DNA of 64,000 nucleotides from contig NZ_RWIT01000002.1 in assembly GCF_003944715.1 (NCBI RefSeq), forward strand, positions 248,001 through 312,000, given 5' to 3'. The position numbers and the translations under genes are program-made. Shown one piece after another: positions 1-64,000 of the stretch. Each line of letters starts with the position of its first letter. The first letter of the stretch is position 1. A model generated the notes under the pieces. It did no database searches. It was given only the letters and a program-made list of their open reading frames with translations, and was not told the origin of the DNA. The stretch is from Hymenobacter rigui. GTDB taxonomy: Bacteria > Bacteroidota > Bacteroidia > Cytophagales > Hymenobacteraceae.

Positions 1-163
1 GGCTCCGGTGATTGTACTTGCTGAAGTTCCAGCACTTCCGGGCCGCCGGGCTGGGTTATTACACTTGCATTCATAGAAAGAAAAAGAACAGGGTTCCGGC
101 TGTAACCAGCCCTACCCCCCTACGTATGTTGCCCTGAATACGCTACGGTTGAGTATACCCCCG

Positions 164-658
164 ATGAAAAAACTACCTCGTTTGCCTCATTTTCTGCGCA
201 CTGCCGGCCAGCTTACCGGCCTGGCGGCCTGGCAAACCGGCCGTCTGTTCCGCCAGGCTGCCCGTACCGCTCTCGATGCGGTGCAGGATGTGCTGCGGGC
301 CGAGGTGGAAAAGGGCAACATGCGGCAGGTGCGGGAGTTTCTGACGGGCAAGGCCCTGCCCGCCGCCCGGGCCCTGCTGCTGGAGCGCATGGCCGCCCGG
401 GTGCTGGTGCGGCTGGGACTGCGCGGGGCACTGGCCAGCAATGTAGTCGGCTGGGTGCTGCCCGTGGTGCTGGAGCAGCTGCTGAAGGCCGCCCACAAAT
501 CGGGCGTGTTTGAGAAAGTGCGGGCCAACGCCACGGTGCAGGACACCCTGCACCGGCTGGATGAGCTGAAGCAGGCCACCTGGAAACGCCTCATGCCCGA
601 CCACGGAACCGGCGCCGAAGTGCTGCCTGATGACACCCCGCTGCCCCTTTCTGCGTAA
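164..658 (+). CDS. Hypothetical protein, 164 aa
   Basis: I do not recognise this protein. It is basic at the N-terminus, rich in Ala, Leu and Arg, and looks largely helical. A long hydrophobic stretch around residues 80-110 (GALASNVVGWVLPVVLEQLL) could sit in or on a membrane. I chose ATG 164, which starts MKKLPRLP, over an in-frame TTG at 149 because the extra five residues add nothing recognisable. GC-rich third positions match neighbouring host genes, so it is probably real. Confidence 0.6.
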   Translation: MKKLPRLPHFLRTAGQLTGLAAWQTGRLFRQAARTALDAVQDVLRAEVEKGNMRQVREFLTGKALPAARALLLERMAARVLVRLGLRGALASNVVGWVLPVVLEQLLKAAHKSGVFEKVRANATVQDTLHRLDELKQATWKRLMPDHGTGAEVLPDDTPLPLSA

Positions 659-768
659 ACCGGCCTTAAACCCAGGTTTTAAGTAAAAAATTCCCGCTTC
701 AGACGTTAGTTTTTTTTATTGATTTTGAAGCTATTCTACACAATCCAACTGCTGAAAGGCTCCCGTAA

Positions 769-1140
769 ATGGGCCCGATGAAACAAACACCTGAGCCGCC
801 GGCCGGAGAAAAATTGGTTTTCCCGCCTGCCCGCACGGCCCTGCGTGACTTATACCGCGCGGCCCGTCATTTGCCCTCCACCGACCCTTATGCTCCGGCT
901 CGTTTAGCTCGTATTGCTGATCAGGCGGAATACTTTCTCCAAAACTGGACTGCTGAAACTTGGCCCGCCGCTCTGCATTCCGGCCAGCCCCTGCCCGCCC
1001 GTCAGGTGTTGCTGGGCTGGGTGCTGATGGCCCAGCGGGAAATTAAGCAGACAGGTACTAGCCCCGGCACGGTATGGCCCTATGCTACCTGGCACCGCAT
1101 CTTCACCATGCTCCTGGCGGCCCTGGTTCCGTTTGCCTGA
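769..1140 (+). CDS. Hypothetical protein, 123 aa
   Basis: Unrecognised soluble protein. An ATG at 778 is an equally good start (MKQTPEPP). The sequence has several conserved-looking aromatic positions (LRDLYRAARHLP, YFLQNWTAETWP, WPYATWHRIF) and no signal peptide. It is followed within 25 bp by a strong terminator, which supports it as a monocistronic gene. Confidence 0.6.
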   Translation: MGPMKQTPEPPAGEKLVFPPARTALRDLYRAARHLPSTDPYAPARLARIADQAEYFLQNWTAETWPAALHSGQPLPARQVLLGWVLMAQREIKQTGTSPGTVWPYATWHRIFTMLLAALVPFA

Positions 1141-1160
1141 GTCAGGCCTGAACTGAAAAT

Positions 1161-1201
1161 AAAGAAGCCGTCTGACCTCCCAGGTCGGGCGGCTTCTTTT
1201 T
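1161..1201 (+). terminator. Rho-independent terminator
   Basis: AAAGAAGCCG pairs with CGGCTTCTTT and the inner GACCT pairs with AGGTC. G-T pairs bridge the two stems, and the right arm runs into a T stretch. It ends the transcript of the 769-1140 gene. Confidence 0.85.
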
Positions 1202-1321
1202 GACCCCTGGTCAGTTTGCGGAGCCGGCAATTCTGGTTTATTTACTTCCCGATGGATAACAGCACACGGGTATAGTGGCTGCCTCCGGTTCGTTTGCTTC
1301 TCATTAAGTCGGCTTGTTGCT

Positions 1322-1885
1322 ATGAATGCCTACCGCCCCGATGCCCGCACCCTGGCCATGCAGCGCCGGGAAGCCGAGTACGCCCGCATGGCCAGCATGG
1401 CCCATAAGGCCCGCTGGGTGAACTGGGCCGCCGTGGTATTCTGCGTGCTGCTGAGCCTTGACTGGGCCCTGCCGCTACAGCAGTTCACGGATGAGCCGGT
1501 GCTGGAGCGGCGGCCGGTTTCCATTGGTGCCTCCCTCTCCAATCCGCAGATGGCCTACCGCATCCTCACACCCCACGCCAGCTTCCGGCTGCATACCAGC
1601 CAGGCGTACCGCATTCAGGATGCTACGCGCGTAACGGTGTGGCGCACCCCGCTGCTGCGCATTGTGCGTCTGGTGAAGGCCCCTACCGTGCCGGCGGGCC
1701 GGGAGCCGTTTGCGCCCTACGGCGGCGGTATCTATAACTCAGCTATGGCCGCCTTTCCTATTCTGCTGCTGCTGGTGGCAGGCCTGGGGGTGTTACTCCC
1801 TTTTCCGCCGGAAACCCGCCTGAACACCTCCGTGGTAAGCGGACTGCTGTGGCTGGTGACGCTGGCCGTAATGGTCCTGTTTTAG
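1322..1885 (+). CDS. Membrane protein of unknown function, 187 aa
   Basis: An N-terminal hydrophobic segment (about residues 36-52, WAAVVFCVLLSLDWALPL) is followed by an extracytoplasmic-looking domain of about 85 residues. Two more membrane segments lie near residues 141-160 and 168-186. The N-terminal 30 residues are charged and probably cytoplasmic. I cannot assign a family. It stands alone between the terminator at 1161 and the PAP2 genes. Confidence 0.65.
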   Translation: MNAYRPDARTLAMQRREAEYARMASMAHKARWVNWAAVVFCVLLSLDWALPLQQFTDEPVLERRPVSIGASLSNPQMAYRILTPHASFRLHTSQAYRIQDATRVTVWRTPLLRIVRLVKAPTVPAGREPFAPYGGGIYNSAMAAFPILLLLVAGLGVLLPFPPETRLNTSVVSGLLWLVTLAVMVLF

Positions 1886-2035
1886 CCATCTGCCTAACCT
1901 GTCAAGTTTTTTTCCACTTATTTCGATTCTGAAGAACACCTTTAGGATTCCTTCAGAATGGCTCCGTATACTGTTTTCCTGCTCGGTTGAGCAAGGCATC
2001 AGGTTGATGAATACCGGTTTTTTTACGTGTACTAA

Positions 2036-2848
2036 ATGAACTTCTCTTTCCGCCAGCTAGGTGCAGGCGTGCTGCTGATGGCGGCTACTCACTTCTCTGC
2101 CCCGGCCCAGATTCTGCCCGCTACTCCGGCCGATACTACCCACAAATTCGAAAACCCGGCCGGCGTACCTGCCCCGGTAACCAAGCCCTGGTACAAAGGC
2201 AAACTGGTGAAAGCCACCGTGGTGCCGGCCCTGCTTATCGGCTACGGGGCGTACACCTTCAACGGCGGCGGCTTTTACACCAATCAGCAGGCCAACCGGG
2301 ATATTCACAAGCTCTTCCCCACCTACCGCACCAAGCTGGATAACCTGCTGATTTTCGCGCCCTACGCCGAGCTGGGCCTGGTGGCGCTGTCGGGCGTGGA
2401 GTCCCGCGACGACCGGTTGAATACACTGCTGGTCATTGGCAAATCGGAGCTGATTATGCTGGCCACGGTATTTACGGTGAAGAACCTCACCCGCGAAACC
2501 CGTCCTGATGGCTCCGACAACCTCTCGTTTCCCTCGGGGCACACGGCGCAGGCATTTCTGGCGGCCAGCATCGTACACACCGAGTTTCGGGACAAAAGCC
2601 AGTGGTACGGCATCGGGGCGTACACCATTGCCACCAGCGTAGCCGCACTGCGCATGATTAATACCAAGCACTGGCAGAGCGACGTGGTGGCGGGTGCCGG
2701 CTTCGGCATTCTGTCGGCGCACCTGGGCTACCTGACGCACCGCAACCGGTGGGGCCGCAAGCCCCGCATTCTGGAAGGCACCAGCTTCTCGCCCACCTGG
2801 ATGCCGGGTGGCATGGGCATGAGCGTGGTGTGGCGGCCAACCCACTAA
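2036..2848 (+). CDS. PAP2 family phosphatase, secreted/periplasmic
   Basis: The N-terminus is a signal peptide ending near APAQ. The three PAP2 phosphatase motifs are in order: KNLTRETRP, then PSGH (FPSGHTAQAF), then a third motif with the catalytic His (MINTKHWQSDVVAG). Members of this superfamily remove phosphate from lipid phosphates or related substrates at the outer face of the inner membrane. There is little hydrophobic sequence outside the signal, so this is the soluble-type PAP2 seen in many Bacteroidota. A second PAP2 gene starts 15 bp downstream, and the two are probably co-transcribed. The substrate cannot be read from the sequence. Confidence 0.88.
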   Translation: MNFSFRQLGAGVLLMAATHFSAPAQILPATPADTTHKFENPAGVPAPVTKPWYKGKLVKATVVPALLIGYGAYTFNGGGFYTNQQANRDIHKLFPTYRTKLDNLLIFAPYAELGLVALSGVESRDDRLNTLLVIGKSELIMLATVFTVKNLTRETRPDGSDNLSFPSGHTAQAFLAASIVHTEFRDKSQWYGIGAYTIATSVAALRMINTKHWQSDVVAGAGFGILSAHLGYLTHRNRWGRKPRILEGTSFSPTWMPGGMGMSVVWRPTH

Positions 2849-2862
2849 CGCAGCAGCCCGAC

Positions 2863-3579
2863 ATGCAGGAGCGCCTGATTCGGTTTTACCAGAAGGCTCT
2901 GGCAGCCGTGCGGGGCCACGGGCCCCTGGTGGCTCTGCTCATGCTGGGCCTGGGCGTGCCGTGGTTTATTTTCGCGGAAGTGGCCGAAGACATCTGGGAA
3001 AGCGGCGGCTTCATCGGCGACCAAACCATTCTGCGCTGGATACACCAGCTGGAAAGCCCCGGTCTGGATACGCTGGCCCTGGCCCTGACCACGGCGGGTG
3101 GCCCGGTAGTAATGTCGACTGTTGGCGGGATAATTACGCTGTGGCTGCTGTGGCGGCACTGCTCCACGCAGGCCCTGTTTTTTGCGCTTTCGGTGGGCGG
3201 GGCCGTGGCGCTCAACGTGGTAACCAAGCTGGTATTCGGGCGGCCCCGGCCGGCGCTGTGGGAATCCATTGCGCCGGCCAAGTTTTACAGCTTTCCCAGC
3301 GGGCACGCTATGGGCTCGGCGGCACTGGCAGCGGCGCTGGGGTTTCTGGTGTGGCAGCAGCCGTGGCGGTGGCCGGTGTGGGTGCTGGGCAGCCTGTTCG
3401 CCCTGGGCGTCGGCCTGTCGCGCATGTACCTGGGCGTGCATTTCCCTTCCGATGTGCTGGCCGGCTGGGTCTGCTCCATTGGCTGGGTCACGGGCCTGCA
3501 CCTGCTCCTCTCCTCCGATTTGCAGCAACTCCGTAGCTGTTGGCAGTCCAGCCTCCGCTTCTGGCACCGGCCAGCCTGA
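2863..3579 (+). CDS. PAP2 family membrane phosphatase
   Basis: The start was moved to ATG 2863, just after the upstream PAP2 stop. The longer reading from 2749 would lie inside that gene. The 238-residue protein has five or six membrane segments and all three PAP2 motifs: KLVFGRPRP, SFPSGHAMGS and SRMYLGVHFPSDVLAG. This is the layout of undecaprenyl-pyrophosphate or phosphatidylglycerophosphate phosphatases, which recycle lipid carriers on the periplasmic side. Which lipid it uses is unknown. It ends before a shared bidirectional terminator. Confidence 0.88.
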   Translation: MQERLIRFYQKALAAVRGHGPLVALLMLGLGVPWFIFAEVAEDIWESGGFIGDQTILRWIHQLESPGLDTLALALTTAGGPVVMSTVGGIITLWLLWRHCSTQALFFALSVGGAVALNVVTKLVFGRPRPALWESIAPAKFYSFPSGHAMGSAALAAALGFLVWQQPWRWPVWVLGSLFALGVGLSRMYLGVHFPSDVLAGWVCSIGWVTGLHLLLSSDLQQLRSCWQSSLRFWHRPA

Positions 3580-3604
3580 CGAGCTTCCCATTCATGAACA
3601 ACGC

Positions 3605-3649
3605 AACGGCCCGTTCCCCCGCACTATGTGGGGAGAACGGGCCGTTTTC
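3605..3649. terminator. Bidirectional terminator between PAP2 and RND genes
   Basis: AACGGCCCGTTC pairs with GAACGGGCCGTT, and an inner CCCC pairs with GGGG. T-rich tails occur on both strands. It separates the rightward PAP2 pair from the converging RND operon. Confidence 0.85.
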
Positions 3650-3669
3650 AATTCTGCCGGTTTGGTGTG

Positions 3670-6600
3670 CTACACCACGGGTTCCGGCTTCCGGTCGTAG
3701 GCCAGGCGCAGCAGGCTGGGCAGCACCACCAGCAACAGCGGCAGCGCCAGCAGCAGGCCGCCAATTACGGCAATGGCCAGCGGCTGGTGCAGCTGCGCAC
3801 CGGCCCCAATGCCCAGAGCCAGCGGCAGCAGCGCCGCAATGGCCGAAAGGGCCGTCATGAGCTTGGGGCGGAGGCGGGCGGCAATAGCGTAGCCGATGGC
3901 CTGCTCCACCGGGGCTTCCCGGCGGGCATCATTAAACTGCTGCAGGGTGAAAATGGCGTTTTCGCCGATGATGCCCACCACCATAATCAGGCCGGTGTAG
4001 GAACCTACGTTCAGGGGGGTGTTGGTCAGGTACAAAGCGAGCGTGCCGCCGGCCGGCCCCAGCACCGCCACCAGCAGAATGAGCCCCGCCGCCTTGATTT
4101 CGCGAAACAGAAACAGCCCCACCGCAAACACCAGCAGGCAGGCTGAGGCCAGGATGGTAAGCAGCTCCTGAAACGACTGCTGCTGCTCGGCGTAGGAGCC
4201 GCCGAACTGCAGAAAATAGCCCGGAGGCAGGGCCAGGTCACGGTCCAGCTTCCGGCGGATTTCCGTCATGGCCGAGCCCAGGTCGCGGCCGTTGAGGCGG
4301 GCCGTAACGGCCGTCATGGCCTGCAGGTTTTCGCGCTCCAGCTCCGCCTCCCCGGCCGATACGCTCACCACTGCCAGCTCATCGAGGCGGCGGCGCTGGC
4401 CTCCGGGCAGAAACACGGGCTCGGCCTGCATCTGCTGGAGCGTGGCCTGCGCCGCGCCGGGGTAGCGCAGCCGGATGTTGAGCAGCTGCTCGCCTTCCAG
4501 CACGCTGCCCGCCACCACACCGCCCAGCTGGGTCTGGAGCTGACTCTGAAAATCGAGGCCGGTGATGCCAAACTGGGCCAGCCGGCGGGCATCGGGGCGC
4601 ACATCCACGGCCGGGCCCATGCGCACAATGCCGTTGAATACATCGGCCGTGCCGGCCGTGTGCTCCACTATGCCCGCCACCGTATCGGCCAGGGCGTAGC
4701 GGGTAGCGGCGTTGGGCCCGAATACCTTGATTTCAATGGGCTGCACCGTGCTCATCAAATCCCCCAGCATGTCGCCAATTACCTGCCCAAAGTCAATGAT
4801 CAGGGCCGGCTGCGAACTTTCGATGCGCTGTCGGATATCGTCAATGACCTCCTCCGTGGTGCGCTGCCGGTCAGTTTTCAGCCGGATCAGGAAGTCACCG
4901 CTGTTGGGCTCGGTGATGAAAAAGCCCATTTGCGTGCCGGTACGCCGCGAGTAGCTCGCCACTTCGGGCACCTGCACGATGAGCTTCTCGGCGGCGCGCA
5001 GCATCCGGTCGGTTTCTTCCAGGGAGGTGCCGGGCGGCGAGTTGTAATCCAGCACAATGGCCCCTTCGTCCATATCCGGCAGGAAGCCCGTTCCCAGCCG
5101 GGGCACAATAAACGCCATCAGCCCCACCAGCAGCGCCACGCCCACCACGCTGTAGGCCGGGTGCCGGATAACGGAACGGACCCACGGAATTTCGTGGTGG
5201 GCAGTTTCGGTGAGGCTATCGGCTGTTGCAGCGCTTTCTTCCTCAGCAGCCACTGGCCGTGGGCTGCCAGCTTGCTTCCTGGACAGCAGCAGATACAGCA
5301 CCGGCAAACCCAGCCAGGCCACCAGAAACGAGCACACCAGGGCCACAACCATGGTGGTAGCCAGCACCTTGAAATAGGCCCCGGCCACGCCGCCCAGCAG
5401 CACGAACGGCAGAAAAATAACGATGGTGCTGAGCGAGGAACCCACCAGCGCCGGCAGCAGGTGCTGCACGGAGCGGGCTACTACTTCGCCGACGGTGGCC
5501 TGCGGGTGCTCCTCACCCACCCGGTGCAGCTGCTCCACCATCACCACAGCATCGTCAATCATGAGGCCGATGGCGGCGGCCAGGGCGCCCAGCGTCATGA
5601 TGTTGAAGGAGTAGCCCAGCCCGAAATACAGCACCGCCAGCGTGAGGCTGAGAGCCATGGGAATGGTGAGCAGGATGGTGAGCGAGGCCCGCCAGGAGCG
5701 CAGGAACAGGGCCGTTACCACCAGGGCCAGGGCCAGGCCAATCCAGAGGGCCTCCTGCACCGAGCGCACCACTTCCGACACGAAATCGGCCTGGTCGTAG
5801 TAGGGCCGCAGAGTAATGCCGCGCGGCAGCCCGGCCTGCACGGCTTTCACCTTGGCCCGCACCCCTTCCGACACCAGCACTACGTTGGCATCGGGCTGGC
5901 GCACCACCGAAATCAGCACTGCATCGTGGCCGTTGGCGTTAATGCGGGTGTATTCGGGCTGCTCGCCCAGGCGCACGGTGGCCACGTCGGCCAGGCGCAC
6001 AATGCGGCGGCCGTCGTTGCGCAGCACCACGTTTTCGAGGTCTTCCTTGCGCTCGATGGTGGCATCCGTAATGGTCAGGTAGAGGCGGCGGTAATCGGTG
6101 AGGTAGCCGTTGCTCTGCACGAAATTGGTCTGGCCCAGCATGGTGCTCACATCGTTGGGCGTGATGCCCAGGGCCGCCAGCTGATCGGGCTGCAGCTCCA
6201 CCTGGTACTCCTTGGTGCGCCCGCCCTGCACCTGCACCGACGACACGCCTTCTACCTGCGACAAAAACGGCTTAACGGTGTACAAAGCCAGCCGGCGCAG
6301 CTCCAGCGCCGAGCGGCCCGGCGCTTCCAGCGTGTAGCCCATTACCGGCAGAATGGCCGGATTCATACGCTCCACGCTGATCTGGGTGCCGGCCGGCAAA
6401 TCGGCCCGGATCTGGTTCAGGCGGCTTTCAATGGTCTGCTGGCTGCGCACCACGTCCACATTCCACTCCAGGTAAGCCGATATTTCGCAGCTGCCCCGGC
6501 TGGTAGTGGAGCGCAGCAGCTTCAAGCCCGGCACCTGCTTCATGGCGTCTTCCATGGGCTTGGTCACCGTCACCATCATGCGGTCCACGGGCTGCAGGCC

Positions 6601-6750
6601 GTTGTCGGCAATAACCTTCACCTTCGGGAACGTGACTTCCGGAAACAGCGCCACCGAGATGCGCCGGTACGCCAGCACACCCAGCGCCAGTGCCAGCGCC
6701 AGCAGCACGGCAATGGGTGCTTTATAGGCTTGAAAAACAGAAGGACGCAT
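3670..6750 (-). CDS. RND efflux pump inner-membrane transporter
   Basis: At 1026 aa this is the full length of an AcrB/CusA-type RND pump. Residues 10-28 form TM1, followed by a large porter domain, and hydrophobic blocks are repeated in each half. TM4 carries GLMIDDAVVMVE near residue 395; the Asp pair is the proton-relay signature of the HAE (drug) group. The second-half start (GFLPDMDEGAIVLDYNSPPG) resembles the metal group, so drug versus metal substrate is unresolved. It is the last gene of a minus-strand operon after the outer-membrane channel and adaptor genes. Protons drive export, and the pump should dock to both partners. Confidence 0.93.
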   Translation of the reverse strand: MRPSVFQAYKAPIAVLLALALALGVLAYRRISVALFPEVTFPKVKVIADNGLQPVDRMMVTVTKPMEDAMKQVPGLKLLRSTTSRGSCEISAYLEWNVDVVRSQQTIESRLNQIRADLPAGTQISVERMNPAILPVMGYTLEAPGRSALELRRLALYTVKPFLSQVEGVSSVQVQGGRTKEYQVELQPDQLAALGITPNDVSTMLGQTNFVQSNGYLTDYRRLYLTITDATIERKEDLENVVLRNDGRRIVRLADVATVRLGEQPEYTRINANGHDAVLISVVRQPDANVVLVSEGVRAKVKAVQAGLPRGITLRPYYDQADFVSEVVRSVQEALWIGLALALVVTALFLRSWRASLTILLTIPMALSLTLAVLYFGLGYSFNIMTLGALAAAIGLMIDDAVVMVEQLHRVGEEHPQATVGEVVARSVQHLLPALVGSSLSTIVIFLPFVLLGGVAGAYFKVLATTMVVALVCSFLVAWLGLPVLYLLLSRKQAGSPRPVAAEEESAATADSLTETAHHEIPWVRSVIRHPAYSVVGVALLVGLMAFIVPRLGTGFLPDMDEGAIVLDYNSPPGTSLEETDRMLRAAEKLIVQVPEVASYSRRTGTQMGFFITEPNSGDFLIRLKTDRQRTTEEVIDDIRQRIESSQPALIIDFGQVIGDMLGDLMSTVQPIEIKVFGPNAATRYALADTVAGIVEHTAGTADVFNGIVRMGPAVDVRPDARRLAQFGITGLDFQSQLQTQLGGVVAGSVLEGEQLLNIRLRYPGAAQATLQQMQAEPVFLPGGQRRRLDELAVVSVSAGEAELERENLQAMTAVTARLNGRDLGSAMTEIRRKLDRDLALPPGYFLQFGGSYAEQQQSFQELLTILASACLLVFAVGLFLFREIKAAGLILLVAVLGPAGGTLALYLTNTPLNVGSYTGLIMVVGIIGENAIFTLQQFNDARREAPVEQAIGYAIAARLRPKLMTALSAIAALLPLALGIGAGAQLHQPLAIAVIGGLLLALPLLLVVLPSLLRLAYDRKPEPVV

Positions 6751-6813
6751 GGAGTTGGGAGCTGGGAAGTAAAAGACAGGAGCCAGGAGTTGGCCTGACC
6801 TTGGTGCGTATTA

Positions 6814-7033
6814 GACCGTCATTCCGAGCGAAGCAAAGCGGAGTCGAAGCATCTCCACCACTTCGTAGGCTGGGGGCCCAGGATTGAACCTGGGCTATGG
6901 AACGGTTGATATTGGAGTGTCATTAACTTAGCCAGCGGTAGAAACGCTGCGCATTCGCGGACGCCAGATGAAGTATGACTATTACGTTGGCAATGTCAGC
7001 ACACGAGATTCCTCCTATCGTTGGAATGACGTT
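6814..7033. repeat. MITE-like element with inverted ends
   Basis: The gap between the pump and adaptor genes carries two outward-related copies of one motif. The left end reads GACCGTCATTCCGAGCGAAG and continues to GCATCTC. The right end, read on the opposite strand, begins GAACGTCATTCCAACGATAG and continues to GGAATCTCGTG. This GTCATTCCGAG...ATCTC motif is familiar to me as a dispersed intergenic repeat in Hymenobacter-like genomes. About 150 bp of unrelated sequence lies between the ends. No ORF is plausible. Confidence 0.7.
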
Positions 7034-7062
7034 CTGATAGCTCCCAATGACCTTCTACCAAC

Positions 7063-8052
7063 TCACCTCGTCAGCTTCACGGCGGCGGTATCGTCGAGGC
7101 CGTAGTTGCCGGTCAGCACAATACGGTCGTGGGGCGAGAAAACGGGGCTTTTGATGACGATGCGGCCGTTTTGCTCGGGTCCGGGCTGCACCGGCACCTT
7201 CACGGCGGTGCTGTCGTTGAGCAGGCGCATCACCCAGAAGCTGGTCTGGGTTTCGTCGGTCAGTACGGCTTCGCGGGGCAGGGTACGGGCCAGCTGGGGG
7301 GCAGTTTTATCAAGGTCGATGGTGACGGCCAGGTTCTCGGGCAACTGGGGCACTTTGCCCAGGGGCCGGACGGTATAGCGCTGCGTCTGCACGGCCACGT
7401 CGGCGGCGGGCAGGGGCTCGGCCACGCGGCCCGTCAGCACCCGGCCATCGGGCAGCGTAATGCGGCAGCTCTGGCCGGTGTGCACGTAGCGCAGCTGGGT
7501 CACGGGCACATCCAGCACGAAGCCAAAGCGCGACTGGTCGTATACGGTGCCCAGCTGCTCGCCATCCTGCACGTAGTCGCCGGCCAGCTTATCCACGGTA
7601 GCCAGCACCCCGCCCCGGGGGCTCGGAATCCGGATGATACCGCTGAACCGCAGCTTCGGGTCGCCGGTGAGGCGGTCCAGATGCAGGGTGCGCGACTCCT
7701 TGGTTTGCAGAGTGAATACCGTCTGGCCGGCGCGTACCTGCTGGCCCGGCACCGGCACCGGGGCCATGAGGTAGCCGGTGGTAGTAGCCCGCAGCACATC
7801 TTTGGCCGGGTAGGCCGTTACCCCGCTCAGGTGCAGCACATCGGCCACCGTATCGGCGGCTACGTAGCCCACCGTTACGGCGGCGCGGGCGTGCACTTCC
7901 TCCTCTTCAGCCGAAGCTTCATCGGCCGTTCCGCCGGAGCTGCCGCCGCAGGCCTGGGTGAGCAGCGCCAGGAGCAATAGCCCGCCCCCCCGGCGCCGAA
8001 CCAGGCCGGTACGGTTGACGAAGTGCTTCAGAACAGTATCAGGAATAGTCAT
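7063..8052 (-). CDS. RND efflux periplasmic adaptor lipoprotein
   Basis: A 329-residue HlyD/AcrA-like membrane fusion protein. A lipobox (LTQAC, Cys35) after a Leu-rich segment indicates lipid anchoring. The body has a biotinyl-lipoyl-like beta region (GYLMAPVPVPGQQVRAGQTV), a short barrel domain and a membrane-proximal domain, with only a short hairpin. It bridges the inner-membrane pump at 3670 and the TolC-like channel at 8095. It lies 42 bp downstream of the channel gene, so it is in the same operon. Confidence 0.9.
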   Translation of the reverse strand: MTIPDTVLKHFVNRTGLVRRRGGGLLLLALLTQACGGSSGGTADEASAEEEEVHARAAVTVGYVAADTVADVLHLSGVTAYPAKDVLRATTTGYLMAPVPVPGQQVRAGQTVFTLQTKESRTLHLDRLTGDPKLRFSGIIRIPSPRGGVLATVDKLAGDYVQDGEQLGTVYDQSRFGFVLDVPVTQLRYVHTGQSCRITLPDGRVLTGRVAEPLPAADVAVQTQRYTVRPLGKVPQLPENLAVTIDLDKTAPQLARTLPREAVLTDETQTSFWVMRLLNDSTAVKVPVQPGPEQNGRIVIKSPVFSPHDRIVLTGNYGLDDTAAVKLTR

Positions 8053-8094
8053 GGGAGAAGTCAGTGGTAGCGGACGGTTGTGGAGGCACGGCCA

Positions 8095-9399
8095 TCATTC
8101 GCCCAGATAATCAAGGGCGTATAGCGTGCGAAGCCGCTCAGTTTCGGCCTGCGTGAGGCTGAACTGGAAGCCCCGGTAGCTGTTCACCAGCTGCAGGTAA
8201 TCCAGAATGGTTATATCACCGGTGGTCAGCTGTTGCCGGCCGGCATCCACCAGGGCCGCCGCAATGCGCAGCTGCTCCCGGATGCTGGCAATCAACTGGT
8301 CCGACTCGCGGGTGAGGCCCTCCAGCTGCTGGTACTGCTGGCGGCGCTGGGTAGTCAGAAAGGTGCGGTAGCCCACCCGAATCTGCTCCGCCAGCCGAAT
8401 CCGCTCGTAGCCCAGCTGCCGCTGGTGCCCGTCAAAGATTGGCACCGACAAGGCTAGGCCGCCGCTAAACCCAAAGCTGCGCCCCAGATACAGCGGCGAC
8501 GGGTTGGCCGACTGCAGGCCCGCATCCAGCACCCAGCGCAACTGCGGGCGGTAGCGCAAATCCACGGCCTCCCGGTCCAGACGCAGGCGCAGGCTATCAA
8601 GCTGATATTGGCGCTGCGTAATGGAATTGAGGCCGGCCAGCGCCCGGTGCGTAGGCGGCCGGGGCTGCTCCAGCAGCACCAGGGCGGTATCGGCGGCACC
8701 AGCCAGGTAGCGCAGCGTGCCCAGCTCGCGGCGGTACGTGAGGCGGGCCTGCTGGGTGGTTACCTGCTGGTTGCGCAGGGAGGCGTAAAACGCCAGATAC
8801 TGAGTTTGTTTATACACCCCGGCATTCACCAGTTGGCGCAGCTGCCCATCCTGGCGGCGCAGCTGGCCCAGCAGATTCTGATTGTAGCTCCACTGCTGCT
8901 CCGCGGCAAAGGCCGTCAGAAACTGGTCGGTGATGTTGCGGCGCACGTCTAGGGCAGCCAACTGGCGGGTATTGCGCAGCACCAGCCCCTGACTTTGCAG
9001 AATGCGGTAGTCGTTGCGTAGTACCGGGCCGTTGAGCAGGGGCTGGCTCACGCTGGCAAAAGCCGCGTAGTTGCCGCCGTTGGAAACGGCCTCATCGTAG
9101 CCCAGACCACCTTCGCCGTTGGCTTTGCGGCCGAAGATAGGCGCGGCCACGGCCGCGCCGGTACCTGCCACCTGAGGCCGCTGCTGCGCCGCCCGAATCA
9201 GGCTATCCACGCGGTTTTGGCTTACCTGCCCGGCGTAGTCGCGCAACAACGGGCTGGTATTGCGGGCCAGCGCCAGAAACTCGTCCAGGGTCCGCAGCTC
9301 GTTGCTTTGCGCGTGCACCGGACCCACCGACAGCAGCCAGCAGCCCAGCCCCAGCAGCCAGCAACCCACTAATCGGAAATAAAAAACAGGAGTAGCCAA
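8095..9399 (-). CDS. TolC-family outer-membrane efflux channel
   Basis: 434 aa with a signal peptide (cleavage near VHAQ, residue 31), followed by the two long coiled-coil repeats of TolC proteins. Typical elements are TLDEFLALARNTSPLLRDY at the mature N-terminus and QLTTGDITILDYLQLVNSYR near the C-terminus. It is the first gene of the efflux operon, an unusual order since many operons place the channel last. It is divergent from the response regulator at 9619, which probably controls it. Confidence 0.92.
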   Translation of the reverse strand: MATPVFYFRLVGCWLLGLGCWLLSVGPVHAQSNELRTLDEFLALARNTSPLLRDYAGQVSQNRVDSLIRAAQQRPQVAGTGAAVAAPIFGRKANGEGGLGYDEAVSNGGNYAAFASVSQPLLNGPVLRNDYRILQSQGLVLRNTRQLAALDVRRNITDQFLTAFAAEQQWSYNQNLLGQLRRQDGQLRQLVNAGVYKQTQYLAFYASLRNQQVTTQQARLTYRRELGTLRYLAGAADTALVLLEQPRPPTHRALAGLNSITQRQYQLDSLRLRLDREAVDLRYRPQLRWVLDAGLQSANPSPLYLGRSFGFSGGLALSVPIFDGHQRQLGYERIRLAEQIRVGYRTFLTTQRRQQYQQLEGLTRESDQLIASIREQLRIAAALVDAGRQQLTTGDITILDYLQLVNSYRGFQFSLTQAETERLRTLYALDYLGE

Positions 9400-9618
9400 G
9401 GGCAGTGAGCTGGTTGAACGACTGCAAAACAGGAAACCGATTCTGAAGAAATTTTGGAGTTGCTAATTTTCGGTTCTGCGGCCGGCTCCGAGGGAGCTTT
9501 CCTACGCTGTCTGTGCTGGCTGGTTGCCCGCTCCCATAACTCCAGAATATCTTCAGATTTATCCTCCAAATTGCCCGCCTACCGCTCCGTTTGTTCTTCT
9601 GTTTACCGCTCCCCTCCC
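9400..9618. promoter_or_regulatory. Divergent intergenic control region
   Basis: This 219-bp gap lies between the start codons of the efflux operon (leftward) and the response regulator (rightward), so both promoters must be here. It contains AT-rich patches (for example GCTAATTTTCGG near 9460) but no perfect TAnnTTTG box that I would assign. A binding site for the regulator is expected here on context alone. Confidence 0.4.
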
Positions 9619-10296
9619 GTGAAAATCCTGATTGTAGAAGATGAAGCCCCGTTACGGGCCTCCCTGCTGGAATACCTGCGCCATGATGGCTACGTGTGCG
9701 AAACCGCCGAGAACTACCAGCAGGCCCATGAGAAAATCAAGCTGTATCAGTATGATTGCGTGCTGATTGACTTAACCCTTCCCGATGGTTCCGGGCTGGA
9801 TTTGGTACGCACTCTGAAACAGGAAAATTCAGTAGCGGGCGTGGTTATCATTTCGGCCCGGGGCTCCCTCGATGATAAAGTGGAAGGCCTGGAGCTGGGG
9901 GCCGATGACTACCTACAGAAACCGTTTCACCTGGCCGAGCTGAACGCGCGCCTACGCTCCGTGCTGCGGCGGCGGCAGTTTCAGGGGCAGCGCCATCTCG
10001 CCTTCCGCGACCTGACCGTATTCCCGGACCAGGCGCTGGTGCTGGTGAAGGACCAGCCCGTGACGCTCACGCGCAAGGAGTACGACCTGCTGCTGTTTCT
10101 GCTGGCCAACCCCAACCGCCTGCTCACCAAGGAGTCCATTGCCGAGCACCTCTGGGGCGACGCGGCCGATGCCGCCGACTCGTTCGACTTCATCTACACC
10201 CACCTCAAGAATCTGCGCAAAAAGCTGCAGGAGCTGGGGGCCGATAACTACATCCGCACCATGTACGGCCTGGGCTACAAGCTGGAAACGGAATAG
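9619..10296 (+). CDS. OmpR/PhoB-family response regulator
   Basis: The start was placed at GTG 9619, so the protein begins VKILIVEDE. The longer reading adds about 55 residues of unrelated sequence. Residues 1-120 form a receiver domain with acidic D8, phospho-acceptor D51 (VLIDLTLPDG) and the conserved Lys of YLQKPF. Residues 125-225 form a winged-helix DNA-binding domain ending RTMYGLGYKLE. It pairs with the kinase at 10402 and probably regulates the divergent efflux genes, as in CusR/CusS-type arrangements. Confidence 0.92.
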   Translation: MKILIVEDEAPLRASLLEYLRHDGYVCETAENYQQAHEKIKLYQYDCVLIDLTLPDGSGLDLVRTLKQENSVAGVVIISARGSLDDKVEGLELGADDYLQKPFHLAELNARLRSVLRRRQFQGQRHLAFRDLTVFPDQALVLVKDQPVTLTRKEYDLLLFLLANPNRLLTKESIAEHLWGDAADAADSFDFIYTHLKNLRKKLQELGADNYIRTMYGLGYKLETE

Positions 10297-10373
10297 GTTG
10301 TCAGTTGTTAGCTTTCGGGCACTCCTATCGAATGCAGAGCCTGTGTTTGTGCCAGCAACGAACAACTGACAAC
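10297..10373. repeat. Inverted repeat in two-component spacer
   Basis: GTTGTCAGTTGTT at 10297-10309 is perfectly complementary to AACAACTGACAAC at 10361-10373. The right side continues with further AACAAC copies. It could form a hairpin in the mRNA between regulator and kinase, or be a low-complexity genome repeat. Confidence 0.6.
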
Positions 10374-10401
10374 GAACAACTAATAACCAGCAATCAAGCA
10401 C

Positions 10402-11649
10402 GTGAAGCTGCTCACTACTACTAACCGCTATTACCTGGCGCTGGCTGCCGTGCTGTTTCTGCTGGGTACGGGGTTGTTGTACGTGGGCATTCAGCGGGCC
10501 CTGGCCCACGAGGTAGATGAGCAGTTGCAGCTGTACCAGAGCTATTTGCAGCGCCAGCTGCAGCACACGCACCGGCTGCCGGCTCCTGTCAACCCACAGG
10601 AGCTAACGGTGTCGTCCACACCTGTTGCCACTGGCCTGGGCGACACCGTGCTGCTTGACCCGATTGAGCAGACCCAGGTTCCATTTCGACAGGTGACTTT
10701 CCGGGCCACGGTGCAGGGGCAGCCGTACTGGTTTACGCTGCGCAAGTCGCTGATTGAAACCGAGGACGTGCTGGAAGTAGTGCTGGCAGTGATGCTGGCC
10801 GTGATGACGCTGCTGTTCGGTAGCTTAGTGCTGCTGAACCGCTGGTTGTCGCGCTGGCTGTGGGCGCCGTTTCAGTACACCTTACGGGCCCTGCAAGGCT
10901 ACCAGCTGCAACAACCGCAGCCGCTGCTGCTCCCCCACACCGCCATTGACGAGTTCAGTGAGCTGAACCAGGCCGTAACCCAGCTCACCCAGCGCCTGAC
11001 GGCGGATTATCAGGCTCTGAAGGAATTCACCGAAAACGCCGCCCACGAAACCCAGACGCCCTTGGCCATTATGCAGGCGAAGCTGGAGCAGCTGCTGCAA
11101 CTGCCTGAGCTGCCCGAGGCTGCCGCGTCTTCGGTACATGCGTTGTACCGGGCCACCATTCGCCTTTCGCGGCTGCACCAGGCCCTCACGCTGCTGAGTA
11201 AAATCGAGAACCGACAGTTTACCGGCAGCCGCGCCCTGCAGCTGCAGGACCTGCTACGAGAGAAGCTGGAGCAGCTGCAGGATTTTCTGGAGGCCAAACG
11301 CATTGAGCCGCAGCTGGTGCTGGTCGCCCCGGTAGCCGTAACCATGCATCCGGCCTTGGCCGATTCGCTGGTGGGCAACCTGCTCCAGAACGCCGTGAAG
11401 CACAATGTACCCGGTGGCCAGCTGCGCATTCACCTCAGCCCCGAGGCCCTGGAAGTCACCAACACCGGCCCCATCCTCACCACCGACCCGATGCTGCTAC
11501 TGGGCCGCTTCCGCAAGCACAACGCCGCCTCCGACTCGCCGGGGCTGGGGCTGTCCATTGCCCAGCAAATTTGTACCTACTACGGCTTTCAGCTTAGCTA
11601 TTCGTTTAGCTCCGTCGGCTCTTTACACACGCTCAAGGTCCGGTTTTAG
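10402..11649 (+). CDS. Sensor histidine kinase
   Basis: GTG start; 415 aa. TM1 lies near residues 10-29 and TM2 near 120-142, with a periplasmic sensor of about 90 residues between them. A HAMP-like linker follows. The H-box is ENAAHETQTPLA with H215 as phospho-acceptor. The ATPase domain has the N-box (GNLLQNAVKHN) and a G-box (GLGLSIAQQI). It phosphorylates the regulator encoded just upstream. The sensed ligand is unknown, but the divergent efflux operon points to a metal or toxic compound. Confidence 0.92.
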   Translation: MKLLTTTNRYYLALAAVLFLLGTGLLYVGIQRALAHEVDEQLQLYQSYLQRQLQHTHRLPAPVNPQELTVSSTPVATGLGDTVLLDPIEQTQVPFRQVTFRATVQGQPYWFTLRKSLIETEDVLEVVLAVMLAVMTLLFGSLVLLNRWLSRWLWAPFQYTLRALQGYQLQQPQPLLLPHTAIDEFSELNQAVTQLTQRLTADYQALKEFTENAAHETQTPLAIMQAKLEQLLQLPELPEAAASSVHALYRATIRLSRLHQALTLLSKIENRQFTGSRALQLQDLLREKLEQLQDFLEAKRIEPQLVLVAPVAVTMHPALADSLVGNLLQNAVKHNVPGGQLRIHLSPEALEVTNTGPILTTDPMLLLGRFRKHNAASDSPGLGLSIAQQICTYYGFQLSYSFSSVGSLHTLKVRF

Positions 11650-11771
11650 CCAGCGGTACTCCTCCGGCCCCGACAGTTTTCCGACGTATTTCCGGCGGCT
11701 TGCATCCACAGAAAAAGCACAGAAACAGCTTCTACACTTGCAGCATCATCCACCTTCACTGTTTGCCGCGC

Positions 11772-12197
11772 ATGAACTACGCCCTGCTGCTTGCCGCCCT
11801 GCTGCCCCTGGCTGCCCAGGCCCAGAAGCTCTCCGTCTGGCAGGTTCCGGCGGCAGCTGTTACGGCCTTCCGAACACAGTTTCCCGAGGCCAAAACAGTG
11901 CACTGGGAAAAAGAGGCTGCCAATTATGAAGCCGACTTTGCGCAGAAAGGCGTCGAAATGTCGGCTGTGTTTACGGCGGCTGGCGTACTGGTCGAAACGG
12001 AATCAGCCATTCGCTACAACCTGCTGCCAGCCCTGGCCCGCACTGCGCTGGCGCAGCAGTACAAAGGCTACAAGATTGTTGAAACCGCCAAAATTGTATC
12101 CGCCGGCGGGATAGTGCAGTACGAAGCGGAAGTAAGCCGCAGCGGCAAGCGGCAGGATGTGCTCTTCGATTCCAACGGCCGCCTGCTGTCCAAATAG
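11772..12197 (+). CDS. PepSY-like periplasmic protein
   Basis: 141 aa from ATG 11772 with a clear signal peptide (LLLAALLPLAAQAQK). The mature part has the layout of the small Bacteroidota PepSY-like family: VPAAAVTAFRTQFPEAKTVHW, then a central beta region, then a second half ending DVLFDSNGRLLSK. Such proteins are secreted and of unknown role, possibly protease inhibition. It follows the sensor kinase by 120 bp on the same strand. Confidence 0.75.
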   Translation: MNYALLLAALLPLAAQAQKLSVWQVPAAAVTAFRTQFPEAKTVHWEKEAANYEADFAQKGVEMSAVFTAAGVLVETESAIRYNLLPALARTALAQQYKGYKIVETAKIVSAGGIVQYEAEVSRSGKRQDVLFDSNGRLLSK

Positions 12198-12296
12198 CGC
12201 TTCCGTCCTAATAACGGCAGCCGATGCCGCAGCTGCCGGAAAGGTTCCGCGCCCGGCAGGTGGCAATACTCTTTCGCCGCCGCTTCCAGCTTCCTA

Positions 12297-13595
12297 TCAG
12301 GCGCGAACCCACAGCAAATCGTCCCAATGAGTGGTGTAGGCGGGCGTTTTCCAGCGGCTGTTGCCGGCCCACGGCTGCGCCACGCCACTGGGGGCCGGCA
12401 GGGCCGCGGCAAACCGTATAGTACCACTCCCGAACCGCTGGTTGAGGTGGTCTAACTCCGCCATCAGGGTAGTCCGGAGTACTGCATCCGCTGCGTTGCC
12501 GAATAGCTGCAGTTGCTGCCGGCCGACAGTTTCCAGCCCGCTGAGCACAATACCGGCCTTTTTGTACGCTGCTCCTGCCTTATACAATCGTTGTAATGCA
12601 CTGGAGGTATAGCGCAGTAACTCGCTGGTATCCTGGGTGGCAACGGACAGCGTGACCACCTCTGTGCAGGTGTGCGGCAATGGCCCCGGGCTGAACCGCC
12701 CCCGACTGATAAACACCGTGAGGGTATTAGCCAGGGAGTTCTGGCGGCGCAGCTTCTCCGCCCCGCGGGATGCAAAATGTGCCAACGCTACCTGTATATC
12801 CGAGAGCTCCGTGAGTGGCCGGGCAAAGCTGCGGGTGTACATAATCGTATTGCGGCGCGCCTCATCCTCTTCACTTCCGACACTCTCCCCGCACGATTCT
12901 CCCTGCAGCTCCCGAAGCAGGCGCGCTCCGGTTACCCCGCCGAGGTAACGCCGGGCCCAGGCCTCACTCTGGCGGGCCAGCTGCGCCGCCGTTCGGATGC
13001 CCAATGTCAGTAATTTCTCACTGTAGCGCCGGCCCACGCCCCATACTTCCTCAACCGGCGTTTGCTCCAACGCTCACTGCTGGCGCTCCGCAGTATCCAG
13101 CAGCAGTACACCGTCGGTTATATTGAGCTGCTTGATAAGGCGGTTAGCCAGCTTAGCCAGGGTTCTGGTAGGGCCCAGCCCGATGCGCACAGGTATGTGC
13201 ATCTGCTTGCGGATCTGCTCTTTCCACACAGCAGCCAGCTTCACCAGCGTACCGCAATATGGTGTCATGCCGTGCAGCTGCAGGAAGCATTCATCTATTG
13301 AATACACCTCCGCAACCGGAGCCACCGAAGCCAGGTACCGCATAATCCGGCCCGAAATATCCCCGTACAGTGCGTAATTACTGGAAAACACCTGTACCCC
13401 GTGGCGCTGTAACTCAGGCTGTACCTGGAAATACGCGGCTCCCATGCGCAGCCCCAGGTCCTTAGCCTCAGCTGAGCGGGAAATAATGCAACCATCATTA
13501 TTACTAAGCACCACCACCGGCTGGCCTTCCAGGTCAGGCCGGAATACCCGTTCACAACTGACGTAGAAGTTGTTGCAGTCAACTAACGCGTACAT
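12297..13595 (-). pseudogene. umuC: umuC (DNA polymerase V subunit) with an in-frame TGA
   Basis: One continuous frame encodes a UmuC-length protein (432 codons), but codon 174 is TGA (13076-13074). The first part runs from [18 protein letters not shown] through the catalytic SIDE motif to DTAERQQ. The second resumes directly with ALEQTPVEEVWGVGRRYSEK and ends DLLWVRA. The two parts join without a frame change, so one substitution (for example Arg CGA to TGA) explains the break. It overlaps umuD by 17 bp. Without readthrough it yields only the palm/finger part. A sequencing error is possible. Confidence 0.9.
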
Positions 13596-14046
13596 GGCTG
13601 GAAAGGCGTCCGCGCCGGGTTTCGGTCACAACATAAGTCACTACGCCCCACACGTCGAATAAATCAGGCTCCGTTATGGGTATTTCCGGGTAGCAGGGAT
13701 TATCCGGCACCAGAAACCAGGCATTTGCGCTGCGCCTGACCAAGCGTTTCACGGTAAACTGCCCTTCCACCACGGCAATAACTACATCATCATGCGTGGC
13801 CGTGAGCCGGCAGTCCACGGCCAGCAACGCTCCATCCCGGATGCCTGACTCTCCTCCGGTCATACTGTCCCCCGTCACCCGAACCAAGTAGGTAGAATCG
13901 GGATGCGGCAGCAGTAACCGGTTAAGGTCCAGCCGCGTACCCCGGTGGTCCTCGGCCGGCGAGGGAAATCCGGCGGGCACCAGCCCTTCAAAAAACAGCA
14001 GCAATACCGGCTTGCGCCTCACGGGCAAAACAACAATTTCACTCAT
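13579..14046 (-). CDS. umuD: UmuD-like SOS mutagenesis protein
   Basis: 155 aa LexA/S24-type self-cleaving protein. The cleavage site is A25-G26 ([12 protein letters not shown]), the nucleophile S61 (GDSM) and the general base K100 (FTVKRLV), close to the spacing in E. coli UmuD. RecA filaments should trigger cleavage to the form that joins UmuC in polymerase V. It is translationally coupled to the interrupted umuC, so it may now work alone or with another copy. Confidence 0.93.
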
Positions 14047-14072
14047 AGCAATGCAGCAGAAACGAACTGGTG

Positions 14073-14100
14073 CAAGTATACGAATAGCTAATTTAATTAG
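14073..14100 (-). promoter_or_regulatory. Candidate umuDC promoter and operator
   Basis: Read leftward there is TATACTTG (14080-14073), close to the Bacteroidota -7 box TAnnTTTG, 27 bp before the umuD start. Just upstream is the palindrome CTAATTTAATTAG (14088-14100), well placed to act as a repressor site. No known SOS box consensus was matched. Confidence 0.4.
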
Positions 14101-14367
14101 TTTGTATATGCTATATATTTTAGCAATTACTTACCTGTTTCGGAACGCTCGAAATGCCTTTATGACTCGCATGTATGTCATTGATCAGCTCATAATCTGC
14201 TTCAACACAACGTATCTGCTTAATATTCAACTATCAACACTATCAGCCAAAACACCCGGAAGTCTGTATCTGTTTTCAACCACGGCTTGTCCGCATACCG
14301 GCCCATTGCATGGCTGGCCCGTAGCTTTGGTTACTCATTTAGTTTCGACGTTTATCCTTTCGCGTAT

Positions 14368-14772
14368 ATGGAGAAAGTTTTCTCTGCTCCGCTCGTAAAT
14401 ATGTACCTGTACACCGGCCCGCATAACACCCTGGAGGTGCAGTGGCTGGATTTTGTGAACAGTGAAACGCTTCGTTGCTGCCTGCTCGAAGCCCTGCGCC
14501 TGGGACGGGAGCATGCCATCCGGGCCTGGATTGCCGATAACCGGCTGCTGCGCGCTATTCGAACCAAGGATTTTGAGTGGATGGGCCCTAATATCATGAC
14601 TCCCCTGGACCAGATGGGCGTTCATCGGCTGGCGGTCATTGATTCCCAGGATGCCATGAACCGGATGGGCATCAAGCTATTCCTATCCGATGTCATCCCG
14701 AATACGCAGATCCTGACCCAGACCTTTCTTTCCCCCAATGAAGCCCGGGTCTGGGCGACGCAGGCCTATTAA
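14368..14772 (+). CDS. STAS/SEC14-like hypothetical protein
   Basis: 134 aa from ATG 14368 (ATG 14401 also possible). The pattern fits a small single-domain family I associate with Hymenobacter: a strand (NTLEVQWLDFVN), a long helix with LLEALRLGREH, a strand ending WIADNRLL, and a C-terminal part GVHRLAVIDSQDAMNRMGIK. The fold looks STAS-like. Function is unknown. A decayed second copy lies directly downstream. Confidence 0.65.
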   Translation: MEKVFSAPLVNMYLYTGPHNTLEVQWLDFVNSETLRCCLLEALRLGREHAIRAWIADNRLLRAIRTKDFEWMGPNIMTPLDQMGVHRLAVIDSQDAMNRMGIKLFLSDVIPNTQILTQTFLSPNEARVWATQAY

Positions 14773-14816
14773 AGCCCTCTTGTACATACTGCCCTTAAGT
14801 TCCCTAGCTACAGGTA

Positions 14817-15055
14817 TATCTGCATGATGGCCCTGTTGCTGCACTTGAAACACACTGGACGTTTCGCCCTAGTACTGAATTTCAAGTATCTCTTATCCAG
14901 GCACTTTAAGTAGTCCGGCACTATCAGGTGCAGAGGTGGATTGCCGACGACCGGCTGCTGGGACTGTCGATATACATAAAATGCTCCGGCTTGTATTACG
15001 GCCCATCGGTAACTGTCAGTGGCTGTTTTGATGATATCCGTGGCACAAAACGACT
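14817..15055 (+). pseudogene. Decayed paralogue of the STAS-like gene
   Basis: Translation from 14817 gives YLHDGPVAALETHW, an in-frame TAA, then YQVQRWIADDRLLGL. These match YTGPHNTLEVQW and HAIRAWIADNRLLRAI of the intact gene at 14368 in the same order and spacing. No start codon or intact C-terminus remains. It fills the gap of about 350 bp before the next gene. Confidence 0.75.
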
Positions 15056-15118
15056 ATATCAAACTTCACTGAATTTCTCTTACATTCAGTGCACCCTATT
15101 CTTTATCAAATCAATCTA

Positions 15119-15814
15119 ATGGTTACGCTACTTTGTTGCTGCCTATTGGCGCAACCTACTCCCGAACCTACCCAATTGGCTGACTCCTCTCGGCTTGCCC
15201 ACAGAGCCTATGTGGGTATTGGTGGTAATCTTGGCCGCTATATTGATTTCCGAGCCAAGGAATACGCCGGTAAAAATCCACAACTTTCTCCCTCCATTGT
15301 GGCGGGCATACAAGTCTGGCCGGGCATTGCGCTGGATGGAGGTGGATTAACGTTTGCTGTCAGGCGTGACTACTCCCGTTCATACATCAACTATTCGGCT
15401 GACCACACTACCTACACGCTTAGTTACGAAGAGGGTGCTATTTTCCGCAGATATTACATTTTACCGGTTCTGGTCCGTTTTACAATTGCCGAAAGCCCCG
15501 ACACTAAACTGGACCTGCTGACGGGAGCTAGTATCTTCCATACCCGGGAAAAAACCCAAACTACGCTGCTCAACAGTGCGCATGTGTCTACTGGCTACAC
15601 TACCACTTCTGGGTCAGCTACTACGGCCCGCTTTGTTGTGGGTGTTGGTCTTCGGTTTGCGCTAACTCGTTCTTTGGAAATGGCCACTGAAGTTCGCTCA
15701 ACGCCTGGGTCCATCTTAGCCCCCTTGCTTGGCTCTCCAGTTTTGCTACCCTTGAATATGGATCTAAGCATGCGGTACCAGTTTCCTACTGCTACCACAC
15801 CCGCCCCTAGATAG
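15119..15814 (+). CDS. Outer-membrane beta-barrel-like protein
   Basis: The ATG at 15119 gives 231 aa beginning with a short signal peptide (MVTLLCCCLLAQP). The rest alternates polar and hydrophobic residues in strand-length blocks (AYVGIGGNLGRYIDF, ALDGGGLTFAVRRDY, RFVVGVGLRFALTRSLEM) and ends with a strand finishing MDLSMRYQF. This is typical of small outer-membrane porin-like barrels. No closer assignment is possible. Confidence 0.7.
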   Translation: MVTLLCCCLLAQPTPEPTQLADSSRLAHRAYVGIGGNLGRYIDFRAKEYAGKNPQLSPSIVAGIQVWPGIALDGGGLTFAVRRDYSRSYINYSADHTTYTLSYEEGAIFRRYYILPVLVRFTIAESPDTKLDLLTGASIFHTREKTQTTLLNSAHVSTGYTTTSGSATTARFVVGVGLRFALTRSLEMATEVRSTPGSILAPLLGSPVLLPLNMDLSMRYQFPTATTPAPR

Positions 15815-15819
15815 GCAGA

Positions 15820-16091
15820 TCCCAGTTGCTGACTGATTTGCTGGGCACTGATCGAGCGCACGTCCGAGTCGCGCTGGCTCGACAGGCACTGCAACAGCTA
15901 CCTGTCACGTTCCTCTGCCAGCCGGGCGTCGTCGAGCCGCACGGTAATGAGTTGGTGCAGCTCCTCGCGGGCAGGTCCAGCTGTACCGCGTGTAGGGCTT
16001 TGTAGCGCAGCTACGGCACCTTCGGGTTCAGGCCGATGCGTATCGGCCAGCAGGCGGCCGGCCGGGCCGGTGTAGAGGCTAGCGGTAGTCA
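15820..16091 (-). pseudogene. Broken gene with in-frame TAG
   Basis: From ATG 16091 the frame reads MTTASLYTGPAGRLLADTH and continues to RLDDARLAEERDR. It meets TAG at 15900-15898 and continues in the same frame as LLQCLSSQRDSDVRSISAQQ. The helical character is kept across the stop, so this looks like one gene with a nonsense mutation. Family unknown. It begins inside the tail of the next broken gene. Confidence 0.5.
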
Positions 16092-16560
16092 TGGCGGGTA
16101 AGGCAGTAAGCAAGGTGAGCGAAAGGATTAGGCGGCGCGCAGGCCCCCGGATCTTGGCTGACCCGGTCGAGGCGGGCCAGCCAAGATCCGGGGGCTTGGC
16201 CGAAGGCGGTCAGCACGGGCCAGGGAATGCTGGGCTGGGCCGTGTTGAACCAGTATGCCTGCAGGCGGGGCAGCACGGCGGCCTTGGGCAGGGACTGCTA
16301 CAGGGTTTGGAGCTGGCTAAACAGGTCATGAAAGTGGTCAGAGATGAGGCCAGCGGTGGCTAGGTCGTCGCGGGTCATGGCGTAGGCATTGGTAAAGGCG
16401 TGGAGGAAGCGGCCAGCTAGCGGCGCTGGCGGGCCAGGGCAAACCGGTCGTTGCCGAGCATGAGCAGGCACACTTCGCGCAGGCGGCGCAGCCGTCGGGC
16501 TACGGCCGCCGACAGGTCGTGGGGGCCGGGCAAGTGGGGAATAGCAGCAGGCGGGGTCAT
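16079..16560 (-). pseudogene. Broken gene with frameshift and stop
   Basis: ATG 16560 starts MTPPAAIPHLPGPHDLSA and proceeds through VARRLRRLREVCLLMLGNDR. Near 16415 the natural sequence moves to another frame (GRFLHAFTNAYAMTRDDLAT). It then meets TAG at 16298-16296 and continues as QSLPKAAVLPRLQAYWF to CLTRHDYR. Summed length is about 160 codons. I do not recognise the family. A perfect 18-bp inverted repeat lies in its 3' third. Confidence 0.5.
16143..16195. repeat. Perfect 18-bp inverted repeat
   Basis: GCCCCCGGATCTTGGCTG at 16143-16160 and its exact complement at 16178-16195 are separated by 17 bp. There is no T-tract, and it lies inside a decayed coding frame, so it is not an ordinary terminator. 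Confidence 0.85.
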
Positions 16561-16682
16561 GGCCGGGAAGTTGAAAAGCAGGAAGGCATTCGACCAATCA
16601 TCGATTCAGCTCGACAAAGCGTGGAGTATGTAAAAAGCTGAATCCCTACATTGGAGCATGTCACTCTCACTACCACACGCCT

Positions 16683-16973
16683 ATGCAACTCTCTACCCTG
16701 ATCAGTCAGCTCCCCCGCCTGCAGGCGGCGGCGCTGGCCCCCACCGTGACCGAGCACGAGCTGCTGCTGCTGGAGCGCAGCGTGCGGGAAGCACTGGAAA
16801 ACATGGCCACGCCCCGGCTGGTGGCGGCCACGCCCCTGCAGGTGCAGAAGTACTTCTACCTGCTGGAAGCCTACGCGCATGATCTGAGTCCGCAGCCTCC
16901 GGCGGCCCGCCAGCGGCTGGGCCAGGAGGCGCTGCGGCTGCTACAGGCCCTGACTCCGGCGGCGCGGGCCTGA
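16683..16973 (+). CDS. Short helical protein A (96 aa)
   Basis: Unrecognised, highly helical, Leu- and Gln-rich. It starts MQLSTLISQLPRLQ and ends with RLGQEALRLLQALTP. A central segment (VQKYFYLLEAYAHDL) precedes a short proline-rich turn (SPQPPAARQ) and a last amphipathic helix. The same layout recurs in the ORFs at 17079 and 18232 and, less clearly, 17430. The family may be a small local duplication. Confidence 0.5.
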   Translation: MQLSTLISQLPRLQAAALAPTVTEHELLLLERSVREALENMATPRLVAATPLQVQKYFYLLEAYAHDLSPQPPAARQRLGQEALRLLQALTPAARA

Positions 16974-17078
16974 GCCCGGCCGGGGAGGGCAGCACAACCG
17001 ATCAGCTGACGTTAAAACGGTCTTAAAATGGCAACCTGGCCCTAAAACGGACCGTACAGGCGGGCTCACGCTCCCTGT

Positions 17079-17420
17079 ATGACTACCCTTTCCTCCCGCC
17101 TACAGCAGCTGCGCGCTGAACTGGAAGCCAGCGACTCGTCGGCCGACTTCGGTCCTACTGTCCTCTTTGCCGTGCGCCGCGAGCTGCTGCGCCACCTGTT
17201 GCAGGTATCCAACCCGGTTCTGCAGGCCAGCGAGCCGGCGCTCCAGCGCCGCTTCGAAACCGTAGTGCGCCTGCTACAGGCTGCCCCCACCTTCCCGGCT
17301 CGCAGCCGCGCGCAGCAGGTGCAGGAGGCCCAGCAGGCCGTGCAGGTGCTGCTGGGCCTCCATGCCCCCGCTCCGCCCCCGGCCCCACGTACGGCACCAG
17401 CGCGCCGGCAGCGTTCCTAG
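17079..17420 (+). CDS. Short helical protein B (113 aa)
   Basis: Unrecognised. It starts MTTLSSRLQQLRAELEAS and has a central helix (LRHLLQVSNPVLQASEPALQ), then FETVVRLLQAAPTFPARSR and a terminal helix QEAQQAVQVLLGL. The layout matches protein A. The last 20 residues are Pro/Ala/Arg-rich and probably unstructured. It lies 9 bp before the next small ORF, suggesting co-transcription. Confidence 0.5.
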   Translation: MTTLSSRLQQLRAELEASDSSADFGPTVLFAVRRELLRHLLQVSNPVLQASEPALQRRFETVVRLLQAAPTFPARSRAQQVQEAQQAVQVLLGLHAPAPPPAPRTAPARRQRS

Positions 17421-17429
17421 CGTCGGCGC

Positions 17430-17708
17430 ATGGCATCGATGTATCAACTGGTGACCATTCACCGACAGGCGCAGCTGGTGGCCAGCATCACGGCCGGCTC
17501 CCACCTAGAGCAGCTGCAGCTGGGCATGTACGTGCGCGAGTGGACCACGCTGCTGCGCGAGGCCCGGCTGCTGTCGCTGCCCCGCCACCAGCAGCCCCGC
17601 GTGGCGCAGGGCCTCACGCAGCTGGAGGCGCTGGGCCGGCTGGCCCACGGCCTGCCCTGGCAGCAGGTGCAGGCCGGACTGCTGGCCGTGGCCCAACTGG
17701 TGGCCTAG
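17430..17708 (+). CDS. Short helical protein C (92 aa)
   Basis: Unrecognised, fully helical by appearance. It starts MASMYQLVTIHRQAQLVAS. Later come YVREWTTLLREARLLSLP and HQQPRVAQGLTQLEALGRLA, a pattern of paired helices with a Pro/His turn like proteins A and B. There is no signal peptide or membrane segment. It converges with a frameshifted gene. Confidence 0.45.
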   Translation: MASMYQLVTIHRQAQLVASITAGSHLEQLQLGMYVREWTTLLREARLLSLPRHQQPRVAQGLTQLEALGRLAHGLPWQQVQAGLLAVAQLVA

Positions 17709-17740
17709 GCCCGGACGCCAAAAAAAGCAGTGCGCGTCCA

Positions 17741-18180
17741 TCAGGCAGCCTGGGGCAGTAGCAGTTGAAACTCGCGGCGGCAGTCCGTCCAGTCGATTTC
17801 GCGGATGCCGCTGGGCAGTTCGGGTACGGGCAGCACTTCCTGGTGGGTGCTTGCCTCCTGCCGGGCCGTGTGCAGTTCCGGGGGCATGGTGCCGCGCACG
17901 TACACCGTTAGGTGGCCCTGCTGGTAGGTGTAGCCCAGAATCGGCTCGGGCGTGAGCACCAACGCCGCCCATTCAGGCAGCGCGTGCTCCACTATCCACT
18001 AAAGCCAGCAGATCGGGCAGGCAGGCCACTTTGCCCTGCTTGACGTGGGCCAGGTGCGTGGCGGCCGAGGCGTACTGCTGGCCGTAGCCGGCGCGGGTGG
18101 CCCACGTCAAGCAGGGCAAAGTGCAGCAGGTCTTCGCAGACCAGGGCCAACAGGGCATAGTATTCCCGCTTTTCCGTCAT
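17741..18180 (-). pseudogene. Frameshifted gene, about 145 codons
   Basis: Three frames carry natural-looking pieces in order. MTEKREYYALLALVCEDLLH starts at 18180. AATHLAHVKQGKVACLPDLL lies near 18030. MEHALPEWAALVLTPEPILG then runs from 17992 to the stop at 17741. At least two frameshifts separate them, and both flank or fall inside a perfect 26-bp inverted repeat. The family is unknown. The C-terminal piece is an intact 83-codon frame that could still be expressed. Confidence 0.5.
18027..18123. repeat. Perfect 26-bp inverted repeat
   Basis: The arm at 18027-18052 begins CACTTTGCCCTGCTTGACGT. It is exactly complementary over 26 bp to 18098-18123, with a 45-bp centre. It lies inside a minus-strand gene and both arms read as plausible protein (HFALLDVGH and LAHVKQGKV). 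No T-tract follows. Confidence 0.9.
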
Positions 18181-18231
18181 GAAAATGGGGAAAAAGAGTA
18201 GATTTGAAACGCGTATGTATGTCTTTGCCCG

Positions 18232-18504
18232 ATGCTAGCTCCTGCCCTGCTTTCTGAACTCCAAACCCTGGGGCAACGCCTCATGGAAGCGACGGAGGCT
18301 GAGGAAGCGGGGGGCCGGGGGCCCCTGGATGCGGCGCAACGGTTTCTGTTTACCTACCTGCCGCAGGAGCCTGCGGTGCCCCACCGGGCCGACGAGCTGC
18401 TGGAGCTGCTGGCTCCCTCGCCCCATGTGCATCACTCGTGGGCGGGGCAGCGGCAGCTGGTGCTGGAGGGGCTGACGCTGCTGCACCAGGTGTGGCTACG
18501 GTAA
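18232..18504 (+). CDS. Short helical protein D (90 aa)
   Basis: Unrecognised. It begins MLAPALLSELQTLGQRLMEA, contains ADELLELLAPSPHVHHSWAG and ends RQLVLEGLTLLHQVWLR. The arrangement of first helix, mid hydrophobic helix, proline turn and final Q-x-x-L helix resembles protein A at 16683. It is divergent from the frameshifted gene at 17741-18180. Confidence 0.5.
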   Translation: MLAPALLSELQTLGQRLMEATEAEEAGGRGPLDAAQRFLFTYLPQEPAVPHRADELLELLAPSPHVHHSWAGQRQLVLEGLTLLHQVWLR

Positions 18505-18723
18505 CCTCCTCCAGCATGAGCAGCCGGGCCTCGGCCAGCGGCTCCCAGCTCCCGAGCAGGAAGGCAACGTCCTGCGCATCCCGTACGGTTACCAACAAAT
18601 AATTGAGAAGCTCACCACGAAAGAGTTGGTGCTCGTTTTGCGCGTGGATAGTATGGTCCCAGGCTACCACATCAATACGTTCTATATGGTGCGGCAGTAG
18701 CCAAGTTGAAAAGGAGCTGGTGT
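18505..18723 (-). pseudogene. Gene remnant without a clear start
   Basis: The minus strand carries a natural-looking stretch, FSTWLLPHHIERIDVVAWDH, then GELLNYLLVTVRDAQDVAFL and SWEPLAEARLLMLEEVT. It has no ATG at its upstream end (internal Met at 18670). Past 18505 it runs on as the shadow of protein D. It looks like a truncated gene cut by that ORF. Family unknown. Confidence 0.35.
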
Positions 18724-18809
18724 ACTAGGAGGAGCAACGGTTCTGGTTCTGGCCCCGCCTCCCGTCCCGTTCAAGCGCCTGGAGACGTTTTATTACTTTG
18801 TTCGGTAAC

Positions 18810-19247
18810 ATGCCCTCACCCCTCCGCCGAGATTACCTCATTGCCTCATGCCTGTATTCCGTGTTTGTAGCCCTTTACCTGCTACCCACCTTCTACCTCT
18901 ATTTACCTGAACCCCTCGGCCCGGCCCGGCATGCCGATGCATCCTTTGAACAGATAATTGGGCCTGTATTGCTGGCCATTCTGCTTCCATTGGCCGCGCT
19001 CATTGGTCTGGGCCTGGGCATCCGCGCTGGCAAGACATGGGCGAAAGGGATCTACCTGCTTTTATTCGCCTATGCCATGTACGTTTTCGTCCGAGCATTC
19101 CCCTTCTTCCTGGAGCGAAGTGCTTGGACGATGACCAAGGAATCGGTTGCCTTGGCCTTGCTGCTGGGCGCAGCCTTCTTTCTCTTCCGGCAGCAGCTCA
19201 CGCGGCGTGCTGCTCCTGCTGAAGCGGACACGAGTATAATCAAGTGA
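18810..19247 (+). CDS. Small integral membrane protein
   Basis: ATG 18810 gives 145 aa with four hydrophobic segments: CLYSVFVALYLLPTFYLYL, VLLAILLPLAALIGLGLG, GIYLLLFAYAMYVFVRAF and VALALLLGAAFFLF. Short charged loops separate them. No family is recognised. The next gene, also a four-segment membrane protein, starts 6 bp later and is probably co-transcribed. Confidence 0.65.
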   Translation: MPSPLRRDYLIASCLYSVFVALYLLPTFYLYLPEPLGPARHADASFEQIIGPVLLAILLPLAALIGLGLGIRAGKTWAKGIYLLLFAYAMYVFVRAFPFFLERSAWTMTKESVALALLLGAAFFLFRQQLTRRAAPAEADTSIIK

Positions 19248-19253
19248 ACTAAT

Positions 19254-19646
19254 ATGGCCGTTACTATTCCCGCTAACGACGGCAAGACTGCCAACCTCTA
19301 TTGGCTCAGCTTAGCCGTTTCCCTGGTTTCCTTTCTGCTGTACCGAAAGCCCCTCACTCCCACACCTTACCTTAGCGAGAATATCTTTCTATTCTCGGTT
19401 TTTTGCGGTTATCTACTGATAGCCGGGCTGGGCTGGCCAGTGCGCAAAGGTCGCCGCTGGGCCAAGGTAGTGCTGCTGCTGCTCAATGGCCCAAGTACTG
19501 TGTGGTATCTGCTACGCCTTCCCACTATGGCTACCCCGTGGCCCCAAATGCTTCTACCTCTGTTGAGTACGGCTCTGCTACTCTGGGCCGTAGTCATCGT
19601 CGCCCGCGACCTGCTGCGCCAGCCGAGGGCGGGAATTTCCCAGTAA
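19254..19646 (+). CDS. Small integral membrane protein
   Basis: 130 aa with four hydrophobic segments (LYWLSLAVSLVSFLLY, IFLFSVFCGYLLIAGLG, KVVLLLLNGPSTVWYLL, LLPLLSTALLLWAVVIVA). A basic loop, RKGRRWAK, aligns with GIRAGKTWAKG in the preceding gene, so the two are likely related. Function unknown. It is followed 23 bp later by a lipoprotein gene. Confidence 0.6.
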   Translation: MAVTIPANDGKTANLYWLSLAVSLVSFLLYRKPLTPTPYLSENIFLFSVFCGYLLIAGLGWPVRKGRRWAKVVLLLLNGPSTVWYLLRLPTMATPWPQMLLPLLSTALLLWAVVIVARDLLRQPRAGISQ

Positions 19647-19669
19647 ACCGAGTCTATACTACCCTGTTA

Positions 19670-20098
19670 ATGAATCAAACACTATTCTCCCTGCTACTTG
19701 GCTTGACTCTGCTCACGGCTGCCTGCGACAAAAAGAACGATGAGCCGAAACCCGCGCCCTCTATTGAGGGTCGCTGGGAAATTCAGAGTACGAATACGTA
19801 CAGTTACGATGCGGACAGAAAGCTTCTCCGCTACACGGTGGACACAAGCGCGGCAGCCCGCTATTTCTACACCATTATCTCCAAGGATGCCATTCTGCAC
19901 TACGACCGGAAGAATAATAGTCTGCTGGGCGGCGGCCCGATTACCTATCTCAATCCTACCACGGTAACCTATGGCCGCACAAGCGGCACCATTGTCATTA
20001 AGGAGTTAACGGCGCACCGGCTAGTCTTGCATTACTTACCTGAGAAACTCCCTGTCCCTTATCCCTATTACGAACCTGAGGACATATACGTACGCTAA
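19670..20098 (+). CDS. Lipocalin-like lipoprotein
   Basis: 142 aa from ATG 19670 with a lipoprotein signal (LTLLTAACDKK, lipobox Cys19). The mature protein starts with a strand of the form IEGRWEIQSTNTYSYDADRK, as in small Bacteroidota lipocalin-like proteins, and continues as a beta-rich domain to EDIYVR. A second gene of the same design lies at 21386. Probably in the periplasm or at the outer membrane; role unknown. Confidence 0.65.
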   Translation: MNQTLFSLLLGLTLLTAACDKKNDEPKPAPSIEGRWEIQSTNTYSYDADRKLLRYTVDTSAAARYFYTIISKDAILHYDRKNNSLLGGGPITYLNPTTVTYGRTSGTIVIKELTAHRLVLHYLPEKLPVPYPYYEPEDIYVR

Positions 20099-20166
20099 TG
20101 ACCGCAAGGCGGCGAATCTGTATGTGCTGGCCTACCTGCCGCAGCGGTCAAGCAGCTACTGCGCCG

Positions 20167-20583
20167 CTACGCCGTCAGTAATTGCTGACGCACCGTTTCC
20201 AGCAGTTGCTTATCGGCGTCAGGTAGCGCTGATGTATTCAGCACGGCAGATTCCAAGTCAAGCACGCCGGGGCCAGCCAACGACGCATCTACACTCTTAA
20301 ATGCCATCGACCAGTCAGAAAACGCACGCGCTAAAATGGGCTTGTCGGCAAGCTTTAACAGGTTTTGGTGCCGTGGGTCATTCTGTAGCCGCTCGTAAAG
20401 GGCGTAGATAGTTGACTGCTCTCCTTCAATGAGTTGCATAAAGTGCTGCCCTCCGTAGAACAGGATACCCGTCACATCCTGCTGATTATTCTTCGTGCGG
20501 CATTCCAGTAATAACTCTTTCAGGCGAGAGGCAGAAAAGTCACTAGTCGGCGTACTCAGGTAGATCAGGTGGTGCAGGGCCAT
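20167..20583 (-). CDS. BLUF-domain blue-light photoreceptor, stand-alone
   Basis: 138 aa, one FAD-binding BLUF domain plus a short C-terminal helical cap. The residues of the light-switching hydrogen-bond network are present at the spacing known from AppA: Y8 (HHLIYLS), N32 (CRTKNNQQDVTG), Q50 (GGQHFMQLIEG), W91 and M93 (FSDWSMAF). Short BLUF proteins act by light-dependent contact with a partner, which is not apparent here. It sits alone in the accessory zone, opposite in direction to its neighbours. Confidence 0.92.
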   Translation of the reverse strand: MALHHLIYLSTPTSDFSASRLKELLLECRTKNNQQDVTGILFYGGQHFMQLIEGEQSTIYALYERLQNDPRHQNLLKLADKPILARAFSDWSMAFKSVDASLAGPGVLDLESAVLNTSALPDADKQLLETVRQQLLTA

Positions 20584-20699
20584 AGGCAGAACAGGAAACG
20601 AGCGTGGACAGAAGTAGACAATCGAAAGGAAGCTGAACCTTATCTAGACACGTATTACCTATTGTTTAGTTCACTGGTTGCGCCACGCGGCCGTCGGGG

Positions 20700-20835
20700 C
20701 TACTCCCGAATACACAGCAAATCCTTCCAGCGCGTCGTGTATGCCGGACTCTGAAACTGGCTCTGCCCCATCCAGGGCAGCACGTAGGTCCACTGGGTGG
20801 GGCAGAGCCGCTGCAAAGCGCACGGCTCCAGTCAG
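20700..20835 (-). pseudogene. Second umuC, C-terminal fragment
   Basis: Read leftward, GAVRFAAALPHP is followed after one frameshift by WTYVLPWMGQSQFQSPAYTT and RWKDLLCIRE-stop. These align with GTIRFAAALPAP and PAYTTHWDDLLWVRA at the end of the umuC at 12297. Only the last 45 codons remain. The divergence shows it is not a recent copy of the neighbour. Confidence 0.8.
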
Positions 20836-20856
20836 TAAGCAAAACCAACCGAACTA

Positions 20857-21228
20857 ATGAAGCAACTATTCTTCACAGCTTTGCTGGTTCCGGCAATGGC
20901 TCAAGCTCAGGATAGAATCTCGCCCCGGGTAGTGTCGCCACCACAACCAGTGAACGTTGAACAGGCGTTGCGCGGCAGCTTGAACCCGCACGGCCTGCAG
21001 CTCACCAAGAGCACCGTGCTTTACCGTCAGCTGCAGGATACCGCATCCGGCCGTCCTGCCCTCCGCCTTCGAGCTGGTGATGCAGTCATTATTCGGCAAG
21101 GAGAGTACTCCGGCTGGCTTAGAGTAGTGCGCGGTATAAAAAAACCCTTCAACTTTTCCTCTGACACCACCAGCTACTACATGCCAAGGTCGGGGTCCAT
21201 CGGCGCTAAAACCTTCATTCTTCTTTAA
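20857..21228 (+). CDS. Secreted small protein, possible SH3-like fold
   Basis: 123 aa with a signal peptide (LFFTALLVPAMAQAQD). The mature part is beta-rich: VLYRQLQDTASGRPALRLRA, then GDAVIIRQGEYSGWLRVVRG. This is the pattern of SH3-type domains in which a G-D-x-V turn and G-W-x-x-V strand recur. No close family was recognised. The start lies just after the umuC fragment. Confidence 0.6.
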   Translation: MKQLFFTALLVPAMAQAQDRISPRVVSPPQPVNVEQALRGSLNPHGLQLTKSTVLYRQLQDTASGRPALRLRAGDAVIIRQGEYSGWLRVVRGIKKPFNFSSDTTSYYMPRSGSIGAKTFILL

Positions 21229-21385
21229 GGCCTAGCTATTTCGCCCTCAACCTGCTGTGACGGCCGGGGGCGGTTCCTAAACAAGTACAACCTTAACATC
21301 AATTCTTCACGCTACACACGGTTGTTAGCACTCCGTCGTTTGAGCAGCAGCTCGTCCTATTGTTAATCCTACTCTCGCTCGTTGC

Positions 21386-21814
21386 ATGCGCTACTTTTTC
21401 TCTTGCCTGTTAGTTGCGACCGTCCTGCTTATCTCCTGTCGCAAGAAAGCGCCAGAGCCAGTCTATTCTCTGCAGGGACAGTGGACGCTTCAACGCATTG
21501 AAACAACAGAATATGGCCCTGACGACAACCCGATAGGCCCCAGCGCTACCCGAGTACCATCGCCCGCTGAGCGCTATACCATTACGCCCACTACGCTCGA
21601 AATACTCATTAATACCCCAACCCCGTTTACGTTCGTGTACTCCTATATCCGGACGGGCGATGTGCTTTCCTTTAAGCTGATTAATCCACAAGGCGGTATT
21701 CCCGATTTTGAGAGTACCATTAAAAAGCTAACGGCTACCGAGATGGTACTTAGCACGCGCGTGTATGTAGGGAATAGCTACTTACTTCATAGCAATCATT
21801 ACGTGCGGCAGTAG
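21386..21814 (+). CDS. Lipocalin-like lipoprotein
   Basis: 142 aa with a lipobox (VLLISCRKK). LQGQWTLQRIETTEYGPDDN parallels IEGRWEIQSTNTYSYDADRK in the lipoprotein at 19670, and both end in a beta strand with a final Arg-rich tail (HYVRQ versus IYVR). They are probably paralogues. Role unknown. Confidence 0.65.
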   Translation: MRYFFSCLLVATVLLISCRKKAPEPVYSLQGQWTLQRIETTEYGPDDNPIGPSATRVPSPAERYTITPTTLEILINTPTPFTFVYSYIRTGDVLSFKLINPQGGIPDFESTIKKLTATEMVLSTRVYVGNSYLLHSNHYVRQ

Positions 21815-21819
21815 CCTCC

Positions 21820-22307
21820 TACCGCATTAAAAGCCCGCGCAAGCTCACCCTGCAGGACCACCTGCAAGACTACCTGCAGCGCCTGGCGCACGCCCGCGAC
21901 AAGTTTCTGCTCTGCGCCTATACCGGCCTGCGCATCACCGACGCCGATAAGCTGGCCCAGGAGCATATCCAAAGTGACCTGATCAAGCTGGAAGCGGGCA
22001 AGACCGGCATCCTGTGCTATATCCCCTTCTTGGACGATGAGGTGCTCAAGCCGGTGCAGCTGGTGGGCAAGTACGCAGGGCCTGGCCACGTGCCTGCCTA
22101 CGACCTAGACAAGTACCAGCCCCACATTGCCCAGCTCGCCGGCCTCACGCGCCTGCACGTGACCTCGCGCATCTACCAAGGCGTGCCGCCCAGCCAAATG
22201 AACTAGCCACCGGTCACCAGACTGAGAAGAGCTTCATGCGCTACCTAGGCACGAACGAACAGGAACTGGTGGAAAGCTATCGGCGCGTCGCCAAATTAGC
22301 CGCCTGA
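21820..22307 (+). pseudogene. Tyrosine recombinase remnant (catalytic half)
   Basis: The frame from 21820 encodes the catalytic domain of a phage/transposon integrase: KFLLCAYTGLRITDADKL (box I Arg), KTGILCYIPFLDDEVL (active-site Lys region) and RLHVTSRIYQGVPPSQMN. It then meets TAG at 22204. One base back the frame resumes as ATGHQTEKSFMRYLGT, holding the nucleophile Tyr, and ends at 22307. The N-terminal arm and core-binding domains and part of box II are missing. It lies just outside the prophage repressor region and may be the lost integrase or that of an older element. Confidence 0.85.
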
Positions 22308-22372
22308 ACTGGTGGCGGATTTGGTGGCGGCAAAACGCCTAGCGTAGCATACCGCTGCCTAACGCCTAAAAT

Positions 22373-22408
22373 AAAAACGCCCTACTGTGTATCAGCAGGG
22401 CGTTTTTG
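22373..22408. terminator. Rho-independent terminator
   Basis: AAAACGCCCT pairs with AGGGCGTTTT around a short loop, with T runs on both strands. It can end the leftward immunity operon (22544-23211) and transcripts coming from the integrase remnant. Confidence 0.8.
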
Positions 22409-22543
22409 ATAGTCAGCAAAAAGCAGGCAAAAAAAAGCCGTCCCCACCCGGAAACGGCTATATTCACGTAATGCATTGATTTACAACACACATATAAATA
22501 GGTACCGTTATTTGGGCATGGATTCGGGCATACTCTACCCTGT

Positions 22544-22855
22544 TTAATGCTCAATCGGCCGCCGGCCCCGCTCCCGCTTCGGTGCTGTCGTCGGCTCCGG
22601 TCGGCCGGTGAAGGCCTCTCCGTACAACACCCAATCCACGTCGGCTTCGTCGGGAAAGAATGAGCGGAGCATGTAAAGCATCTTCGCATTGCAGTGGTAC
22701 TTGCCCACCTCGATCTGCGCGAATGTGTTGGGGTGAATACCCAGCATTTCGGCCAAGTCCCGGTACGAGGCCACGGCCCCGGCTTTGAGCAGGCGGTCTA
22801 CCTCAACCAGGAAGCGCAGATCCAGTGCGGCGAAAGAGAAGTCGGGAAGTGCCAC
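22544..22855 (-). CDS. XRE-family helix-turn-helix protein
   Basis: GTG start; its first base overlaps the upstream TAG. 103 aa. Residues 15-60 form an XRE helix-turn-helix (VASYRDLAEMLGIHPNTFAQ, then IEVGKYHCN). The tail DVDWVLYGE resembles the LEWLLFGEG segment of the S24 repressor at 23257. It is probably a phage regulator, translationally coupled to the membrane protein before it. Confidence 0.8.
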   Translation of the reverse strand: MALPDFSFAALDLRFLVEVDRLLKAGAVASYRDLAEMLGIHPNTFAQIEVGKYHCNAKMLYMLRSFFPDEADVDWVLYGEAFTGRPEPTTAPKRERGRRPIEH

Positions 22856-23211
22856 TATGCAGGCTGGTTAAGCAGGCGTTGGCGCTGCTGGTTGAACTCT
22901 TCTTCGCTCAGACTGCCGTTGGCACGTAGCGCCTGCAGCTTCGTCAGTTCATCAGCCATCGAAGCCGTACCCACGATGCGCACCGGCACCGTCTGCTGCG
23001 TGTCGCTGGAAACAGCCCAGATCAGTGCGCCTATCCAGCCCAGACCGGTCCAGCCAGCAAGCAGGTTCAGCAGGAAAATCTGCGTGGACTTGCGCTTTTT
23101 GCGGGCTAGGATAGTCGGCAGAAAGTAAATGGCACCAACCAGAACGGCACCTAAAAAGCGGCCGATAAGGTAGCCCGCATCGTAGGCGGTAAGCAGTAGA
23201 GAAATCAGCAT
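22855..23211 (-). CDS. Superinfection-immunity-like membrane protein with SHOCT tail
   Basis: 118 aa. Two membrane segments surround FLPTILARKKRKSTQIFLLN and LLAGWTGLGWIGALIWAVS. This is the signature of the superinfection-immunity/T4 Imm-like family (ARxKR loop, LLxGWTxxGWxxAL). A SHOCT motif ends the protein (ADELTKLQALRANGSLSEEE). By position beside the repressor it may block entry of related phage DNA at the inner membrane. Similar proteins occur widely without phages, so the role is inferred. Confidence 0.75.
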   Translation of the reverse strand: MLISLLLTAYDAGYLIGRFLGAVLVGAIYFLPTILARKKRKSTQIFLLNLLAGWTGLGWIGALIWAVSSDTQQTVPVRIVGTASMADELTKLQALRANGSLSEEEFNQQRQRLLNQPA

Positions 23212-23256
23212 GAATAAGATAATTAGAAGGCAAAGTGAAAGGAATACCGGCCTTTT

Positions 23257-24099
23257 CTATTGGCCGGTATAATTTTTCCAGAGTATCTCCAGGCGGTTGC
23301 GCATCTCTTCCAGTTCAAAGCTGTACAGCTGCTTCGTCGGATACTTGCGCGGGGCCGGCATCTGGAAATTCAGCGAGGCTACTACGCACCAGAGCTGCTG
23401 CCACTCCCCTTTTTTAATGGTATAGGGAGGAAATTCATCGTTATCGGAGCGCACTTCCAGACCTCCTACCGAGTCTCTACCGGTATATACCCGCTTCACC
23501 ACAATCCCCTCGTAGGTGACAACGACGTGGACGTAGCTGTCCTTGATCGTTTCCAACTCAGTATCCACGAATCGGCAAAGGACCAGGGAGCCATCGTGCA
23601 GCGTTGGGTACATGCTGCGGCCTTTTACACGGAAGGCCCGAAACGTACCGTTTTTAAACTCTGGCAGCGGTAAGGCCAGCATCGGCAGGTTCCGCAGGAA
23701 CTCCGGTTCCATATGCTGAGCCAGATAGCCGGCAGTTGCCTCAGACTCTACAATAGGAATTGTTTCGTCACCGCTTATATCAACGGTAACGGTTAGTGGC
23801 GGCAGATGCTGCACAACCGGCGGCGGCACTAGGCTATCGAGCTCCGTCATCAGCGAGCTGGGCGCGGCGGCCAGCATACTTCCCTCACCAAAGAGCAGCC
23901 ACTCCAGGCTGATACCAAGTTTTCTTGCAATAGCGGCTACGCTCTCTGCCTTGGGCGTGTGCTTGCCTTCCTCAATGTTGCCAATAGAGGTACCGGAGAC
24001 GCCGGCAATTGTGCCCAGCGCCTCCCGGCTATGCCCAAAGTGCGCCCGGATTTGCTTGTACCGGTCGCCTATGCCGGCCGTGAAGTCCTGACTTTCCAA
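23257..24099 (-). CDS. Prophage repressor (XRE + S24 peptidase)
   Basis: 280 aa CI/LexA-like repressor. The N-terminal helix-turn-helix covers residues 10-70 (REALGTIAGVSGTSIGNIEE). The C-terminal S24 domain has nucleophile S162 (VKGRSMYPTLHDGS) and Lys202 (GIVVKRVY). A likely self-cleavage site is A123-G124 (EATAGYLA). RecA-stimulated cleavage would induce the prophage. The start is TTG 24099, the only start before an upstream stop; it lies within the first operator, consistent with autoregulation. Confidence 0.92.
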   Translation of the reverse strand: MESQDFTAGIGDRYKQIRAHFGHSREALGTIAGVSGTSIGNIEEGKHTPKAESVAAIARKLGISLEWLLFGEGSMLAAAPSSLMTELDSLVPPPVVQHLPPLTVTVDISGDETIPIVESEATAGYLAQHMEPEFLRNLPMLALPLPEFKNGTFRAFRVKGRSMYPTLHDGSLVLCRFVDTELETIKDSYVHVVVTYEGIVVKRVYTGRDSVGGLEVRSDNDEFPPYTIKKGEWQQLWCVVASLNFQMPAPRKYPTKQLYSFELEEMRNRLEILWKNYTGQ

Positions 24100-24153
24100 G
24101 AAAACTTAGATTTTATCAGAAGTTTTCTTGGAAATCCCAAGTAAACTTCTGAT
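24093..24153. promoter_or_regulatory. Repressor operator region with three sites
   Basis: Three copies of CCAAGWAAACTT lie between repressor and the first rightward gene: 24096-24107 (+), 24120-24131 (-) and 24137-24148 (+). The outer 15 bp of sites 1 and 2 form a perfect inverted repeat with a 12-bp spacer. Sites 2 and 3 form a 17-bp inverted repeat with one mismatch. A leftward -7-like box (TAAGTTTT) falls in site 1, and a rightward GATGTTTG box lies just after site 3. This is a lambda-like operator array. Confidence 0.85.
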
Positions 24154-24213
24154 GTTTGTGAAGAAGAACAAGAAGAAGAACAGCCGCAATATACGAAGCG
24201 GCAACAACTGCCT

Positions 24214-24435
24214 ATGGAGACGCCCACCACACCGACCATGCGCGAGCTGATGCCAGCCGGCTTTATTAAGGAGCTGGCCCGTCGCACCGGCTGCAAGTCT
24301 GCTTCCCAGCTCAGCGGGGTTATCTCGCTGGAAAACACCGGCTCCCGCCTTTGGCCTGAAGTTGAAAAGCTCGCCGAGGAAACCGACCCCGCCGGATTTG
24401 CCGCCTGGCAGTCTGCCCACGCCCAAGCTGCTTAA
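24214..24435 (+). CDS. Small phage early protein (73 aa)
   Basis: First rightward gene after the operators, the position of a cro or cII gene. Residues 16-70 may form a small helical DNA-binding domain (GFIKELARRTGCKSASQLSG, then WPEVEKLAEETDP), but no helix-turn-helix is clear enough to claim. Followed at once by a terminator. Confidence 0.6.
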   Translation: METPTTPTMRELMPAGFIKELARRTGCKSASQLSGVISLENTGSRLWPEVEKLAEETDPAGFAAWQSAHAQAA

Positions 24436-24442
24436 TCAGTGT

Positions 24443-24477
24443 CCTCGGCAGGGCGCCAAACCTGCCGAGGTCTTTTT
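24443..24477 (+). terminator. Early-transcript terminator
   Basis: CCTCGGCAGG pairs with CCTGCCGAGG around a short loop and is followed by CTTTTT. It sits between the first and second rightward genes, directly before another operator-like site, so it may be an antitermination point. Confidence 0.8.
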
Positions 24478-24489
24478 CCAAGAAAACTC
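24478..24489 (+). promoter_or_regulatory. Fourth repressor operator-like site
   Basis: CCAAGAAAACTC matches 11 of 12 bases of the operator consensus at 24096. It lies 24 bp before the start of the 24513 gene, so the repressor may also control a second early promoter. Confidence 0.6.
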
Positions 24490-24512
24490 CCTTTTCTAAT
24501 CCATCAACCTCT

Positions 24513-24893
24513 ATGAAAGTCGTTACCAGTGAACCCCTCTACACGCTGCGCACGCCGGATGGCCCGCGCAGCATTTCCCAGCCCGTAGCCGGCGACTCGC
24601 TGGCCGTGCTGGAAGCCACCGGCCTCTACACCCTGCCACAGCCTATTATCGGCTGGGCCCGGGGAATGGACGGGGAATTGTCGGTATACACCGCCGGCCC
24701 CGACAGCTCGCTGTTCCGCCTCGCGCTGGAAGATGGCTGTGAGGAAGAGCAATTCTTCGGGGGCCAGGTACCCGATACCCTGCGGGAATACCGGCTGGAT
24801 GAGTACGCCGCCGGCGCACTGCTCTACTTCCCGGTGCCCATGGCGCAGCCCGCGCTGATGAGTGTTTCCTACACAATGTCTATTGCAGCCTAG
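24513..24893 (+). CDS. Hypothetical phage early protein, 126 aa
   Basis: Unrecognised, acidic, beta-rich soluble protein (YTLRTPDGPRSISQPVAGDS, LDEYAAGALLYFPVPM). The leader TCTAATCCATCAACC just before its start recurs before the gene at 25532. It is probably expressed from the promoter associated with the fourth operator. Confidence 0.6.
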   Translation: MKVVTSEPLYTLRTPDGPRSISQPVAGDSLAVLEATGLYTLPQPIIGWARGMDGELSVYTAGPDSSLFRLALEDGCEEEQFFGGQVPDTLREYRLDEYAAGALLYFPVPMAQPALMSVSYTMSIAA

Positions 24894-24896
24894 GGT

Positions 24897-25244
24897 ATGG
24901 ATGAGCCGCAATTCTTCAACCAGCGCTTACGCAAGCGTCGCGCCGCTGCAAAACTCACACAGGCACAAACAGCCGACGCGCTGTGCATTACGCGCCAATG
25001 CTATGCCTCCTATGAGGAAGCGCGGGCAGAGCCGCCGTTACGGGTATTGATACTGATGGCTGCCTTGTTTGCCTGCACCCTGGATGAGTTGGTAGGCTTC
25101 GACGCAGCGAAAGCATCCCGGCCCCTGGTGCAGCCAACCGCCGCCCGCAAGCCCGGTTCCGGCCGCAAGCCAAAAATGCTGCACCGGCCATCGCCCATCA
25201 TTTCCTCCCTGCCTTCCAACCGCCCCTTTGCCCCGTGGCCTTGA
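24897..25244 (+). CDS. XRE-family transcriptional regulator
   Basis: 115 aa. An N-terminal XRE helix-turn-helix covers residues 8-65 (NQRLRKRRAAAKLTQAQTAD, RQCYASYEEARAEPPL, ACTLDELVGFD). The C-terminal 45 residues are Pro/Arg/Lys-rich and unstructured. It lies 3 bp after the previous gene. It may be the lytic-side regulator of the early operon. Confidence 0.8.
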   Translation: MDEPQFFNQRLRKRRAAAKLTQAQTADALCITRQCYASYEEARAEPPLRVLILMAALFACTLDELVGFDAAKASRPLVQPTAARKPGSGRKPKMLHRPSPIISSLPSNRPFAPWP

Positions 25245-25302
25245 TACACCGCAATCCCAAACGCCCCATTGGTTTACCTCTCACTGTTCAACCAACCGAC
25301 TT

Positions 25303-25446
25303 ATGAAATCCCTCTCGCCCCGCAAAGCCCTGGATAAACTGCTGCACATGGCTAGTGGTGAAGCCCCCAACTGCGTGAATCAGCACACGATTCAGACCAT
25401 TGTCGATCAGGTGCGCCCGAAGCGGATTAAACCGGCTTCGGCCTAA
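25303..25446 (+). CDS. Small hypothetical phage protein, 47 aa
   Basis: ATG 25303 begins MKSLSPRKALDKLLHMAS and ends RPKRIKPASA. Basic, with one amphipathic helix. The start was chosen inside a longer frame because the upstream part overlaps the end of the regulator gene. Function unknown. Confidence 0.45.
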   Translation: MKSLSPRKALDKLLHMASGEAPNCVNQHTIQTIVDQVRPKRIKPASA

Positions 25447-25531
25447 AACAGAGGGGCCCGCAACGCGCCAACGCTGCAGGCCCTATCTAATCCATCAACC
25501 CCTTGCGAAGGCCGATTGTAGGCCAAAGATA

Positions 25532-26194
25532 ATGAAAGAAAATCAAGTCATTTTTTCACTTCCCGAGCAAGTGCAATGCCTGCACCGGGAGGTAACGATG
25601 CGCTGGGGGGTATATCCCGGCCGGGTAGCTGCTGGGAAAATCACCCAGGGCCAGATGGACCGCGAAATCGGGCTGATGTCGGCCGCAGCCCAGACCATCG
25701 AGAAGATGGCCAAAAACGGCAGTTTCCGCACGCTATACAACGCCGCTGCCGAGGCCCGCACCTATTCCCACGCAGAACTGATGCAGGAAATTGCCCGCGT
25801 GCAGATTCGGGCGAACCAACTCATCACGGATGGCAACATGGCATCCGCGCAAGCCGAGTGCGTGAAGCTGGCCGGCCTGACGCTGCGCTTGTCGGAGCTC
25901 ATTGGCGAGCTGCTGGTAAAGCCCCAGTCCGACGCACCCGTGGTCAGCGCGCCGGATTTAGCACTCCCGGCCACCCCCGCTACTGCCGCCGCAAATAGCG
26001 ACTACGCGACAGTCGAGCAGAAAACGGAAATCATCCGGCTGCTGAACCACCCGGCCATTGAGCGCAAGGAGAAAACCAAAGTGCTGCTCAACATCAACCG
26101 CATCAGCCCGGATAAGGCCACCGAAACGATAGAGCACCTGAATCAGCTCATCGACGCCTACGATGGTTCCACGACTTATGCGAAAGCCAGTTGA
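25532..26194 (+). CDS. Hypothetical phage protein, 220 aa
   Basis: ATG 25532 gives MKENQVIFSLPEQVQ. Residues 10-55 contain VTMRWGVYPGRVAAGKITQG and QMDREIGLMSAAAQTIEKMA, a pattern seen in uncharacterised phage early proteins. A second helical part (QTEI, NHPAIERKEKTKVLLNINR) follows an Ala/Pro linker. No enzyme motif is visible. The stop nearly touches the next start. Confidence 0.65.
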   Translation: MKENQVIFSLPEQVQCLHREVTMRWGVYPGRVAAGKITQGQMDREIGLMSAAAQTIEKMAKNGSFRTLYNAAAEARTYSHAELMQEIARVQIRANQLITDGNMASAQAECVKLAGLTLRLSELIGELLVKPQSDAPVVSAPDLALPATPATAAANSDYATVEQKTEIIRLLNHPAIERKEKTKVLLNINRISPDKATETIEHLNQLIDAYDGSTTYAKAS

Positions 26195-26196
26195 TC

Positions 26197-26574
26197 ATGC
26201 ATGTAGTTGAGTTCAACCAAAGCGCTTTAAAGTCCCTGTTCAGTGAGGAATTCAGCCGCGCCAGTCGTGAGTTCCTGCGTGAGCAGCCCCAGCCCGACCC
26301 GCAATACACGATTGAAGAAGTGGCTGATATCCTCAGTGTGGACCCCAGCACCGTACGCAACTACCTAAAGTTATCCACAGACCACCGTCGCTACCTGCCT
26401 TTTGTGCAGTGCACCGACACCGGCCGTGGTAACCGGATTCGCCTCAGTGACGTGCAAGCCTGGCAGCAACGCAACCTGCATCAGCCGGAAGAGGCCGAAG
26501 CCCAGCTACCGGAAAGCCTGCTGCGCATCTCCCACCGCCGCGCCGCCCGGCGCGAGAAGCGCAACGCCGCATGA
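26197..26574 (+). CDS. Helix-turn-helix (excisionase/MerR-like) DNA-binding protein
   Basis: 125 aa from ATG 26197 (TTG 26191 possible). Residues 37-85 contain YTIEEVADILSVDPSTVRNY then NRIRLSDVQAWQQ, the helix-turn-wing layout of HTH_17/MerR-like proteins used as excisionases and phage regulators. The C-terminus is Arg-rich. It overlaps the next gene by 4 bp (ATGA). Confidence 0.7.
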   Translation: MHVVEFNQSALKSLFSEEFSRASREFLREQPQPDPQYTIEEVADILSVDPSTVRNYLKLSTDHRRYLPFVQCTDTGRGNRIRLSDVQAWQQRNLHQPEEAEAQLPESLLRISHRRAARREKRNAA

Positions 26575-26813
26575 AACAGGTAGCTGCTACCCCCGAAACT
26601 GCCATTCTGCAGGAATTACGCCGGCTGAATGGCGTGCTGGCCCGGGCCCGCCGCCGGATGATGTGCCGGCCCGACCTGATTTTCTACGTGCGCCGCTTTC
26701 TATACGTGGCCCGCGAAGTAGCCGCTCTGGAATCCCTGCTGCTGCTGAGCATTCCCCTTGCCCATGATGAGGCCGTCTACGCACTGTCGCGGCCTGCTTC
26801 TGCCACTTTCTAG
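26571..26813 (+). CDS. Hypothetical phage protein, 80 aa
   Basis: Short helical protein (ILQELRRLNGVLARARRRMM, FYVRRFLYVAREVAALESLL). It is translationally coupled to the preceding DNA-binding protein and lies 10 bp before the clamp gene. No family recognised. Confidence 0.55.
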   Translation: MKQVAATPETAILQELRRLNGVLARARRRMMCRPDLIFYVRRFLYVAREVAALESLLLLSIPLAHDEAVYALSRPASATF

Positions 26814-26823
26814 GTTTTTGTAT

Positions 26824-27975
26824 ATGCCTTCTTTTGCTATAAATTCTTCCGTGCTGTTGGCCGCCGTCAAGCAGGCCAATGCTGTGCTCATAGATAACCC
26901 CATCGTTCCCATTTACAGCAACATTCTGCTCGTCGTGCAGCCAGGCGAATTGCAACTGGGTGCTGCCAGCGGCGAGGCGGAGCTAAGCCTTCGTATTACC
27001 GATGTGGAAGCGGTGGACTCATTCCGCATCTGCCTGCCTGGCAAGTTGCTGCTGACCATCCTGAGTAATCTTCCCAACCAGCCTCTGACTCTGCATGTCG
27101 ATTTAATCGACCACACCAGCATGTTGACAGCGGCAACTGGCCGCTATAAGCTGGCGGGTGAGAATGCACAACATTGGCCACAGGCCCAGACCTCTGTACG
27201 CACGGTAGAAACGGTGCTGGGCAAGCAACTGGAAGAAGCGTTGCAGTCTGTGCTACCATTCGTGTTTACTGACAAGGCTACCCAGCCTGCGTTGGCAAGT
27301 GTACTGCTCCAGCTGCGGACGGACGGCTCTATTCGGGCTGTCGCCTGCAACCAGCATGCGATGACCTGGCATGGATTTAAGCCAGAATTGGGCGGCAACC
27401 AACTAGCGTCCTTTCTGTTGCCAGCACAGGTAGCCAAACGACTGGGGGCGTTAGCCGGCAAGACCGAGCGGATCAAGCTCGAACTAGGTGACTGGCTAGT
27501 GGCTTCATCCGTGCTCACGCAGGGTCCCCAGCCAGAGTGGCTGTTAAAAGCACGGCTGGTGGATGATCGGTACCCCGAGTACGAGAACCTTATTCCACTG
27601 GACCGGCCCAACCTAGCGGTGATTTCCCGCCATGACCTGCAGCAAGCGCTCCGACGCGTGGGTGCCTTCGCTGACGACAAGAAAATGGCCGTGGAGCTGC
27701 GCCTAAGCAGCCACACTGTACAACTCTACTCCGAGTCGATTGACCGGGGTACTGATGCCTCTGAAGAGGTAGCCGTGGACTACCAGGGCGAGGATATGCG
27801 CATTGCCTTCAATGCCAAGCTGCTGGGCGAATGCCTGTCCGTGATTCCAGGCGAACAGATGCGCATCGTGTTCAGCACCCCCAACCGGGCCGCCGTGTTC
27901 GAGTCGGCTGATGTGGAGCCCAGCAACCAGCTCACGACTCGCGCTCTGTGTATGCCCATCCTGTTTGCGGCATAA
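26824..27975 (+). CDS. dnaN: Phage-encoded DNA polymerase III beta subunit (sliding clamp)
   Basis: 383 aa from ATG 26824, full length for a beta clamp with three related domains. Visible signatures are PIYSNILLVVQPGELQLGAA in domain 1, LLKARLVDDRYPEYENLIPL between domains 2 and 3, and MRIAFNAKLLGECLSVIPGE with a C-terminal RALCMPILF tail. A clamp ring tethers the polymerase to DNA. No phage polymerase is visible, so it probably recruits the host enzyme. Clamps are uncommon in prophages, and this one is clearly placed within the early operon. Confidence 0.93.
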   Translation: MPSFAINSSVLLAAVKQANAVLIDNPIVPIYSNILLVVQPGELQLGAASGEAELSLRITDVEAVDSFRICLPGKLLLTILSNLPNQPLTLHVDLIDHTSMLTAATGRYKLAGENAQHWPQAQTSVRTVETVLGKQLEEALQSVLPFVFTDKATQPALASVLLQLRTDGSIRAVACNQHAMTWHGFKPELGGNQLASFLLPAQVAKRLGALAGKTERIKLELGDWLVASSVLTQGPQPEWLLKARLVDDRYPEYENLIPLDRPNLAVISRHDLQQALRRVGAFADDKKMAVELRLSSHTVQLYSESIDRGTDASEEVAVDYQGEDMRIAFNAKLLGECLSVIPGEQMRIVFSTPNRAAVFESADVEPSNQLTTRALCMPILFAA

Positions 27976-28004
27976 TTCTCTTCACTCCTCAGCCTTTAAT
28001 AGCC

Positions 28005-28226
28005 ATGAATACGCCTGAATTCCGTCCTACCCCCAATCATCAAGTAGGCATCATTACCCTGCAGGTTTCCAGCCTGGGACATGCCGCCGACCTGAACGCG
28101 GCCGAACGCGTGCAGACCTTCCTCAACACCGTCGGCCTGCAAGAAGCCGAGAAGCTATTGAGAGCCGCAGCACCAACGGCCGCTGGGCCCGGCCAACTAT
28201 CCCTCACCTATTCCGAAGCTGCCTAA
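28005..28226 (+). CDS. Small hypothetical phage protein, 73 aa
   Basis: ATG 28005 starts MNTPEFRPTPNHQVGIITLQ. The middle has a helix (NAAERVQTFLNTVGLQEAEK) and the end is short and polar. No family recognised. It is followed by a GC-rich hairpin. Confidence 0.5.
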   Translation: MNTPEFRPTPNHQVGIITLQVSSLGHAADLNAAERVQTFLNTVGLQEAEKLLRAAAPTAAGPGQLSLTYSEAA

Positions 28227-28233
28227 ACCTGAG

Positions 28234-28258
28234 CCGGCCGCCCACGCCGGGCGGCCGG
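28234..28258 (+). promoter_or_regulatory. GC-rich intergenic hairpin
   Basis: CCGGCCGCCC and GGGCGGCCGG form a perfect 10-bp stem with a 5-base loop. No T-tract follows, so it is more likely an mRNA stability or processing element than a terminator. Confidence 0.55.
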
Positions 28259-28269
28259 ACGCATTTTCT

Positions 28270-28395
28270 ATGGTAAAAGAACTAGCTGTTGCCACTGGGC
28301 TGCTGCTTAGCAGCCTAGGACTGGACACTACTTGGCGCTTAGGCGGGGCCAACATCGAAGCCAATAACGAACGGCTACAGGCCGCTGCCTCATGA
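28270..28395 (+). CDS. Very small hypothetical protein, 41 aa
   Basis: MVKELAVATGLLLSSLGLDT then WRLGGANIEANNERLQAAAS. The stop overlaps the next start (ATGA), which supports translation coupling. A hydrophobic patch near residues 6-18 could be membrane-associated. Confidence 0.45.
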   Translation: MVKELAVATGLLLSSLGLDTTWRLGGANIEANNERLQAAAS

Positions 28396-29615
28396 AAGCG
28401 CAACAACAGAATATGTTCGGCGGCAGCCGGCGGCTGCAGATGAATGAATCTATCGACCTGACTATTCGCAGTCTGCAAGCGTACGGGCCGACCCATAAGC
28501 ACTGGGCCATTGCCTGGAGCGGCGGCAAAGACAGCACGGCCACGCTTACCCTCGTTGTGTGGTTGATTGAGTCCGGTAAGATTCAGCGTCCGGAAACACT
28601 TACTGTCCTGTTTGCCGATACCCGCCTGGAAATGGTACCGCTGATGGCCGCCGCCCATGATATCATGGACAACCTGCGCGAACTGGGTATTGATGTCCGC
28701 GTCGTGATGGCGGAAATGGATCAGCGGTATTTCGTGTACCTGTTGGGCCGAGGAGTGCCCCCGCCCAACAACGGTACCCTGCGCTGGTGCACGGCTCAGA
28801 TCAAAATTGAGCCGATGGAAGCCGAGCTGCGCCAGCTTTTCGCCGAAAAAGGGAAAAAGGTGCTGATGATTACCGGCGTACGGCAGGGCGAATCGGCAAT
28901 GCGGGATGCCCGCATCGTGATGAGCTGCGGCAAGGACGGGGCTGAGTGTGGCCAGGGCTGGTATCAGGAAACCTTGCCAACGTCACTCTGCGATACATTG
29001 GCCCCGCTGCTGCATTGGCGGGTGTGCCACATCTGGGAATGGCTGCGCCACTGGGCCCCGCGTGCCGAGTACGGCGACTGGAGCACCGAGATGGTAGCCG
29101 AGGCCTACGGCGGCGACGAAGCTGAGGAAAAGAACGCCCGCACCGGCTGTATGGGGTGTCCGCTGGCCAGCAAGGATATGGCTTTGGAAAACCTCACCAA
29201 GCGGCCCCAGTGGGCCTACCTCTCCCCGCTACTGCGCCTGAAGCCGATGTACCGATGGTTGCGCGAGCCTTCTCAGCGGCTCCGGCAGCCTGGTGGTGAG
29301 AAGCGCAAGGATGGCACTTTAACTGCCAACCAGCAGCGGATGGGACCGCTCACGATGGAAGCGCGGTTATCGGCACTGGATCAGGTGTTGGCTATTCAGG
29401 CCGAAGTAAACCAGGTAGCTGAAGCCACGGGCCGGCCGCGGGTGGACATTCTCAATCCGGAGGAAGAGGCCCGCATCCGGGAGTTGATTGCCCTCAACAC
29501 CTGGCCCAACAAGTGGACTGGCGAGGAACCCCGTGCTGATATCGCGCTGGATACTATGTATTCGGATGGGTCGGTCTGGCCCATTTTCGACTTTCTTAAA
29601 TCATCTGCCGCATGA
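28392..29615 (+). CDS. PAPS-reductase/DndC-like sulfurtransferase
   Basis: 407 aa. A PP-loop SGGKDST at residues 43-49 marks the adenylating N-type ATP pyrophosphatase fold. Cysteines at C133 (LRWCTAQIK), C179, C186 and the pair C253/C256 (TGCMGCPLAS) could bind an Fe-S cluster, as in DndC. DndC inserts sulfur into the DNA backbone with DndA/IscS, DndD and DndE. Those partners are not in the window, so an orphan phage enzyme with a different sulfur task (DNA or nucleotide modification) is equally possible. The C-terminal 120 residues are an extension beyond the catalytic core. Confidence 0.85.
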   Translation: MKAQQQNMFGGSRRLQMNESIDLTIRSLQAYGPTHKHWAIAWSGGKDSTATLTLVVWLIESGKIQRPETLTVLFADTRLEMVPLMAAAHDIMDNLRELGIDVRVVMAEMDQRYFVYLLGRGVPPPNNGTLRWCTAQIKIEPMEAELRQLFAEKGKKVLMITGVRQGESAMRDARIVMSCGKDGAECGQGWYQETLPTSLCDTLAPLLHWRVCHIWEWLRHWAPRAEYGDWSTEMVAEAYGGDEAEEKNARTGCMGCPLASKDMALENLTKRPQWAYLSPLLRLKPMYRWLREPSQRLRQPGGEKRKDGTLTANQQRMGPLTMEARLSALDQVLAIQAEVNQVAEATGRPRVDILNPEEEARIRELIALNTWPNKWTGEEPRADIALDTMYSDGSVWPIFDFLKSSAA

Positions 29616-30631
29616 AGGCTCCTGCATTTCAATTTTACGCCGCCGATTATTTGGCTGATGAGCAGGTGATGCTGATGAGTCTTGAAGAGGAGGGCGCATA
29701 CATTCGATTGCTAGCGTACTGCTGGCGTGAAGGCAGTATCCCGGCTGATGAAGCGCTGCTGGCACGACTCTGTAAAGGTGCTACAGCCAATGTTATAAGG
29801 GTGGTTATAGAATGCTTTCAACCGGATGATAACCGACCGGATAGACTTGTGCATCCTCGTTTAGAAGAGGAACGAGCTAAACAGCAAGTGTGGCGTAACA
29901 AGTCTTCGGAAGGTGGCCGAAAATCAGCTGAGAAGCGCTGGGGCAAGAAAGAATCTCAACCAAACGGTAGCCACCCTTATAACGGTGGTAATAAGGGTGG
30001 CTTTAACGGTGGTGTAACACTTCACTCTTCATCTTCTACTTCATCTACATCTTCAGATAAAACACCCCCTACCCCCGCTGCCGAGTTGTGTGTGTTGGCT
30101 GAAGGCTCAAAAAAAAATGAGGGCATAGCCGCAGGTGAAGAATTACCCTCTGAAGGCTCGCTCGCGTCGGCTTCGCACACTGGGGGCGCGGCGGCCGATG
30201 TAGCTACACATGTTGAATTCCGGCCCGATCCGGAGTGGGCACCTCAGATGCGGCTGGTAGCAGAGCAGATGGCAGAGTTCTGGAAGCTGGGCACCCTGCA
30301 GCAGCAGGCCCGCTTCAGCCTGAGCCGCTTTTGCCGCACCGTGTTCGAAGCTGGCAACGGCGAGGCCTTGCAGCAGCAGTTCACGGCCTACCGCTTCTAC
30401 AAGCAGGAAAACGACGAACGGGTACACCGCTGGGAAACGTGGATCGGCAAAGAAACCGCTGCTTACCAGGATGGAGAATGGATTAAAAACGACTGGGTAG
30501 CCATGCTAGAAGCCGCCCGCAAAAACCCACGACATGGAATTCAACGCACTACTGGCGCAGGCCGCCCCGCAGCAGCCGGGCGAGTCGCATCCCTCCCCGC
30601 TTCCGCCTATGGTCGCAAGAAGGCAGCCTGA
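29612..30631 (+). CDS. DUF1376 phage replication protein
   Basis: 339 aa, coupled to the previous gene by ATGA. Residues 1-95 are a DUF1376 domain (FQFYAADYLADEQVMLMSLE, AYIRLLAYCWREGSIPADEA). This family is found in phage replication initiators just before helicase-loader genes. A Ser/Thr/Gly-rich linker (residues 105-150) and a helical C-terminal domain (ARFSLSRFCRTVFEAGNGEA) follow. The next gene overlaps its end by 98 bp. Confidence 0.85.
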   Translation: MKAPAFQFYAADYLADEQVMLMSLEEEGAYIRLLAYCWREGSIPADEALLARLCKGATANVIRVVIECFQPDDNRPDRLVHPRLEEERAKQQVWRNKSSEGGRKSAEKRWGKKESQPNGSHPYNGGNKGGFNGGVTLHSSSSTSSTSSDKTPPTPAAELCVLAEGSKKNEGIAAGEELPSEGSLASASHTGGAAADVATHVEFRPDPEWAPQMRLVAEQMAEFWKLGTLQQQARFSLSRFCRTVFEAGNGEALQQQFTAYRFYKQENDERVHRWETWIGKETAAYQDGEWIKNDWVAMLEAARKNPRHGIQRTTGAGRPAAAGRVASLPASAYGRKKAA

Positions 30632-31655
30632 GGCACCACCGGAAACGCCCGATGAAGTTGAATTGACAACCGGGCAAGTGCAGGAGGCCCTGCACAGAGC
30701 CCGGAAGGTTAAGTATGGCAAGATTTACCGGGAATACCGGCTCTGGGCTCACCTCAACTGTGACCTGCTATTCAACGACGATACCCAGCAGTGGGAATCC
30801 CGCCCCCGGGCATCCGCAACGCCACCGCCCTTTCTGCCGCTCAAAGTGGAGCTTACCGACCTGTCGGCGGAAGAATCGACTGAGGCATTGGCCGCTGCCC
30901 AGCGCCGCGTGTGGGGCAATCTGGCTGCTCAGTATTACGACGTTCAAACCCAGTACCAGAAAGCCCACGGCACACCAAAAGGCCCGCAACTCACTCCCGA
31001 TCAGATGCAGCAGTGGGCTGTGCAGCAGGGCATACGGTTGGGAGCAGCCCGACAGCCACCCCGCGCCTTTTCTCTACCCCTGGAGCGCCAGCAGCAGTTG
31101 TTCGCTTTCTGCGCAGCCTACTTTTCCGGACATGAGCAGCTGGTGCGGCAGTTGGGGGAAGAGTGGTTCGGCGACGACACCTTCACCACGGCCAAAGGTC
31201 TGCTGCTGGCTGGACCGCCCGGCGTCGGCAAATCCTTCCTGCTGGCCTGCTACCAGCATAACCCGCACCGGCCCTACGGCATGGTGCTGGCTGAACGGGT
31301 AGCCGAGGCCTATAAATCCGGCGAGCAGGGGAAGGAGCTTCAGTTGCGCTTCTGCGGGATGGGCGGGCAGAATATGTGCTTCGATGATATGGCCGCCGAA
31401 CCCGGCACCGTCAAGAACTGGGGTAACGAAGATGCGCCGCTCGCCCAAGTCATTCTTGGCCGCTACGCCCGCTACGAAAAGGGTCTGTTGCCGCAATGGG
31501 GGACCCACCTGAGCACCAACAATCCGCTGGAACGCTACGATGGCATGCCTACGGATATGCCTTCTCTGCGGGAATTATACGGCGACCGGGTAGCCGACCG
31601 CCTGTACGAACTCTGCAACATCGTCCCGTTCGACGGAGACAGCCGCCGGCAATGA
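30534..31655 (+). CDS. DnaC/IstB-like replication ATPase
   Basis: 373 aa (ATG 30609 is an alternative start that shortens the overlap). Walker A is GPPGVGKSFLLAC near residue 227. Walker B is the acidic NMCFDDMAAEPG near 281. A later sensor region reads THLSTNNPLERYDG. This is the layout of phage helicase loaders. The 200-residue N-terminal region probably contacts the DUF1376 protein or the helicase. Confidence 0.82.
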   Translation: MEFNALLAQAAPQQPGESHPSPLPPMVARRQPEAPPETPDEVELTTGQVQEALHRARKVKYGKIYREYRLWAHLNCDLLFNDDTQQWESRPRASATPPPFLPLKVELTDLSAEESTEALAAAQRRVWGNLAAQYYDVQTQYQKAHGTPKGPQLTPDQMQQWAVQQGIRLGAARQPPRAFSLPLERQQQLFAFCAAYFSGHEQLVRQLGEEWFGDDTFTTAKGLLLAGPPGVGKSFLLACYQHNPHRPYGMVLAERVAEAYKSGEQGKELQLRFCGMGGQNMCFDDMAAEPGTVKNWGNEDAPLAQVILGRYARYEKGLLPQWGTHLSTNNPLERYDGMPTDMPSLRELYGDRVADRLYELCNIVPFDGDSRRQ

Positions 31656-31831
31656 CTACCCTGGAACGGGCCCTGCTCGATGCGCTGGTAGCCGCCGAGT
31701 TCTGGCAGCAGGTAGGCGAACCGCACCGAGCTGACTGGGCCGAAATCCACCACCTGAGCTACCGCCTGCATTACCGGGCCCGGACCGGCCGGGCCCGGAC
31801 CATCATTCGTCCGTCAAAACTCAACCCATGA
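31652..31831 (+). CDS. Small hypothetical phage protein, 59 aa
   Basis: ATG 31652 (ATGA overlap with the ATPase gene) gives MTTLERALLDALVAAEFWQQ and a basic C-terminus (RARTGRARTIIRPSK). Probably one or two helices. No family recognised; both neighbours overlap it, supporting a tightly coupled operon. Confidence 0.55.
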   Translation: MTTLERALLDALVAAEFWQQVGEPHRADWAEIHHLSYRLHYRARTGRARTIIRPSKLNP

Positions 31832-32097
31832 CCGCTGCCGACGCGCTGGCCAGCCTGGGCATTACCCCAGATGTCCCTGGCCCTTTTACCTACGATGAGC
31901 TACTCCAGGCAGCCGAAGCCGCCCTGGCCCTGCCAGTAGAAGAGTATTCGCCCGAATCCATCACCCGCGAGCAACTCAAAGGCCATGCCTTCCTGATGGG
32001 TCCGGCCAGCTTCAACACGGCACCCATAGCAGAATCCGCACCCTCTTGGCCCATTTTCATCAACCGCAGCCCCAGTGAGGGGCATCCACCTTTTTAA
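31828..32097 (+). CDS. Small hypothetical phage protein, 89 aa
   Basis: Starts MTAADALASLGITPDVPGPF with an ATGA overlap. A helical middle (YDELLQAAEAALALPVEEYS) is followed by a low-complexity C-terminus. Function not recognisable. Confidence 0.55.
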   Translation: MTAADALASLGITPDVPGPFTYDELLQAAEAALALPVEEYSPESITREQLKGHAFLMGPASFNTAPIAESAPSWPIFINRSPSEGHPPF

Positions 32098-32108
32098 TCC
32101 TTTATCCA

Positions 32109-32558
32109 ATGAAAATCTATCAGTACCAGCGCGCCGACGGCCGCATCTCCCAACAACAGTTCAGCTCCGACGCCACCGCCCTGCGCTTCCTGCAGGAGTT
32201 GGGCGATAAATGGCAGCTGGTTACCCCTATCTGCGACGCGCAGCCGCTACCGGCCCCACTCGCCCACCCCGAGCCCACTGAGCAGATGCGCGAAGCCGCG
32301 TTGTGGGTGCAGGGTGGTCTAGAGTTGATGGAGGCCGGCTCCCTGCATGCTGCGAAGGAAGCGTTTCGCACCGCCTACGGCCGTCTGACCGGCACCGAGC
32401 CGGCCCGCGAGCATAGCCCGGTTGGTATCATTGCTGTTGCGCAGGCCTGCACCGGCTGCAGCAACGGTAACTGTACCACCGATACCCAGCCCTCCTATGG
32501 CCAGCCGGACGCACAGGGTCACAACCAGGCTGCTGCCGACCACGGGTTTGCCTCATGA
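32109..32558 (+). CDS. Hypothetical phage protein, 149 aa
   Basis: N-terminal beta segment (MKIYQYQRADGRISQQQF), then a helical part (ALWVQGGLELMEAGSLHAAK) and a short Cys-rich motif ACTGCSNGNCTTD that could bind a metal. Coupled to the next gene by an ATGA overlap. No family recognised. Confidence 0.55.
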   Translation: MKIYQYQRADGRISQQQFSSDATALRFLQELGDKWQLVTPICDAQPLPAPLAHPEPTEQMREAALWVQGGLELMEAGSLHAAKEAFRTAYGRLTGTEPAREHSPVGIIAVAQACTGCSNGNCTTDTQPSYGQPDAQGHNQAAADHGFAS

Positions 32559-32905
32559 CGACGCTGGCCCAAGTGCTGGCCATCCTGAAAGGCCGCCGTT
32601 TCGACCTGCAAAACGAGAAAGTACTTCAGCTCCAACTCGCGCAGGCCTTTGAAGCGGCGGCCCTACCAGCCCAGCGGGAAGTGAGCCTTTCCCCGGCCAG
32701 CATCATTGATTTTATGGTAGGATCTATCGGGGTAGAAGTCAAAATCAAAGGCACGCCCAAAGCCATTTACCAGCAGTGTCAGCGCTACTGCGAAAGTGAG
32801 CACATCACCTCCTTACTCCTGCTCACCAACAAGCAAGTGCGGCTCCCTGCCAGCCTGCACGGCAAACACACTCACGTTTTTAACCTCGGACTTTCATGGC
32901 TATGA
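32555..32905 (+). CDS. Possible PD-(D/E)XK nuclease-like protein, 116 aa
   Basis: A central SIIDFMVGSIGVEVKIKGTP carries the D-(x)n-E-x-K order of restriction-like nucleases: D in IIDF, E and K in VEVKIK. It is followed by a helix (AIYQQCQRYCESEHITSLLL). The family is not certain. It overlaps the SNF2 helicase start by 10 bp, and a nuclease beside a helicase is plausible. Confidence 0.55.
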   Translation: MTTLAQVLAILKGRRFDLQNEKVLQLQLAQAFEAAALPAQREVSLSPASIIDFMVGSIGVEVKIKGTPKAIYQQCQRYCESEHITSLLLLTNKQVRLPASLHGKHTHVFNLGLSWL

Positions 32906-34563
32906 CCAAAACATACGGAGAGTGCATCTACGATGCTGCCGCCCAGCGCTACACCATTACCCGCGCTGAGCCGCACATTTCCCTCAAGCTCAAAAGCATC
33001 TTTCCCCGTATCCCGAAAACGGCTACTCCGCCTTATCATTTCGCTGCCACGCCGCAGAACAGCGCCGATCTGGAGTGGTTCATGCAGCGTTACCCACTAC
33101 AGGTATCCCACACCGATGCGGCGACCCTCACCCATGGTAAACAGACTTACCAGGACACCATCAACGAACTGGAAAGCATCCTGTTGCCCGATTACCACCC
33201 AATGCCCACCGAGCTCAAAGATGGTTGGCAGGCCCGTAGCTACCAACTGCAGGGTAGCCAGGTGCACCTGCGCACCAAGCGCCTGCTACTGGGTGATGAT
33301 CTGGGTCTGGGTAAAACCCTGACGGCTATTCTCTCGCTGCTGCACCCGGACACGTTGCCGGCGGCCGTTGTGGTACAGACGCACATGCCCCAGCAGTGGC
33401 AGCTGAAAGGCATTGATAAGTTTACCAGCCTGCGCACTCACATGATCAAGAAAACCACGCCCTACAGCCTGCCAGAGGCGGACGTGTACATCTTCAAGTA
33501 TTCGCAGCTCGCCGGCTGGACCAGCCTGTTTACCAAGCGGTTTTTCCGCTACGCCATCTTCGATGAGGTGCAGGAACTGCGCCGGCACGAGAGCGAGAAG
33601 TACCGCGGTGGGCGGGTGTTGTCGGAAAACGCCGAATACACACTGGGTCTTTCGGCCACGCCCATCTACAACTACGGCGACGAGATTTTCAACGTGCTGG
33701 ATCTGCTCAACCCCGGCTGCCTGGGGGACCGATGGGACTTCCTGCGCGAGTGGGCCGTGCCGCAGGGCATGCACCATCGCATCCGTGACCCGCGGGCCCT
33801 CGGTACCTACCTGCGCGAAAACTTCCTGTTCCTGCGCCGCACCCGCGCTGACGTAGGTCGCGAACTGCCACCGGTCAATACCATCGTGCACACCGTCGGC
33901 TACGATGAGCATACCGTGCAGGAATCGGAGGCCCTGGCTAAGCAGCTGGCCCTGCGCATCACGACCGGCTCGTTCGTGGAACGCGGCGAGGCCGCCCGGG
34001 AACTGGACATGCTGGCCCGCTACACCACCGGCGTAGCCAAGGCCCGCGAAGTGGCCGTCTTCGTGCGCATGCTGCTAGAGGCCGGCGAGCCGGTTATCCT
34101 CGCCGGTTGGCACCGCGACGTGTACGACATCTGGATGCAGCAGCTCAAATCCTTCCGGCCCGTCCTCTACACAGGTAGCGAAACCGGCCCGCAAAAGCAG
34201 GAGTCGGTGCGGAAGTTCCTGGAAGGTGAAACCGACCTGTTCATCATCTCCCTGCGCAGCGGGGCCGGGCTGGACGGCCTGCAGGAGCGTTGCAAAACGG
34301 TCGTGTTCGGCGAGTTGGATTGGAGCCCCAAGGTGCACGAGCAACTGATTGGCCGCGCCGACCGCGACGGCCAGCAGCACCAGGTAACGGCTTTCTACCT
34401 GGTGAGTGAGTCAGGCAGTGACCCCGTTATCATCAACATGCTGGGCCTGAAATCCTCGCAGTCCAGCGGTATCGTGGACCCGCTGCAGGAAGTAGCACCC
34501 CAGCACAGCGACGAGAGCCGCATCAAGGTCTTGGCGCAGCACTACCTCAATCAGGCCGCGTAA
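32896..34563 (+). CDS. SNF2-family helicase
   Basis: 555 aa. Motif I is DDLGLGKTLTAIL (near residue 134). Motif II is FDEVQELRR, a DEVQ variant of DEAH/DEGH, near 223. Motif III is LSATPIYNYGDE near 253. Motifs V-VI are in IISLRSGAGLDGLQ and IGRADRDGQQHQ near 485. SNF2 proteins move along double-stranded DNA. With the following VRR-NUC gene this is a helicase-nuclease pair common in phage recombination/replication modules. Confidence 0.9.
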   Translation: MAMTKTYGECIYDAAAQRYTITRAEPHISLKLKSIFPRIPKTATPPYHFAATPQNSADLEWFMQRYPLQVSHTDAATLTHGKQTYQDTINELESILLPDYHPMPTELKDGWQARSYQLQGSQVHLRTKRLLLGDDLGLGKTLTAILSLLHPDTLPAAVVVQTHMPQQWQLKGIDKFTSLRTHMIKKTTPYSLPEADVYIFKYSQLAGWTSLFTKRFFRYAIFDEVQELRRHESEKYRGGRVLSENAEYTLGLSATPIYNYGDEIFNVLDLLNPGCLGDRWDFLREWAVPQGMHHRIRDPRALGTYLRENFLFLRRTRADVGRELPPVNTIVHTVGYDEHTVQESEALAKQLALRITTGSFVERGEAARELDMLARYTTGVAKAREVAVFVRMLLEAGEPVILAGWHRDVYDIWMQQLKSFRPVLYTGSETGPQKQESVRKFLEGETDLFIISLRSGAGLDGLQERCKTVVFGELDWSPKVHEQLIGRADRDGQQHQVTAFYLVSESGSDPVIINMLGLKSSQSSGIVDPLQEVAPQHSDESRIKVLAQHYLNQAA

Positions 34564-35054
34564 TGGGCAAGTTCACCCTACCTCCGCACCTGCAGAAGCG
34601 CATCATTAACGATACCCGCCCTGCTACTCGCGCACCGCCAGCTGGCCAACCACCTGAGCCGGCACCCGATACGTCCGCCAAGCCGAAGAAAAAGCGCAAC
34701 ACCGGTCCCACCAACTCCCTCACCACAGCCATTATCAACTGGCTACAGCTCCAGCGGTGCAAAGCCTGGCGCCAGAACAACGCCCCAGTGTACGACCCGG
34801 CCCGCGGCTGCTTCCGCAAAGGCAGCACCGTGGACGGTATCAGTGACGTGATGGGCTACCACCGTCCCACCGGCCGGGTGCTGGCCGTAGAAGTGAAGGT
34901 GGGTAAGGATGCGCTCTCAGATGAGCAACGCGAGTTCCTGGAAGAGGTCCGGGCCGCCGGCGGCTTCGCTTGTGAGGGCCGCTCGCTGGAGCAGGTACAG
35001 CGCGAGTTCAACCAATGGAAACAATCACTCACTCAATTCAATCAAGCAGCATAA
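34563..35054 (+). CDS. VRR-NUC domain nuclease
   Basis: 163 aa. After a Lys/Pro-rich N-terminal tail, residues 85-150 form a VRR-NUC (PD-(D/E)XK) fold: VDGISDVMGYHRPTGRVLAV then EVKVGKDALSDEQREFLEEV. D88 and the E-x-K pair are the expected metal ligands, and AGGFACEGRSLEQV completes the fold. Phage VRR-NUC proteins cut branched or structured DNA. It overlaps both neighbours by one base. Confidence 0.88.
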   Translation: MGKFTLPPHLQKRIINDTRPATRAPPAGQPPEPAPDTSAKPKKKRNTGPTNSLTTAIINWLQLQRCKAWRQNNAPVYDPARGCFRKGSTVDGISDVMGYHRPTGRVLAVEVKVGKDALSDEQREFLEEVRAAGGFACEGRSLEQVQREFNQWKQSLTQFNQAA

Positions 35055-35581
35055 TGGAATTCAAGCGTAGCATCTCATTTACTCCCCCTCTCGTCAAAGC
35101 AACCGCCGTTGGTAGAAAAACCGTTACCCGACGGCGCTTTTCCGATGAGTTGATCTTCAACCTTCATCCTGACCGATACAAATTCCTGGGCGTGGATGAG
35201 GATGGCCGGGCTCTATTCGAAGATCTGCAGCCCGAAATTACCCCTTGGGTTACACCTGTTGCATGCCCTTTCGGCAAAGCAGGTGACTTATTGGTAGTGC
35301 AGGAAGATCCGAACATCATCCTGCGTATCGAACGTGTCCGGGCCGAACAGGTGCAAAGCATCACCGAAGAAGGTGCCAAAGCGGAAGGCCTGCAGATGTT
35401 CGATAAGTTCGGCGCTACCGAATGGGGTGGTGTAGAGCCCCACCCGGACGTTCCGAACCACTTCCGCTGGTACAGTAGCCCTATCACGGCGTTCCGCTCC
35501 CTGCTCACCTCCATCTATTCCAACGCCTGGAAGCGCAACGAGTGGATGTGGGTTATTGAATTTAAGCGCATCGAGCCATGA
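35054..35581 (+). CDS. ASCH-like phage protein
   Basis: 175 aa from ATG 35054. It begins with a strand and K/R-rich loop (ISFTPPLVKATAVGRKTVTR). A hallmark segment is IERVRAEQVQSITEEGAKAE. It ends FRSLLTSIYSNAWKRNEWMW then VIEFKRI. This ending (W-x-x-N-x-W-x-W-V-I-E-F) marks the phage ASCH-like family, which may bind RNA or modified nucleotides. Function is not proven. Confidence 0.8.
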   Translation: MEFKRSISFTPPLVKATAVGRKTVTRRRFSDELIFNLHPDRYKFLGVDEDGRALFEDLQPEITPWVTPVACPFGKAGDLLVVQEDPNIILRIERVRAEQVQSITEEGAKAEGLQMFDKFGATEWGGVEPHPDVPNHFRWYSSPITAFRSLLTSIYSNAWKRNEWMWVIEFKRIEP

Positions 35582-36006
35582 AGAAGCTACGCCACATAGC
35601 CTGCTCCATCGACCCCGAAACCGGCGACGTCGAATACTTCAAAGCTGGCCACACGTCACGCTACAACACTTCCGGCAACTTCAACACGCCCAGCAAGCCC
35701 ACAAAAGAATATAAGGCTCGCAAACGTCGGGAGAAAAAACAGAAGTACGCTGGTTGCCACCCGCGCCCCCTGTTCCACACTGCCACGGAGGATATCGGCG
35801 GGGCCCAGCGCTTCCGGCTCAAGCAGCGGGTGCTACGGGAGGCCGGTTACCAGTGCGCCCAATGCGGCAGCCGGTTCAACCTCACGCTGGACCACATTAT
35901 CCCGCGCAGCAAAGGCGGCGGCTGGCACCGTTCCAACCTGCAATGCCTGTGTAAACCCTGCAATGAGACGAAGGCGGATTTGATGCCCTACGACCTTGCC
36001 GCCTGA
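35578..36006 (+). CDS. HNH endonuclease
   Basis: 142 aa. The C-terminal half is a zinc HNH domain: C93-x2-C96 (YQCAQCGS), D105-H106 (LTLDHIIPRSKGGG), N120, C125-x2-C128 (KPCNETKADL). The N-terminal half is basic. HNH proteins encoded next to terminase genes often act in DNA packaging. It ends 84 bp before the small terminase. Confidence 0.9.
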   Translation: MKKLRHIACSIDPETGDVEYFKAGHTSRYNTSGNFNTPSKPTKEYKARKRREKKQKYAGCHPRPLFHTATEDIGGAQRFRLKQRVLREAGYQCAQCGSRFNLTLDHIIPRSKGGGWHRSNLQCLCKPCNETKADLMPYDLAA

Positions 36007-36022
36007 TTTGAATGGTTTATTT

Positions 36023-36057
36023 GGAGTAATTGCATGTACTTTACATACAATTACTCC
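36023..36057. promoter_or_regulatory. TGTATGTA-type palindrome, site A
   Basis: GGAGTAATTG and CAATTACTCC frame a TGCATGTAC...TTACATACA core. The palindrome sits 33 bp before the small terminase start and relates to sites at 44967, 56539 and 58811. It probably binds a dimeric late-gene regulator. Confidence 0.7.
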
Positions 36058-36089
36058 ATTACTTTTCCTTACCGTTTTCGTTTTTCGCT

Positions 36090-36872
36090 ATGGCCACGGG
36101 ACAGCCAGATGCACCTACTCCATCCAAAAAGAAGCTCACGGCCCTACAGCAACGGTTTTGTGAGGCGTACGCACGTCTATGGAAGGGGGCTCCTGCTGCG
36201 CGTGTAGCGGGTTACGCCACGGGAAGCGCCAAACAGACCGCACTCGACCTGCTCAAGGACGAGCGCATCCTGGCAGCCATTAAGGAAGAAGCGGTTAGGC
36301 TCGGTATGAGCATAGACGAGGCCACCGTTCGCATGTCGGAGTGGGGCCGCGTCACCGCCGATGATGTGCTGACTAAAGTGGAGTATGAGGAAACCACTAA
36401 GATACACCAGCCGCTGGAAGAGGCTATTCAGGCTATTAAAGATGATATCGACTATGAATATGAGTTCATGGTTCGATCCTGGGAGGTGCTGGGCACTAGT
36501 GAAGAGGATCAGGGTAAAGAGCTGCTACAACACCAAGCATGGGTTAAGCATCGAAAGCTGGATATCCTGCGCCACAAGATGCAGTTGGAGCGCAACCCCA
36601 ATGCTTTCCGCATCATTGATGGCCCCAAAGTGAAGAAATACCGGATGCAGGTAGACCTTGTGAAGGTGCACGACCTGCAGGCCGGCCACATGATTAAAAA
36701 GGTCAAGGAAACCAAGTATGGCCTTGAAGTGGAGCTACACGACGCGAGGGACGCCACCGACAAAATACTGAAGCTCAATGGAGCTTACGCCCCCGTCAAG
36801 GTAGACCACACTACCAACGGCAACGATATGCCCGGTTCCAACATCATGATGCCCGACAACGGGCGCGACTAA
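36090..36872 (+). CDS. terS: Terminase small subunit
   Basis: 260 aa from ATG 36090. An N-terminal DNA-binding helix-turn-helix typical of Terminase_2 is present (LTALQQRFCEAYARLWKGAP, AARVAGYATGSAKQTALDLL). A long acidic/helical region and a C-terminal part that may contact the large subunit follow. It recognises the packaging site on phage DNA. First gene of the late operon, just after palindrome A. Confidence 0.82.
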   Translation: MATGQPDAPTPSKKKLTALQQRFCEAYARLWKGAPAARVAGYATGSAKQTALDLLKDERILAAIKEEAVRLGMSIDEATVRMSEWGRVTADDVLTKVEYEETTKIHQPLEEAIQAIKDDIDYEYEFMVRSWEVLGTSEEDQGKELLQHQAWVKHRKLDILRHKMQLERNPNAFRIIDGPKVKKYRMQVDLVKVHDLQAGHMIKKVKETKYGLEVELHDARDATDKILKLNGAYAPVKVDHTTNGNDMPGSNIMMPDNGRD

Positions 36873-36883
36873 TTCCCTTTCTT

Positions 36884-37120
36884 ATGGTAACCCTACCCAC
36901 CCGAGTTGAAGCACATACACAAGCTGCCGCTGTTCACCAGCCTTGCATGGATGTGCCCTTAGAGCTGGCCACGCCGGTATTGCAGGCGATAGAGGCCGGC
37001 CGAATGTTCGTTGTGCTCGAAAACGCACGGCATTTCAATGTCCGCTTTGAGGCTTGCTTTAAAGCGCGGGGCTACGATACGGAATGGGTAGCGGACGGGT
37101 TGAAAGTGAGTTGGACATGA
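36884..37120 (+). CDS. Small hypothetical phage protein, 78 aa
   Basis: Starts MVTLPTRVEAHTQAAAVHQP and later has LQAIEAGRMFVVLENARHFN. It may form a small alpha-beta domain. It overlaps the next gene by ATGA. No family recognised; its place is within the packaging operon between the terminase genes. Confidence 0.55.
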   Translation: MVTLPTRVEAHTQAAAVHQPCMDVPLELATPVLQAIEAGRMFVVLENARHFNVRFEACFKARGYDTEWVADGLKVSWT

Positions 37121-37539
37121 GCGCACAACCCTACGAAATCGAGCTGGTGGCCAGCGAAACCGATACAGACTACCACGAATCGCTGCTGGCCACCATCACC
37201 GGCCTGCCCAAAGCCGAGATACGGGAGAAGCTTCCCCAGGACCTGAGCGGCGGCGGTGGCTGGCGTGGCAGCAGCTTCCCACGGGTGGCCCGGCTGCTGG
37301 GCTTCAACGTGAACCCGCGCTTTATCAAGTTCGACCCAGCTACCCCGTGGCCCTGCATCCTGCGCGTGCAGGTGCCAGAGCACTGGGGCTGGAAGGGGAA
37401 GTGGTGGGCCGTCGTCTACAACCAGGGCACGGTGTATCTGCCCGATCAGGGCGTACGTGGCTCGCTCAATCAGTTCTTATCCCTCTACCCCGGCTGCCGT
37501 GTCACCAGCATGCTGCAAATCTGGATTTCCGACCTATGA
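37117..37539 (+). CDS. Hypothetical phage protein, 140 aa
   Basis: ATG 37117 starts MSAQPYEIELVASETDTDYH. The domain reads WPCILRVQVPEHWGWKGKWW and AVVYNQGTVYLPDQGVRGSL, a beta-rich fold with the general look of a papain-like or C39-like fold. I cannot identify a complete catalytic triad. Coupled on both sides by ATGA overlaps. Confidence 0.55.
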   Translation: MSAQPYEIELVASETDTDYHESLLATITGLPKAEIREKLPQDLSGGGGWRGSSFPRVARLLGFNVNPRFIKFDPATPWPCILRVQVPEHWGWKGKWWAVVYNQGTVYLPDQGVRGSLNQFLSLYPGCRVTSMLQIWISDL

Positions 37540-37787
37540 CCAAAGAAGCTACCATCGAATTTTTACAAGAGGCAGGTTTTCAGCTACCTGAGTCACATAT
37601 CGTTGTTGATGAATTAGACCGTCTCCTGCCAAACGCCGAACAATCTTTCGCAGATAGACTGGCAGTGAGCCTGCAAACGCTTAGGTCTTGTACCTCGGCA
37701 GTACAGCGAGTTGCTTACTTCTATTCGATCGGCGTGAAAAGTGGCACTGTCATTCGAGGACTATCCTTACTGATTTGGGCCAAATGA
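37536..37787 (+). CDS. Small hypothetical phage protein, 83 aa
   Basis: ATG 37536 gives MTKEATIEFLQEAGFQLPES, then a helical middle (DRLAVSLQTLRSCTSAVQRV) and a hydrophobic C-terminus (RGLSLLIWAK). It overlaps the large terminase start by 4 bp. No family recognised. Confidence 0.5.
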   Translation: MTKEATIEFLQEAGFQLPESHIVVDELDRLLPNAEQSFADRLAVSLQTLRSCTSAVQRVAYFYSIGVKSGTVIRGLSLLIWAK

Positions 37788-39304
37788 CCGCCGTATCTCC
37801 CGAAGCAAGAATCATCACCCCGCAGCCCGGCTTCCAGATGGCCGCCCTGAGCACCGCGGCCGACATTGCCATCATCGGCGGTGGTGCTGGCGGCGGGAAA
37901 ACGTATGCCCTGCTGATTGAGGCCTCTCGCCACCGGTTCAACAAGGACTTCGGGGCCGTCATCTTCCGCCGCACCTACGCCATGGTCACCAATGAGGGCG
38001 GCCTCTGGGATACCAGCAAGGACCTGTACCCGATGGTGGGTGCCAAGCAGGGCGACCTGGAATGGAAGTTTCCCAGCGGGGCCCGCGTGTCGTTTGCCCA
38101 CATGCAGCATGAGAAAAACATGTTCGACTGGCAGGGCACCCAGATACCGTTGATTGTCTTCGACGAGCTCACCCACTTCACCAGTAAGCAGTTCTGGTAC
38201 ATGCTCACCCGGAACCGCTCTATGTGCGGGGTGCGGCCATACGTGCGCTGCAGTTGCAACCCCGACCCCGACAGCTGGGTAGCGGAGTTGATTTCGTGGT
38301 GGATTGGTGAGGATGGTTTCCCTATTCCGGAGCGGGCCGGCGTGCTGCGCTACTTCACCCGCGACGGTGAGGTGATGGTATGGGGTGATACCCCTGAAGA
38401 GGTCATAGCCAAAGCGCCGCACCTGTTCCAGGCAGAGCTGGCCGCTACCCGCCCGAAGTCGCTCACCTTCATTCCGGGCAGCATCTACGAGAATAAGAAG
38501 CTGCTCGCGGTAAACCCAGAGTACTTGGCCGGCCTGATGGCGCAGGACGCCGAAACCAAAGCCCAGCTGCTGGAAGGTAACTGGAAGGTGAAGGTGGACG
38601 GCCTGGCCCTCTTTGATCCGACCCGCATCAACGACCTCTGGACCAACTACCCCGTGGTAGAAGCCCAGCCCCGGCGCTGCATTACCTGCGACGCTGCCGG
38701 CTTCGGTCAGGATAAGTGCGTCATTAAAGTCTGGGTAGGTTGGACGGTGGTCGCCATTACTGTCATCAGCAAATCCGGCTCCCGCGACATCGTAGATGCC
38801 ATTGAGCCGCTACGCCGCCGCTACAACGTGGCGCAGTCCGATACGCTCATCGACCAGGATGGTGTCGGCGGTGGCGCGGTGGCGCTGGGTGGCTACCAGG
38901 GCTTCAGCGGCGGCAGCCCGGCCCTGCCAGATCCGGAAACCGATACGAAGGAAGCGTACAAGAACCTCAAAACGCAGTGCTACTACCGTATGGCCGGCCG
39001 CGTCAACCGGGGCGAGGTCCGGATTGAAGTCACCACCGACAGTTGCCTGATTGATGATGTGCGCACCACCAAGATGAAGGTGGGCGGCGTCGTGGTTGAT
39101 ATTCGGGAGGTTATCAACCAGCATCTTAAAGCCATCAAACGGGGCAAGGATACAGCTGAGGGCAAGAAAACCATCAACTCCAAGGAAGAACAGAAGATCC
39201 TGCTTGGTGGGGCCTCCCCCGACTTTGCCGACACATTCAGCTTTCGCGAGTGGTTCGAGCTGCGGCCGACGTATCGAAAGGGCTTTATGAAAAGAATTAA
39301 CTAG
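37784..39304 (+). CDS. terL: Terminase large subunit
   Basis: 506 aa from ATG 37784. Walker A is IIGGGAGGGKTYALLIE (residues 31-47) and Walker B is IPLIVFDELTHF (D127/E128). The C-terminal nuclease region contains ITCDAAGFGQDKCVIKVWVG and LIDQDGVGGGA, which supply the metal-binding Asp residues. It packages DNA into the capsid and cuts concatemers. Its 3' end is recognisable again at 41332 and 44049, a sign of cargo inserted behind it. Confidence 0.93.
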   Translation: MTAVSPEARIITPQPGFQMAALSTAADIAIIGGGAGGGKTYALLIEASRHRFNKDFGAVIFRRTYAMVTNEGGLWDTSKDLYPMVGAKQGDLEWKFPSGARVSFAHMQHEKNMFDWQGTQIPLIVFDELTHFTSKQFWYMLTRNRSMCGVRPYVRCSCNPDPDSWVAELISWWIGEDGFPIPERAGVLRYFTRDGEVMVWGDTPEEVIAKAPHLFQAELAATRPKSLTFIPGSIYENKKLLAVNPEYLAGLMAQDAETKAQLLEGNWKVKVDGLALFDPTRINDLWTNYPVVEAQPRRCITCDAAGFGQDKCVIKVWVGWTVVAITVISKSGSRDIVDAIEPLRRRYNVAQSDTLIDQDGVGGGAVALGGYQGFSGGSPALPDPETDTKEAYKNLKTQCYYRMAGRVNRGEVRIEVTTDSCLIDDVRTTKMKVGGVVVDIREVINQHLKAIKRGKDTAEGKKTINSKEEQKILLGGASPDFADTFSFREWFELRPTYRKGFMKRIN

Positions 39305-39428
39305 TTTTTTTAGCAAAAAGTATATAAGCCACTGCTTTAAAGCCACTTAAATCTAATTTTATTAGCCATAAGAACCCAACATAATTAGTAAAGGTTGAAT
39401 AAGTATCATCAACTTAATCAATCTGATC

Positions 39429-41273
39429 ATGGCCCAAACCCGCGCCCTTATTTACTCATTAGATGAGTACTCAGGAGAAAATGTGCAATTTGAAAAAACG
39501 GCAGAATGGTGGGACGGCTCACCGATGACGGATGCCAAGGCAGACGGAATTATTTTCCGTAAAATTGATGGACTGTACTATAAGCGCCTTTACAATGGTC
39601 CCATCAATGCGCTTTGGTTCGGTCTGAAAGCAGATTATGACTCTGCCACAATGGGCACTGACAATACTGCTGCACTTCAGGCTCTCATCGACAGCATCCC
39701 ATTCGGTCAAGCGGTAGATATCTTTGTACCTAAAGGCGACTATTACTTCATTTCCGAAGTCGTGGTTCGCAACAAGAGCTTCCGTCTCTTCGGCGAAGGA
39801 GGGTCTTCTTTTACTGCAGCAGAGGGCAGTACTCGTTTTGTGTTTGAAGGCAACAGCCGCGGTATTCATTACACTCGCGTCCCGGTGCAAGGGGAGTATA
39901 CTACCCAAGGTCCTTTCTTCGAGAAACTGTTTATCCAGTCTCGTCAGAAGATAGCCAACACGAACTATGATGGCATGTACGTGGAGGGTCGTTGCACTAT
40001 TAAGGACTGTACGTTCCGTGGGTGGTCGGGCAATGGTCTATCAATCTATGCTGCCGTACAGGAAGGTACCGACGCATCTCTTTCAGTCGTTGACCACTGC
40101 CGCTTTGCTGAGAATACCAGCAACGGTATGAAGCTACGAGGCCCCGATGCCAACCAATGCGCCATTACGTATTGCGACAGTGTTGACAATGGTGGTGCCG
40201 GCTTCTTTGACCAGTCCTTTTTGGGTAACCAGTTTGTTGCTTGCCACGGAAACAATAATGGAGATGGCCATTACGTAGTGATTGATCCGAATGCTCGTAC
40301 TTCGTTTATCGGTTGCTACGGTGAAGGCGGTAGCCTGCAAAGCTATATTGCTCCTGAAGCTGTTGGCGCCATGGTTGTTGGTGGACTGCATGCAAATGGC
40401 TGGCGTGGCAATGCTCCTGGCAATGAATATCGCCTCTCTGGTGGCTTGATATTACAAGGCGTATTCGCGAACAACTTTGTGTTTACTCGCGGTTACCCTA
40501 ATACGCATGTTTTAGGCATCTCCAGTGACGGATTTAGCTTTCAAGCTACTAACAATACCATTCAGATGCGGGAAACAGGTGGGCAATACCCATGCGTTTC
40601 ACTGACTACGGATTACGGGGCAGCTAACCCGCTCGCATCTTTTGTAGGAGCTAATTATCCGTACGCGAAGTTGTTCGAATACCAAGGTCAGATCAAACGG
40701 CGTAGTCTCCCCATCAACAGCTTTGCTGCGGATAGAGCGTTATGGGTCGGCAATAGCGTGATTACAGCTGTTGAAAGTCTAACTACCACGCCTGATATGC
40801 TCTACAGAGCTGGTGATGAACTGTTCAACACGGCTTACCAACCGCATTTGCCCGCCGGTTGGAAATGCACTCGTGGTGGCCGAAAAGGAGCGGATAATTT
40901 CACCGTTAACATCAACACATGGGGTGGAAATGACAGCTTTGCTCTACCATCCAATGTGACCGTGCAACCAGGCGACAGTATTGTACTTACGTCTGCTCAG
41001 GGCTTCACAGTAGGCAACGATGCCACTACTCTGCATGAGTACTATGCATATGTAGTAGCAGTAGAAAATGGCATGGTGAAGCTCAACGTGTATGTTAATT
41101 CCTCCTACGTCCCTATTGCTTTCTCCTCCGTAGCCCCCCTCTTCCGAGCAACAGGTGACGGCGTAGGTACTACGGCTCAACGGCCAGACATGACTGGTAC
41201 AGAAGCTGGCTTCAAGTATTTTGCTACTGACACTAGTACATGGGCAACCTGGACGGGTACCAACTGGGTGTAA
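39429..41273 (+). CDS. Beta-helix tail-spike-like protein
   Basis: 614 aa without a signal peptide. Residues 55-100 have the pectate-lyase-3-like opening (WFGLKADYDSATMGTDNTAA, VDIFVPKGDYYFISE). Repeated short strands and turns follow over residues 110-400 (CTIKDCTFRGWSGNGLSIYA, NTSNGMKLRGPDANQCAITY), as in right-handed beta helices. The C-terminus ends TSTWATWTGTNWV. Likely a receptor-binding or depolymerase spike. Its place between terminase and portal, its lower GC and its own terminator mark it as acquired cargo. Confidence 0.8.
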   Translation: MAQTRALIYSLDEYSGENVQFEKTAEWWDGSPMTDAKADGIIFRKIDGLYYKRLYNGPINALWFGLKADYDSATMGTDNTAALQALIDSIPFGQAVDIFVPKGDYYFISEVVVRNKSFRLFGEGGSSFTAAEGSTRFVFEGNSRGIHYTRVPVQGEYTTQGPFFEKLFIQSRQKIANTNYDGMYVEGRCTIKDCTFRGWSGNGLSIYAAVQEGTDASLSVVDHCRFAENTSNGMKLRGPDANQCAITYCDSVDNGGAGFFDQSFLGNQFVACHGNNNGDGHYVVIDPNARTSFIGCYGEGGSLQSYIAPEAVGAMVVGGLHANGWRGNAPGNEYRLSGGLILQGVFANNFVFTRGYPNTHVLGISSDGFSFQATNNTIQMRETGGQYPCVSLTTDYGAANPLASFVGANYPYAKLFEYQGQIKRRSLPINSFAADRALWVGNSVITAVESLTTTPDMLYRAGDELFNTAYQPHLPAGWKCTRGGRKGADNFTVNINTWGGNDSFALPSNVTVQPGDSIVLTSAQGFTVGNDATTLHEYYAYVVAVENGMVKLNVYVNSSYVPIAFSSVAPLFRATGDGVGTTAQRPDMTGTEAGFKYFATDTSTWATWTGTNWV

Positions 41274-41294
41274 GCGTCCTTTAGTATGTATTCT

Positions 41295-41327
41295 AAAAGG
41301 CCTCAGTAAAATACTGAGGCCTTTTTC
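41295..41327 (+). terminator. Terminator after the spike gene
   Basis: AAAAGGCCTCAGT pairs with ACTGAGGCCTTTT around AAAAT, followed by T. It insulates the spike gene from the late operon. Confidence 0.88.
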
Positions 41328-41331
41328 GTCC

Positions 41332-41390
41332 ACGAGTGGTTCGAACTGCGACCAGTGTTCCGCAAAGGCTTAACGAAGCGCAAGAATTAG
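41332..41390 (+). pseudogene. Extra copy of the terL 3' end (copy 2)
   Basis: Reads EWFELRPVFRKGLTKRKN-stop, which aligns with the last 18 codons of terL at 39247-39304 (EWFELRPTYRKGFMKRIN). The DNA differs at about a third of positions, so it comes from a related but different phage. It abuts the terminator of the spike gene. Confidence 0.85.
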
Positions 41391-41429
41391 ATAAGTCAAA
41401 ATTAATATTTTAATTATTATAAATATAGG

Positions 41430-41437
41430 TATATTTA
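41430..41437 (+). promoter_or_regulatory. Candidate promoter of the caspase gene
   Basis: TATATTTA resembles the Bacteroidota -7 box TAnnTTTG with one mismatch and lies in an AT-rich 60-bp stretch after the terL copy. It would let the cargo be transcribed from the silent prophage. Confidence 0.35.
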
Positions 41438-41538
41438 ACTATGTGCTTACCTGCTGACTACTACCCACCTATTGCCGCCTGTTGAGAAAGCTCAGGCATA
41501 GCAAAATAGTACTATGTTCAACTCTAATGTACCTAGTC

Positions 41539-42975
41539 ATGCGGATCATCCTGATGATGGCCTGTGTGTTTGCTGCGATAGCAAGCCATGGGCAAAGCAT
41601 AACACGAACCCCACTCTACCAAGAGGGCTTTGACAGCGGTAGCCGTGAATGGTCTCACGTCACGATTGACGACCTAGGCTATGAAGCTTACATTAATCAG
41701 GGCAAGTATGTATGTCGTTTGCCAGAGAATAACTCAATGGGCTGGGCGTGGACTTTTGTCTCCCTCCCAGATAGAATACGACAGACAGTGGACTCTAATA
41801 GTAAAATAGATTTAGAGTTCGACTGGACTGTTACTTCTAATCGGGATGATTCACGAATCGGACTAATGTTCGACACCTACAATATACGTGATGGGTGCCC
41901 TGGAGGAGATTTTAGGGCTATCCTATTTGAAGGTGATGGAGCCACTTTGGAGACATCATTTTCACAAACCATGAATTGTAACAGAGACTTGAAATGGATA
42001 ATAGACGGAACCGATACTGAAGACAGACCGACTAACCACGTAAAAATATCCAAGGATAACTATACATGGACGGTTTATGTAAATGGTAAGAATGTGCTGG
42101 ATTTCAACTATTCAGGCAGTATGCGACTCGCTCAGCTTAATTATGGGCGTGGCACATATCTGGTTGATAATATTAGCATATACCGTAAAAATCTTTCCGT
42201 GGCACCTGTCGCATCAGCGAATCAACAAGGTGCCACTACATCAAGCTCCAATCCTCGCATTTGGATACTGCTTGCAGGGATAGACAATTATTTATACCAA
42301 ACACCTCTTAACTACACCGTTAACGATGTGAGAGCTATGTACAATTTTTGGACTAGTGCAAGCGGTGGCAGAATTCCAAGAAATCAGATTGTATTATTAG
42401 AGAATCAGGAAGCAACCGTAGACAATATTTTACGAAATGCCAACAGACTTTTTTCCCAAGCCTCGCAAAATGATATCATTATCACATTCTTATCGGGGCA
42501 CGGTGGTTATGGATCATTCGCCTCCCATGATGGAACATTAGATTATCAAAATCTGAATGTCATCATCAACCGGTCTAATGCGAGAAAAAAGCTCTGCATT
42601 ATTGATGCATGCCATTCAGGCTCCTTTTCCAGAAAAGAAGTATTGACAAGTCGGGGTGAAACACTTGATCCCGACCAATCCGTCAATCTTTTCTATGCAG
42701 CACTAAGTAGGTCAGGTGATGGTATAGCATATCTACTTGCCTGCCGAGCAAATCAATTGTCTGTAGAATCACCTGAATTACAACATGGTTTATTCACCTA
42801 TTATTTCCTGGAGGGACTTAATGGGGCGGCTGATACCGATAGAGACAACTTAATCACCATTCAAGAGATCTATAGCTATTTGGCGAGGCGCGTACCTGCT
42901 TACGAAGCCACACAAAATCCCGAGTTACAAGGCACGTATGACCCAACAATGCCATTGGCTGTGATACACAAATGA
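41539..42975 (+). CDS. Secreted caspase-family (C14) peptidase
   Basis: Start placed at ATG 41539 (in-frame ATG 41527 and TTG 41482 upstream), giving 478 aa with a signal peptide (IILMMACVFAAIASHGQS). Residues 25-215 form a beta-sandwich lectin-like or LamG-like domain (YQEGFDSGSREWSHVTIDDL, YTWTVYVNGKNVLDF). Residues 230-478 are a caspase domain: RIWILLAGIDNYLYQTPLNY, catalytic H321 (TFLSGHGGYGS) and C358 (CIIDACHSGSFSRKE). The context, low GC and its own promoter region suggest a lysogenic-conversion or host-interaction role. The target is unknown. Confidence 0.88.
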   Translation: MRIILMMACVFAAIASHGQSITRTPLYQEGFDSGSREWSHVTIDDLGYEAYINQGKYVCRLPENNSMGWAWTFVSLPDRIRQTVDSNSKIDLEFDWTVTSNRDDSRIGLMFDTYNIRDGCPGGDFRAILFEGDGATLETSFSQTMNCNRDLKWIIDGTDTEDRPTNHVKISKDNYTWTVYVNGKNVLDFNYSGSMRLAQLNYGRGTYLVDNISIYRKNLSVAPVASANQQGATTSSSNPRIWILLAGIDNYLYQTPLNYTVNDVRAMYNFWTSASGGRIPRNQIVLLENQEATVDNILRNANRLFSQASQNDIIITFLSGHGGYGSFASHDGTLDYQNLNVIINRSNARKKLCIIDACHSGSFSRKEVLTSRGETLDPDQSVNLFYAALSRSGDGIAYLLACRANQLSVESPELQHGLFTYYFLEGLNGAADTDRDNLITIQEIYSYLARRVPAYEATQNPELQGTYDPTMPLAVIHK

Positions 42976-42985
42976 TTTCCTCATC

Positions 42986-43489
42986 ATGAAAAAGTTTCGC
43001 CTACTCGTGTTACTTTTCACCTTGGTGAGCTTGCCAGGGTTTGGTCAGTGGCAGCAAGACCTTCAGCAGGCGGCTCCTGCTGTTCGTGTATTTGCTAACG
43101 CCAGTTTGAATGATATTGCTATGGCAACATTCGATCAAGGAGGGCCGGTAATCTACTATAATCCCATGTTGTGCCAACAAGCTGGAGATCTAGCCACGGC
43201 ATTCATGATGACGCATGAAGTAGGGCATCATAACCTGAACCAAGCTGTCCAGATGTCTGGCAACCCATTGGCCCAGCTATGGCTAAACATGAATCAGGAA
43301 AATGCTGCTGATGCCTTCGCCGTTGAGTTTTGGGTTGCCCGTGGCAACAAGCTTATTATTCAAAGTGGTGCTATGTTCATGTGGAATGTGAACAACATGG
43401 GCGACAGTACTCATCCTCCTTCACGCATGAGAGCCAATAACATTGCTGCAAACTATCAGCGACTTACTGGAATGTCTCTATTCCCTTAG
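42986..43489 (+). CDS. Secreted M48-like zinc metallopeptidase (mini)
   Basis: 167 aa with a signal peptide (LLVLLFTLVSLPGFGQW). HExxH is TAFMMTHEVGHHNLNQ (H77, E78, H81). The third ligand is probably E105 in NMNQENAADAFAVEFW, and DSTHPPSRMRANNI matches the M48 STHPP motif. It starts 10 bp after the caspase stop, so it belongs to one operon, and ends at a strong terminator. Two secreted proteases expressed together suggest a processing cascade or combined action on envelope proteins. Confidence 0.82.
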   Translation: MKKFRLLVLLFTLVSLPGFGQWQQDLQQAAPAVRVFANASLNDIAMATFDQGGPVIYYNPMLCQQAGDLATAFMMTHEVGHHNLNQAVQMSGNPLAQLWLNMNQENAADAFAVEFWVARGNKLIIQSGAMFMWNVNNMGDSTHPPSRMRANNIAANYQRLTGMSLFP

Positions 43490-43494
43490 TTATT

Positions 43495-43540
43495 CTGACA
43501 GAAGAAGCCCAGTCAAGTTTGGCTGGGCTTCTTCTGTCAG
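43495..43540. terminator. Terminator after the protease operon
   Basis: CTGACAGAAGAAGCCCAG and its exact complement CTGGGCTTCTTCTGTCAG form an 18-bp stem with a 10-base loop. It is T-rich on both sides and probably bidirectional. Confidence 0.85.
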
Positions 43541-43677
43541 AGTATTTGAGTAGTCAATGGCAGATATACTGAGGAATATTCGCGCTTGGCAATGTCAAAA
43601 CTGTCCGTAGTATGGCCTTGATGGCACTTAGTCCCTATCCTAGCTTTGCTCTATAACCTATCCATCCTTTCTAACTT

Positions 43678-43986
43678 ATGAAAACCAAACTGCTTTTTCT
43701 CTCCCTGGCTGTGTGCAGCCTGTTCACGACACTCCCTGCCTCTTCTGCCACTCCCGCAGCTGCGAGCAGCATCGTATTGTTTGGTGACTACCAAGATGGG
43801 TATGATAGCGGCCAGACTGTTCGGGCCTCATTGTTGTTTGATGCTGGTGGAAATCCTCACAATCAAGCCTTCTTGGCAGCTGTGCAGGATGAAGTCGATG
43901 CTGCCTACATCTACCGCCAAGGAGCTACTACCCAAGGCGACTACAACTACTGGGACGGTTATATCGCTGGTATCAGCAAGCGTTAA
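43678..43986 (+). CDS. Small secreted GY-rich protein 1
   Basis: 102 aa with a signal peptide (LLFLSLAVCSLFTTLPASSA). The mature part contains FGDYQDGYDSGQTVRAS and ends DYNYWDGYIAGISKR. The spaced Gly-Tyr/Asp-Gly motifs at both ends recur in the gene at 44557. No known family. It stands alone between two terminators, so it has its own promoter. Confidence 0.65.
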   Translation: MKTKLLFLSLAVCSLFTTLPASSATPAAASSIVLFGDYQDGYDSGQTVRASLLFDAGGNPHNQAFLAAVQDEVDAAYIYRQGATTQGDYNYWDGYIAGISKR

Positions 43987-44009
43987 TACCAATTTTCTTT
44001 CAAAATAAA

Positions 44010-44041
44010 TAAAGAAGGCCACCTCAGGTGGCCTTCTTTAT
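44010..44041. terminator. Terminator after GY-rich protein 1
   Basis: TAAAGAAGGCCACC pairs with GGTGGCCTTCTTTA around a TCA loop, with A/T-rich flanks on both sides. Confidence 0.85.
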
Positions 44042-44048
44042 TGTAGAT

Positions 44049-44086
44049 AGTGTTCCAAAAAGGCTTTGTGAAGCGGGAAAAACTAG
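44049..44086 (+). pseudogene. Extra copy of the terL 3' end (copy 3)
   Basis: GTGTTCCAAAAAGGCTTTGT encodes VFQKGFV and continues KREK, matching PVFRKGLTKRKN of copy 2 and TYRKGFMKRIN of terL. It is shorter and frame-shifted near the end. It sits directly after a cargo terminator, as copy 2 does. Confidence 0.7.
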
Positions 44087-44394
44087 CCTTCTATAACAGG
44101 TGCGGGCGTATGTGTCTTCACCAGGTCGATTACACTACCTACCTCAAATAGTTCGCTCCGGTTCAGGCCAGCTTCCCGCTGCGCAATCGGGTGCAGCTCT
44201 GCAATGGCGTTGTAAGCCTCTTCACTGATGATGAGGTAAGCCACCTCACCCGTGGTACCCTGGCCCCGGTCACCGTCTACGCAGATCAGGTGGTCGTACT
44301 GGTTGAGCGGCTTGTACTTGAAGATGCGGATGAATGCTCGGTTGCTGGCGTAGGCATTCAAATCATCCGGGGTGCTCAGTTTCTTGGAACTCAT
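44083..44394 (-). CDS. Hypothetical protein, 103 aa, minus strand
   Basis: Unrecognised soluble protein (MSSKKLSTPDDLNAYASNRA, NQYDHLICVDGDRGQGTTGE, AYLIISEEAYNAIAELHP). It is transcribed against the late operon and overlaps the terL copy at its 3' end. GC content is closer to the phage genes than to the cargo. Confidence 0.55.
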   Translation of the reverse strand: MSSKKLSTPDDLNAYASNRAFIRIFKYKPLNQYDHLICVDGDRGQGTTGEVAYLIISEEAYNAIAELHPIAQREAGLNRSELFEVGSVIDLVKTHTPAPVIEG

Positions 44395-44556
44395 AGGTGG
44401 CTGTAGGTTGAGGCTGCAAAGGTAAGTGTCTACCTTCCGAGAGTAATTCGAAACACATAGGGAATGACTGATGTCACAATTTCAGGATAATAGCCCTTTC
44501 GCTAGGATCACTAAGGCCGTAGACTTGGCCATTGTTCTACCAACTACTTCCTTTCA

Positions 44557-44868
44557 ATGAAACGAATTGCATATTCTCTCGCAATGGCAGCTATGCTGCT
44601 AGGTGTGGGAGCTGTAGCTGAGGCTGCTGCTGTTACCCAGACACAGATTGCTCTGCCCATCGGCTATACCCTTGGTTATAGAGATGGTCAGGGATTTGCC
44701 CAGCGCACTGGGGACAATGAAGAGGAGATGGACCGGGCGTATAACGAAGCGTACGCCAATTGGGAATACTATCAAAGCGTTGGCGAGAATGACCAAGCAG
44801 AGTTCTGGCATGGCTATGTCGATGGTTTGAACTGGATTCCTGACAGCGGCTCCCCCGTTATCCCGTAG
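44557..44868 (+). CDS. Small secreted GY-rich protein 2
   Basis: 103 aa with a signal peptide (AAMLLGVGAVAEAAAV). It shows IGYTLGYRDGQGFAQRTGDN at the mature N-terminus and EFWHGYVDGLNWIP near the end, matching FGDYQDGYDSGQTVRAS and YWDGYIAGIS of the 43678 gene. The two are probable paralogues. Acidic helical centre (NEEEMDRAYNEAYANWEY). Followed by a terminator. Role unknown. Confidence 0.65.
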   Translation: MKRIAYSLAMAAMLLGVGAVAEAAAVTQTQIALPIGYTLGYRDGQGFAQRTGDNEEEMDRAYNEAYANWEYYQSVGENDQAEFWHGYVDGLNWIPDSGSPVIP

Positions 44869-44904
44869 TAAGTAATAGGGCATCAGGAGTAATCACCGTT
44901 TCCT

Positions 44905-44938
44905 AAAAACCCACCTCGACATACGAGGTGGGTTTTCT
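44905..44938 (+). terminator. Terminator after GY-rich protein 2
   Basis: AAAACCCACCTCG pairs with CGAGGTGGGTTTT around ACATA, followed by CTGC. It closes the cargo block before the head genes. Confidence 0.82.
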
Positions 44939-44966
44939 GCTTTAAAAAGGATTGTTGCAGTTCTGA

Positions 44967-44997
44967 AATTATTGTATGTATTTTACATACAATAATT
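44967..44997. promoter_or_regulatory. TGTATGTA-type palindrome, site B
   Basis: AATTATTGTATGTA and TACATACAATAATT form a perfect 14-bp inverted repeat around TTT, 24 bp before the first head gene. It is the best match to sites A, C and D. Confidence 0.8.
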
Positions 44998-45020
44998 CAA
45001 CCTTATCAAAGCTGCTCGCC

Positions 45021-45659
45021 ATGGACTGCGTACGCCCTGCTTCTCTTACCGCCCCTGCCAAAGTGGACTGCGCTGTGCACTTCGGCCAAACCGTCCGGAT
45101 GGCTATTGGCCGCCGTGGTGCCATTGCTGCAGCTTTCGCAACTGCGGCTGCACTGGCTACCCAGGCTGCCTGGAATGCCGCTATTACGGCCGGCGGTGAT
45201 AATAAAGTCATTCTGACGCCGATCTACGTCAACCCGCAGATTCCGCAGTCGGAAGCTCAGTTCGCTGGTGAAAACACGAATGAGTCAGTGGGAGGCAAAG
45301 GCTTCCTGACCGGCTACAACTCGGTGAAGTACACCGCTGACTTCATCGGCCTGCCCAGCGCTGTCAAAAAGGAGCTGGCAAAGATTGAAGAGGAAAGCCG
45401 CGCCGAACTGGGTGTTGATCCGGTGGAAGCCGTGCTGATCACTCCCGACGGCCGCATCATCTACCGCGAAATCGACAGCAAGCCTGCTGGTATCCCCTTT
45501 TCCAACTTCTACCTACAGTCGGTAGGGTCGGAAGGCTTCAAGGCCCTGAACAAAAACACCTTCGGCCTTTCGCTGGATGGTAAGTGGGACGAAGATGTGG
45601 CCATTGCCCAGGCGGCCTTCGACTTGCTGAATCTGTACCCTGAAGCCGGCGGCGGTTAA
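45021..45659 (+). CDS. Phage head-module protein of unknown function, 212 aa
   Basis: Start at ATG 45021; the longer frame begins inside palindrome B. An Ala-rich helix (GRRGAIAAAFATAAALATQA) precedes a beta-alpha domain (VEAVLITPDGRIIYREIDS, FGLSLDGKWDEDVAIAQAAF). First gene after the cargo block and operator, so it heads the structural operon. No family recognised. Confidence 0.6.
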   Translation: MDCVRPASLTAPAKVDCAVHFGQTVRMAIGRRGAIAAAFATAAALATQAAWNAAITAGGDNKVILTPIYVNPQIPQSEAQFAGENTNESVGGKGFLTGYNSVKYTADFIGLPSAVKKELAKIEEESRAELGVDPVEAVLITPDGRIIYREIDSKPAGIPFSNFYLQSVGSEGFKALNKNTFGLSLDGKWDEDVAIAQAAFDLLNLYPEAGGG

Positions 45660-45925
45660 TGGCCACCACCTCGACCGGAGCGCAACCCGATGTAGTGTGG
45701 TTGCGCTCCGAGTCGCTCGGCGAAGAGAAACCATTCTCTCCCGATCATGCCGAGCGGCTTCTCGCCTTAGAAAGAAAGCAAGGTCACTCCGACTGGCTCC
45801 CGATGGAGCCGCCCACCGCCACCACCGCGCGCCCTACGGCCGATGATTCTCCAGCCCCAAGACGTAATCGCTCTCCTCGAAAACCCCGCCAACGGCCTGG
45901 CCATAGCGGAGTGTCTGCGGCATGA
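45659..45925 (+). CDS. Small phage protein with basic tail, 88 aa
   Basis: TAATG coupling to the previous gene. N-terminal WLRSESLGEEKPFSPDHAER, then a disordered, Arg/Pro-rich tail (RRNRSPRKPRQRPG) that could bind DNA or a partner. It overlaps the portal start by 83 bp, so either the portal start is later or the overlap is real. Confidence 0.45.
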   Translation: MATTSTGAQPDVVWLRSESLGEEKPFSPDHAERLLALERKQGHSDWLPMEPPTATTARPTADDSPAPRRNRSPRKPRQRPGHSGVSAA

Positions 45926-47681
45926 GCAGCGGCTGCGGCTGCACGCGGTTCCGCACGTGGATACCAGCCGCCGGCCCGCCGGTTGGCTATATCTGCGCGA
46001 CTGGGCCAAATCCATGCTGCCGGCTGACCGATTTGCCAAGTGGGAACAGTGCGTACCGGCTCCGCTGCCGACTACCGACATTGTAGAGGACATCTTCACT
46101 GGCCTGCGCCGGGTGTTTGAAGCCGAGGATGGCATGATCAGCTGCGAGCTGGCCACGCCCGAGCTGGAAACCGACTTCGAGCAGTTCCGCACCGCACAAC
46201 GCGAGGCGGACTTCTGGGAGAAGGAAGCGTTTTCGGCACTGAAAAGCCGGCCACATGCGCTGTTGGTAGTGGATATGCCCGCGGAGCAGCGCACCCGCTA
46301 CCCGGAGCCATACACGTTGCTGGTGCACCTGGAGGATATCTTCGATGTGTTCCTGAAAGCCGATGGCAGCTGTGAGTACGTGATGTTCACCCAGCCGAGC
46401 TACAAGGATGCTACCGGCCGCGAAATCGAGCGGTTACACGTCTACGATGATGCGGCCTATGCTATCTGGGAAAAGCCGGTAGATGAGCAGCAGTGGACCG
46501 AGGTGGTGAACAACCCGCACCAGCTGGGCACCTGCCCGGCCCGGGTGCTGTGGTCGGAACCGCTGGACCAAGCCACCGACCTGCCCCGCCGGGCCCCGCT
46601 GACGGCCGTACTCGGCAGCCTCGACCGCTTCGTGTGGTGGGATGGAGCCATTGAGTATTACCGGCAGTACGGCACCTTCCCTATCATCTGGGGCTTTGAG
46701 TCGGAATGCGACTATCAGGCCCCCGATGGCCAGCGGTGCCAAGGCGGGCAGGTGAATAAAATCACCGGCTACGAGACGTTGGGCACCGGCGAGCAGATAC
46801 CCCGCTACCAGGTGTACGAGTGCCCATCCTGCGCCGCCAAAGAGCTGCTGGGACCAGGTGTGTACGTGGAGGTGCCTGCGCCTTCCAAGGATATGCCCGA
46901 CACCCGCGACCCCATCGGCATGGTCACGCCCGATGTGCAGGTGCTGGAGCATATCCAGCAGGTGCAGCAGCAACGCCGCGAAGCCCTGCTGCGGTCGGTG
47001 CTCGGTGGTGGTGGGGAGCCTCAGAATGAGCAGGCCAAGAATCAGAAACAAGTGCAGTCCGGCTTCGAAATCAAGCAGGATGTACTGGTGGAGTTCAAAA
47101 AGCCCCTGGAACAGGCCCGCGCCTGGGAGCTTACCATCAAAGGCCGCCTGCGCTATGGCTCGCTGTACCGCTCTACCATCGTCAACATGGGCGAGCGGTT
47201 CTACCTCAAAACCCCGGAGCAGCTCGCCATTGAGGAAGCGGAGGCCCGCAAAGCTGGCCGGCCCGTGTACGAGCTGAGCCAGCAGCGCGAATTCCGTTAT
47301 CAGACCGAGTACCGCCACAACCCGGCCATGCTGGACCGGATGCGGATACTCTCCGACCTGGAACCCTACCCCGAATACTCGGTGGATCAGATCCTGACCA
47401 TGCTGGCCACCGCCGGCACCTCGCCGATAGTAACCGGCCTCTTCGACGAGCAGCTGATGCGGCTGAAGGTGGATTTCGGCCGCTACCTCACCCGCTTTGA
47501 GTCGGAGAAGTTGCCGGTTACCCGCTTCGCCTCGCTTCAGCCTTACCATATCAAACTGGCCCTCATCACTCAAATCCTTTTGTCTTATGTCAACGACAAC
47601 CAAACCCAAGGCAGCGGCAGCCAAAGTGGCGGCCAAAACCCAGAAACTCGACCTGCGCGAACTGCAGGCCAAGCAGCTTAA
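45843..47681 (+). CDS. Portal-like protein
   Basis: 612 aa, called on size and position between terminase and the scaffold/capsid genes. Portal-like traits include an acidic N-terminal part, a mid region with a CxxC pair (RYQVYECPSCAAKELLG) and long helices near residues 370-420 (QVQQQRREALLRSVLGGGGE) that could form the stem. The C-terminus is Gln/Gly-rich. Portal rings sit at one capsid vertex and guide DNA. No direct signature motif exists, so this is a moderate call. Confidence 0.65.
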   Translation: MILQPQDVIALLENPANGLAIAECLRHEQRLRLHAVPHVDTSRRPAGWLYLRDWAKSMLPADRFAKWEQCVPAPLPTTDIVEDIFTGLRRVFEAEDGMISCELATPELETDFEQFRTAQREADFWEKEAFSALKSRPHALLVVDMPAEQRTRYPEPYTLLVHLEDIFDVFLKADGSCEYVMFTQPSYKDATGREIERLHVYDDAAYAIWEKPVDEQQWTEVVNNPHQLGTCPARVLWSEPLDQATDLPRRAPLTAVLGSLDRFVWWDGAIEYYRQYGTFPIIWGFESECDYQAPDGQRCQGGQVNKITGYETLGTGEQIPRYQVYECPSCAAKELLGPGVYVEVPAPSKDMPDTRDPIGMVTPDVQVLEHIQQVQQQRREALLRSVLGGGGEPQNEQAKNQKQVQSGFEIKQDVLVEFKKPLEQARAWELTIKGRLRYGSLYRSTIVNMGERFYLKTPEQLAIEEAEARKAGRPVYELSQQREFRYQTEYRHNPAMLDRMRILSDLEPYPEYSVDQILTMLATAGTSPIVTGLFDEQLMRLKVDFGRYLTRFESEKLPVTRFASLQPYHIKLALITQILLSYVNDNQTQGSGSQSGGQNPETRPARTAGQAA

Positions 47682-48135
47682 CGGCGAAGAAATCGAGCAG
47701 GCCAAAGGCAATCAGGACAGCTCGTATGAGTTTCCCGCCCACGAAGCCGACCGCGTGCACCTGAAGCTCACCAAGAAGGTCAACGACCCAGTGAAGAAGG
47801 AATACTCTGACGTGGACAAGGTGGTGAAGCTGGTGCCGGCGCAGTACGAGCGCATGGAGCGCAACAACGCTTTTGCCGAGTACGACTCCCAAACCATCCT
47901 GCACGACCCGCGCCCTGCTGCTGCCAAAAAAGAAGCTGAGGCATCTGCTGAAGCTGGTGACGGCAACAAAGAGCCGATGCAGCCTAAGAAGGAACTGCCC
48001 TCGCTTCAGGATGCCCAGATGCGCTTCCAGCAGCTGTATCCCGAGGAAAAAGAACTGACGGCTTCCAAGAACTACGATGAGCTCATCGAGCTGATCCAGG
48101 CCAAGGATGCCGATTTCGGGAAGGTCGCTGAATAA
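47587..48135 (+). CDS. Phage head-module coiled-coil protein, 182 aa
   Basis: ATG 47587 starts MSTTTKPKAAAAKVAAK, inside the 3' end of the portal gene (95-bp overlap). Lys/Ala/Glu-rich and mostly helical (QKLDLRELQAKQLNGEEIEQ, SLQDAQMRFQQLYPEEKELT). It may be a minor capsid or scaffold-like protein. No family recognised. Confidence 0.55.
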   Translation: MSTTTKPKAAAAKVAAKTQKLDLRELQAKQLNGEEIEQAKGNQDSSYEFPAHEADRVHLKLTKKVNDPVKKEYSDVDKVVKLVPAQYERMERNNAFAEYDSQTILHDPRPAAAKKEAEASAEAGDGNKEPMQPKKELPSLQDAQMRFQQLYPEEKELTASKNYDELIELIQAKDADFGKVAE

Positions 48136-48142
48136 GTGACCG

Positions 48143-48196
48143 GGGCCGGTTCCACGCGGGTGGGACTTCCGGAGCCGGCCCTTCCGTCCCACCCGC
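48143..48196 (+). promoter_or_regulatory. Two mutually exclusive RNA hairpins
   Basis: Stem 1 pairs GGGCCGGTTCC (48143-48153) with GGAGCCGGCCC (48171-48181), with one G-T pair. Stem 2 pairs GCGGGTGGGAC (48156-48166) with GTCCCACCCGC (48186-48196), perfectly. The stems interleave and the linkers are only 2, 4 and 4 bases, so they should compete rather than coexist. Confidence 0.75.
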
Positions 48197-48241
48197 ATAA
48201 TAACGTCAGAGTGTCTGTTTCACCGCCATTTTCCCATTCGC

Positions 48242-48871
48242 ATGGCAACTCCCATCAACTTCCCCGAAGCAAACGCAGTTCTCCAGAAGCCGGCCAACAT
48301 GACCGACGAAGAATGCTGCTCCCTTCCGATTCTGCGCACCGATGACGGCCAGTGTATCAGCCAGTGGCAGTTGGGGCCCGAAGAATTGATCAGCATCAAT
48401 CAGACGCACTGCGTCACTATCGGCTTGCTGTCTGGCCACACCCAACCGCCTATGTGGGTACAGGGGAGTGCTCCAGCATTAGAGCAGACGAACAAAAGCA
48501 ACTTGGTGCTGCACGCCCGGGCCGAACTAAAAGCGGCCGGCTTGTGGGATGAGACGGCGGATTACGGTGGGGAGGTTGCTAATTCGGTAATGCAGCTGGT
48601 GCAGGTGCTCTCCTACCAAGGCCATTCCGGCGGCTCGCACGACCAGACCCTGAACCTGTTCGAAAAGCTCGCCCGGTTCCAGCCTCTTGGCCCACTTACC
48701 AACAATCCGGAAGAATGGATGGACGTGAGCTACGGCGGCGAACCAATCTGGCAGAGCAGACGCCAATCTGATGCGTTCAGCAAAGACGGCGGCAAAACCT
48801 TCTACACGCTCGACGGCCCCGAAGGTCGCGAATTCATTCATACGGCAACGGACTTTAAAGCCGCTGCTTAA
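48242..48871 (+). CDS. Hypothetical phage structural-region protein, 209 aa
   Basis: Unusual N-terminus with MTDEECCSLPILRTDDGQCI, then LSGHTQPPMWVQGSAPA and a C-terminal EEWMDVSYGGEPIWQSRRQS, DAFSKDGGKTFYTLDGPEGR. I recall this last segment from phage and prophage proteins near head genes, but the function is unknown. Preceded by the interleaved hairpins. Confidence 0.6.
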   Translation: MATPINFPEANAVLQKPANMTDEECCSLPILRTDDGQCISQWQLGPEELISINQTHCVTIGLLSGHTQPPMWVQGSAPALEQTNKSNLVLHARAELKAAGLWDETADYGGEVANSVMQLVQVLSYQGHSGGSHDQTLNLFEKLARFQPLGPLTNNPEEWMDVSYGGEPIWQSRRQSDAFSKDGGKTFYTLDGPEGREFIHTATDFKAAA

Positions 48872-48906
48872 CTATCCCACCATCACCACTTCTACGAGAC
48901 TGAAGT

Positions 48907-49800
48907 ATGGCCATCACCGACAATTCGTTTACCCCCGAAGAGCTGACCGCCGCCGTGGCAGCCAACCCCGCCCTGGTACCGCACCTGGTAGGTGCCGTGA
49001 AAGGTGCCGGCTACGTTGCCCGTAGCGCCGACGAGGAAACCAGCTTTATCGGCACCAAAACCAAGGAAATCTACGATGGCCTTGACAAGGACATCTTCGA
49101 TACCTCTGGCATTGCCCGTAACCCTACGGAACGCACCTACGACTACGCCAAGCGCGTTATCGGCAAGTTCAAGGAGGATACGACTCCGCTGCAGCAGGAA
49201 ATTATCGACCTCAAAAAAACCATTGCGGACGGCAACGGCAACGAAACGATGAAAGCCCAGCTGGAAGCGTTGCAGACCAAAGAAGCCGAATACCAGAAGC
49301 AACTGACGGAGAAGGATACAGCCCTGTTCCAGAAAGATGTGAAGCTCGATATCCGCGACGGGGTGCGTGGTATCAAGTTCGATCCGTCGGTGAAAGAGTC
49401 GGTGGTGAAAGTGCTGGTGGACAACGCTACGCAATCCATCATCGGCATGGCCAAACAGCAGCAGAACGCCGATGGCACTACATCGGTGGTCTACATCAAG
49501 GATGGCAAAACCCTGCTCAACGACAAAAACCAGCCAGCTGATGCCGCCTATATCCTGGCGGATATGCTGAAGGACGTGGTAGACGCCGGCCACCAAGGCC
49601 AGGGCGGCGGTGCTGGTGGGCAAGGCACGGGTGGAGCTCAGGGTGGCCGTAAGCCTACTGCCCTACCCGCTACGCTGCCGGCCACCGTGAAAAATCAGGG
49701 CCAGCTTATGGACTGGCTGATGGAGTACGGCCTGACCGAAGGTTCCAAAGAGTACGACGACGCTTACGACAAATTCGGCACGGGCTTACCCCTGCGCTAA
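48907..49800 (+). CDS. Scaffolding-like protein, 297 aa
   Basis: Directly before the major capsid gene. The central coiled coil (PLQQEIIDLKKTIADGNGNE, MKAQLEALQTKEAEYQKQLT), Gly-rich linker (HQGQGGGAGGQGTGGAQGG) and short C-terminal helix (QLMDWLMEYGLTEGSKEYDD) match the layout of phage scaffolds. Scaffolds shape the procapsid and then leave. Sequence similarity alone would not prove it. Confidence 0.7.
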   Translation: MAITDNSFTPEELTAAVAANPALVPHLVGAVKGAGYVARSADEETSFIGTKTKEIYDGLDKDIFDTSGIARNPTERTYDYAKRVIGKFKEDTTPLQQEIIDLKKTIADGNGNETMKAQLEALQTKEAEYQKQLTEKDTALFQKDVKLDIRDGVRGIKFDPSVKESVVKVLVDNATQSIIGMAKQQQNADGTTSVVYIKDGKTLLNDKNQPADAAYILADMLKDVVDAGHQGQGGGAGGQGTGGAQGGRKPTALPATLPATVKNQGQLMDWLMEYGLTEGSKEYDDAYDKFGTGLPLR

Positions 49801-49812
49801 CATCTAGTGTCG

Positions 49813-49837
49813 GCGGCGCACATGAGACGTGCGCCGC
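49813..49837 (+). promoter_or_regulatory. Hairpin upstream of the major capsid gene
   Basis: GCGGCGCAC and GTGCGCCGC form a perfect 9-bp stem with a 7-base loop in the gap before the capsid start. There is no T-tract; a processing or expression-boosting element is plausible. Confidence 0.5.
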
Positions 49838-49924
49838 TGGCCAATACGCTTACTGCATTTGCCGCTGGTTACGGGACGACCTGGCACCCCTGTTTCATCT
49901 TTTCACTTTACCCTTACTACGACG

Positions 49925-51004
49925 ATGCCCTCCATCGCTCAAACCCTCAAACAGGCCATCCGCACCCGTTACCGTCGGCGTCCGAATGGTGGCCTCGACA
50001 ACCTGGAACTGCGCGGCTCCAACTACGGCGCGCTGCAGCTGTACCGCAAGCAAACCGCCTCGGCCACCGGTATCATGACGCCCGAGCTGCGGCAGGCCCT
50101 GCAGGCTTCGTTCGGTAACACCGTGCAGGCCCCGGTTATCGATTACGAAAACCCCACCCTGTCCAACGTGCGCACCTGCGCCGTGCAGGTAGGTGGCCTG
50201 AACACGAAGCTGGTGACGTTCACCTTCGCCACCGTGGCTTTCGGCTTCCCAATGATTCCCTCGCAGCATATCAACAACGAGATTAGCTACGAGGATACGT
50301 TCTACCGCCTGTTTGAAGCCCGCCGTCTGAAAACGATGGAGTTCCTCGACACACAGTGCGTAGATCACCTGGAGCTGGCTAAAAACCAGTATTTCCCCGC
50401 CGGTATCACCGCCTACTACCCCGAGGTGGCCGACGCGCTGCAAGTACCCGATGCCGAGCGTAAGGAGTTCTACAACTACATCGAATCCATCCTGGAAACG
50501 ATGGACTTGGGTGGTGCTCCGGACGTGCTCACCAACCCAATGGCCATGGCCGATGTGCGCGCCATTGAAGGTGCTGGCCAGACCAACGACGGCGACCTGA
50601 GCTACGTGCTGGACGGCGTAGGCCAGTTCTTCCGCTCCAACCGCGTATTGCCCGGCACCGGCAACCGCGCCACCATGTACCTGGTAGCTGATGGCGCTGT
50701 AGGCCTGGAAACCCGGGTAGATCCCGACTGCGCCCGCGGCGTGGTACACGGTGGGGCCGATAACCCCGTGCGTGAGTGGACTACTCAGGACGTGCCCGGC
50801 CTGGGTACCATGGGCCTGTTCTACCGGGCGGATTGCTCGGACCAGTCGGCTCCCCTGGCTGGCCAGAACCTGCAGGCTCTCACGCGCACGGCCGTGGAGT
50901 CGTTCGAATATAGCTTCGATGTGTGTTGGGTAAAGGCTTATAACTCCGACGAGGCCGGCCGCTTCTTCCCCATCATCAAAGTGGAGCAGAAAGCTGCCGC
51001 TTAA
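49925..51004 (+). CDS. Major capsid protein
   Basis: 359 aa from ATG 49925; the longer frame upstream has no clear protein features. Basic N-arm (QTLKQAIRTRYRRRPNGGLD), then a large soluble body with GLETRVDPDCARGVVHGGAD near the C-terminus. Position after the scaffold and before a strong terminator is typical. It probably folds as HK97-type, but no motif proves this. Confidence 0.78.
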   Translation: MPSIAQTLKQAIRTRYRRRPNGGLDNLELRGSNYGALQLYRKQTASATGIMTPELRQALQASFGNTVQAPVIDYENPTLSNVRTCAVQVGGLNTKLVTFTFATVAFGFPMIPSQHINNEISYEDTFYRLFEARRLKTMEFLDTQCVDHLELAKNQYFPAGITAYYPEVADALQVPDAERKEFYNYIESILETMDLGGAPDVLTNPMAMADVRAIEGAGQTNDGDLSYVLDGVGQFFRSNRVLPGTGNRATMYLVADGAVGLETRVDPDCARGVVHGGADNPVREWTTQDVPGLGTMGLFYRADCSDQSAPLAGQNLQALTRTAVESFEYSFDVCWVKAYNSDEAGRFFPIIKVEQKAAA

Positions 51005-51031
51005 GGCCAGCCTGAGAGTGCTATTTGTGAT

Positions 51032-51064
51032 AAATGCCCGTCCCGGATGCGGGACGGGCATTTT
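51032..51064 (+). terminator. Terminator after the major capsid gene
   Basis: AAATGCCCGTCCC pairs with GGGACGGGCATTT around GGATGC, followed by TACC. Partial termination here would set capsid-to-neck ratios. Confidence 0.8.
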
Positions 51065-51084
51065 ACCTTTTCATACCTCCCGCT

Positions 51085-52203
51085 ATGTTTAATACCCTCA
51101 CACTCGCGGCCCTGCTCGCCACTACCATCGGCTACCGGCCCGTTGCCGGTGCGCCTGATGAGCTGACCAGCCTGCCCAATGACTTGTTAGCCCCGGATGG
51201 CGAGCTGGCCGTGCAGGATGTGCATCCGCTGCTGACCCTGCGCAACATTCAGCAAGCAGCCCCGCAGATGCCGGCCGCTGCGTTTCCCGACTTCCTGAAA
51301 ACCGCCCGCGTAACTGCTGCAACGAAAGTGCTGCAGTCGTTTCGCGAGCAGAAGCAGCTGACGGGTACCGGCAAACGCCTGCTCCAGGACTTGCCACTCA
51401 CAGAGGCCAGCGGCGCGTATCGGGACAAGATTATCCGGCAGGGCCGCTTCGTTGGCCTGGCGCTCAAGATGCGGCCGGGCATGCAGGATATCGGCGTGCG
51501 GGTAACGGCCATCGGCACCCAGTTCACCGAGCGGGAGCCGAACTTCCGGCTGGTAGTGCTGCATAGCTCCGACCTCGATACGCCGGTGGCTGAACTGGAA
51601 ATACCCCGCATCGACCGGGTGTATTTCGAATGGAGCAAACTTTCGCAGTCCATCGATCTGGCCAGCAAGTCCGGCGGCACCTGGTACTTTGGGTACTACG
51701 AGGATGAGTTGAGCGGGCAGGCTATCCGGCTGGACCAGAACCTGCAACAGCGCCCCGGACAGTGCTGCGGTAACGCCTATGTGCAGTATGATAAGTGGAG
51801 TCCCTACGTGCAGGTACTGCCGTTTTCCCAGGCTGCGTTGTCGGATGACATCACCTATCAGAGCAACACCAACTGGGGCCTGAACCTGCGACTGGAAGCT
51901 ACCTGCGACCTGACCCAGCGGCTGGCTGGCCAGGTACCCAGCTTCGCGGCGGCCGTACGCGAGCAGCTCGCCGTGAACCTGCTGAGCCTGATGGCTTACT
52001 CCACCCGCGACAACGGTCTGGCCGACAAAACAAAGGCCCTGGCCCTGATGGAACTCAATAACCGCACTGATGGCCAGCCGGGCCTGCTCACGCAGCTGAG
52101 CCGTACGCTGAAGGCGCTGGATGTGGACATTTCGGGCGTATCGGCTACCTGTTTGCCGTGTGCGCCCAAGCCTGGGGCTATTAAGTTCAAATCCATCGGA
52201 TGA
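51085..52203 (+). CDS. Phage neck/connector-region protein, 372 aa
   Basis: ATG 51085 (the longer frame begins inside the terminator). Beta-rich domains (TQFTEREPNFRLVVLHSSDL, VAELEIPRIDRVYFEWSKLS, GGTWYFGYYEDELSGQAIRL) alternate with helices (FAAAVREQLAVNLLSLMAYS). No known family. Position right after the capsid suggests a head-tail or adaptor component. Confidence 0.65.
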   Translation: MFNTLTLAALLATTIGYRPVAGAPDELTSLPNDLLAPDGELAVQDVHPLLTLRNIQQAAPQMPAAAFPDFLKTARVTAATKVLQSFREQKQLTGTGKRLLQDLPLTEASGAYRDKIIRQGRFVGLALKMRPGMQDIGVRVTAIGTQFTEREPNFRLVVLHSSDLDTPVAELEIPRIDRVYFEWSKLSQSIDLASKSGGTWYFGYYEDELSGQAIRLDQNLQQRPGQCCGNAYVQYDKWSPYVQVLPFSQAALSDDITYQSNTNWGLNLRLEATCDLTQRLAGQVPSFAAAVREQLAVNLLSLMAYSTRDNGLADKTKALALMELNNRTDGQPGLLTQLSRTLKALDVDISGVSATCLPCAPKPGAIKFKSIG

Positions 52204-52334
52204 GCACGGTTATTAGCTCCCAGGGTCAACTGTGTCTGGTCGATAGCAGAGGTCCTATCCCACTTTACTTCGCCGTACGTTGCCTGCGAAGTGTGCCAGG
52301 TACCCGAACTGTCATTTTCACCATCTTTTAAGCT

Positions 52335-52775
52335 ATGAGCGACCGACTCGACGCATTGGCCCGGGCGCTGCAGCGGCTGCCCCGGGTCCTGGAGCAACAG
52401 GTAGAAGACACGGTGCGCGACAACACGGCCTTCCTGGAAGATGCCAACACCGACCAGCTGGCCAGCGGCAAAGATGCTACCGGTGCCGACATCACCCCGG
52501 AGTACGCCGACCTCACCATCGCTCTCAAGCAGATCAAAGGCCAGCCCACCGACCGGGTAACGCTTCGCGACAGTGGCGACTTCTACACCGGCATCATTGC
52601 TCAATTATCTGGCAAGCAAGTGGAGCTGGTTGGAACGGACCCCAAAACAGCCGAGTTGGAAGAGAGGTACGGACCCGACATTATCGGGGTGCCCGACCCC
52701 GCGCTGGATGAGTTTCGACAGGACTATATCAAGCCCGACTTACAGCAGAAAACCCGCGACATATTAGGCGTATGA
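52335..52775 (+). CDS. Phage morphogenesis/tail-completion-like protein (gpS-like)
   Basis: 146 aa. It starts MSDRLDALARALQRLPRVLE and has the segment FLEDANTDQLASGKDATGAD followed by TDRVTLRDSGDFYTGIIAQL. D-S-G-x-F/L after a T/R-x-L is seen in phage virion morphogenesis and HK97-gp10-like proteins. It probably completes the head-tail junction. ATGA overlap with the next gene. Confidence 0.7.
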   Translation: MSDRLDALARALQRLPRVLEQQVEDTVRDNTAFLEDANTDQLASGKDATGADITPEYADLTIALKQIKGQPTDRVTLRDSGDFYTGIIAQLSGKQVELVGTDPKTAELEERYGPDIIGVPDPALDEFRQDYIKPDLQQKTRDILGV

Positions 52776-53077
52776 GCAACGATACCCCCGAATTCAAAGA
52801 GTTCAACCACGGCACCGAGTTCATGGCCCAACAGATCTGGATTGATGATAAGGGGCTGGTTGCCGGTGGTATCGGGGTATGGGAATGGGCGCAAGCCACG
52901 GCGGTACTGGGGCCTACTGAACCCCGTATTTTCCCCGATGAGCAGTACCCGGTCTGCTCAGTTCTGTGGGGTGGCCAGCATCTGCATATCCGGGCAAAAT
53001 TTCAACAGGTACTGGCTGCGTACCTGCGCTACAAGCAGCGTTACGGCGGCCAATACATTCGTCTTTTAGCCAACTAG
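52772..53077 (+). CDS. Hypothetical phage protein, 101 aa
   Basis: Small soluble protein (MAQQIWIDDKGLVAGGIGVW, RIFPDEQYPVCSVLWGGQHL, RAKFQQVLAAYLRYKQRYGG). Coupled to the tail-completion gene by ATGA and 4 bp before the next gene. Not recognised. Confidence 0.6.
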   Translation: MSNDTPEFKEFNHGTEFMAQQIWIDDKGLVAGGIGVWEWAQATAVLGPTEPRIFPDEQYPVCSVLWGGQHLHIRAKFQQVLAAYLRYKQRYGGQYIRLLAN

Positions 53078-53081
53078 CCTG

Positions 53082-53648
53082 ATGGTTTCCTACGCTACCC
53101 CCACCGCGCCCACGCTGCCCAACCCGGTCGGGCTGGACGCCGAAATCCAGCGGCTGCAGCTGCTGCTGGCCCAGCGCCTCACCTGGTTGCAGGTGAGCTA
53201 CGGTAAGGCCTTCCGGCATAGCGAGAAGCGTGACGGTAAAACCGTGTATCTACCCAAAGTGTACGCCAGCACCGGCGAGTACCGCGACGTGCTGCCCAAC
53301 GACAACGTGCAGGCCCAGGGCTTCTTCCTGCCCCGTGACCCGGCTGTAACCGACCTGCGCGAGCCGACGCCGGGCACCCTGCCCCTCACTCAAAGTATTG
53401 ACTGGATATTTTGGGGGAATCTGCAGCGTATCGATGATACCCGGCCGGACCGGTTCGATCCTGAGCTGTTGCGCGATGTGCTGCGGCTGTTTACCAGTCT
53501 GGGGGTATTGGTACAGCGCGTGTATACCTCACCCGATGAGGTATTCCGCGGCTTCACCACTGACCTGGTAGCAGCACCGGTGCTGCAGCACCCCTACGCT
53601 GGCTTTCGCATTCAACTGGAAATGCATACCGCCAACGTACTATGCTAA
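53082..53648 (+). CDS. Phage tail-region protein, 188 aa
   Basis: Helix at the start (LDAEIQRLQLLLAQRLTWLQ), then loops and beta parts (LPLTQSIDWIFWGNLQRIDD, LQHPYAGFRIQLEMHTANVL). Size and position suit a tail terminator or minor tail protein. No family recognised. It overlaps the next gene by 7 bp. Confidence 0.6.
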   Translation: MVSYATPTAPTLPNPVGLDAEIQRLQLLLAQRLTWLQVSYGKAFRHSEKRDGKTVYLPKVYASTGEYRDVLPNDNVQAQGFFLPRDPAVTDLREPTPGTLPLTQSIDWIFWGNLQRIDDTRPDRFDPELLRDVLRLFTSLGVLVQRVYTSPDEVFRGFTTDLVAAPVLQHPYAGFRIQLEMHTANVLC

Positions 53649-53908
53649 GTGAACTGTTGTCGTTGGTGGTGCTGGTAGCCCTCACTGCAGCCTGTCTGTT
53701 GGTCTGCTTCGAGAAGTGGGGCTGGCTCAGGGCCTGGGAGGTCTGGGGCCCACGCTGGTTTCCCCGGTGCGACTTCTGCGCAGGGTTCTGGTTGTCGTTG
53801 ACCCTACTGGTTGTGAGTGTGGCGCTACTGGCTCTGCCGTGGTGGTGGGTGGCCGGGGCGTTACCGGCGGCGGCGTTGTGCCGGTTTGTGGGAGGGTTTC
53901 AGCGCTAA
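53642..53908 (+). CDS. Small membrane protein of the tail region, 88 aa
   Basis: Two membrane segments (LLSLVVLVALTAACLLVCF and LSLTLLVVSVALLALPWWWV) flank a cytosolic loop with CDFCAGFW, a CxxC motif seen in DUF1360-like phage membrane proteins. It could be a holin-like protein, but no lysin lies nearby. Confidence 0.6.
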   Translation: MLSELLSLVVLVALTAACLLVCFEKWGWLRAWEVWGPRWFPRCDFCAGFWLSLTLLVVSVALLALPWWWVAGALPAAALCRFVGGFQR

Positions 53909-54105
53909 TCTAATAGCAGTTCACTGCTGTAACCAATCTGTACAATGGTTAATCCTATATATTAGCGCCGAAATACCTGTCCCTGCTACCTGTTGCCCTG
54001 CTTACTGCTGTTGCTCATAACAAGTTATTGTGAAGCACTGCCGTGAACAGGGCATTTGTATTGGTGTCATCACAAGTAGCTTTTCCACTTTATAGTCAAA
54101 CCTTT

Positions 54106-56403
54106 ATGACAAACCTCTCCAAACGAATTAGAGCATTTTATGCCCCATTACTGCTGATAAGCCTACTACAAGCGACCAGTAGTTTTGCACAAATCACAGC
54201 TCTGAACATTAAAGACTTTGGGGCAGTAGGTGACGGTGTTCATGATGATCATGATGCCTTCCAAGCAGCATCTTGCTCAATTAACAGTATCTACATTCAG
54301 GACCCATCCGCAAAAGTCAAACTGTATATTCCTGAAGGCACCTATATAGTAGGAAGGCAAATTCCTAAAGATGCATGTGTCAACTGTTGCGCGCCTGTAA
54401 ATTCTCAGACCCCTTATCCATGGTCAAATGATAATAACTATTATTTGAATGGAGAAGATGTGTTGCGTCTAATACGATGCTATAACGTAGAAATAGTAGG
54501 CGATGGAACAGACAAAACTCTCATTCGGTACAAAGACGGGTTGAAATATGGGTCTTTCGACCCTTTAACTGGCCAACCATCCGCTAATAAGGAAGACTCT
54601 CGTGATAATGCTGCCACCGTTGGGGCATGTATAAAAATCGATCGGTCTGAAAATATTACTATTAGAGATTTATCATTAAATGGAAATGTTACTCACGCGC
54701 AAATTGGTAATAGATGGGGTGATGACGGCATTCAGCTTCAGTACACCGGCATTATTGTAACGGAAACATCAAGAGTTAATATCGATAATGTCAGTGCTGA
54801 TTATTTCGGACAAGATGGTGTATGCATTCGAAATATCACGGGTAACATGGATATGATACATGACGAAGAGATGCGTATATCTAACTCGTCATTCAATTAC
54901 AACGTTCGTCAGGGTTTCAGCTTGCTTGGCGTGAACGGATTAACTGTATTGAACAGTAAATTCAATCATACAGGAAGAGCTATAAACACAATATCGAATA
55001 CGACTGTACCATCCAACCCAGGCTGTGGAGTTGATGTTGAACCCGAGGACTCCAATGTCGCAAACGTAAAGTTTGCTCAATGTGAGTTTATTGATAACTA
55101 CGCATTCGGTGTTGGATCTATGCGTCCACTTACCAACCCGAACCTGTCTGATACATTTATTACTACTAAGAATATTTTATTCAGCAATTGCACACTTTGG
55201 GGTGTTAAATCAGGTACAGGAACCCAATTAGCGGCCTCCGTGACGCAACGAGGTTTCAGATTTGAATACTGCAACATTTATGGGCAGTTTACCCATGGAA
55301 GTCTAGCAGACAATGCCAATGATGCCACTGCATTCTATGCCTGCACATTTGAGGATAAAAGGTATAACGGTCAACCTGCTGGTGGAGACTTTTTGGTTAA
55401 CACCGATGGCCGAGCACAGCGTATGCGTTTTGAACTCTGCTCCTTCATCTCGAATGAGCGTCAACATATCTGGGATGAAGCTCATTCACCCTATGATCCT
55501 GAGCTTGTTCCAGTGTTCAGTAGCTGTACGTTCATAAACAACAATCAGATCGCACCTATATCGTCAACTCACAATTTGTTTAACGGCGTAAAGTTCGAGG
55601 GCAATATAGGAGATATAGACAGCCCCTCCCGCTCTAATTTTGCACGCACTGAAAGAGCCTATGGGAAACGACTCATTGTACCAACTGGGTCATTTGTAAA
55701 GTTGTTTTCTTCTAACGTTAAGCACAAAGTATGGGACGCCAATTTTACAATTGGAGGTTCTGTCCCAACTACAATCGTTACAGGCTTAGAAATAGGGAGC
55801 ACAAATGCAATGTATATCACTGGTACGAAGCCTGCCGACCCTACACATCTATACATCGGCGAAAATGCCTATTTCCTTGTTAAGCAAGGTGGCGCATTAG
55901 CAATTCGCCCAAACACCGTAATCGATATTGCAGGTACCCTCGTCGTAGAAGACGGAGCTTATATTTGCATTGATCCTAGCGTACAGATAAATGTAATTGG
56001 TAATGGAAAGATATACATTGCTCCAACGGCTATAATCGGTCAATCAGCAATGCTTGATGAGTTCGATTATAAATGCACTAATACTTTCCCCGTATGTGTA
56101 GCAGGTGGTAATCCCAATGTTGTATCGAGTTGCCCCCAATCTAAACTATCATCTCCGCTTACAACACCGTCACTGAACAACACAGTTACTTATAGCAAAG
56201 CATATCCCTCACCTACCACTGGAAAAATACACTTTGATAAAGGCACTGAATTAATTGCTGTATACGATGCTAAAGGACAGGCAGTAAATGTTCATACAGT
56301 CGCAGATGGCTTCAGCTTACAACACTTGCCCAATGGCTTATACACCTTGCGGCTGTTGTACAATAATAAGTATATAACCCAGAGGATAGTTCTGGAGAAA
56401 TAA
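54106..56403 (+). CDS. T9SS-exported right-handed beta-helix protein
   Basis: 765 aa from ATG 54106 with a signal peptide (LLLISLLQATSSFAQ). It opens with the pectate_lyase_3 motif NIKDFGAVGDGVHDDHDAFQ and has many beta-helix coils (ENITIRDLSLNGNVTHAQIG, VNIDNVSADYFGQDGVCIRN). The last 75 residues are a type IX secretion sorting domain: YPSPTTGKIHFDKGTELIAV, then YDAKGQAV and LPNGLYTLRLLYNNK. The domain sends it across the outer membrane of the host bacterium. Low GC and a place between tail genes mark it as host-type cargo carried by the prophage; its action is probably polysaccharide cleavage. Confidence 0.87.
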   Translation: MTNLSKRIRAFYAPLLLISLLQATSSFAQITALNIKDFGAVGDGVHDDHDAFQAASCSINSIYIQDPSAKVKLYIPEGTYIVGRQIPKDACVNCCAPVNSQTPYPWSNDNNYYLNGEDVLRLIRCYNVEIVGDGTDKTLIRYKDGLKYGSFDPLTGQPSANKEDSRDNAATVGACIKIDRSENITIRDLSLNGNVTHAQIGNRWGDDGIQLQYTGIIVTETSRVNIDNVSADYFGQDGVCIRNITGNMDMIHDEEMRISNSSFNYNVRQGFSLLGVNGLTVLNSKFNHTGRAINTISNTTVPSNPGCGVDVEPEDSNVANVKFAQCEFIDNYAFGVGSMRPLTNPNLSDTFITTKNILFSNCTLWGVKSGTGTQLAASVTQRGFRFEYCNIYGQFTHGSLADNANDATAFYACTFEDKRYNGQPAGGDFLVNTDGRAQRMRFELCSFISNERQHIWDEAHSPYDPELVPVFSSCTFINNNQIAPISSTHNLFNGVKFEGNIGDIDSPSRSNFARTERAYGKRLIVPTGSFVKLFSSNVKHKVWDANFTIGGSVPTTIVTGLEIGSTNAMYITGTKPADPTHLYIGENAYFLVKQGGALAIRPNTVIDIAGTLVVEDGAYICIDPSVQINVIGNGKIYIAPTAIIGQSAMLDEFDYKCTNTFPVCVAGGNPNVVSSCPQSKLSSPLTTPSLNNTVTYSKAYPSPTTGKIHFDKGTELIAVYDAKGQAVNVHTVADGFSLQHLPNGLYTLRLLYNNKYITQRIVLEK

Positions 56404-56478
56404 TATACAAGCTCAGATGGTTTATACATCTGAATGATAAGTTTGCACCGTCGGGTTACAGGTGTGTACCGACAAAAG

Positions 56479-56528
56479 AGCGCCACCTATTGCAACAGCG
56501 CCTCGCCTACCCGGTGGGGCGTTTGTAT
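56479..56528 (+). terminator. Weak terminator-like hairpin
   Basis: AGCGCCACC pairs imperfectly with GGTGGGGCG, followed by TTTGTATTT. The 25-base loop and the mismatch make it a weak call. Confidence 0.3.
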
Positions 56529-56538
56529 TTCCGGCATT

Positions 56539-56560
56539 ATTGTATGTATTTTACATACAT
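56539..56560. promoter_or_regulatory. TGTATGTA-type palindrome, site C
   Basis: TGTATGTATTTTACATACA is preceded by ATTAT. The right arm overlaps the ATG of the 28-codon ORF at 56559. It is the shortest of the four sites. Confidence 0.7.
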
Positions 56561-56645
56561 GAGTGAACCGGTTCAGTATTCCGATTTATTTGACGGCTTG
56601 GGCCTTGGCTCGCAGGAACTGCTGGACTACTGGCTTAAAGCATAA
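56559..56645 (+). CDS. Tiny ORF next to palindrome C, 28 aa
   Basis: MSEPVQYSDLFDGLGLGSQE ends LLDYWLKA. Its start codon is in the palindrome, as is that of the gene downstream of site D. It converges with the 729-residue gene and overlaps its 3' end by 19 bp. It could be a fragment of a longer gene whose rest was lost or moved by recombination at the palindrome. Confidence 0.4.
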   Translation: MSEPVQYSDLFDGLGLGSQELLDYWLKA

Positions 56646-58816
56646 CACCGCAACAGCGTAAAATCAGCGGTACCACCAATGAGGTCATGCTTAAAATCCA
56701 GTATCCAGCCTTCGCGCACCTCGTTTCGCTCTGTGCGGAACCGTATACGCCCGTTGGGCCGGGAAAGGATAGCCAGCGCCTGTTGCCACGTACACGGGGC
56801 GGTGAACTGGTAAGACTCGTTACGCCACAGCGGCGGGCCCAACTCTTCGACTGATATGTCCGCCTTTTCGACAACAGCGGTTTCCCCCGGCAGACGGGTA
56901 CTCAGTTCGTTATTGCCCTCGCCAAAGCTGAAACGGATTCGCTTGCCTTGGCGACCAAACAACCCAGCAGCCAACACAGGGCTGTGCCGACGTAGCACCC
57001 GCGCTGGTGACAACCGCAGGTTATAGGCGGTATCGGGTGAAAGTAGCCCCGTTACATCGGCGAACAGCTGGTTTCGCTCGGTCTGGAAGCCGCCCAACGG
57101 ATGGCGTAACAGACACACTAAAAAGTTGTCGTTGTCGGCTTGGTCATCGGTGGTTGCCGTTGCTTCATAACGCTGCCGCCGGGTATTCTCCAGATACAAT
57201 CCGGCGGTGATATAGCCGCCTACGGCAGTGTAGGTAGCCTGTACCTGTGTCAAGGGCAATGCCCATTCCCGGCGCGTGTTGAACTCGTCCAGCCCGTTCA
57301 GGTTCTGCACCTGCCACTTCTGCCAACCCGCTTCCGCCTGGTTATAATAGCGGTCTGCTATAACGTGCTGTTCAAAGTTGCTGAACGCCACCCCGTCTAT
57401 ATCGGGTAAATGATCCTGCACCGGCGCGGCCAGCGTCAGTACCACCGCATCGGAGTAGAAGTAGCTAGCCTGTTCCACTCGCACCACCTCGGTACCACCG
57501 GGCAGCCGTTCGATGCCATAGCCCAGCCAGTGCGCCGCGCTTAGGGAGTCGAACAGCCCTTGCCAAGTAGCATAGATTGATTTCAGCGCGAGGGGAAATC
57601 CGCGCACCTGAAAACCACCGGTAACCATCGTCAGACTACCCGCCCCATCAGCGGGGTACGCCGGGCGGGTGTCGGTACGGCCGAAGTAGGCGGAACGAAA
57701 CGCTACCGGGCTATCTGTGGCCGCTTGTGCGAGCCGGTCAAATGCCTCATACACCAGTAGCCCAGCCGCCGGGGTTGGGTCGGTCTGGGTAAGCGCCTCC
57801 ATCTTGAAATAGGAGCCCTGTTGCATTTCTATGTATGTGGTGAACTGGTACGGGCCAATCAATGGCCCGCTGATATCGTACACATGCAGGCGGCCATACA
57901 GATACACCTGGTCACCGATGTTCAGGTTGCGAGTGACACGGTAGGCGGCGGTCAGCTGCTTGCGGAACTCACCGGCAATGCCGCTGTCGCGGAACTCAAA
58001 CAGCTTAACTGGCGGCTCACTGTTGATACGGAAATACACCTCCCCATCTGCTTTATCGAAGTCACCTTTCCCGTTCTGCCGCTGAATCCGCAGCAGGGCC
58101 AACACAGTAAAATCAATACTGAACAGCCCCTTTTCTTTGGTCACGTACACCGGCACCTCTGGGTTGGTATCCGGCATGGTGATGGTACCCGCGTAGGTTT
58201 CCTGTACGCCGAACTCATCTACCACGGCTGAGCCAAACCCAAAGTACATCACCTTAAAGCGGCTGTTACCGTCGGTCACGTAGTCGGGCAAAGGGGGCGG
58301 TGGGCTGGCGGACGTTTCCGCCTCATACCGTTGCCGGATAGCTTTGCTGTGCAGTTCTACCGTGGTTGGGGTAAATGGAGCTAACGCACTACCGCCCACC
58401 GACTCGCGCCCGAGCAAGTCCACCGTGATGTTTTCGCGGTTCAGGAACTTGATGGTGAAACCCGGCTTTTCCACAGTACACCGAAACTCGGTTGCCGTGC
58501 TGCTTGCCCCGGCAAAGTCAAGGCGGCCTCGGTAATACACTTCCCAGGTAAACGCGTTGGGGTCATACACCTCAATCAATACTGCCACTTCTGCTTCTAT
58601 GCCGGCTATTTCCAGCGCCTGCAACAAATACGCCCGGCCCTCTTTTACAAAGCCCAGTTCGACCGTGTACTCGGTTGTGAGACCGTGGTACTTTCCGTCG
58701 CGGTGCAGTTGAACCCCTATTTCTTCCCAGCCCACAGGATCAGCAGATTGCCGCTGGGGACCGAACAGGTCGCTTAATAGGGTAAAGCGAAGTTGAGGGG
58801 CGTTTTGCTCTATCAT
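56627..58816 (-). CDS. Probable phage tail/baseplate protein, 729 aa, inverted
   Basis: Large beta-rich protein (GVQLHRDGKYHGLTTEYTVE, RGRLDFAGASSTATEFRCTV, EKPGFTIKFLNRENITVDLL) with no signal peptide or membrane segments and a lectin-like middle. I recall proteins with this N-terminus in tail regions of Bacteroidota prophages, but cannot name a family. GC matches the phage head genes, not the cargo. It points against the rest of the late operon, and palindromes C and D border it. The ATG is inside palindrome D. Confidence 0.65.
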   Translation of the reverse strand: MIEQNAPQLRFTLLSDLFGPQRQSADPVGWEEIGVQLHRDGKYHGLTTEYTVELGFVKEGRAYLLQALEIAGIEAEVAVLIEVYDPNAFTWEVYYRGRLDFAGASSTATEFRCTVEKPGFTIKFLNRENITVDLLGRESVGGSALAPFTPTTVELHSKAIRQRYEAETSASPPPPLPDYVTDGNSRFKVMYFGFGSAVVDEFGVQETYAGTITMPDTNPEVPVYVTKEKGLFSIDFTVLALLRIQRQNGKGDFDKADGEVYFRINSEPPVKLFEFRDSGIAGEFRKQLTAAYRVTRNLNIGDQVYLYGRLHVYDISGPLIGPYQFTTYIEMQQGSYFKMEALTQTDPTPAAGLLVYEAFDRLAQAATDSPVAFRSAYFGRTDTRPAYPADGAGSLTMVTGGFQVRGFPLALKSIYATWQGLFDSLSAAHWLGYGIERLPGGTEVVRVEQASYFYSDAVVLTLAAPVQDHLPDIDGVAFSNFEQHVIADRYYNQAEAGWQKWQVQNLNGLDEFNTRREWALPLTQVQATYTAVGGYITAGLYLENTRRQRYEATATTDDQADNDNFLVCLLRHPLGGFQTERNQLFADVTGLLSPDTAYNLRLSPARVLRRHSPVLAAGLFGRQGKRIRFSFGEGNNELSTRLPGETAVVEKADISVEELGPPLWRNESYQFTAPCTWQQALAILSRPNGRIRFRTERNEVREGWILDFKHDLIGGTADFTLLRCYALSQ

Positions 58817-58841
58817 TGTATGTAAAATACATACAATGATA
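58811..58841. promoter_or_regulatory. TGTATGTA-type palindrome, site D
   Basis: TATCATTGTATGTA and TACATACAATGATA form a perfect 14-bp inverted repeat around AAA. The start codon of the 729-residue gene (58816-58814) lies in the left arm, read leftward. Confidence 0.8.
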
Positions 58842-58990
58842 TTGATTATGCAAACAGGCTCTGTTCAAAAAATATATAGCAAAATGCTAGCAAAATAGGA
58901 TGACTTGCTACCCCACCAATTACCTTTACTCTCATTGACACGCATGGTGGTTACGCCACCTCACCAACATACGGGTTGCTCCAGAAAAGC

Positions 58991-59026
58991 AAAAACCCCG
59001 GACTGTTGGAGCAGCCGGGGTTTTAA
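58991..59026. terminator. Bidirectional terminator
   Basis: AAAACCCCGG pairs with CCGGGGTTTT around a 13-base loop. A/T runs flank both sides. No gene clearly belongs to it on the plus strand. Confidence 0.75.
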
Positions 59027-59060
59027 GAAGCAGGTGGGCAAACACCTTACTTCTACTCTG

Positions 59061-59192
59061 ATGAAGAAAAAGCGTGTTGAACCGAAGGATACTGACAAGG
59101 TTGGCATTCCTCGGGTGTTCCTGGAACTGGGCAAAACAGTTCTTGGGAGCATTCTTCGCGCCTATTTTACCGATTGGTTTGATAGGCACTAA
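59061..59192 (+). CDS. Small basic protein, 43 aa
   Basis: MKKKRVEPKDTDKVGIPRVF then LELGKTVLGSILRAYFTDWF, ending DRH. A charged N-terminus is followed by an amphipathic helix, as in toxin-like or membrane-active peptides, but similarity is not recognised. It is followed by a good terminator, which supports a real transcript. Confidence 0.45.
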   Translation: MKKKRVEPKDTDKVGIPRVFLELGKTVLGSILRAYFTDWFDRH

Positions 59193-59197
59193 GGCAG

Positions 59198-59236
59198 TAG
59201 CGGGAGTTAGCCTACGGGTTGGCTCCCGCTATTTTG
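59198..59236 (+). terminator. Terminator after the 43-aa ORF
   Basis: TAGCGGGAG pairs with CTCCCGCTA around a 16-base loop, followed by TTTTG. Confidence 0.7.
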
Positions 59237-59237
59237 T

Positions 59238-59364
59238 GTATCGTACGATACAAATGTACGCAACTTGAGAACAAAGTTGCCAAGTATTGAGATAAAGTCG
59301 CCGAGTATTGAGATAAACCTGCGAAGTTTTGAGATAAAGTTCTCAACTATTAGATCAAGACTGC
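59238..59364. repeat. Palindrome plus 21-bp tandem repeat array
   Basis: A perfect 14-bp palindrome, GTATCGTACGATAC (59238-59251), is followed by five 21-bp units (59260-59364). The core, AGTATTGAGATAAA or a close variant, is clearest in units 2-4, and the first unit is itself palindromic (GCAACTT...AAGTTGC). One plus-strand frame reads the repeat as heptads of the type SIEIK. Iteron-like layout. The gap of about 300 bp holds nothing else recognisable. Confidence 0.8.
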
Positions 59365-59495
59365 AAACCTCCTCCTGTGCCGGGCTGGCTAGGCATACAG
59401 GTGTTGTGGCCGGGCGTGTGAGAGCAAGCCGCCTATTGCTACTGGAGCCTCATTCCCTATCGGGGGTGGGACTTTTCTATTAGGGCACAGTTTTC

Positions 59496-61010
59496 TTAGC
59501 TGAAATACCCTATCTGCTTAAGCTGTGTAAAGGCTAGGTATAGCAAGCTGAAATAGTCTAATTCTTGACTGTGGTAGGCATCCCCGTCTACTAACTTTAT
59601 ATAACCGTAGTATTGGTCATGACTTTCCCCAGTCTCCAGCAACTGGTAAGCTATAAATTGCTTTGTTTGAGGATGCTCAAATCCGAGTAAACCAGTTGCA
59701 TCTGAGTTATTCACACTGTGGCTGCTTTTGAACTTGTGCTGTTCATAGTCTAGGATGGGCAGCAGATTCCCGACTAAGAAATCTTGGTCTGTTACAGACT
59801 GATCAGTGTATTCTTGACTTTTCTCATACGAAGCCAGCTTCTTCAGTCCCGCTTCCAAAGCCCACGTCCCTCCTAGAATTAGCTGGAGCATTTCCAGCAC
59901 GACAACGATAGGAATTTGCCAGTTCCCTACTTCACGCCCCTTGCGGTCAAAACGAATTTTTCTTTCCACAAAGGGAAAAATAACTTGATGTGTCGTCGCT
60001 ATTCTGCGCAGCTTTAACGCGCCTGCATGCACCAGCTCTTCTAAAATCAACGGTAGCTGTGCTTTAATCCTGCGCCTGTGCTTCTTTTTGATATATAACT
60101 CAAAGAAATTTTGGTACCCCTCAGGCACACCGATGCCAGCAGCAAATTCATCCACAATTCGCTTGACCTCCTGGCGGTTGTCGAAGTGGAACATGTCCAA
60201 GCTGTAGAACTTGTCGATATACCCGTTGAAGTCAGTATCCGCTCCATAGCGACTATGAAAGATGGTGCGGATGTTATGGATATCACAGACAAACACCACC
60301 TTGTCGAACCCAAACTTGTTGTTGGAGCTGCTATTGTAGTCGAGGTGGGCACTGAAAATATTGAACAGCCGGAAGATATGCTCGGGGTCTATTCTATCCA
60401 AATCATCAATGACTAATACCTTGAACCTAGCCCCTCGCTTTTGCTTGAGCTCGTTCAGACTATCTTCTAGAAAACGCGTGATGTAATCAATCTCCAGCAA
60501 GGAAGTAGCGGCTACCTTTTCAGCAAATGCTAGGACCGGTTTTGTCAGCTCAGGGTCTTTCCGTTGCTCCTCAATACTCTCGATGACATCGTAGAAGGAG
60601 TTAATTGATTTGACTACTGGCTCGATAAACGCACTGTCTTTATTCAACAGCGGTACCATCCCAATGAGCCCCTGTAAAATGCTGTTGATCTTAGTTGGCA
60701 GCAGCGTTGGATATGCAATACTCCGATCAATTGGATCAGCTTCCAGAGTCAGCCGATGCACGGCCATTAACTCAAACAGGATATCATACTTGATAAGCTG
60801 AAAGATATCCTCGTTGGAAGAGACCGAGTAGTTGACCGGCGAGAGTCGAATTGCTAGATAGTCTGTATTTGCTTTGGAGAAGTACTGCTGTAGAAAGTGT
60901 GTCTTGCCAATGCCAAAGGCTCCGGAAAAGATGATACGCTCATTCCGTTCAGCATCTAGGTGCTGTTTGAACTTTGTGCTCTGCTCGTCAGAGGTAATTT
61001 TTAAAGTCAT
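59496..61010 (-). CDS. KAP-family P-loop NTPase
   Basis: 504 aa. Walker A is IIFSGAFGIGKTHFLQQYF (residues 27-45), Walker B is KVLVIDDLDRIDPE (197-210), followed by a sensor region FVCDIHNIRTIFHSR. This is the KAP layout: a STAND-like ATPase with a large helical insert between Walker motifs. The C-terminal 150 residues are alpha-beta without a recognisable effector. KAP ATPases occur in several anti-phage systems. The DUF4393 protein is encoded 26 bp upstream and is probably its partner. Confidence 0.87.
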   Translation of the reverse strand: MTLKITSDEQSTKFKQHLDAERNERIIFSGAFGIGKTHFLQQYFSKANTDYLAIRLSPVNYSVSSNEDIFQLIKYDILFELMAVHRLTLEADPIDRSIAYPTLLPTKINSILQGLIGMVPLLNKDSAFIEPVVKSINSFYDVIESIEEQRKDPELTKPVLAFAEKVAATSLLEIDYITRFLEDSLNELKQKRGARFKVLVIDDLDRIDPEHIFRLFNIFSAHLDYNSSSNNKFGFDKVVFVCDIHNIRTIFHSRYGADTDFNGYIDKFYSLDMFHFDNRQEVKRIVDEFAAGIGVPEGYQNFFELYIKKKHRRRIKAQLPLILEELVHAGALKLRRIATTHQVIFPFVERKIRFDRKGREVGNWQIPIVVVLEMLQLILGGTWALEAGLKKLASYEKSQEYTDQSVTDQDFLVGNLLPILDYEQHKFKSSHSVNNSDATGLLGFEHPQTKQFIAYQLLETGESHDQYYGYIKLVDGDAYHSQELDYFSLLYLAFTQLKQIGYFS

Positions 61011-61035
61011 AGGGACAATATTTATCTAGGCGATT

Positions 61036-61656
61036 TTATACTAAAGGTGGCATGCAGGCGCGCAAAAATTCATACCCGAACACTGTCGGACATACCTTAA
61101 ATGTCGGAGAAGGTATAGGGGAAAGCCCACCATCAAACTTGGAATTTTTGTAAGTGGAAGGAGTACATAGTCGCAGCCTCAATAAAGTCTCCACTGATAG
61201 CGATACCTGTGTAGGGCTTAGCTGTAGTGCTGCTGGGAACTCCTGCGTGTACACAGGGGCTTGCTCCCAGTCCAGTATGCTTCTATCGTCTGGCCGCGCC
61301 TTCGTGTATAGGTGTTCCAATACCTGTGCGTCTATTGAGCTTAACTGGCGTAGCACTTCCACATAGCTGGCCGTAACCGCAATCTGCTTTTCTGGGTCGG
61401 CCGCATTCGCTAAGAGGGCCGCCCATTTGGCTGCCAATGTTTCGTCTATTTCGAGAGCGGCAGCCTGAACAAGAGGCACTAATACGTTGGGCGCAACGGG
61501 AGCTGCTTCACGGCCTACATTCGCAAGATAGCGGTATGCTGCCGCTCCTAAATGTTGCGCGCGCTCCAAGGCTGCTTTGCCATAGTGCTCCGCAGCGGGG
61601 CCTATGAACTTGGTAAGTGCAGCACCTTCAAGTAAAGTGATAAGATCGGAAGCCAT
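61036..61656 (-). CDS. Abi-alpha/DUF4393-like protein
   Basis: 206 aa. It has the DUF4393 pattern: N-terminal helix (LIGPAAEHYGKAALERAQHL-like, residues 16-35), NVLVPLVQAAALEIDETLAA then KWAALLANAADPEKQIAVTA, and LRQLSSIDAQVLEHLYTKA. The family was named Abi-alpha for links to phage abortive infection. Its role is inferred here. Co-transcribed with the KAP ATPase. Confidence 0.8.
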   Translation of the reverse strand: MASDLITLLEGAALTKFIGPAAEHYGKAALERAQHLGAAAYRYLANVGREAAPVAPNVLVPLVQAAALEIDETLAAKWAALLANAADPEKQIAVTASYVEVLRQLSSIDAQVLEHLYTKARPDDRSILDWEQAPVYTQEFPAALQLSPTQVSLSVETLLRLRLCTPSTYKNSKFDGGLSPIPSPTFKVCPTVFGYEFLRACMPPLV

Positions 61657-61671
61657 GGTGAGTAGTTACAG

Positions 61672-61706
61672 CAAAGAAGGCTCTAGATATCTAGAGCCCT
61701 CTTTGT
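61672..61706 (-). terminator. Terminator-like palindrome
   Basis: GGCTCTAGATATCTAGAGCC is a perfect 20-bp palindrome with AAAGA and TCTTT on its outer sides. It lies between the 61713 gene and the DUF4393 gene. It could stop the transcript of the small gene. Confidence 0.6.
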
Positions 61707-61712
61707 CTTCGC

Positions 61713-61985
61713 TTATAGATTTTCTCTAAGCCAATCAGCGCACTGCTTATTGAATCCGCGCCAAGCGGCTTCTCCACTTAGTTTGGCTACTAACAGTTCA
61801 TCATTAGCATCCAAATGGGGAGTGAGTATATCGCGAATTTCAACCGCTGTTTTAGAGCTTTTAATCAACCAAGTAGAGTCTAGGCAGTGCCACCACGTGC
61901 CGAGAGTTTTAATGGTTTTGATAAGTTCGTCATAGCCTTGCCCTGGGCTATTTAGATCGTATCCGATCATATACGTTTTCAACAT
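61713..61985 (-). CDS. SinR/Cas2-like small protein, 90 aa
   Basis: ATG 61985 was chosen; the longer reading adds a hydrophobic stretch unlike the family. MLKTYMIGYDLNSPGQGYDE, LGTWWHCLDSTWLIKSSKTA and PHLDANDELLVAKLSGEAAW match the small family named SinR in databases, which has a ferredoxin-like fold related to Cas2 and VapD. Cas2 relatives can be metal-dependent nucleases. The acidic D9 and the HLDS segment are good catalytic candidates. Function in this cluster is unknown. Confidence 0.8.
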   Translation of the reverse strand: MLKTYMIGYDLNSPGQGYDELIKTIKTLGTWWHCLDSTWLIKSSKTAVEIRDILTPHLDANDELLVAKLSGEAAWRGFNKQCADWLRENL

Positions 61986-62172
61986 AGTACAGAAAAGAAA
62001 GGTGAGAAAAACAACTTCCTCTCTAACGTTAAATCTAGATAAAAGCTTTAGCAAAAAGCCACGTATATGGCAAAATACGTACTAGCACCTAGCGCTTTAT
62101 CCGTGCTAGTACGCAGAAAAATAGAATTGCCGCTATTTATATTAGCATTTTTGAATGTTAAATTAACCAAGC

Positions 62173-63315
62173 TTATTGTCGCTTTGAAGGGCTAATGGGT
62201 TTGGTGCAGTCTATGACATAAGCTTTGATGTGGTAGTCTGTCGCTGAGTGCCGTTGCAGAGTATTAGCCAGTTCATTAGGTGTAGCATAGCGTGCTGGCA
62301 AGGAAATACCATTGGATGACTTATACCATAATACAAGATAGATACCTGCATCGGTTTTTTCGGCCTGCATGTATGTCACTAGCTGTTTACTAATAGCTGT
62401 CTCCACATCAGGATGCTGAGCCTTCTTGATTTCCATGCAAACTCGAAGGTCCAAGTATGTAAATGTCATATCTATTGAGCCATCCGCAGCAAATGACTCC
62501 CGATGAATAGCGACATTCCTCTGTTTGCAGGCGGGCTCTAGCACAGTACGAATGTAAGGTTGAACCTCTACCTCGCTTTTGTCAACAGTATAGTGAGCAT
62601 CCCTCCAAAAGTTCTTGTATCCTGCTTGGTAGCGAATATTATGCTCTAACTCCGTAGTGACGACATTAGAGATGAAGGTTAGTAGATCAACCGTAGTAGC
62701 GAAGTAGGGCTGAGGTTCGTCTACGCTGAGAGCCCACTTCTTCTTCTCCAACTTGATGAACTTGGTTAGTTCAGCGTATTGCTCTTTATCATAGTGATCC
62801 TCTCGCTGCTTATAGGATAGTAATAATTGCTTTAAGTAGACGACTTTTTGTGCGCTACTTGATAGCGCATCTAATTGTTCTTCGATAGCACTCTTATTAG
62901 TGGTAATGACTCCGTGCCTCGCAAGACTGACCAAGTAGCGCAACTCCGCTTTTAACTTTCCTGCCAAGTGCAGTTTTACAAAGTACTCATGTTCACTACC
63001 CGCTACTTTAGCTAGGGTTCTCTCAGTGCTCTGTAACTCTGCTATCGCCAGTTCTAGTCCTTGACTAGTCATAGTATAGATACGGTTCTTCAGGCTGGGA
63101 AGCGTATCTATTTCGAGCAACATTCGCTCCACTGTTGTTCTGTGCATGTGCCACGGCTTATCCTCGAAAACATCCAGAACAGGATCATCCGCAAATAGGG
63201 TATGCTGTGATAACTCATAAGCTTTAGCAAGTGCACTGCGAATTTCCAGAATGGAGCGCGGTCCTGCTGGATCATCCAGCTTTACGGTACCGGCCATATA
63301 ATCAAAATCTACCAT
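62173..63315 (-). CDS. Protein with PD-(D/E)XK-like C-terminus, 380 aa
   Basis: Residues 1-270 are helical (ILEIRSALAKAYELSQHTLF, LLEIDTLPSLKNRIYTMTSQ). Residues 275-345 look like a restriction-type nuclease: SFAADGSIDMTFTYLDLRVC then MEIKKAQHPDVETAISKQLV, with D in GSIDM and E-x-K in MEIKK, then a strand DAGIYLVLWYK. It could be a DNA-cutting effector in the defence-like cluster. No family name is certain. Confidence 0.65.
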   Translation of the reverse strand: MVDFDYMAGTVKLDDPAGPRSILEIRSALAKAYELSQHTLFADDPVLDVFEDKPWHMHRTTVERMLLEIDTLPSLKNRIYTMTSQGLELAIAELQSTERTLAKVAGSEHEYFVKLHLAGKLKAELRYLVSLARHGVITTNKSAIEEQLDALSSSAQKVVYLKQLLLSYKQREDHYDKEQYAELTKFIKLEKKKWALSVDEPQPYFATTVDLLTFISNVVTTELEHNIRYQAGYKNFWRDAHYTVDKSEVEVQPYIRTVLEPACKQRNVAIHRESFAADGSIDMTFTYLDLRVCMEIKKAQHPDVETAISKQLVTYMQAEKTDAGIYLVLWYKSSNGISLPARYATPNELANTLQRHSATDYHIKAYVIDCTKPISPSKRQ

Positions 63316-63350
63316 AGTCTTCTAGATACTGGTTAGTAAGAGCAAGTAAC

Positions 63351-63383
63351 AAAAAACCCATTCTGGTTATAGAATGGGTTTTG
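63351..63383 (-). terminator. Terminator of the small RHH-like gene
   Basis: AAAACCCATTCT pairs with AGAATGGGTTTT around six bases. Read leftward it is followed by TTTTTTG. Confidence 0.85.
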
Positions 63384-63396
63384 CAATGATTAGCTA

Positions 63397-63576
63397 TTAG
63401 TCCTTGGCAGTAATGCCACACTGCTCAATGATGTACTCACTGATTCCTCTGTTAGCAGCGGCAGCTTTTTCTCCCATCTCTTTCCATTCTGCATCAGTTA
63501 GCGAAATGGTTCTGTTCTTCTTCTGTCGAGAAGGGTCTTTGCGTGGGCGCCCCTGCTTTCTTGGCTGCTCTTCCAT
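63397..63576 (-). CDS. Ribbon-helix-helix/CopG-like small protein, 59 aa
   Basis: ATG 63576 gives MEEQPRKQGRPRKDPSRQKK then NRTISLTDAEWKEMGEKAAA and NRGISEYIIEQCG. A basic AT-hook-like N-terminal arm (QGRPRKD) is followed by a beta strand (RTISLT) and two helices, the layout of ribbon-helix-helix DNA-binding proteins, often antitoxins or plasmid/mobile-element accessory proteins. No toxin gene overlaps it. Confidence 0.7.
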   Translation of the reverse strand: MEEQPRKQGRPRKDPSRQKKNRTISLTDAEWKEMGEKAAAANRGISEYIIEQCGITAKD

Positions 63577-63580
63577 GATG

Positions 63581-63678
63581 CAAACATATAAATTTTATCA
63601 ATGATAATTGCAAGTGTTAAAAACAATGAAAATACTTTTCAATTGTTTTTAACAATGGAAAAAAACAATGTATATTTG
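63581..63678. promoter_or_regulatory. Divergent promoters with 13-bp inverted repeat
   Basis: Leftward -7 box TATGTTTG (63588-63581) and rightward -7 box TATATTTG (63671-63678) both match TAnnTTTG. Between them TGTTAAAAACAAT (63615-63627) and ATTGTTTTTAACA (63642-63654) form a perfect inverted repeat, a likely operator for the small RHH-like protein. Confidence 0.6.
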
Positions 63679-63701
63679 ATTGTCAAAGGGCCAGAAACAG
63701 G

Positions 63702-63733
63702 GAGAGGCCAGCGGTTGCACCCGCTGGCCTCTC
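63702..63733 (+). promoter_or_regulatory. Leader hairpin upstream of the last gene
   Basis: GAGAGGCCAGCGG and CCGCTGGCCTCTC form a perfect 13-bp stem with a 6-base loop, about 25 bp after the rightward promoter and 46 bp before the next start. It lies in the 5' untranslated region and has no T-tract, so an attenuator or leader structure is plausible. Confidence 0.6.
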
Positions 63734-63778
63734 AGCAACCGAACCAAGGCCCGGTTACTTAATCAACACCCCAAAGGT

Positions 63779-64000
63779 ATGCAAAACGCAACCACCCCCG
63801 CAACTTCAAATGTTGCCCTCTCCCCCGCCGAACGGCTCATTTTATCCACCGTGCGCCGCTCCATTATGGACGTGATGCAGAGAGCAGTGTTTACCCCTGT
63901 CGAGCGCCTACGTGCCAATGACACGGTGTACCAGAGCCAGGATGTAGCCCGCCAATTTGTGTGGCTGCGCAACGTGTGCCGAGTAGCAACAGAGCGCGAC
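63779..64000 (+). CDS. Partial gene running off the window edge
   Basis: ATG 63779 begins MQNATTPATSNVALSPAERL, then ILSTVRRSIMDVMQRAVFTP and QDVARQFVWLRNVCRVATER. The window ends after 74 codons. The N-terminal part looks helical and soluble. It follows the rightward promoter and leader hairpin. Family not recognised. Confidence 0.55.
   Translation, partial: MQNATTPATSNVALSPAERLILSTVRRSIMDVMQRAVFTPVERLRANDTVYQSQDVARQFVWLRNVCRVATERD

What the first reader, a model, noticed from the sequence alone, without database searches (positions are those of the whole stretch)
41482..43540. Prophage-borne operon of a secreted caspase and a mini M48-like protease
A signal-peptide caspase with intact His321/Cys358 and a lectin-like domain is followed after 10 bp by a small secreted HExxH protein with a STHPP motif. 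They share one terminator and sit in low-GC cargo between terminase and head genes. Caspase-like proteins in bacteria are mostly cytoplasmic, in defence or cell death. An exported pair carried by a phage is unusual and could be a protease cascade, a toxin or a host-colonisation factor.
Basis: partly seen in the sequence, partly recalled or inferred. Interest (0 to 1): 0.8.

Follow-up and report, generated by a model that had tools for sequence, protein, structure and literature searches.

The report
Prophage cargo: exported caspase plus metalloprotease
A virus integrated in a Bacteroidota bacterium carries two genes for proteases that the cell probably exports, in a spot where related viruses carry nothing or other cargo, some of it anti-virus genes, so the pair more likely serves the host cell than the virus particle.

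Summary
Window 41482-42975 encodes an intact C14 caspase (H340/C377 from TTG; 321/358 from ATG 41539); 10 bp on, 42986-43489 encodes a 167-aa M48-like HExxH protein. Both have signal-peptide-like N-termini and lie in a 5.67-kb low-GC insert between terL and the head gene.

The reading is partly right. In ten related prophages or phage contigs this slot is empty in six and holds other genes in four: Abi_alpha, a KAP NTPase, a CHAP protein, or a small exported-looking protein plus a 104-aa one. So it is a moron slot that partly holds defence-type genes. A 58-nt fossil of the terL 3' end before the caspase suggests that the unit once sat directly behind terL.

Two arguments weaken: export looks usual in this Bacteroidota caspase clade (71 of 80 genome loci), and the pair was found nowhere else. 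The caspase keeps metacaspase S1 acidic positions (Lys/Arg specificity predicted) and an EF-hand-like loop (42 of 46 aligned members). The 'lectin' domain is unproven.

Best reading: lysogenic-conversion cargo, exported proteases acting in the envelope, probably against superinfecting phages. Function untested.

The parts
41482..42975 (+). caspase-family (C14) protease gene, 497 aa from TTG; probable start ATG 41539 (478 aa) with signal-peptide-like N-terminus
41599..42240 (+). N-terminal region (residues 40-253), predicted all-beta at low confidence, no confident family; weak Laminin_G_3 similarity
   Evidence: E 0.061; pLDDT 37; own genome only, 1 of 231
42265..42972 (+). caspase domain with H340, C377, acidic S1 positions D282/D375, EF-hand-like loop 451-462
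42986..43489 (+). M48-like mini-metalloprotease with signal-peptide-like N-terminus, 167 aa; H77ExxH81, E105, STHPP
43491..43544 (.). inverted repeat (26-nt arms, 92% complementary) after the unit; terminator-like but not listed by the terminator scan
41333..41390 (+). fossil copy of the terL 3' end (71% to 39247-39304), in front of the caspase unit
39429..41273 (+). beta-helix (tail-spike-like) gene, a separate cargo gene of the same slot
   Evidence: no match in the other loci compared
43678..43986 (+). small protein (102 aa) with signal-peptide-like N-terminus, cargo
44083..44394 (-). cargo protein, 103 aa; homologue (75%) in the slot of G114
44557..44868 (+). small protein (103 aa) with signal-peptide-like N-terminus; homologue (74-77%) in the slot of G114
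37688..39304 (+). terminase large subunit, left border of the slot
44976..45659 (+). major head protein, right border of the slot

Best explanation
The two genes form a prophage moron (lysogenic-conversion cargo) in a variable slot between terL and the head gene. SHOWN: intact genes, domains, catalytic residues, the slot and its variable content. INFERRED: both proteins are exported by Sec into the periplasm or beyond. The caspase is a metacaspase-type enzyme that cuts after Lys/Arg and is helped by Ca2+ through an EF-hand-like loop, so it would be quiet in the cytoplasm and active outside. The M48-like enzyme is a second, zinc-dependent envelope protease. MOST LIKELY FUNCTION (inferred from the company kept in the slot): the pair serves the lysogen by acting on surface or periplasmic proteins, most likely incoming phage proteins or their receptors, that is superinfection exclusion or envelope-level defence. 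A caspase-to-M48 activation cascade is possible but nothing tested supports it.
For: Slot: of 11 prophages or contigs (window included), 6 are empty (-49 to 110 bp) and 5 filled with different genes, including Abi_alpha (6.3e-24) and KAP_NTPase (6e-12). The same two families also lie next to each other at 59496-61656 in this window. Abi-alpha of an Enterococcus faecalis prophage causes abortive infection (PMC6356687, abstract and passages); a link of KAP NTPases to phage exclusion is recalled, from no call. A moron between the terminase genes of a Pseudomonas phage, Tab, is an anti-phage gene (PMC10884400, passages). Export: four slot proteins have 10-mer hydrophobic maxima of 2.44-2.97; the other 22 proteins tested have at most 1.95. 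Specificity and Ca2+: D282 and D375 in 46 of 46, S338 in 43 of 46, EF-hand-like loop in 42 of 46 rows (window included; shuffle rate 0.17%); pocket residues of TbMCA2 and AtMC4 from PMC4357240 and PMC7206013 (passages). Fold: AtMC4 Z 24.7, rmsd 2.4, 209 aligned.
Against: No other slot has a caspase or M48 gene. PADLOC matches only the generic caspase profile (8e-15) and capP weakly (2.5e-4) among five slot proteins. The slot also holds a CHAP protein, small exported-looking proteins and a tail-spike-like gene, so it is not purely a defence slot. The hydrophobicity test can miss: the protein at 54043-56403, which has a type IX sorting domain and should be exported, scored only 1.87. D375 and C377 were part of the search pattern that gave the 45 relatives, so their invariance there is built in. 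No phage challenge, secretion or activity data exist.
Confidence: 0.4

Rival explanations
1. Lysogenic-conversion factor aimed outward: the exported proteases help the host against competitors or predators or in protein nutrition, not against phages.
For: Four slot products look exported. Export looks normal in this caspase clade, whose best 80 genome relatives are mainly Saprospiraceae and Chitinophagales; whether any of those lie in prophages was not tested. PMC3501461 suggests fratricidal or surface roles for extracellular metacaspases (passages). A beta-helix protein with a type IX sorting domain lies in the same stretch.
Against: No delivery signal recognised; no type IX sorting domain in either protease (Pfam); two of the four other filled slots hold defence-type families.
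Confidence: 0.3
2. Passenger genes: the unit was picked up by chance from a low-GC donor and has no selected role in this phage; the adjacency of caspase and M48 is accidental.
For: Pair found only once; low GC3; long caspase branch without a supported sister; the slot also collects unrelated genes.
Against: Both frames are intact with all catalytic and pocket residues; tight 10-bp spacing and one hairpin at the end; both look exported.
Confidence: 0.2
3. Phage-cycle proteins: the two proteases take part in lysis, release or virion maturation.
For: Position in the late structural cluster on the coding strand, next to terL and head genes; phages do use proteases (recalled); phrog_87 'metallo-protease' weakly matched (5e-5).
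Against: Absent from this slot in all ten related prophages or contigs, which keep terL, head and portal; base composition unlike the phage core; signal peptides do not fit prohead proteases (recalled).
Confidence: 0.1

Closest known systems
Exported bacterial metacaspases/orthocaspases of Bacteroidota (Peptidase_C14, PF00656)
   Same: Same C14 domain (32-41% identity), H/C dyad, acidic S1 positions, EF-hand-like loop, hydrophobic N-terminus
   Different: The relatives read have other N-terminal parts (MORN- or TPR-like by eye, not scanned); this one has an orphan N-terminal region and lies in a prophage
M48-like secreted metalloproteases of the same taxonomic family (207-217 aa, L038-L040) and genus (294-323 aa, L032-L034)
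   Same: HExxH, downstream E, for the long forms also a THP motif; signal-peptide-like N-termini by eye
   Different: 25-32% identity, longer, no caspase ORF nearby (1.5 to about 6 kb)
Tab, anti-phage moron of Pseudomonas phage JBD26 (PMC10884400)
   Same: Accessory gene inserted beside terminase genes in the late cluster
   Different: Tab is an 83-residue protein that blocks tail assembly; here two exported-looking proteases, function untested
Abi-alpha (PF14337) of prophage 6 of Enterococcus faecalis V583 (PMC6356687)
   Same: Its family occupies the homologous slot in G107 and also occurs in this window
   Different: A different family (PF14337); no protease domain was found in the two members scanned
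Nuclease-protease pairs in antiviral immunity (PMC12799240; only title and start of abstract seen)
   Same: Idea of a protease that activates a partner encoded with it
   Different: Trypsin-like protease plus nuclease, not two exported proteases

Membership tests
Caspase/metacaspase family C14 (PF00656) | profile match over cut-off | tested here: met
   57.8 bits, cut-off 21.4
Caspase/metacaspase family C14 (PF00656) | His/Cys catalytic dyad (SGHG, DxCxxG) | tested here: met
   H340, C377
Caspase/metacaspase family C14 (PF00656) | clan CD fold | tested here: met
   AlphaFold caspase domain mostly pLDDT above 80; AtMC4 6w8r_B Z 24.7, rmsd 2.4, 209 aligned
Metacaspase-type Lys/Arg specificity | acidic S1 residues equivalent to TbMCA2 Asp95/Asp211, AtMC4 Asp137 | tested here: met
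   By alignment D282 and D375 (papers); the activity itself not tested
Metacaspase-type Lys/Arg specificity | cleavage after Lys/Arg, Ca2+ dependence | not testable with these tools
   needs enzyme assays; EF-hand-like loop in 42 of 46 rows is suggestive only
Peptidase family M48 (PF01435) | profile match over cut-off | tested here: met
   26.4 bits, cut-off 20.3, but only profile positions 130-183 of 186 matched
Peptidase family M48 (PF01435) | HExxH and downstream Glu ligand | tested here: met
   H77, E78, H81, E105 invariant in 8 rows
Carbohydrate-binding (LamG/concanavalin-like) domain | profile or fold match | tested here: inconclusive
   Laminin_G_3 E 0.061, 13.9 bits against 27.6; model pLDDT 37, so no fold search was made with it
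Type IX secretion substrate | C-terminal sorting domain | tested here: not met
   no Por_Secre_tail match in either protein at E 0.1
Phage moron | insert absent from the same place in relatives | tested here: met
   of ten relatives 6 slots empty, 4 with other genes
Phage moron | foreign base composition | tested here: met
   GC3 0.40 and 0.49 against 0.76-0.77 for terL and portal
Phage moron | own promoter and terminator | tested here: inconclusive
   hairpins on both sides; promoter-like sites 14 found, 9.8 (sd 3.6) expected
Known anti-phage system with caspase or CapP (PADLOC) | known partner genes of such a system | tested here: inconclusive
   five slot proteins scanned: generic caspase 8e-15 and weak capP 2.5e-4, nothing else; system definitions themselves not checked
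Anti-phage defence | protection in a phage challenge | not testable with these tools
   needs plaque assays

The most novel reading that the evidence does not exclude
A phage-borne, envelope-located, Ca2+-gated protease cascade: the exported metacaspase is silent in the cytoplasm, is switched on outside by Ca2+ (or by an injecting phage disturbing the envelope), and together with the M48-like partner destroys receptor or injection proteins. It would be a first extracytoplasmic caspase-based anti-phage module.
Probability: 0.1. Interest if true: 0.85.

Novelty: new variant of a known kind. Interest (0 to 1): 0.5.

Why it matters
Caspase homologues in bacteria are discussed mainly as death or defence effectors inside the cell (recalled), yet a large Bacteroidota clade looks exported and I know of no shown role for it. 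A phage that keeps one of these enzymes, with an exported-looking metalloprotease, in a slot that in relatives holds an abortive-infection gene makes the question testable: does an exported caspase protect against phages? The slot itself is a practical place to look for new defence or conversion genes.

Tried and rejected
Rejected or weakened: (1) 'Bacterial caspases are mostly cytoplasmic, so export is odd': in this clade export looks usual. (2) Pair as a conserved operon: no HExxH ORF of 100 aa or more and no M48-profile match beside any of the 29 non-own caspase loci that I took (1.5-kb flanks; one search listed more places than loci). No M48-profile match at E up to 10 in 84 non-own caspase loci (80 genome contigs, 4 viral; 4- or 6-kb flanks, some cut by contig ends); 7 of these 84 have some HExxH-containing ORF within 1.5 kb, none of it M48-like by that profile. 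No caspase within about 6 kb of three M48-like genes of the same taxonomic family. M48-like matches: 5 of 198, 1 of 395 and 7 of 390 genomes, own included each time. (3) Phage or plasmid relatives: none for either protein in phages at 1e-5; at E up to 1, three weak caspase hits and one weak ImmA/IrrE hit. Plasmids: caspase domain in 44 records, none covering 80% of the query; M48 none at 0.01. Among viral contigs, either gene as a close copy occurs only in this prophage's own contig; a looser caspase pattern gave four more, 22-29% identical, so phage-contig caspases are not unique to it. (4) Lectin domain: not established. The N-terminal region was found only in the own genome among 231, but one search shows one weak match to residues 16-93 (E 8.7e-4, 26%) in a genus mate, G003. 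(5) Donor lineage: the tree gave a long branch (2.5) and no supported sister. (6) T9SS export: no sorting domain.

Dropped rows: of the 80 terL loci only those with a recognisable head or portal gene entered the slot count; L066 and L067 (portal 25-26%, terL 29-34%) were left out as too distant; L070/L049 and L069/L150 were taken as the same prophages as G077 and G071 (inferred from like identities and gaps). The G894 gap is between tblastn match ends, not ORF ends. Alignment A5 used 45 of the 80 genome-contig loci, my own choice of spread. In one search the position-by-position identities of the terL fossil (0.20-0.29) were out of register and are not used; the repeat search gives 71%.

Weak points of method: signal peptides judged by hydrophobicity only, with ORF starts taken as the first start codon; the search for related loci works by short patterns, so absence from viral contigs shows little.

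Literature: the listings showed me no title on a phage-borne exported caspase (rested on a guess that the genus is Hymenobacter, which no call confirms). PMC3501461 (passages) mentions phage-related metacaspase operons in Clostridium botulinum and proteolysis domains in 23 of 217 metacaspase operons, so neither a phage-linked caspase nor a caspase beside another protease is new as such.

Full report
1. Observation. Window 41482-42975 (+) is an open frame of 497 codons from TTG, and 42986-43489 (+) one of 167 codons, with 10 bp between stop and ATG. The first matches Peptidase_C14 at 1.6e-15 over residues 262-483; the second matches Peptidase_M48 at 7e-6. From ATG 41539 the N-terminus is a plausible signal peptide, as is that of the second protein (hydrophobicity only). 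A hairpin with 26-nt arms follows the second gene (43491-43544); the terminator scan does not list it. A perfect 14-bp hairpin with a T run lies before the unit, at about 41295-41326 (read directly; also not listed). Each gene has one copy in the genome.

2. Place. terL ends at 39304 and the major head gene starts at 44976; portal and further structural genes follow. The 5.67 kb between hold six likely genes: a beta-helix protein, the caspase, the M48-like protein, a 102-aa protein, a 103-aa protein on the minus strand, and another 103-aa protein. Their GC3 is 0.48, 0.40, 0.49, 0.53, 0.59 and 0.51, against 0.76 and 0.77 for terL and portal and 0.64 for head.

3. Comparison of the slot. The portal was found in 9 of 120 genomes of the genus and 10 of 204 of the family, own included, and at 2 and 5 viral loci; terL is widespread. 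In relatives with portal identity of about 49% or more, or terL of 57%, the terL-head gap is: G077 70 bp, G056 86 bp, G071 110 bp, L148 78 bp, L149 -49 bp (called ORFs overlap), G894 about 59 bp (match ends), all empty; G107 1379 bp, G093 1795 bp, G114 916 bp, L071 689 bp and this window 5672 bp, all filled. That is 6 empty and 5 filled of 11. Contents: G107 Abi_alpha (PF14337, 6.3e-24) plus a 129-aa protein without a Pfam match; G093 KAP_NTPase (PF07693, 6e-12); L071 a CHAP-domain protein (1.1e-7); G114 a small exported-looking protein 74% identical to the product of 44557-44868 and a homologue (75%) of that of 44083-44394. None holds a caspase or an M48 gene. The slot is therefore a true cargo site, and two of the four other filled slots hold families linked to phage exclusion (Abi-alpha by PMC6356687; KAP recalled). 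The window itself carries a KAP NTPase gene and an Abi_alpha gene next to each other at 59496-61656.

4. History of the insert. Between the beta-helix gene and the caspase lies a 58-nt copy of the terL 3' end (41333-41390, 71% identical to 39247-39304). In frame it reads like the terL C-terminus of relatives and, by eye, is closer to that of G077 than to this phage's own. The simplest history is that the caspase unit sat directly behind terL and that the beta-helix gene came later together with a foreign terL end.

5. The caspase. The AlphaFold model is good for most of the caspase domain (blocks of residues 261-380 and 431-497 at pLDDT 82 or more) and poor for residues 35-254. The best structural match is Arabidopsis metacaspase 4 (Z 24.7, rmsd 2.4, 209 aligned); legumains and caspases follow within a few Z. 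In 46 aligned members (window plus 45 of the 80 genome loci) D282 and D375 are invariant and S338 is kept in 43. These align with S1 residues named for TbMCA2 (Asp95, Asp211; PMC4357240, passages) and AtMC4 (Asp137, Ser84; PMC7206013, passage), which predicts cutting after Lys/Arg. D375 and C377 were part of the search pattern, so their invariance is built in; D282 was not. An EF-hand-like loop (D-x-[DNS]-x-[DNS]-xx-[ILV]-xxx-E) sits at 451-462 and is present in 42 of 46 rows against 0.17% of shuffles; Pfam sees it only weakly here (EF-hand_6, 0.028, below cut-off). That Ca2+ outside the cell activates the enzyme is my inference.

6. Relatives of the caspase. In 198 related genomes 57 (own included) have a match, mostly to the domain only, best 36-38%. 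In genome contigs (84,980 species) 341 relatives were confirmed; the best 80 are mainly Saprospiraceae and Chitinophagales, 31-40% identical. Of these 80, 71 caspase ORFs have a hydrophobic N-terminus (73 of 85 with the five viral loci, this one included). Export thus looks normal for the clade. The N-terminal region was found in the own genome only among 231 of the order; one search adds one weak match (E 8.7e-4, residues 16-93) in G003.

7. The M48-like protein. Relatives at 25-32% identity occur as 207-217-aa solo genes in another genus of the family and as longer forms in the genus. All eight aligned share HExxH and a downstream E; the window's STHPP has counterparts (THP) in the long forms. 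Own included, 5 of 198, 1 of 395 and 7 of 390 genomes have a match.

8. Is it a pair? No second case was found. Seven of 84 other caspase loci have an HExxH-containing ORF within 1.5 kb, but none matches the M48 profile. Co-location in one short unit with a common end is the only evidence that they work together.

9. Function. Shown: an intact protease pair, a cargo slot, foreign composition. Inferred: export (four slot products score 2.44-2.97 on the N-terminal hydrophobicity test, the other 22 proteins tested at most 1.95; the test missed one protein with a type IX sorting domain), Lys/Arg specificity, a Ca2+ effect, and a role for the lysogen. I favour envelope-level phage exclusion because of the neighbours in the slot and because Abi-alpha and a terminase-linked moron are anti-phage genes elsewhere (PMC6356687; PMC10884400). 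An outward role, a mere passenger status and a role in the phage cycle remain open, in that order.

10. Novelty. Exported bacterial caspases, M48 enzymes and morons are each known; phage-related metacaspase operons, and metacaspase operons with other proteolysis domains, were noted in 2012 (PMC3501461, passages). The combination, an exported-looking metacaspase and metalloprotease in a prophage slot shared with an abortive-infection gene, was not met in the listings. I rate it a new variant of a known kind.

Noticed in passing
window 59496-61656 (-): KAP_NTPase gene (1.8e-6) next to an Abi_alpha gene (7.8e-22), a possible defence pair in the same stretch; the same families fill the terL-head slot of two relatives.
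   Followed up: partly
window 54043-56403 (+): 786-aa pectate-lyase/beta-helix protein with a type IX secretion sorting domain (PF18962, 1.7e-6), GC3 0.365, after the structural genes.
   Followed up: no
window 56627-58816 (-) and L251 5941-8130 (+): Two copies (76% identical) of a virion structural gene in opposite orientation about 17 kb apart; the stretches of four relatives fetched show one + copy each. Duplication, inversion or a second prophage piece.
   Followed up: partly
L247 4027-5803 (G077): Three structural genes are inverted in this relative with a partial copy of one of them in + orientation, as in an invertible module.
   Followed up: no
window 41333-41390: Fossil of the terL 3' end, probably left behind by the arrival of the beta-helix gene; suggests stepwise cargo insertion at the terL end.
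   Followed up: partly
window 28392-29615 (+): PAPS-reductase-like gene with a very strong phage family match (phrog_12882, 8e-197), found in 3 of the 8 relatives' stretches compared (75-90%).
   Followed up: no
window 43678-43986 and 44557-44868: Two small exported-looking proteins that look alike by eye (GYxxG and WxGY motifs); the second has relatives in 3 of 119 other genomes of the genus.
   Followed up: partly
L055/L241 (G071), L240 (G894): Portal genes of two related prophages carry one stop codon each, so these prophages may be decaying.
   Followed up: no
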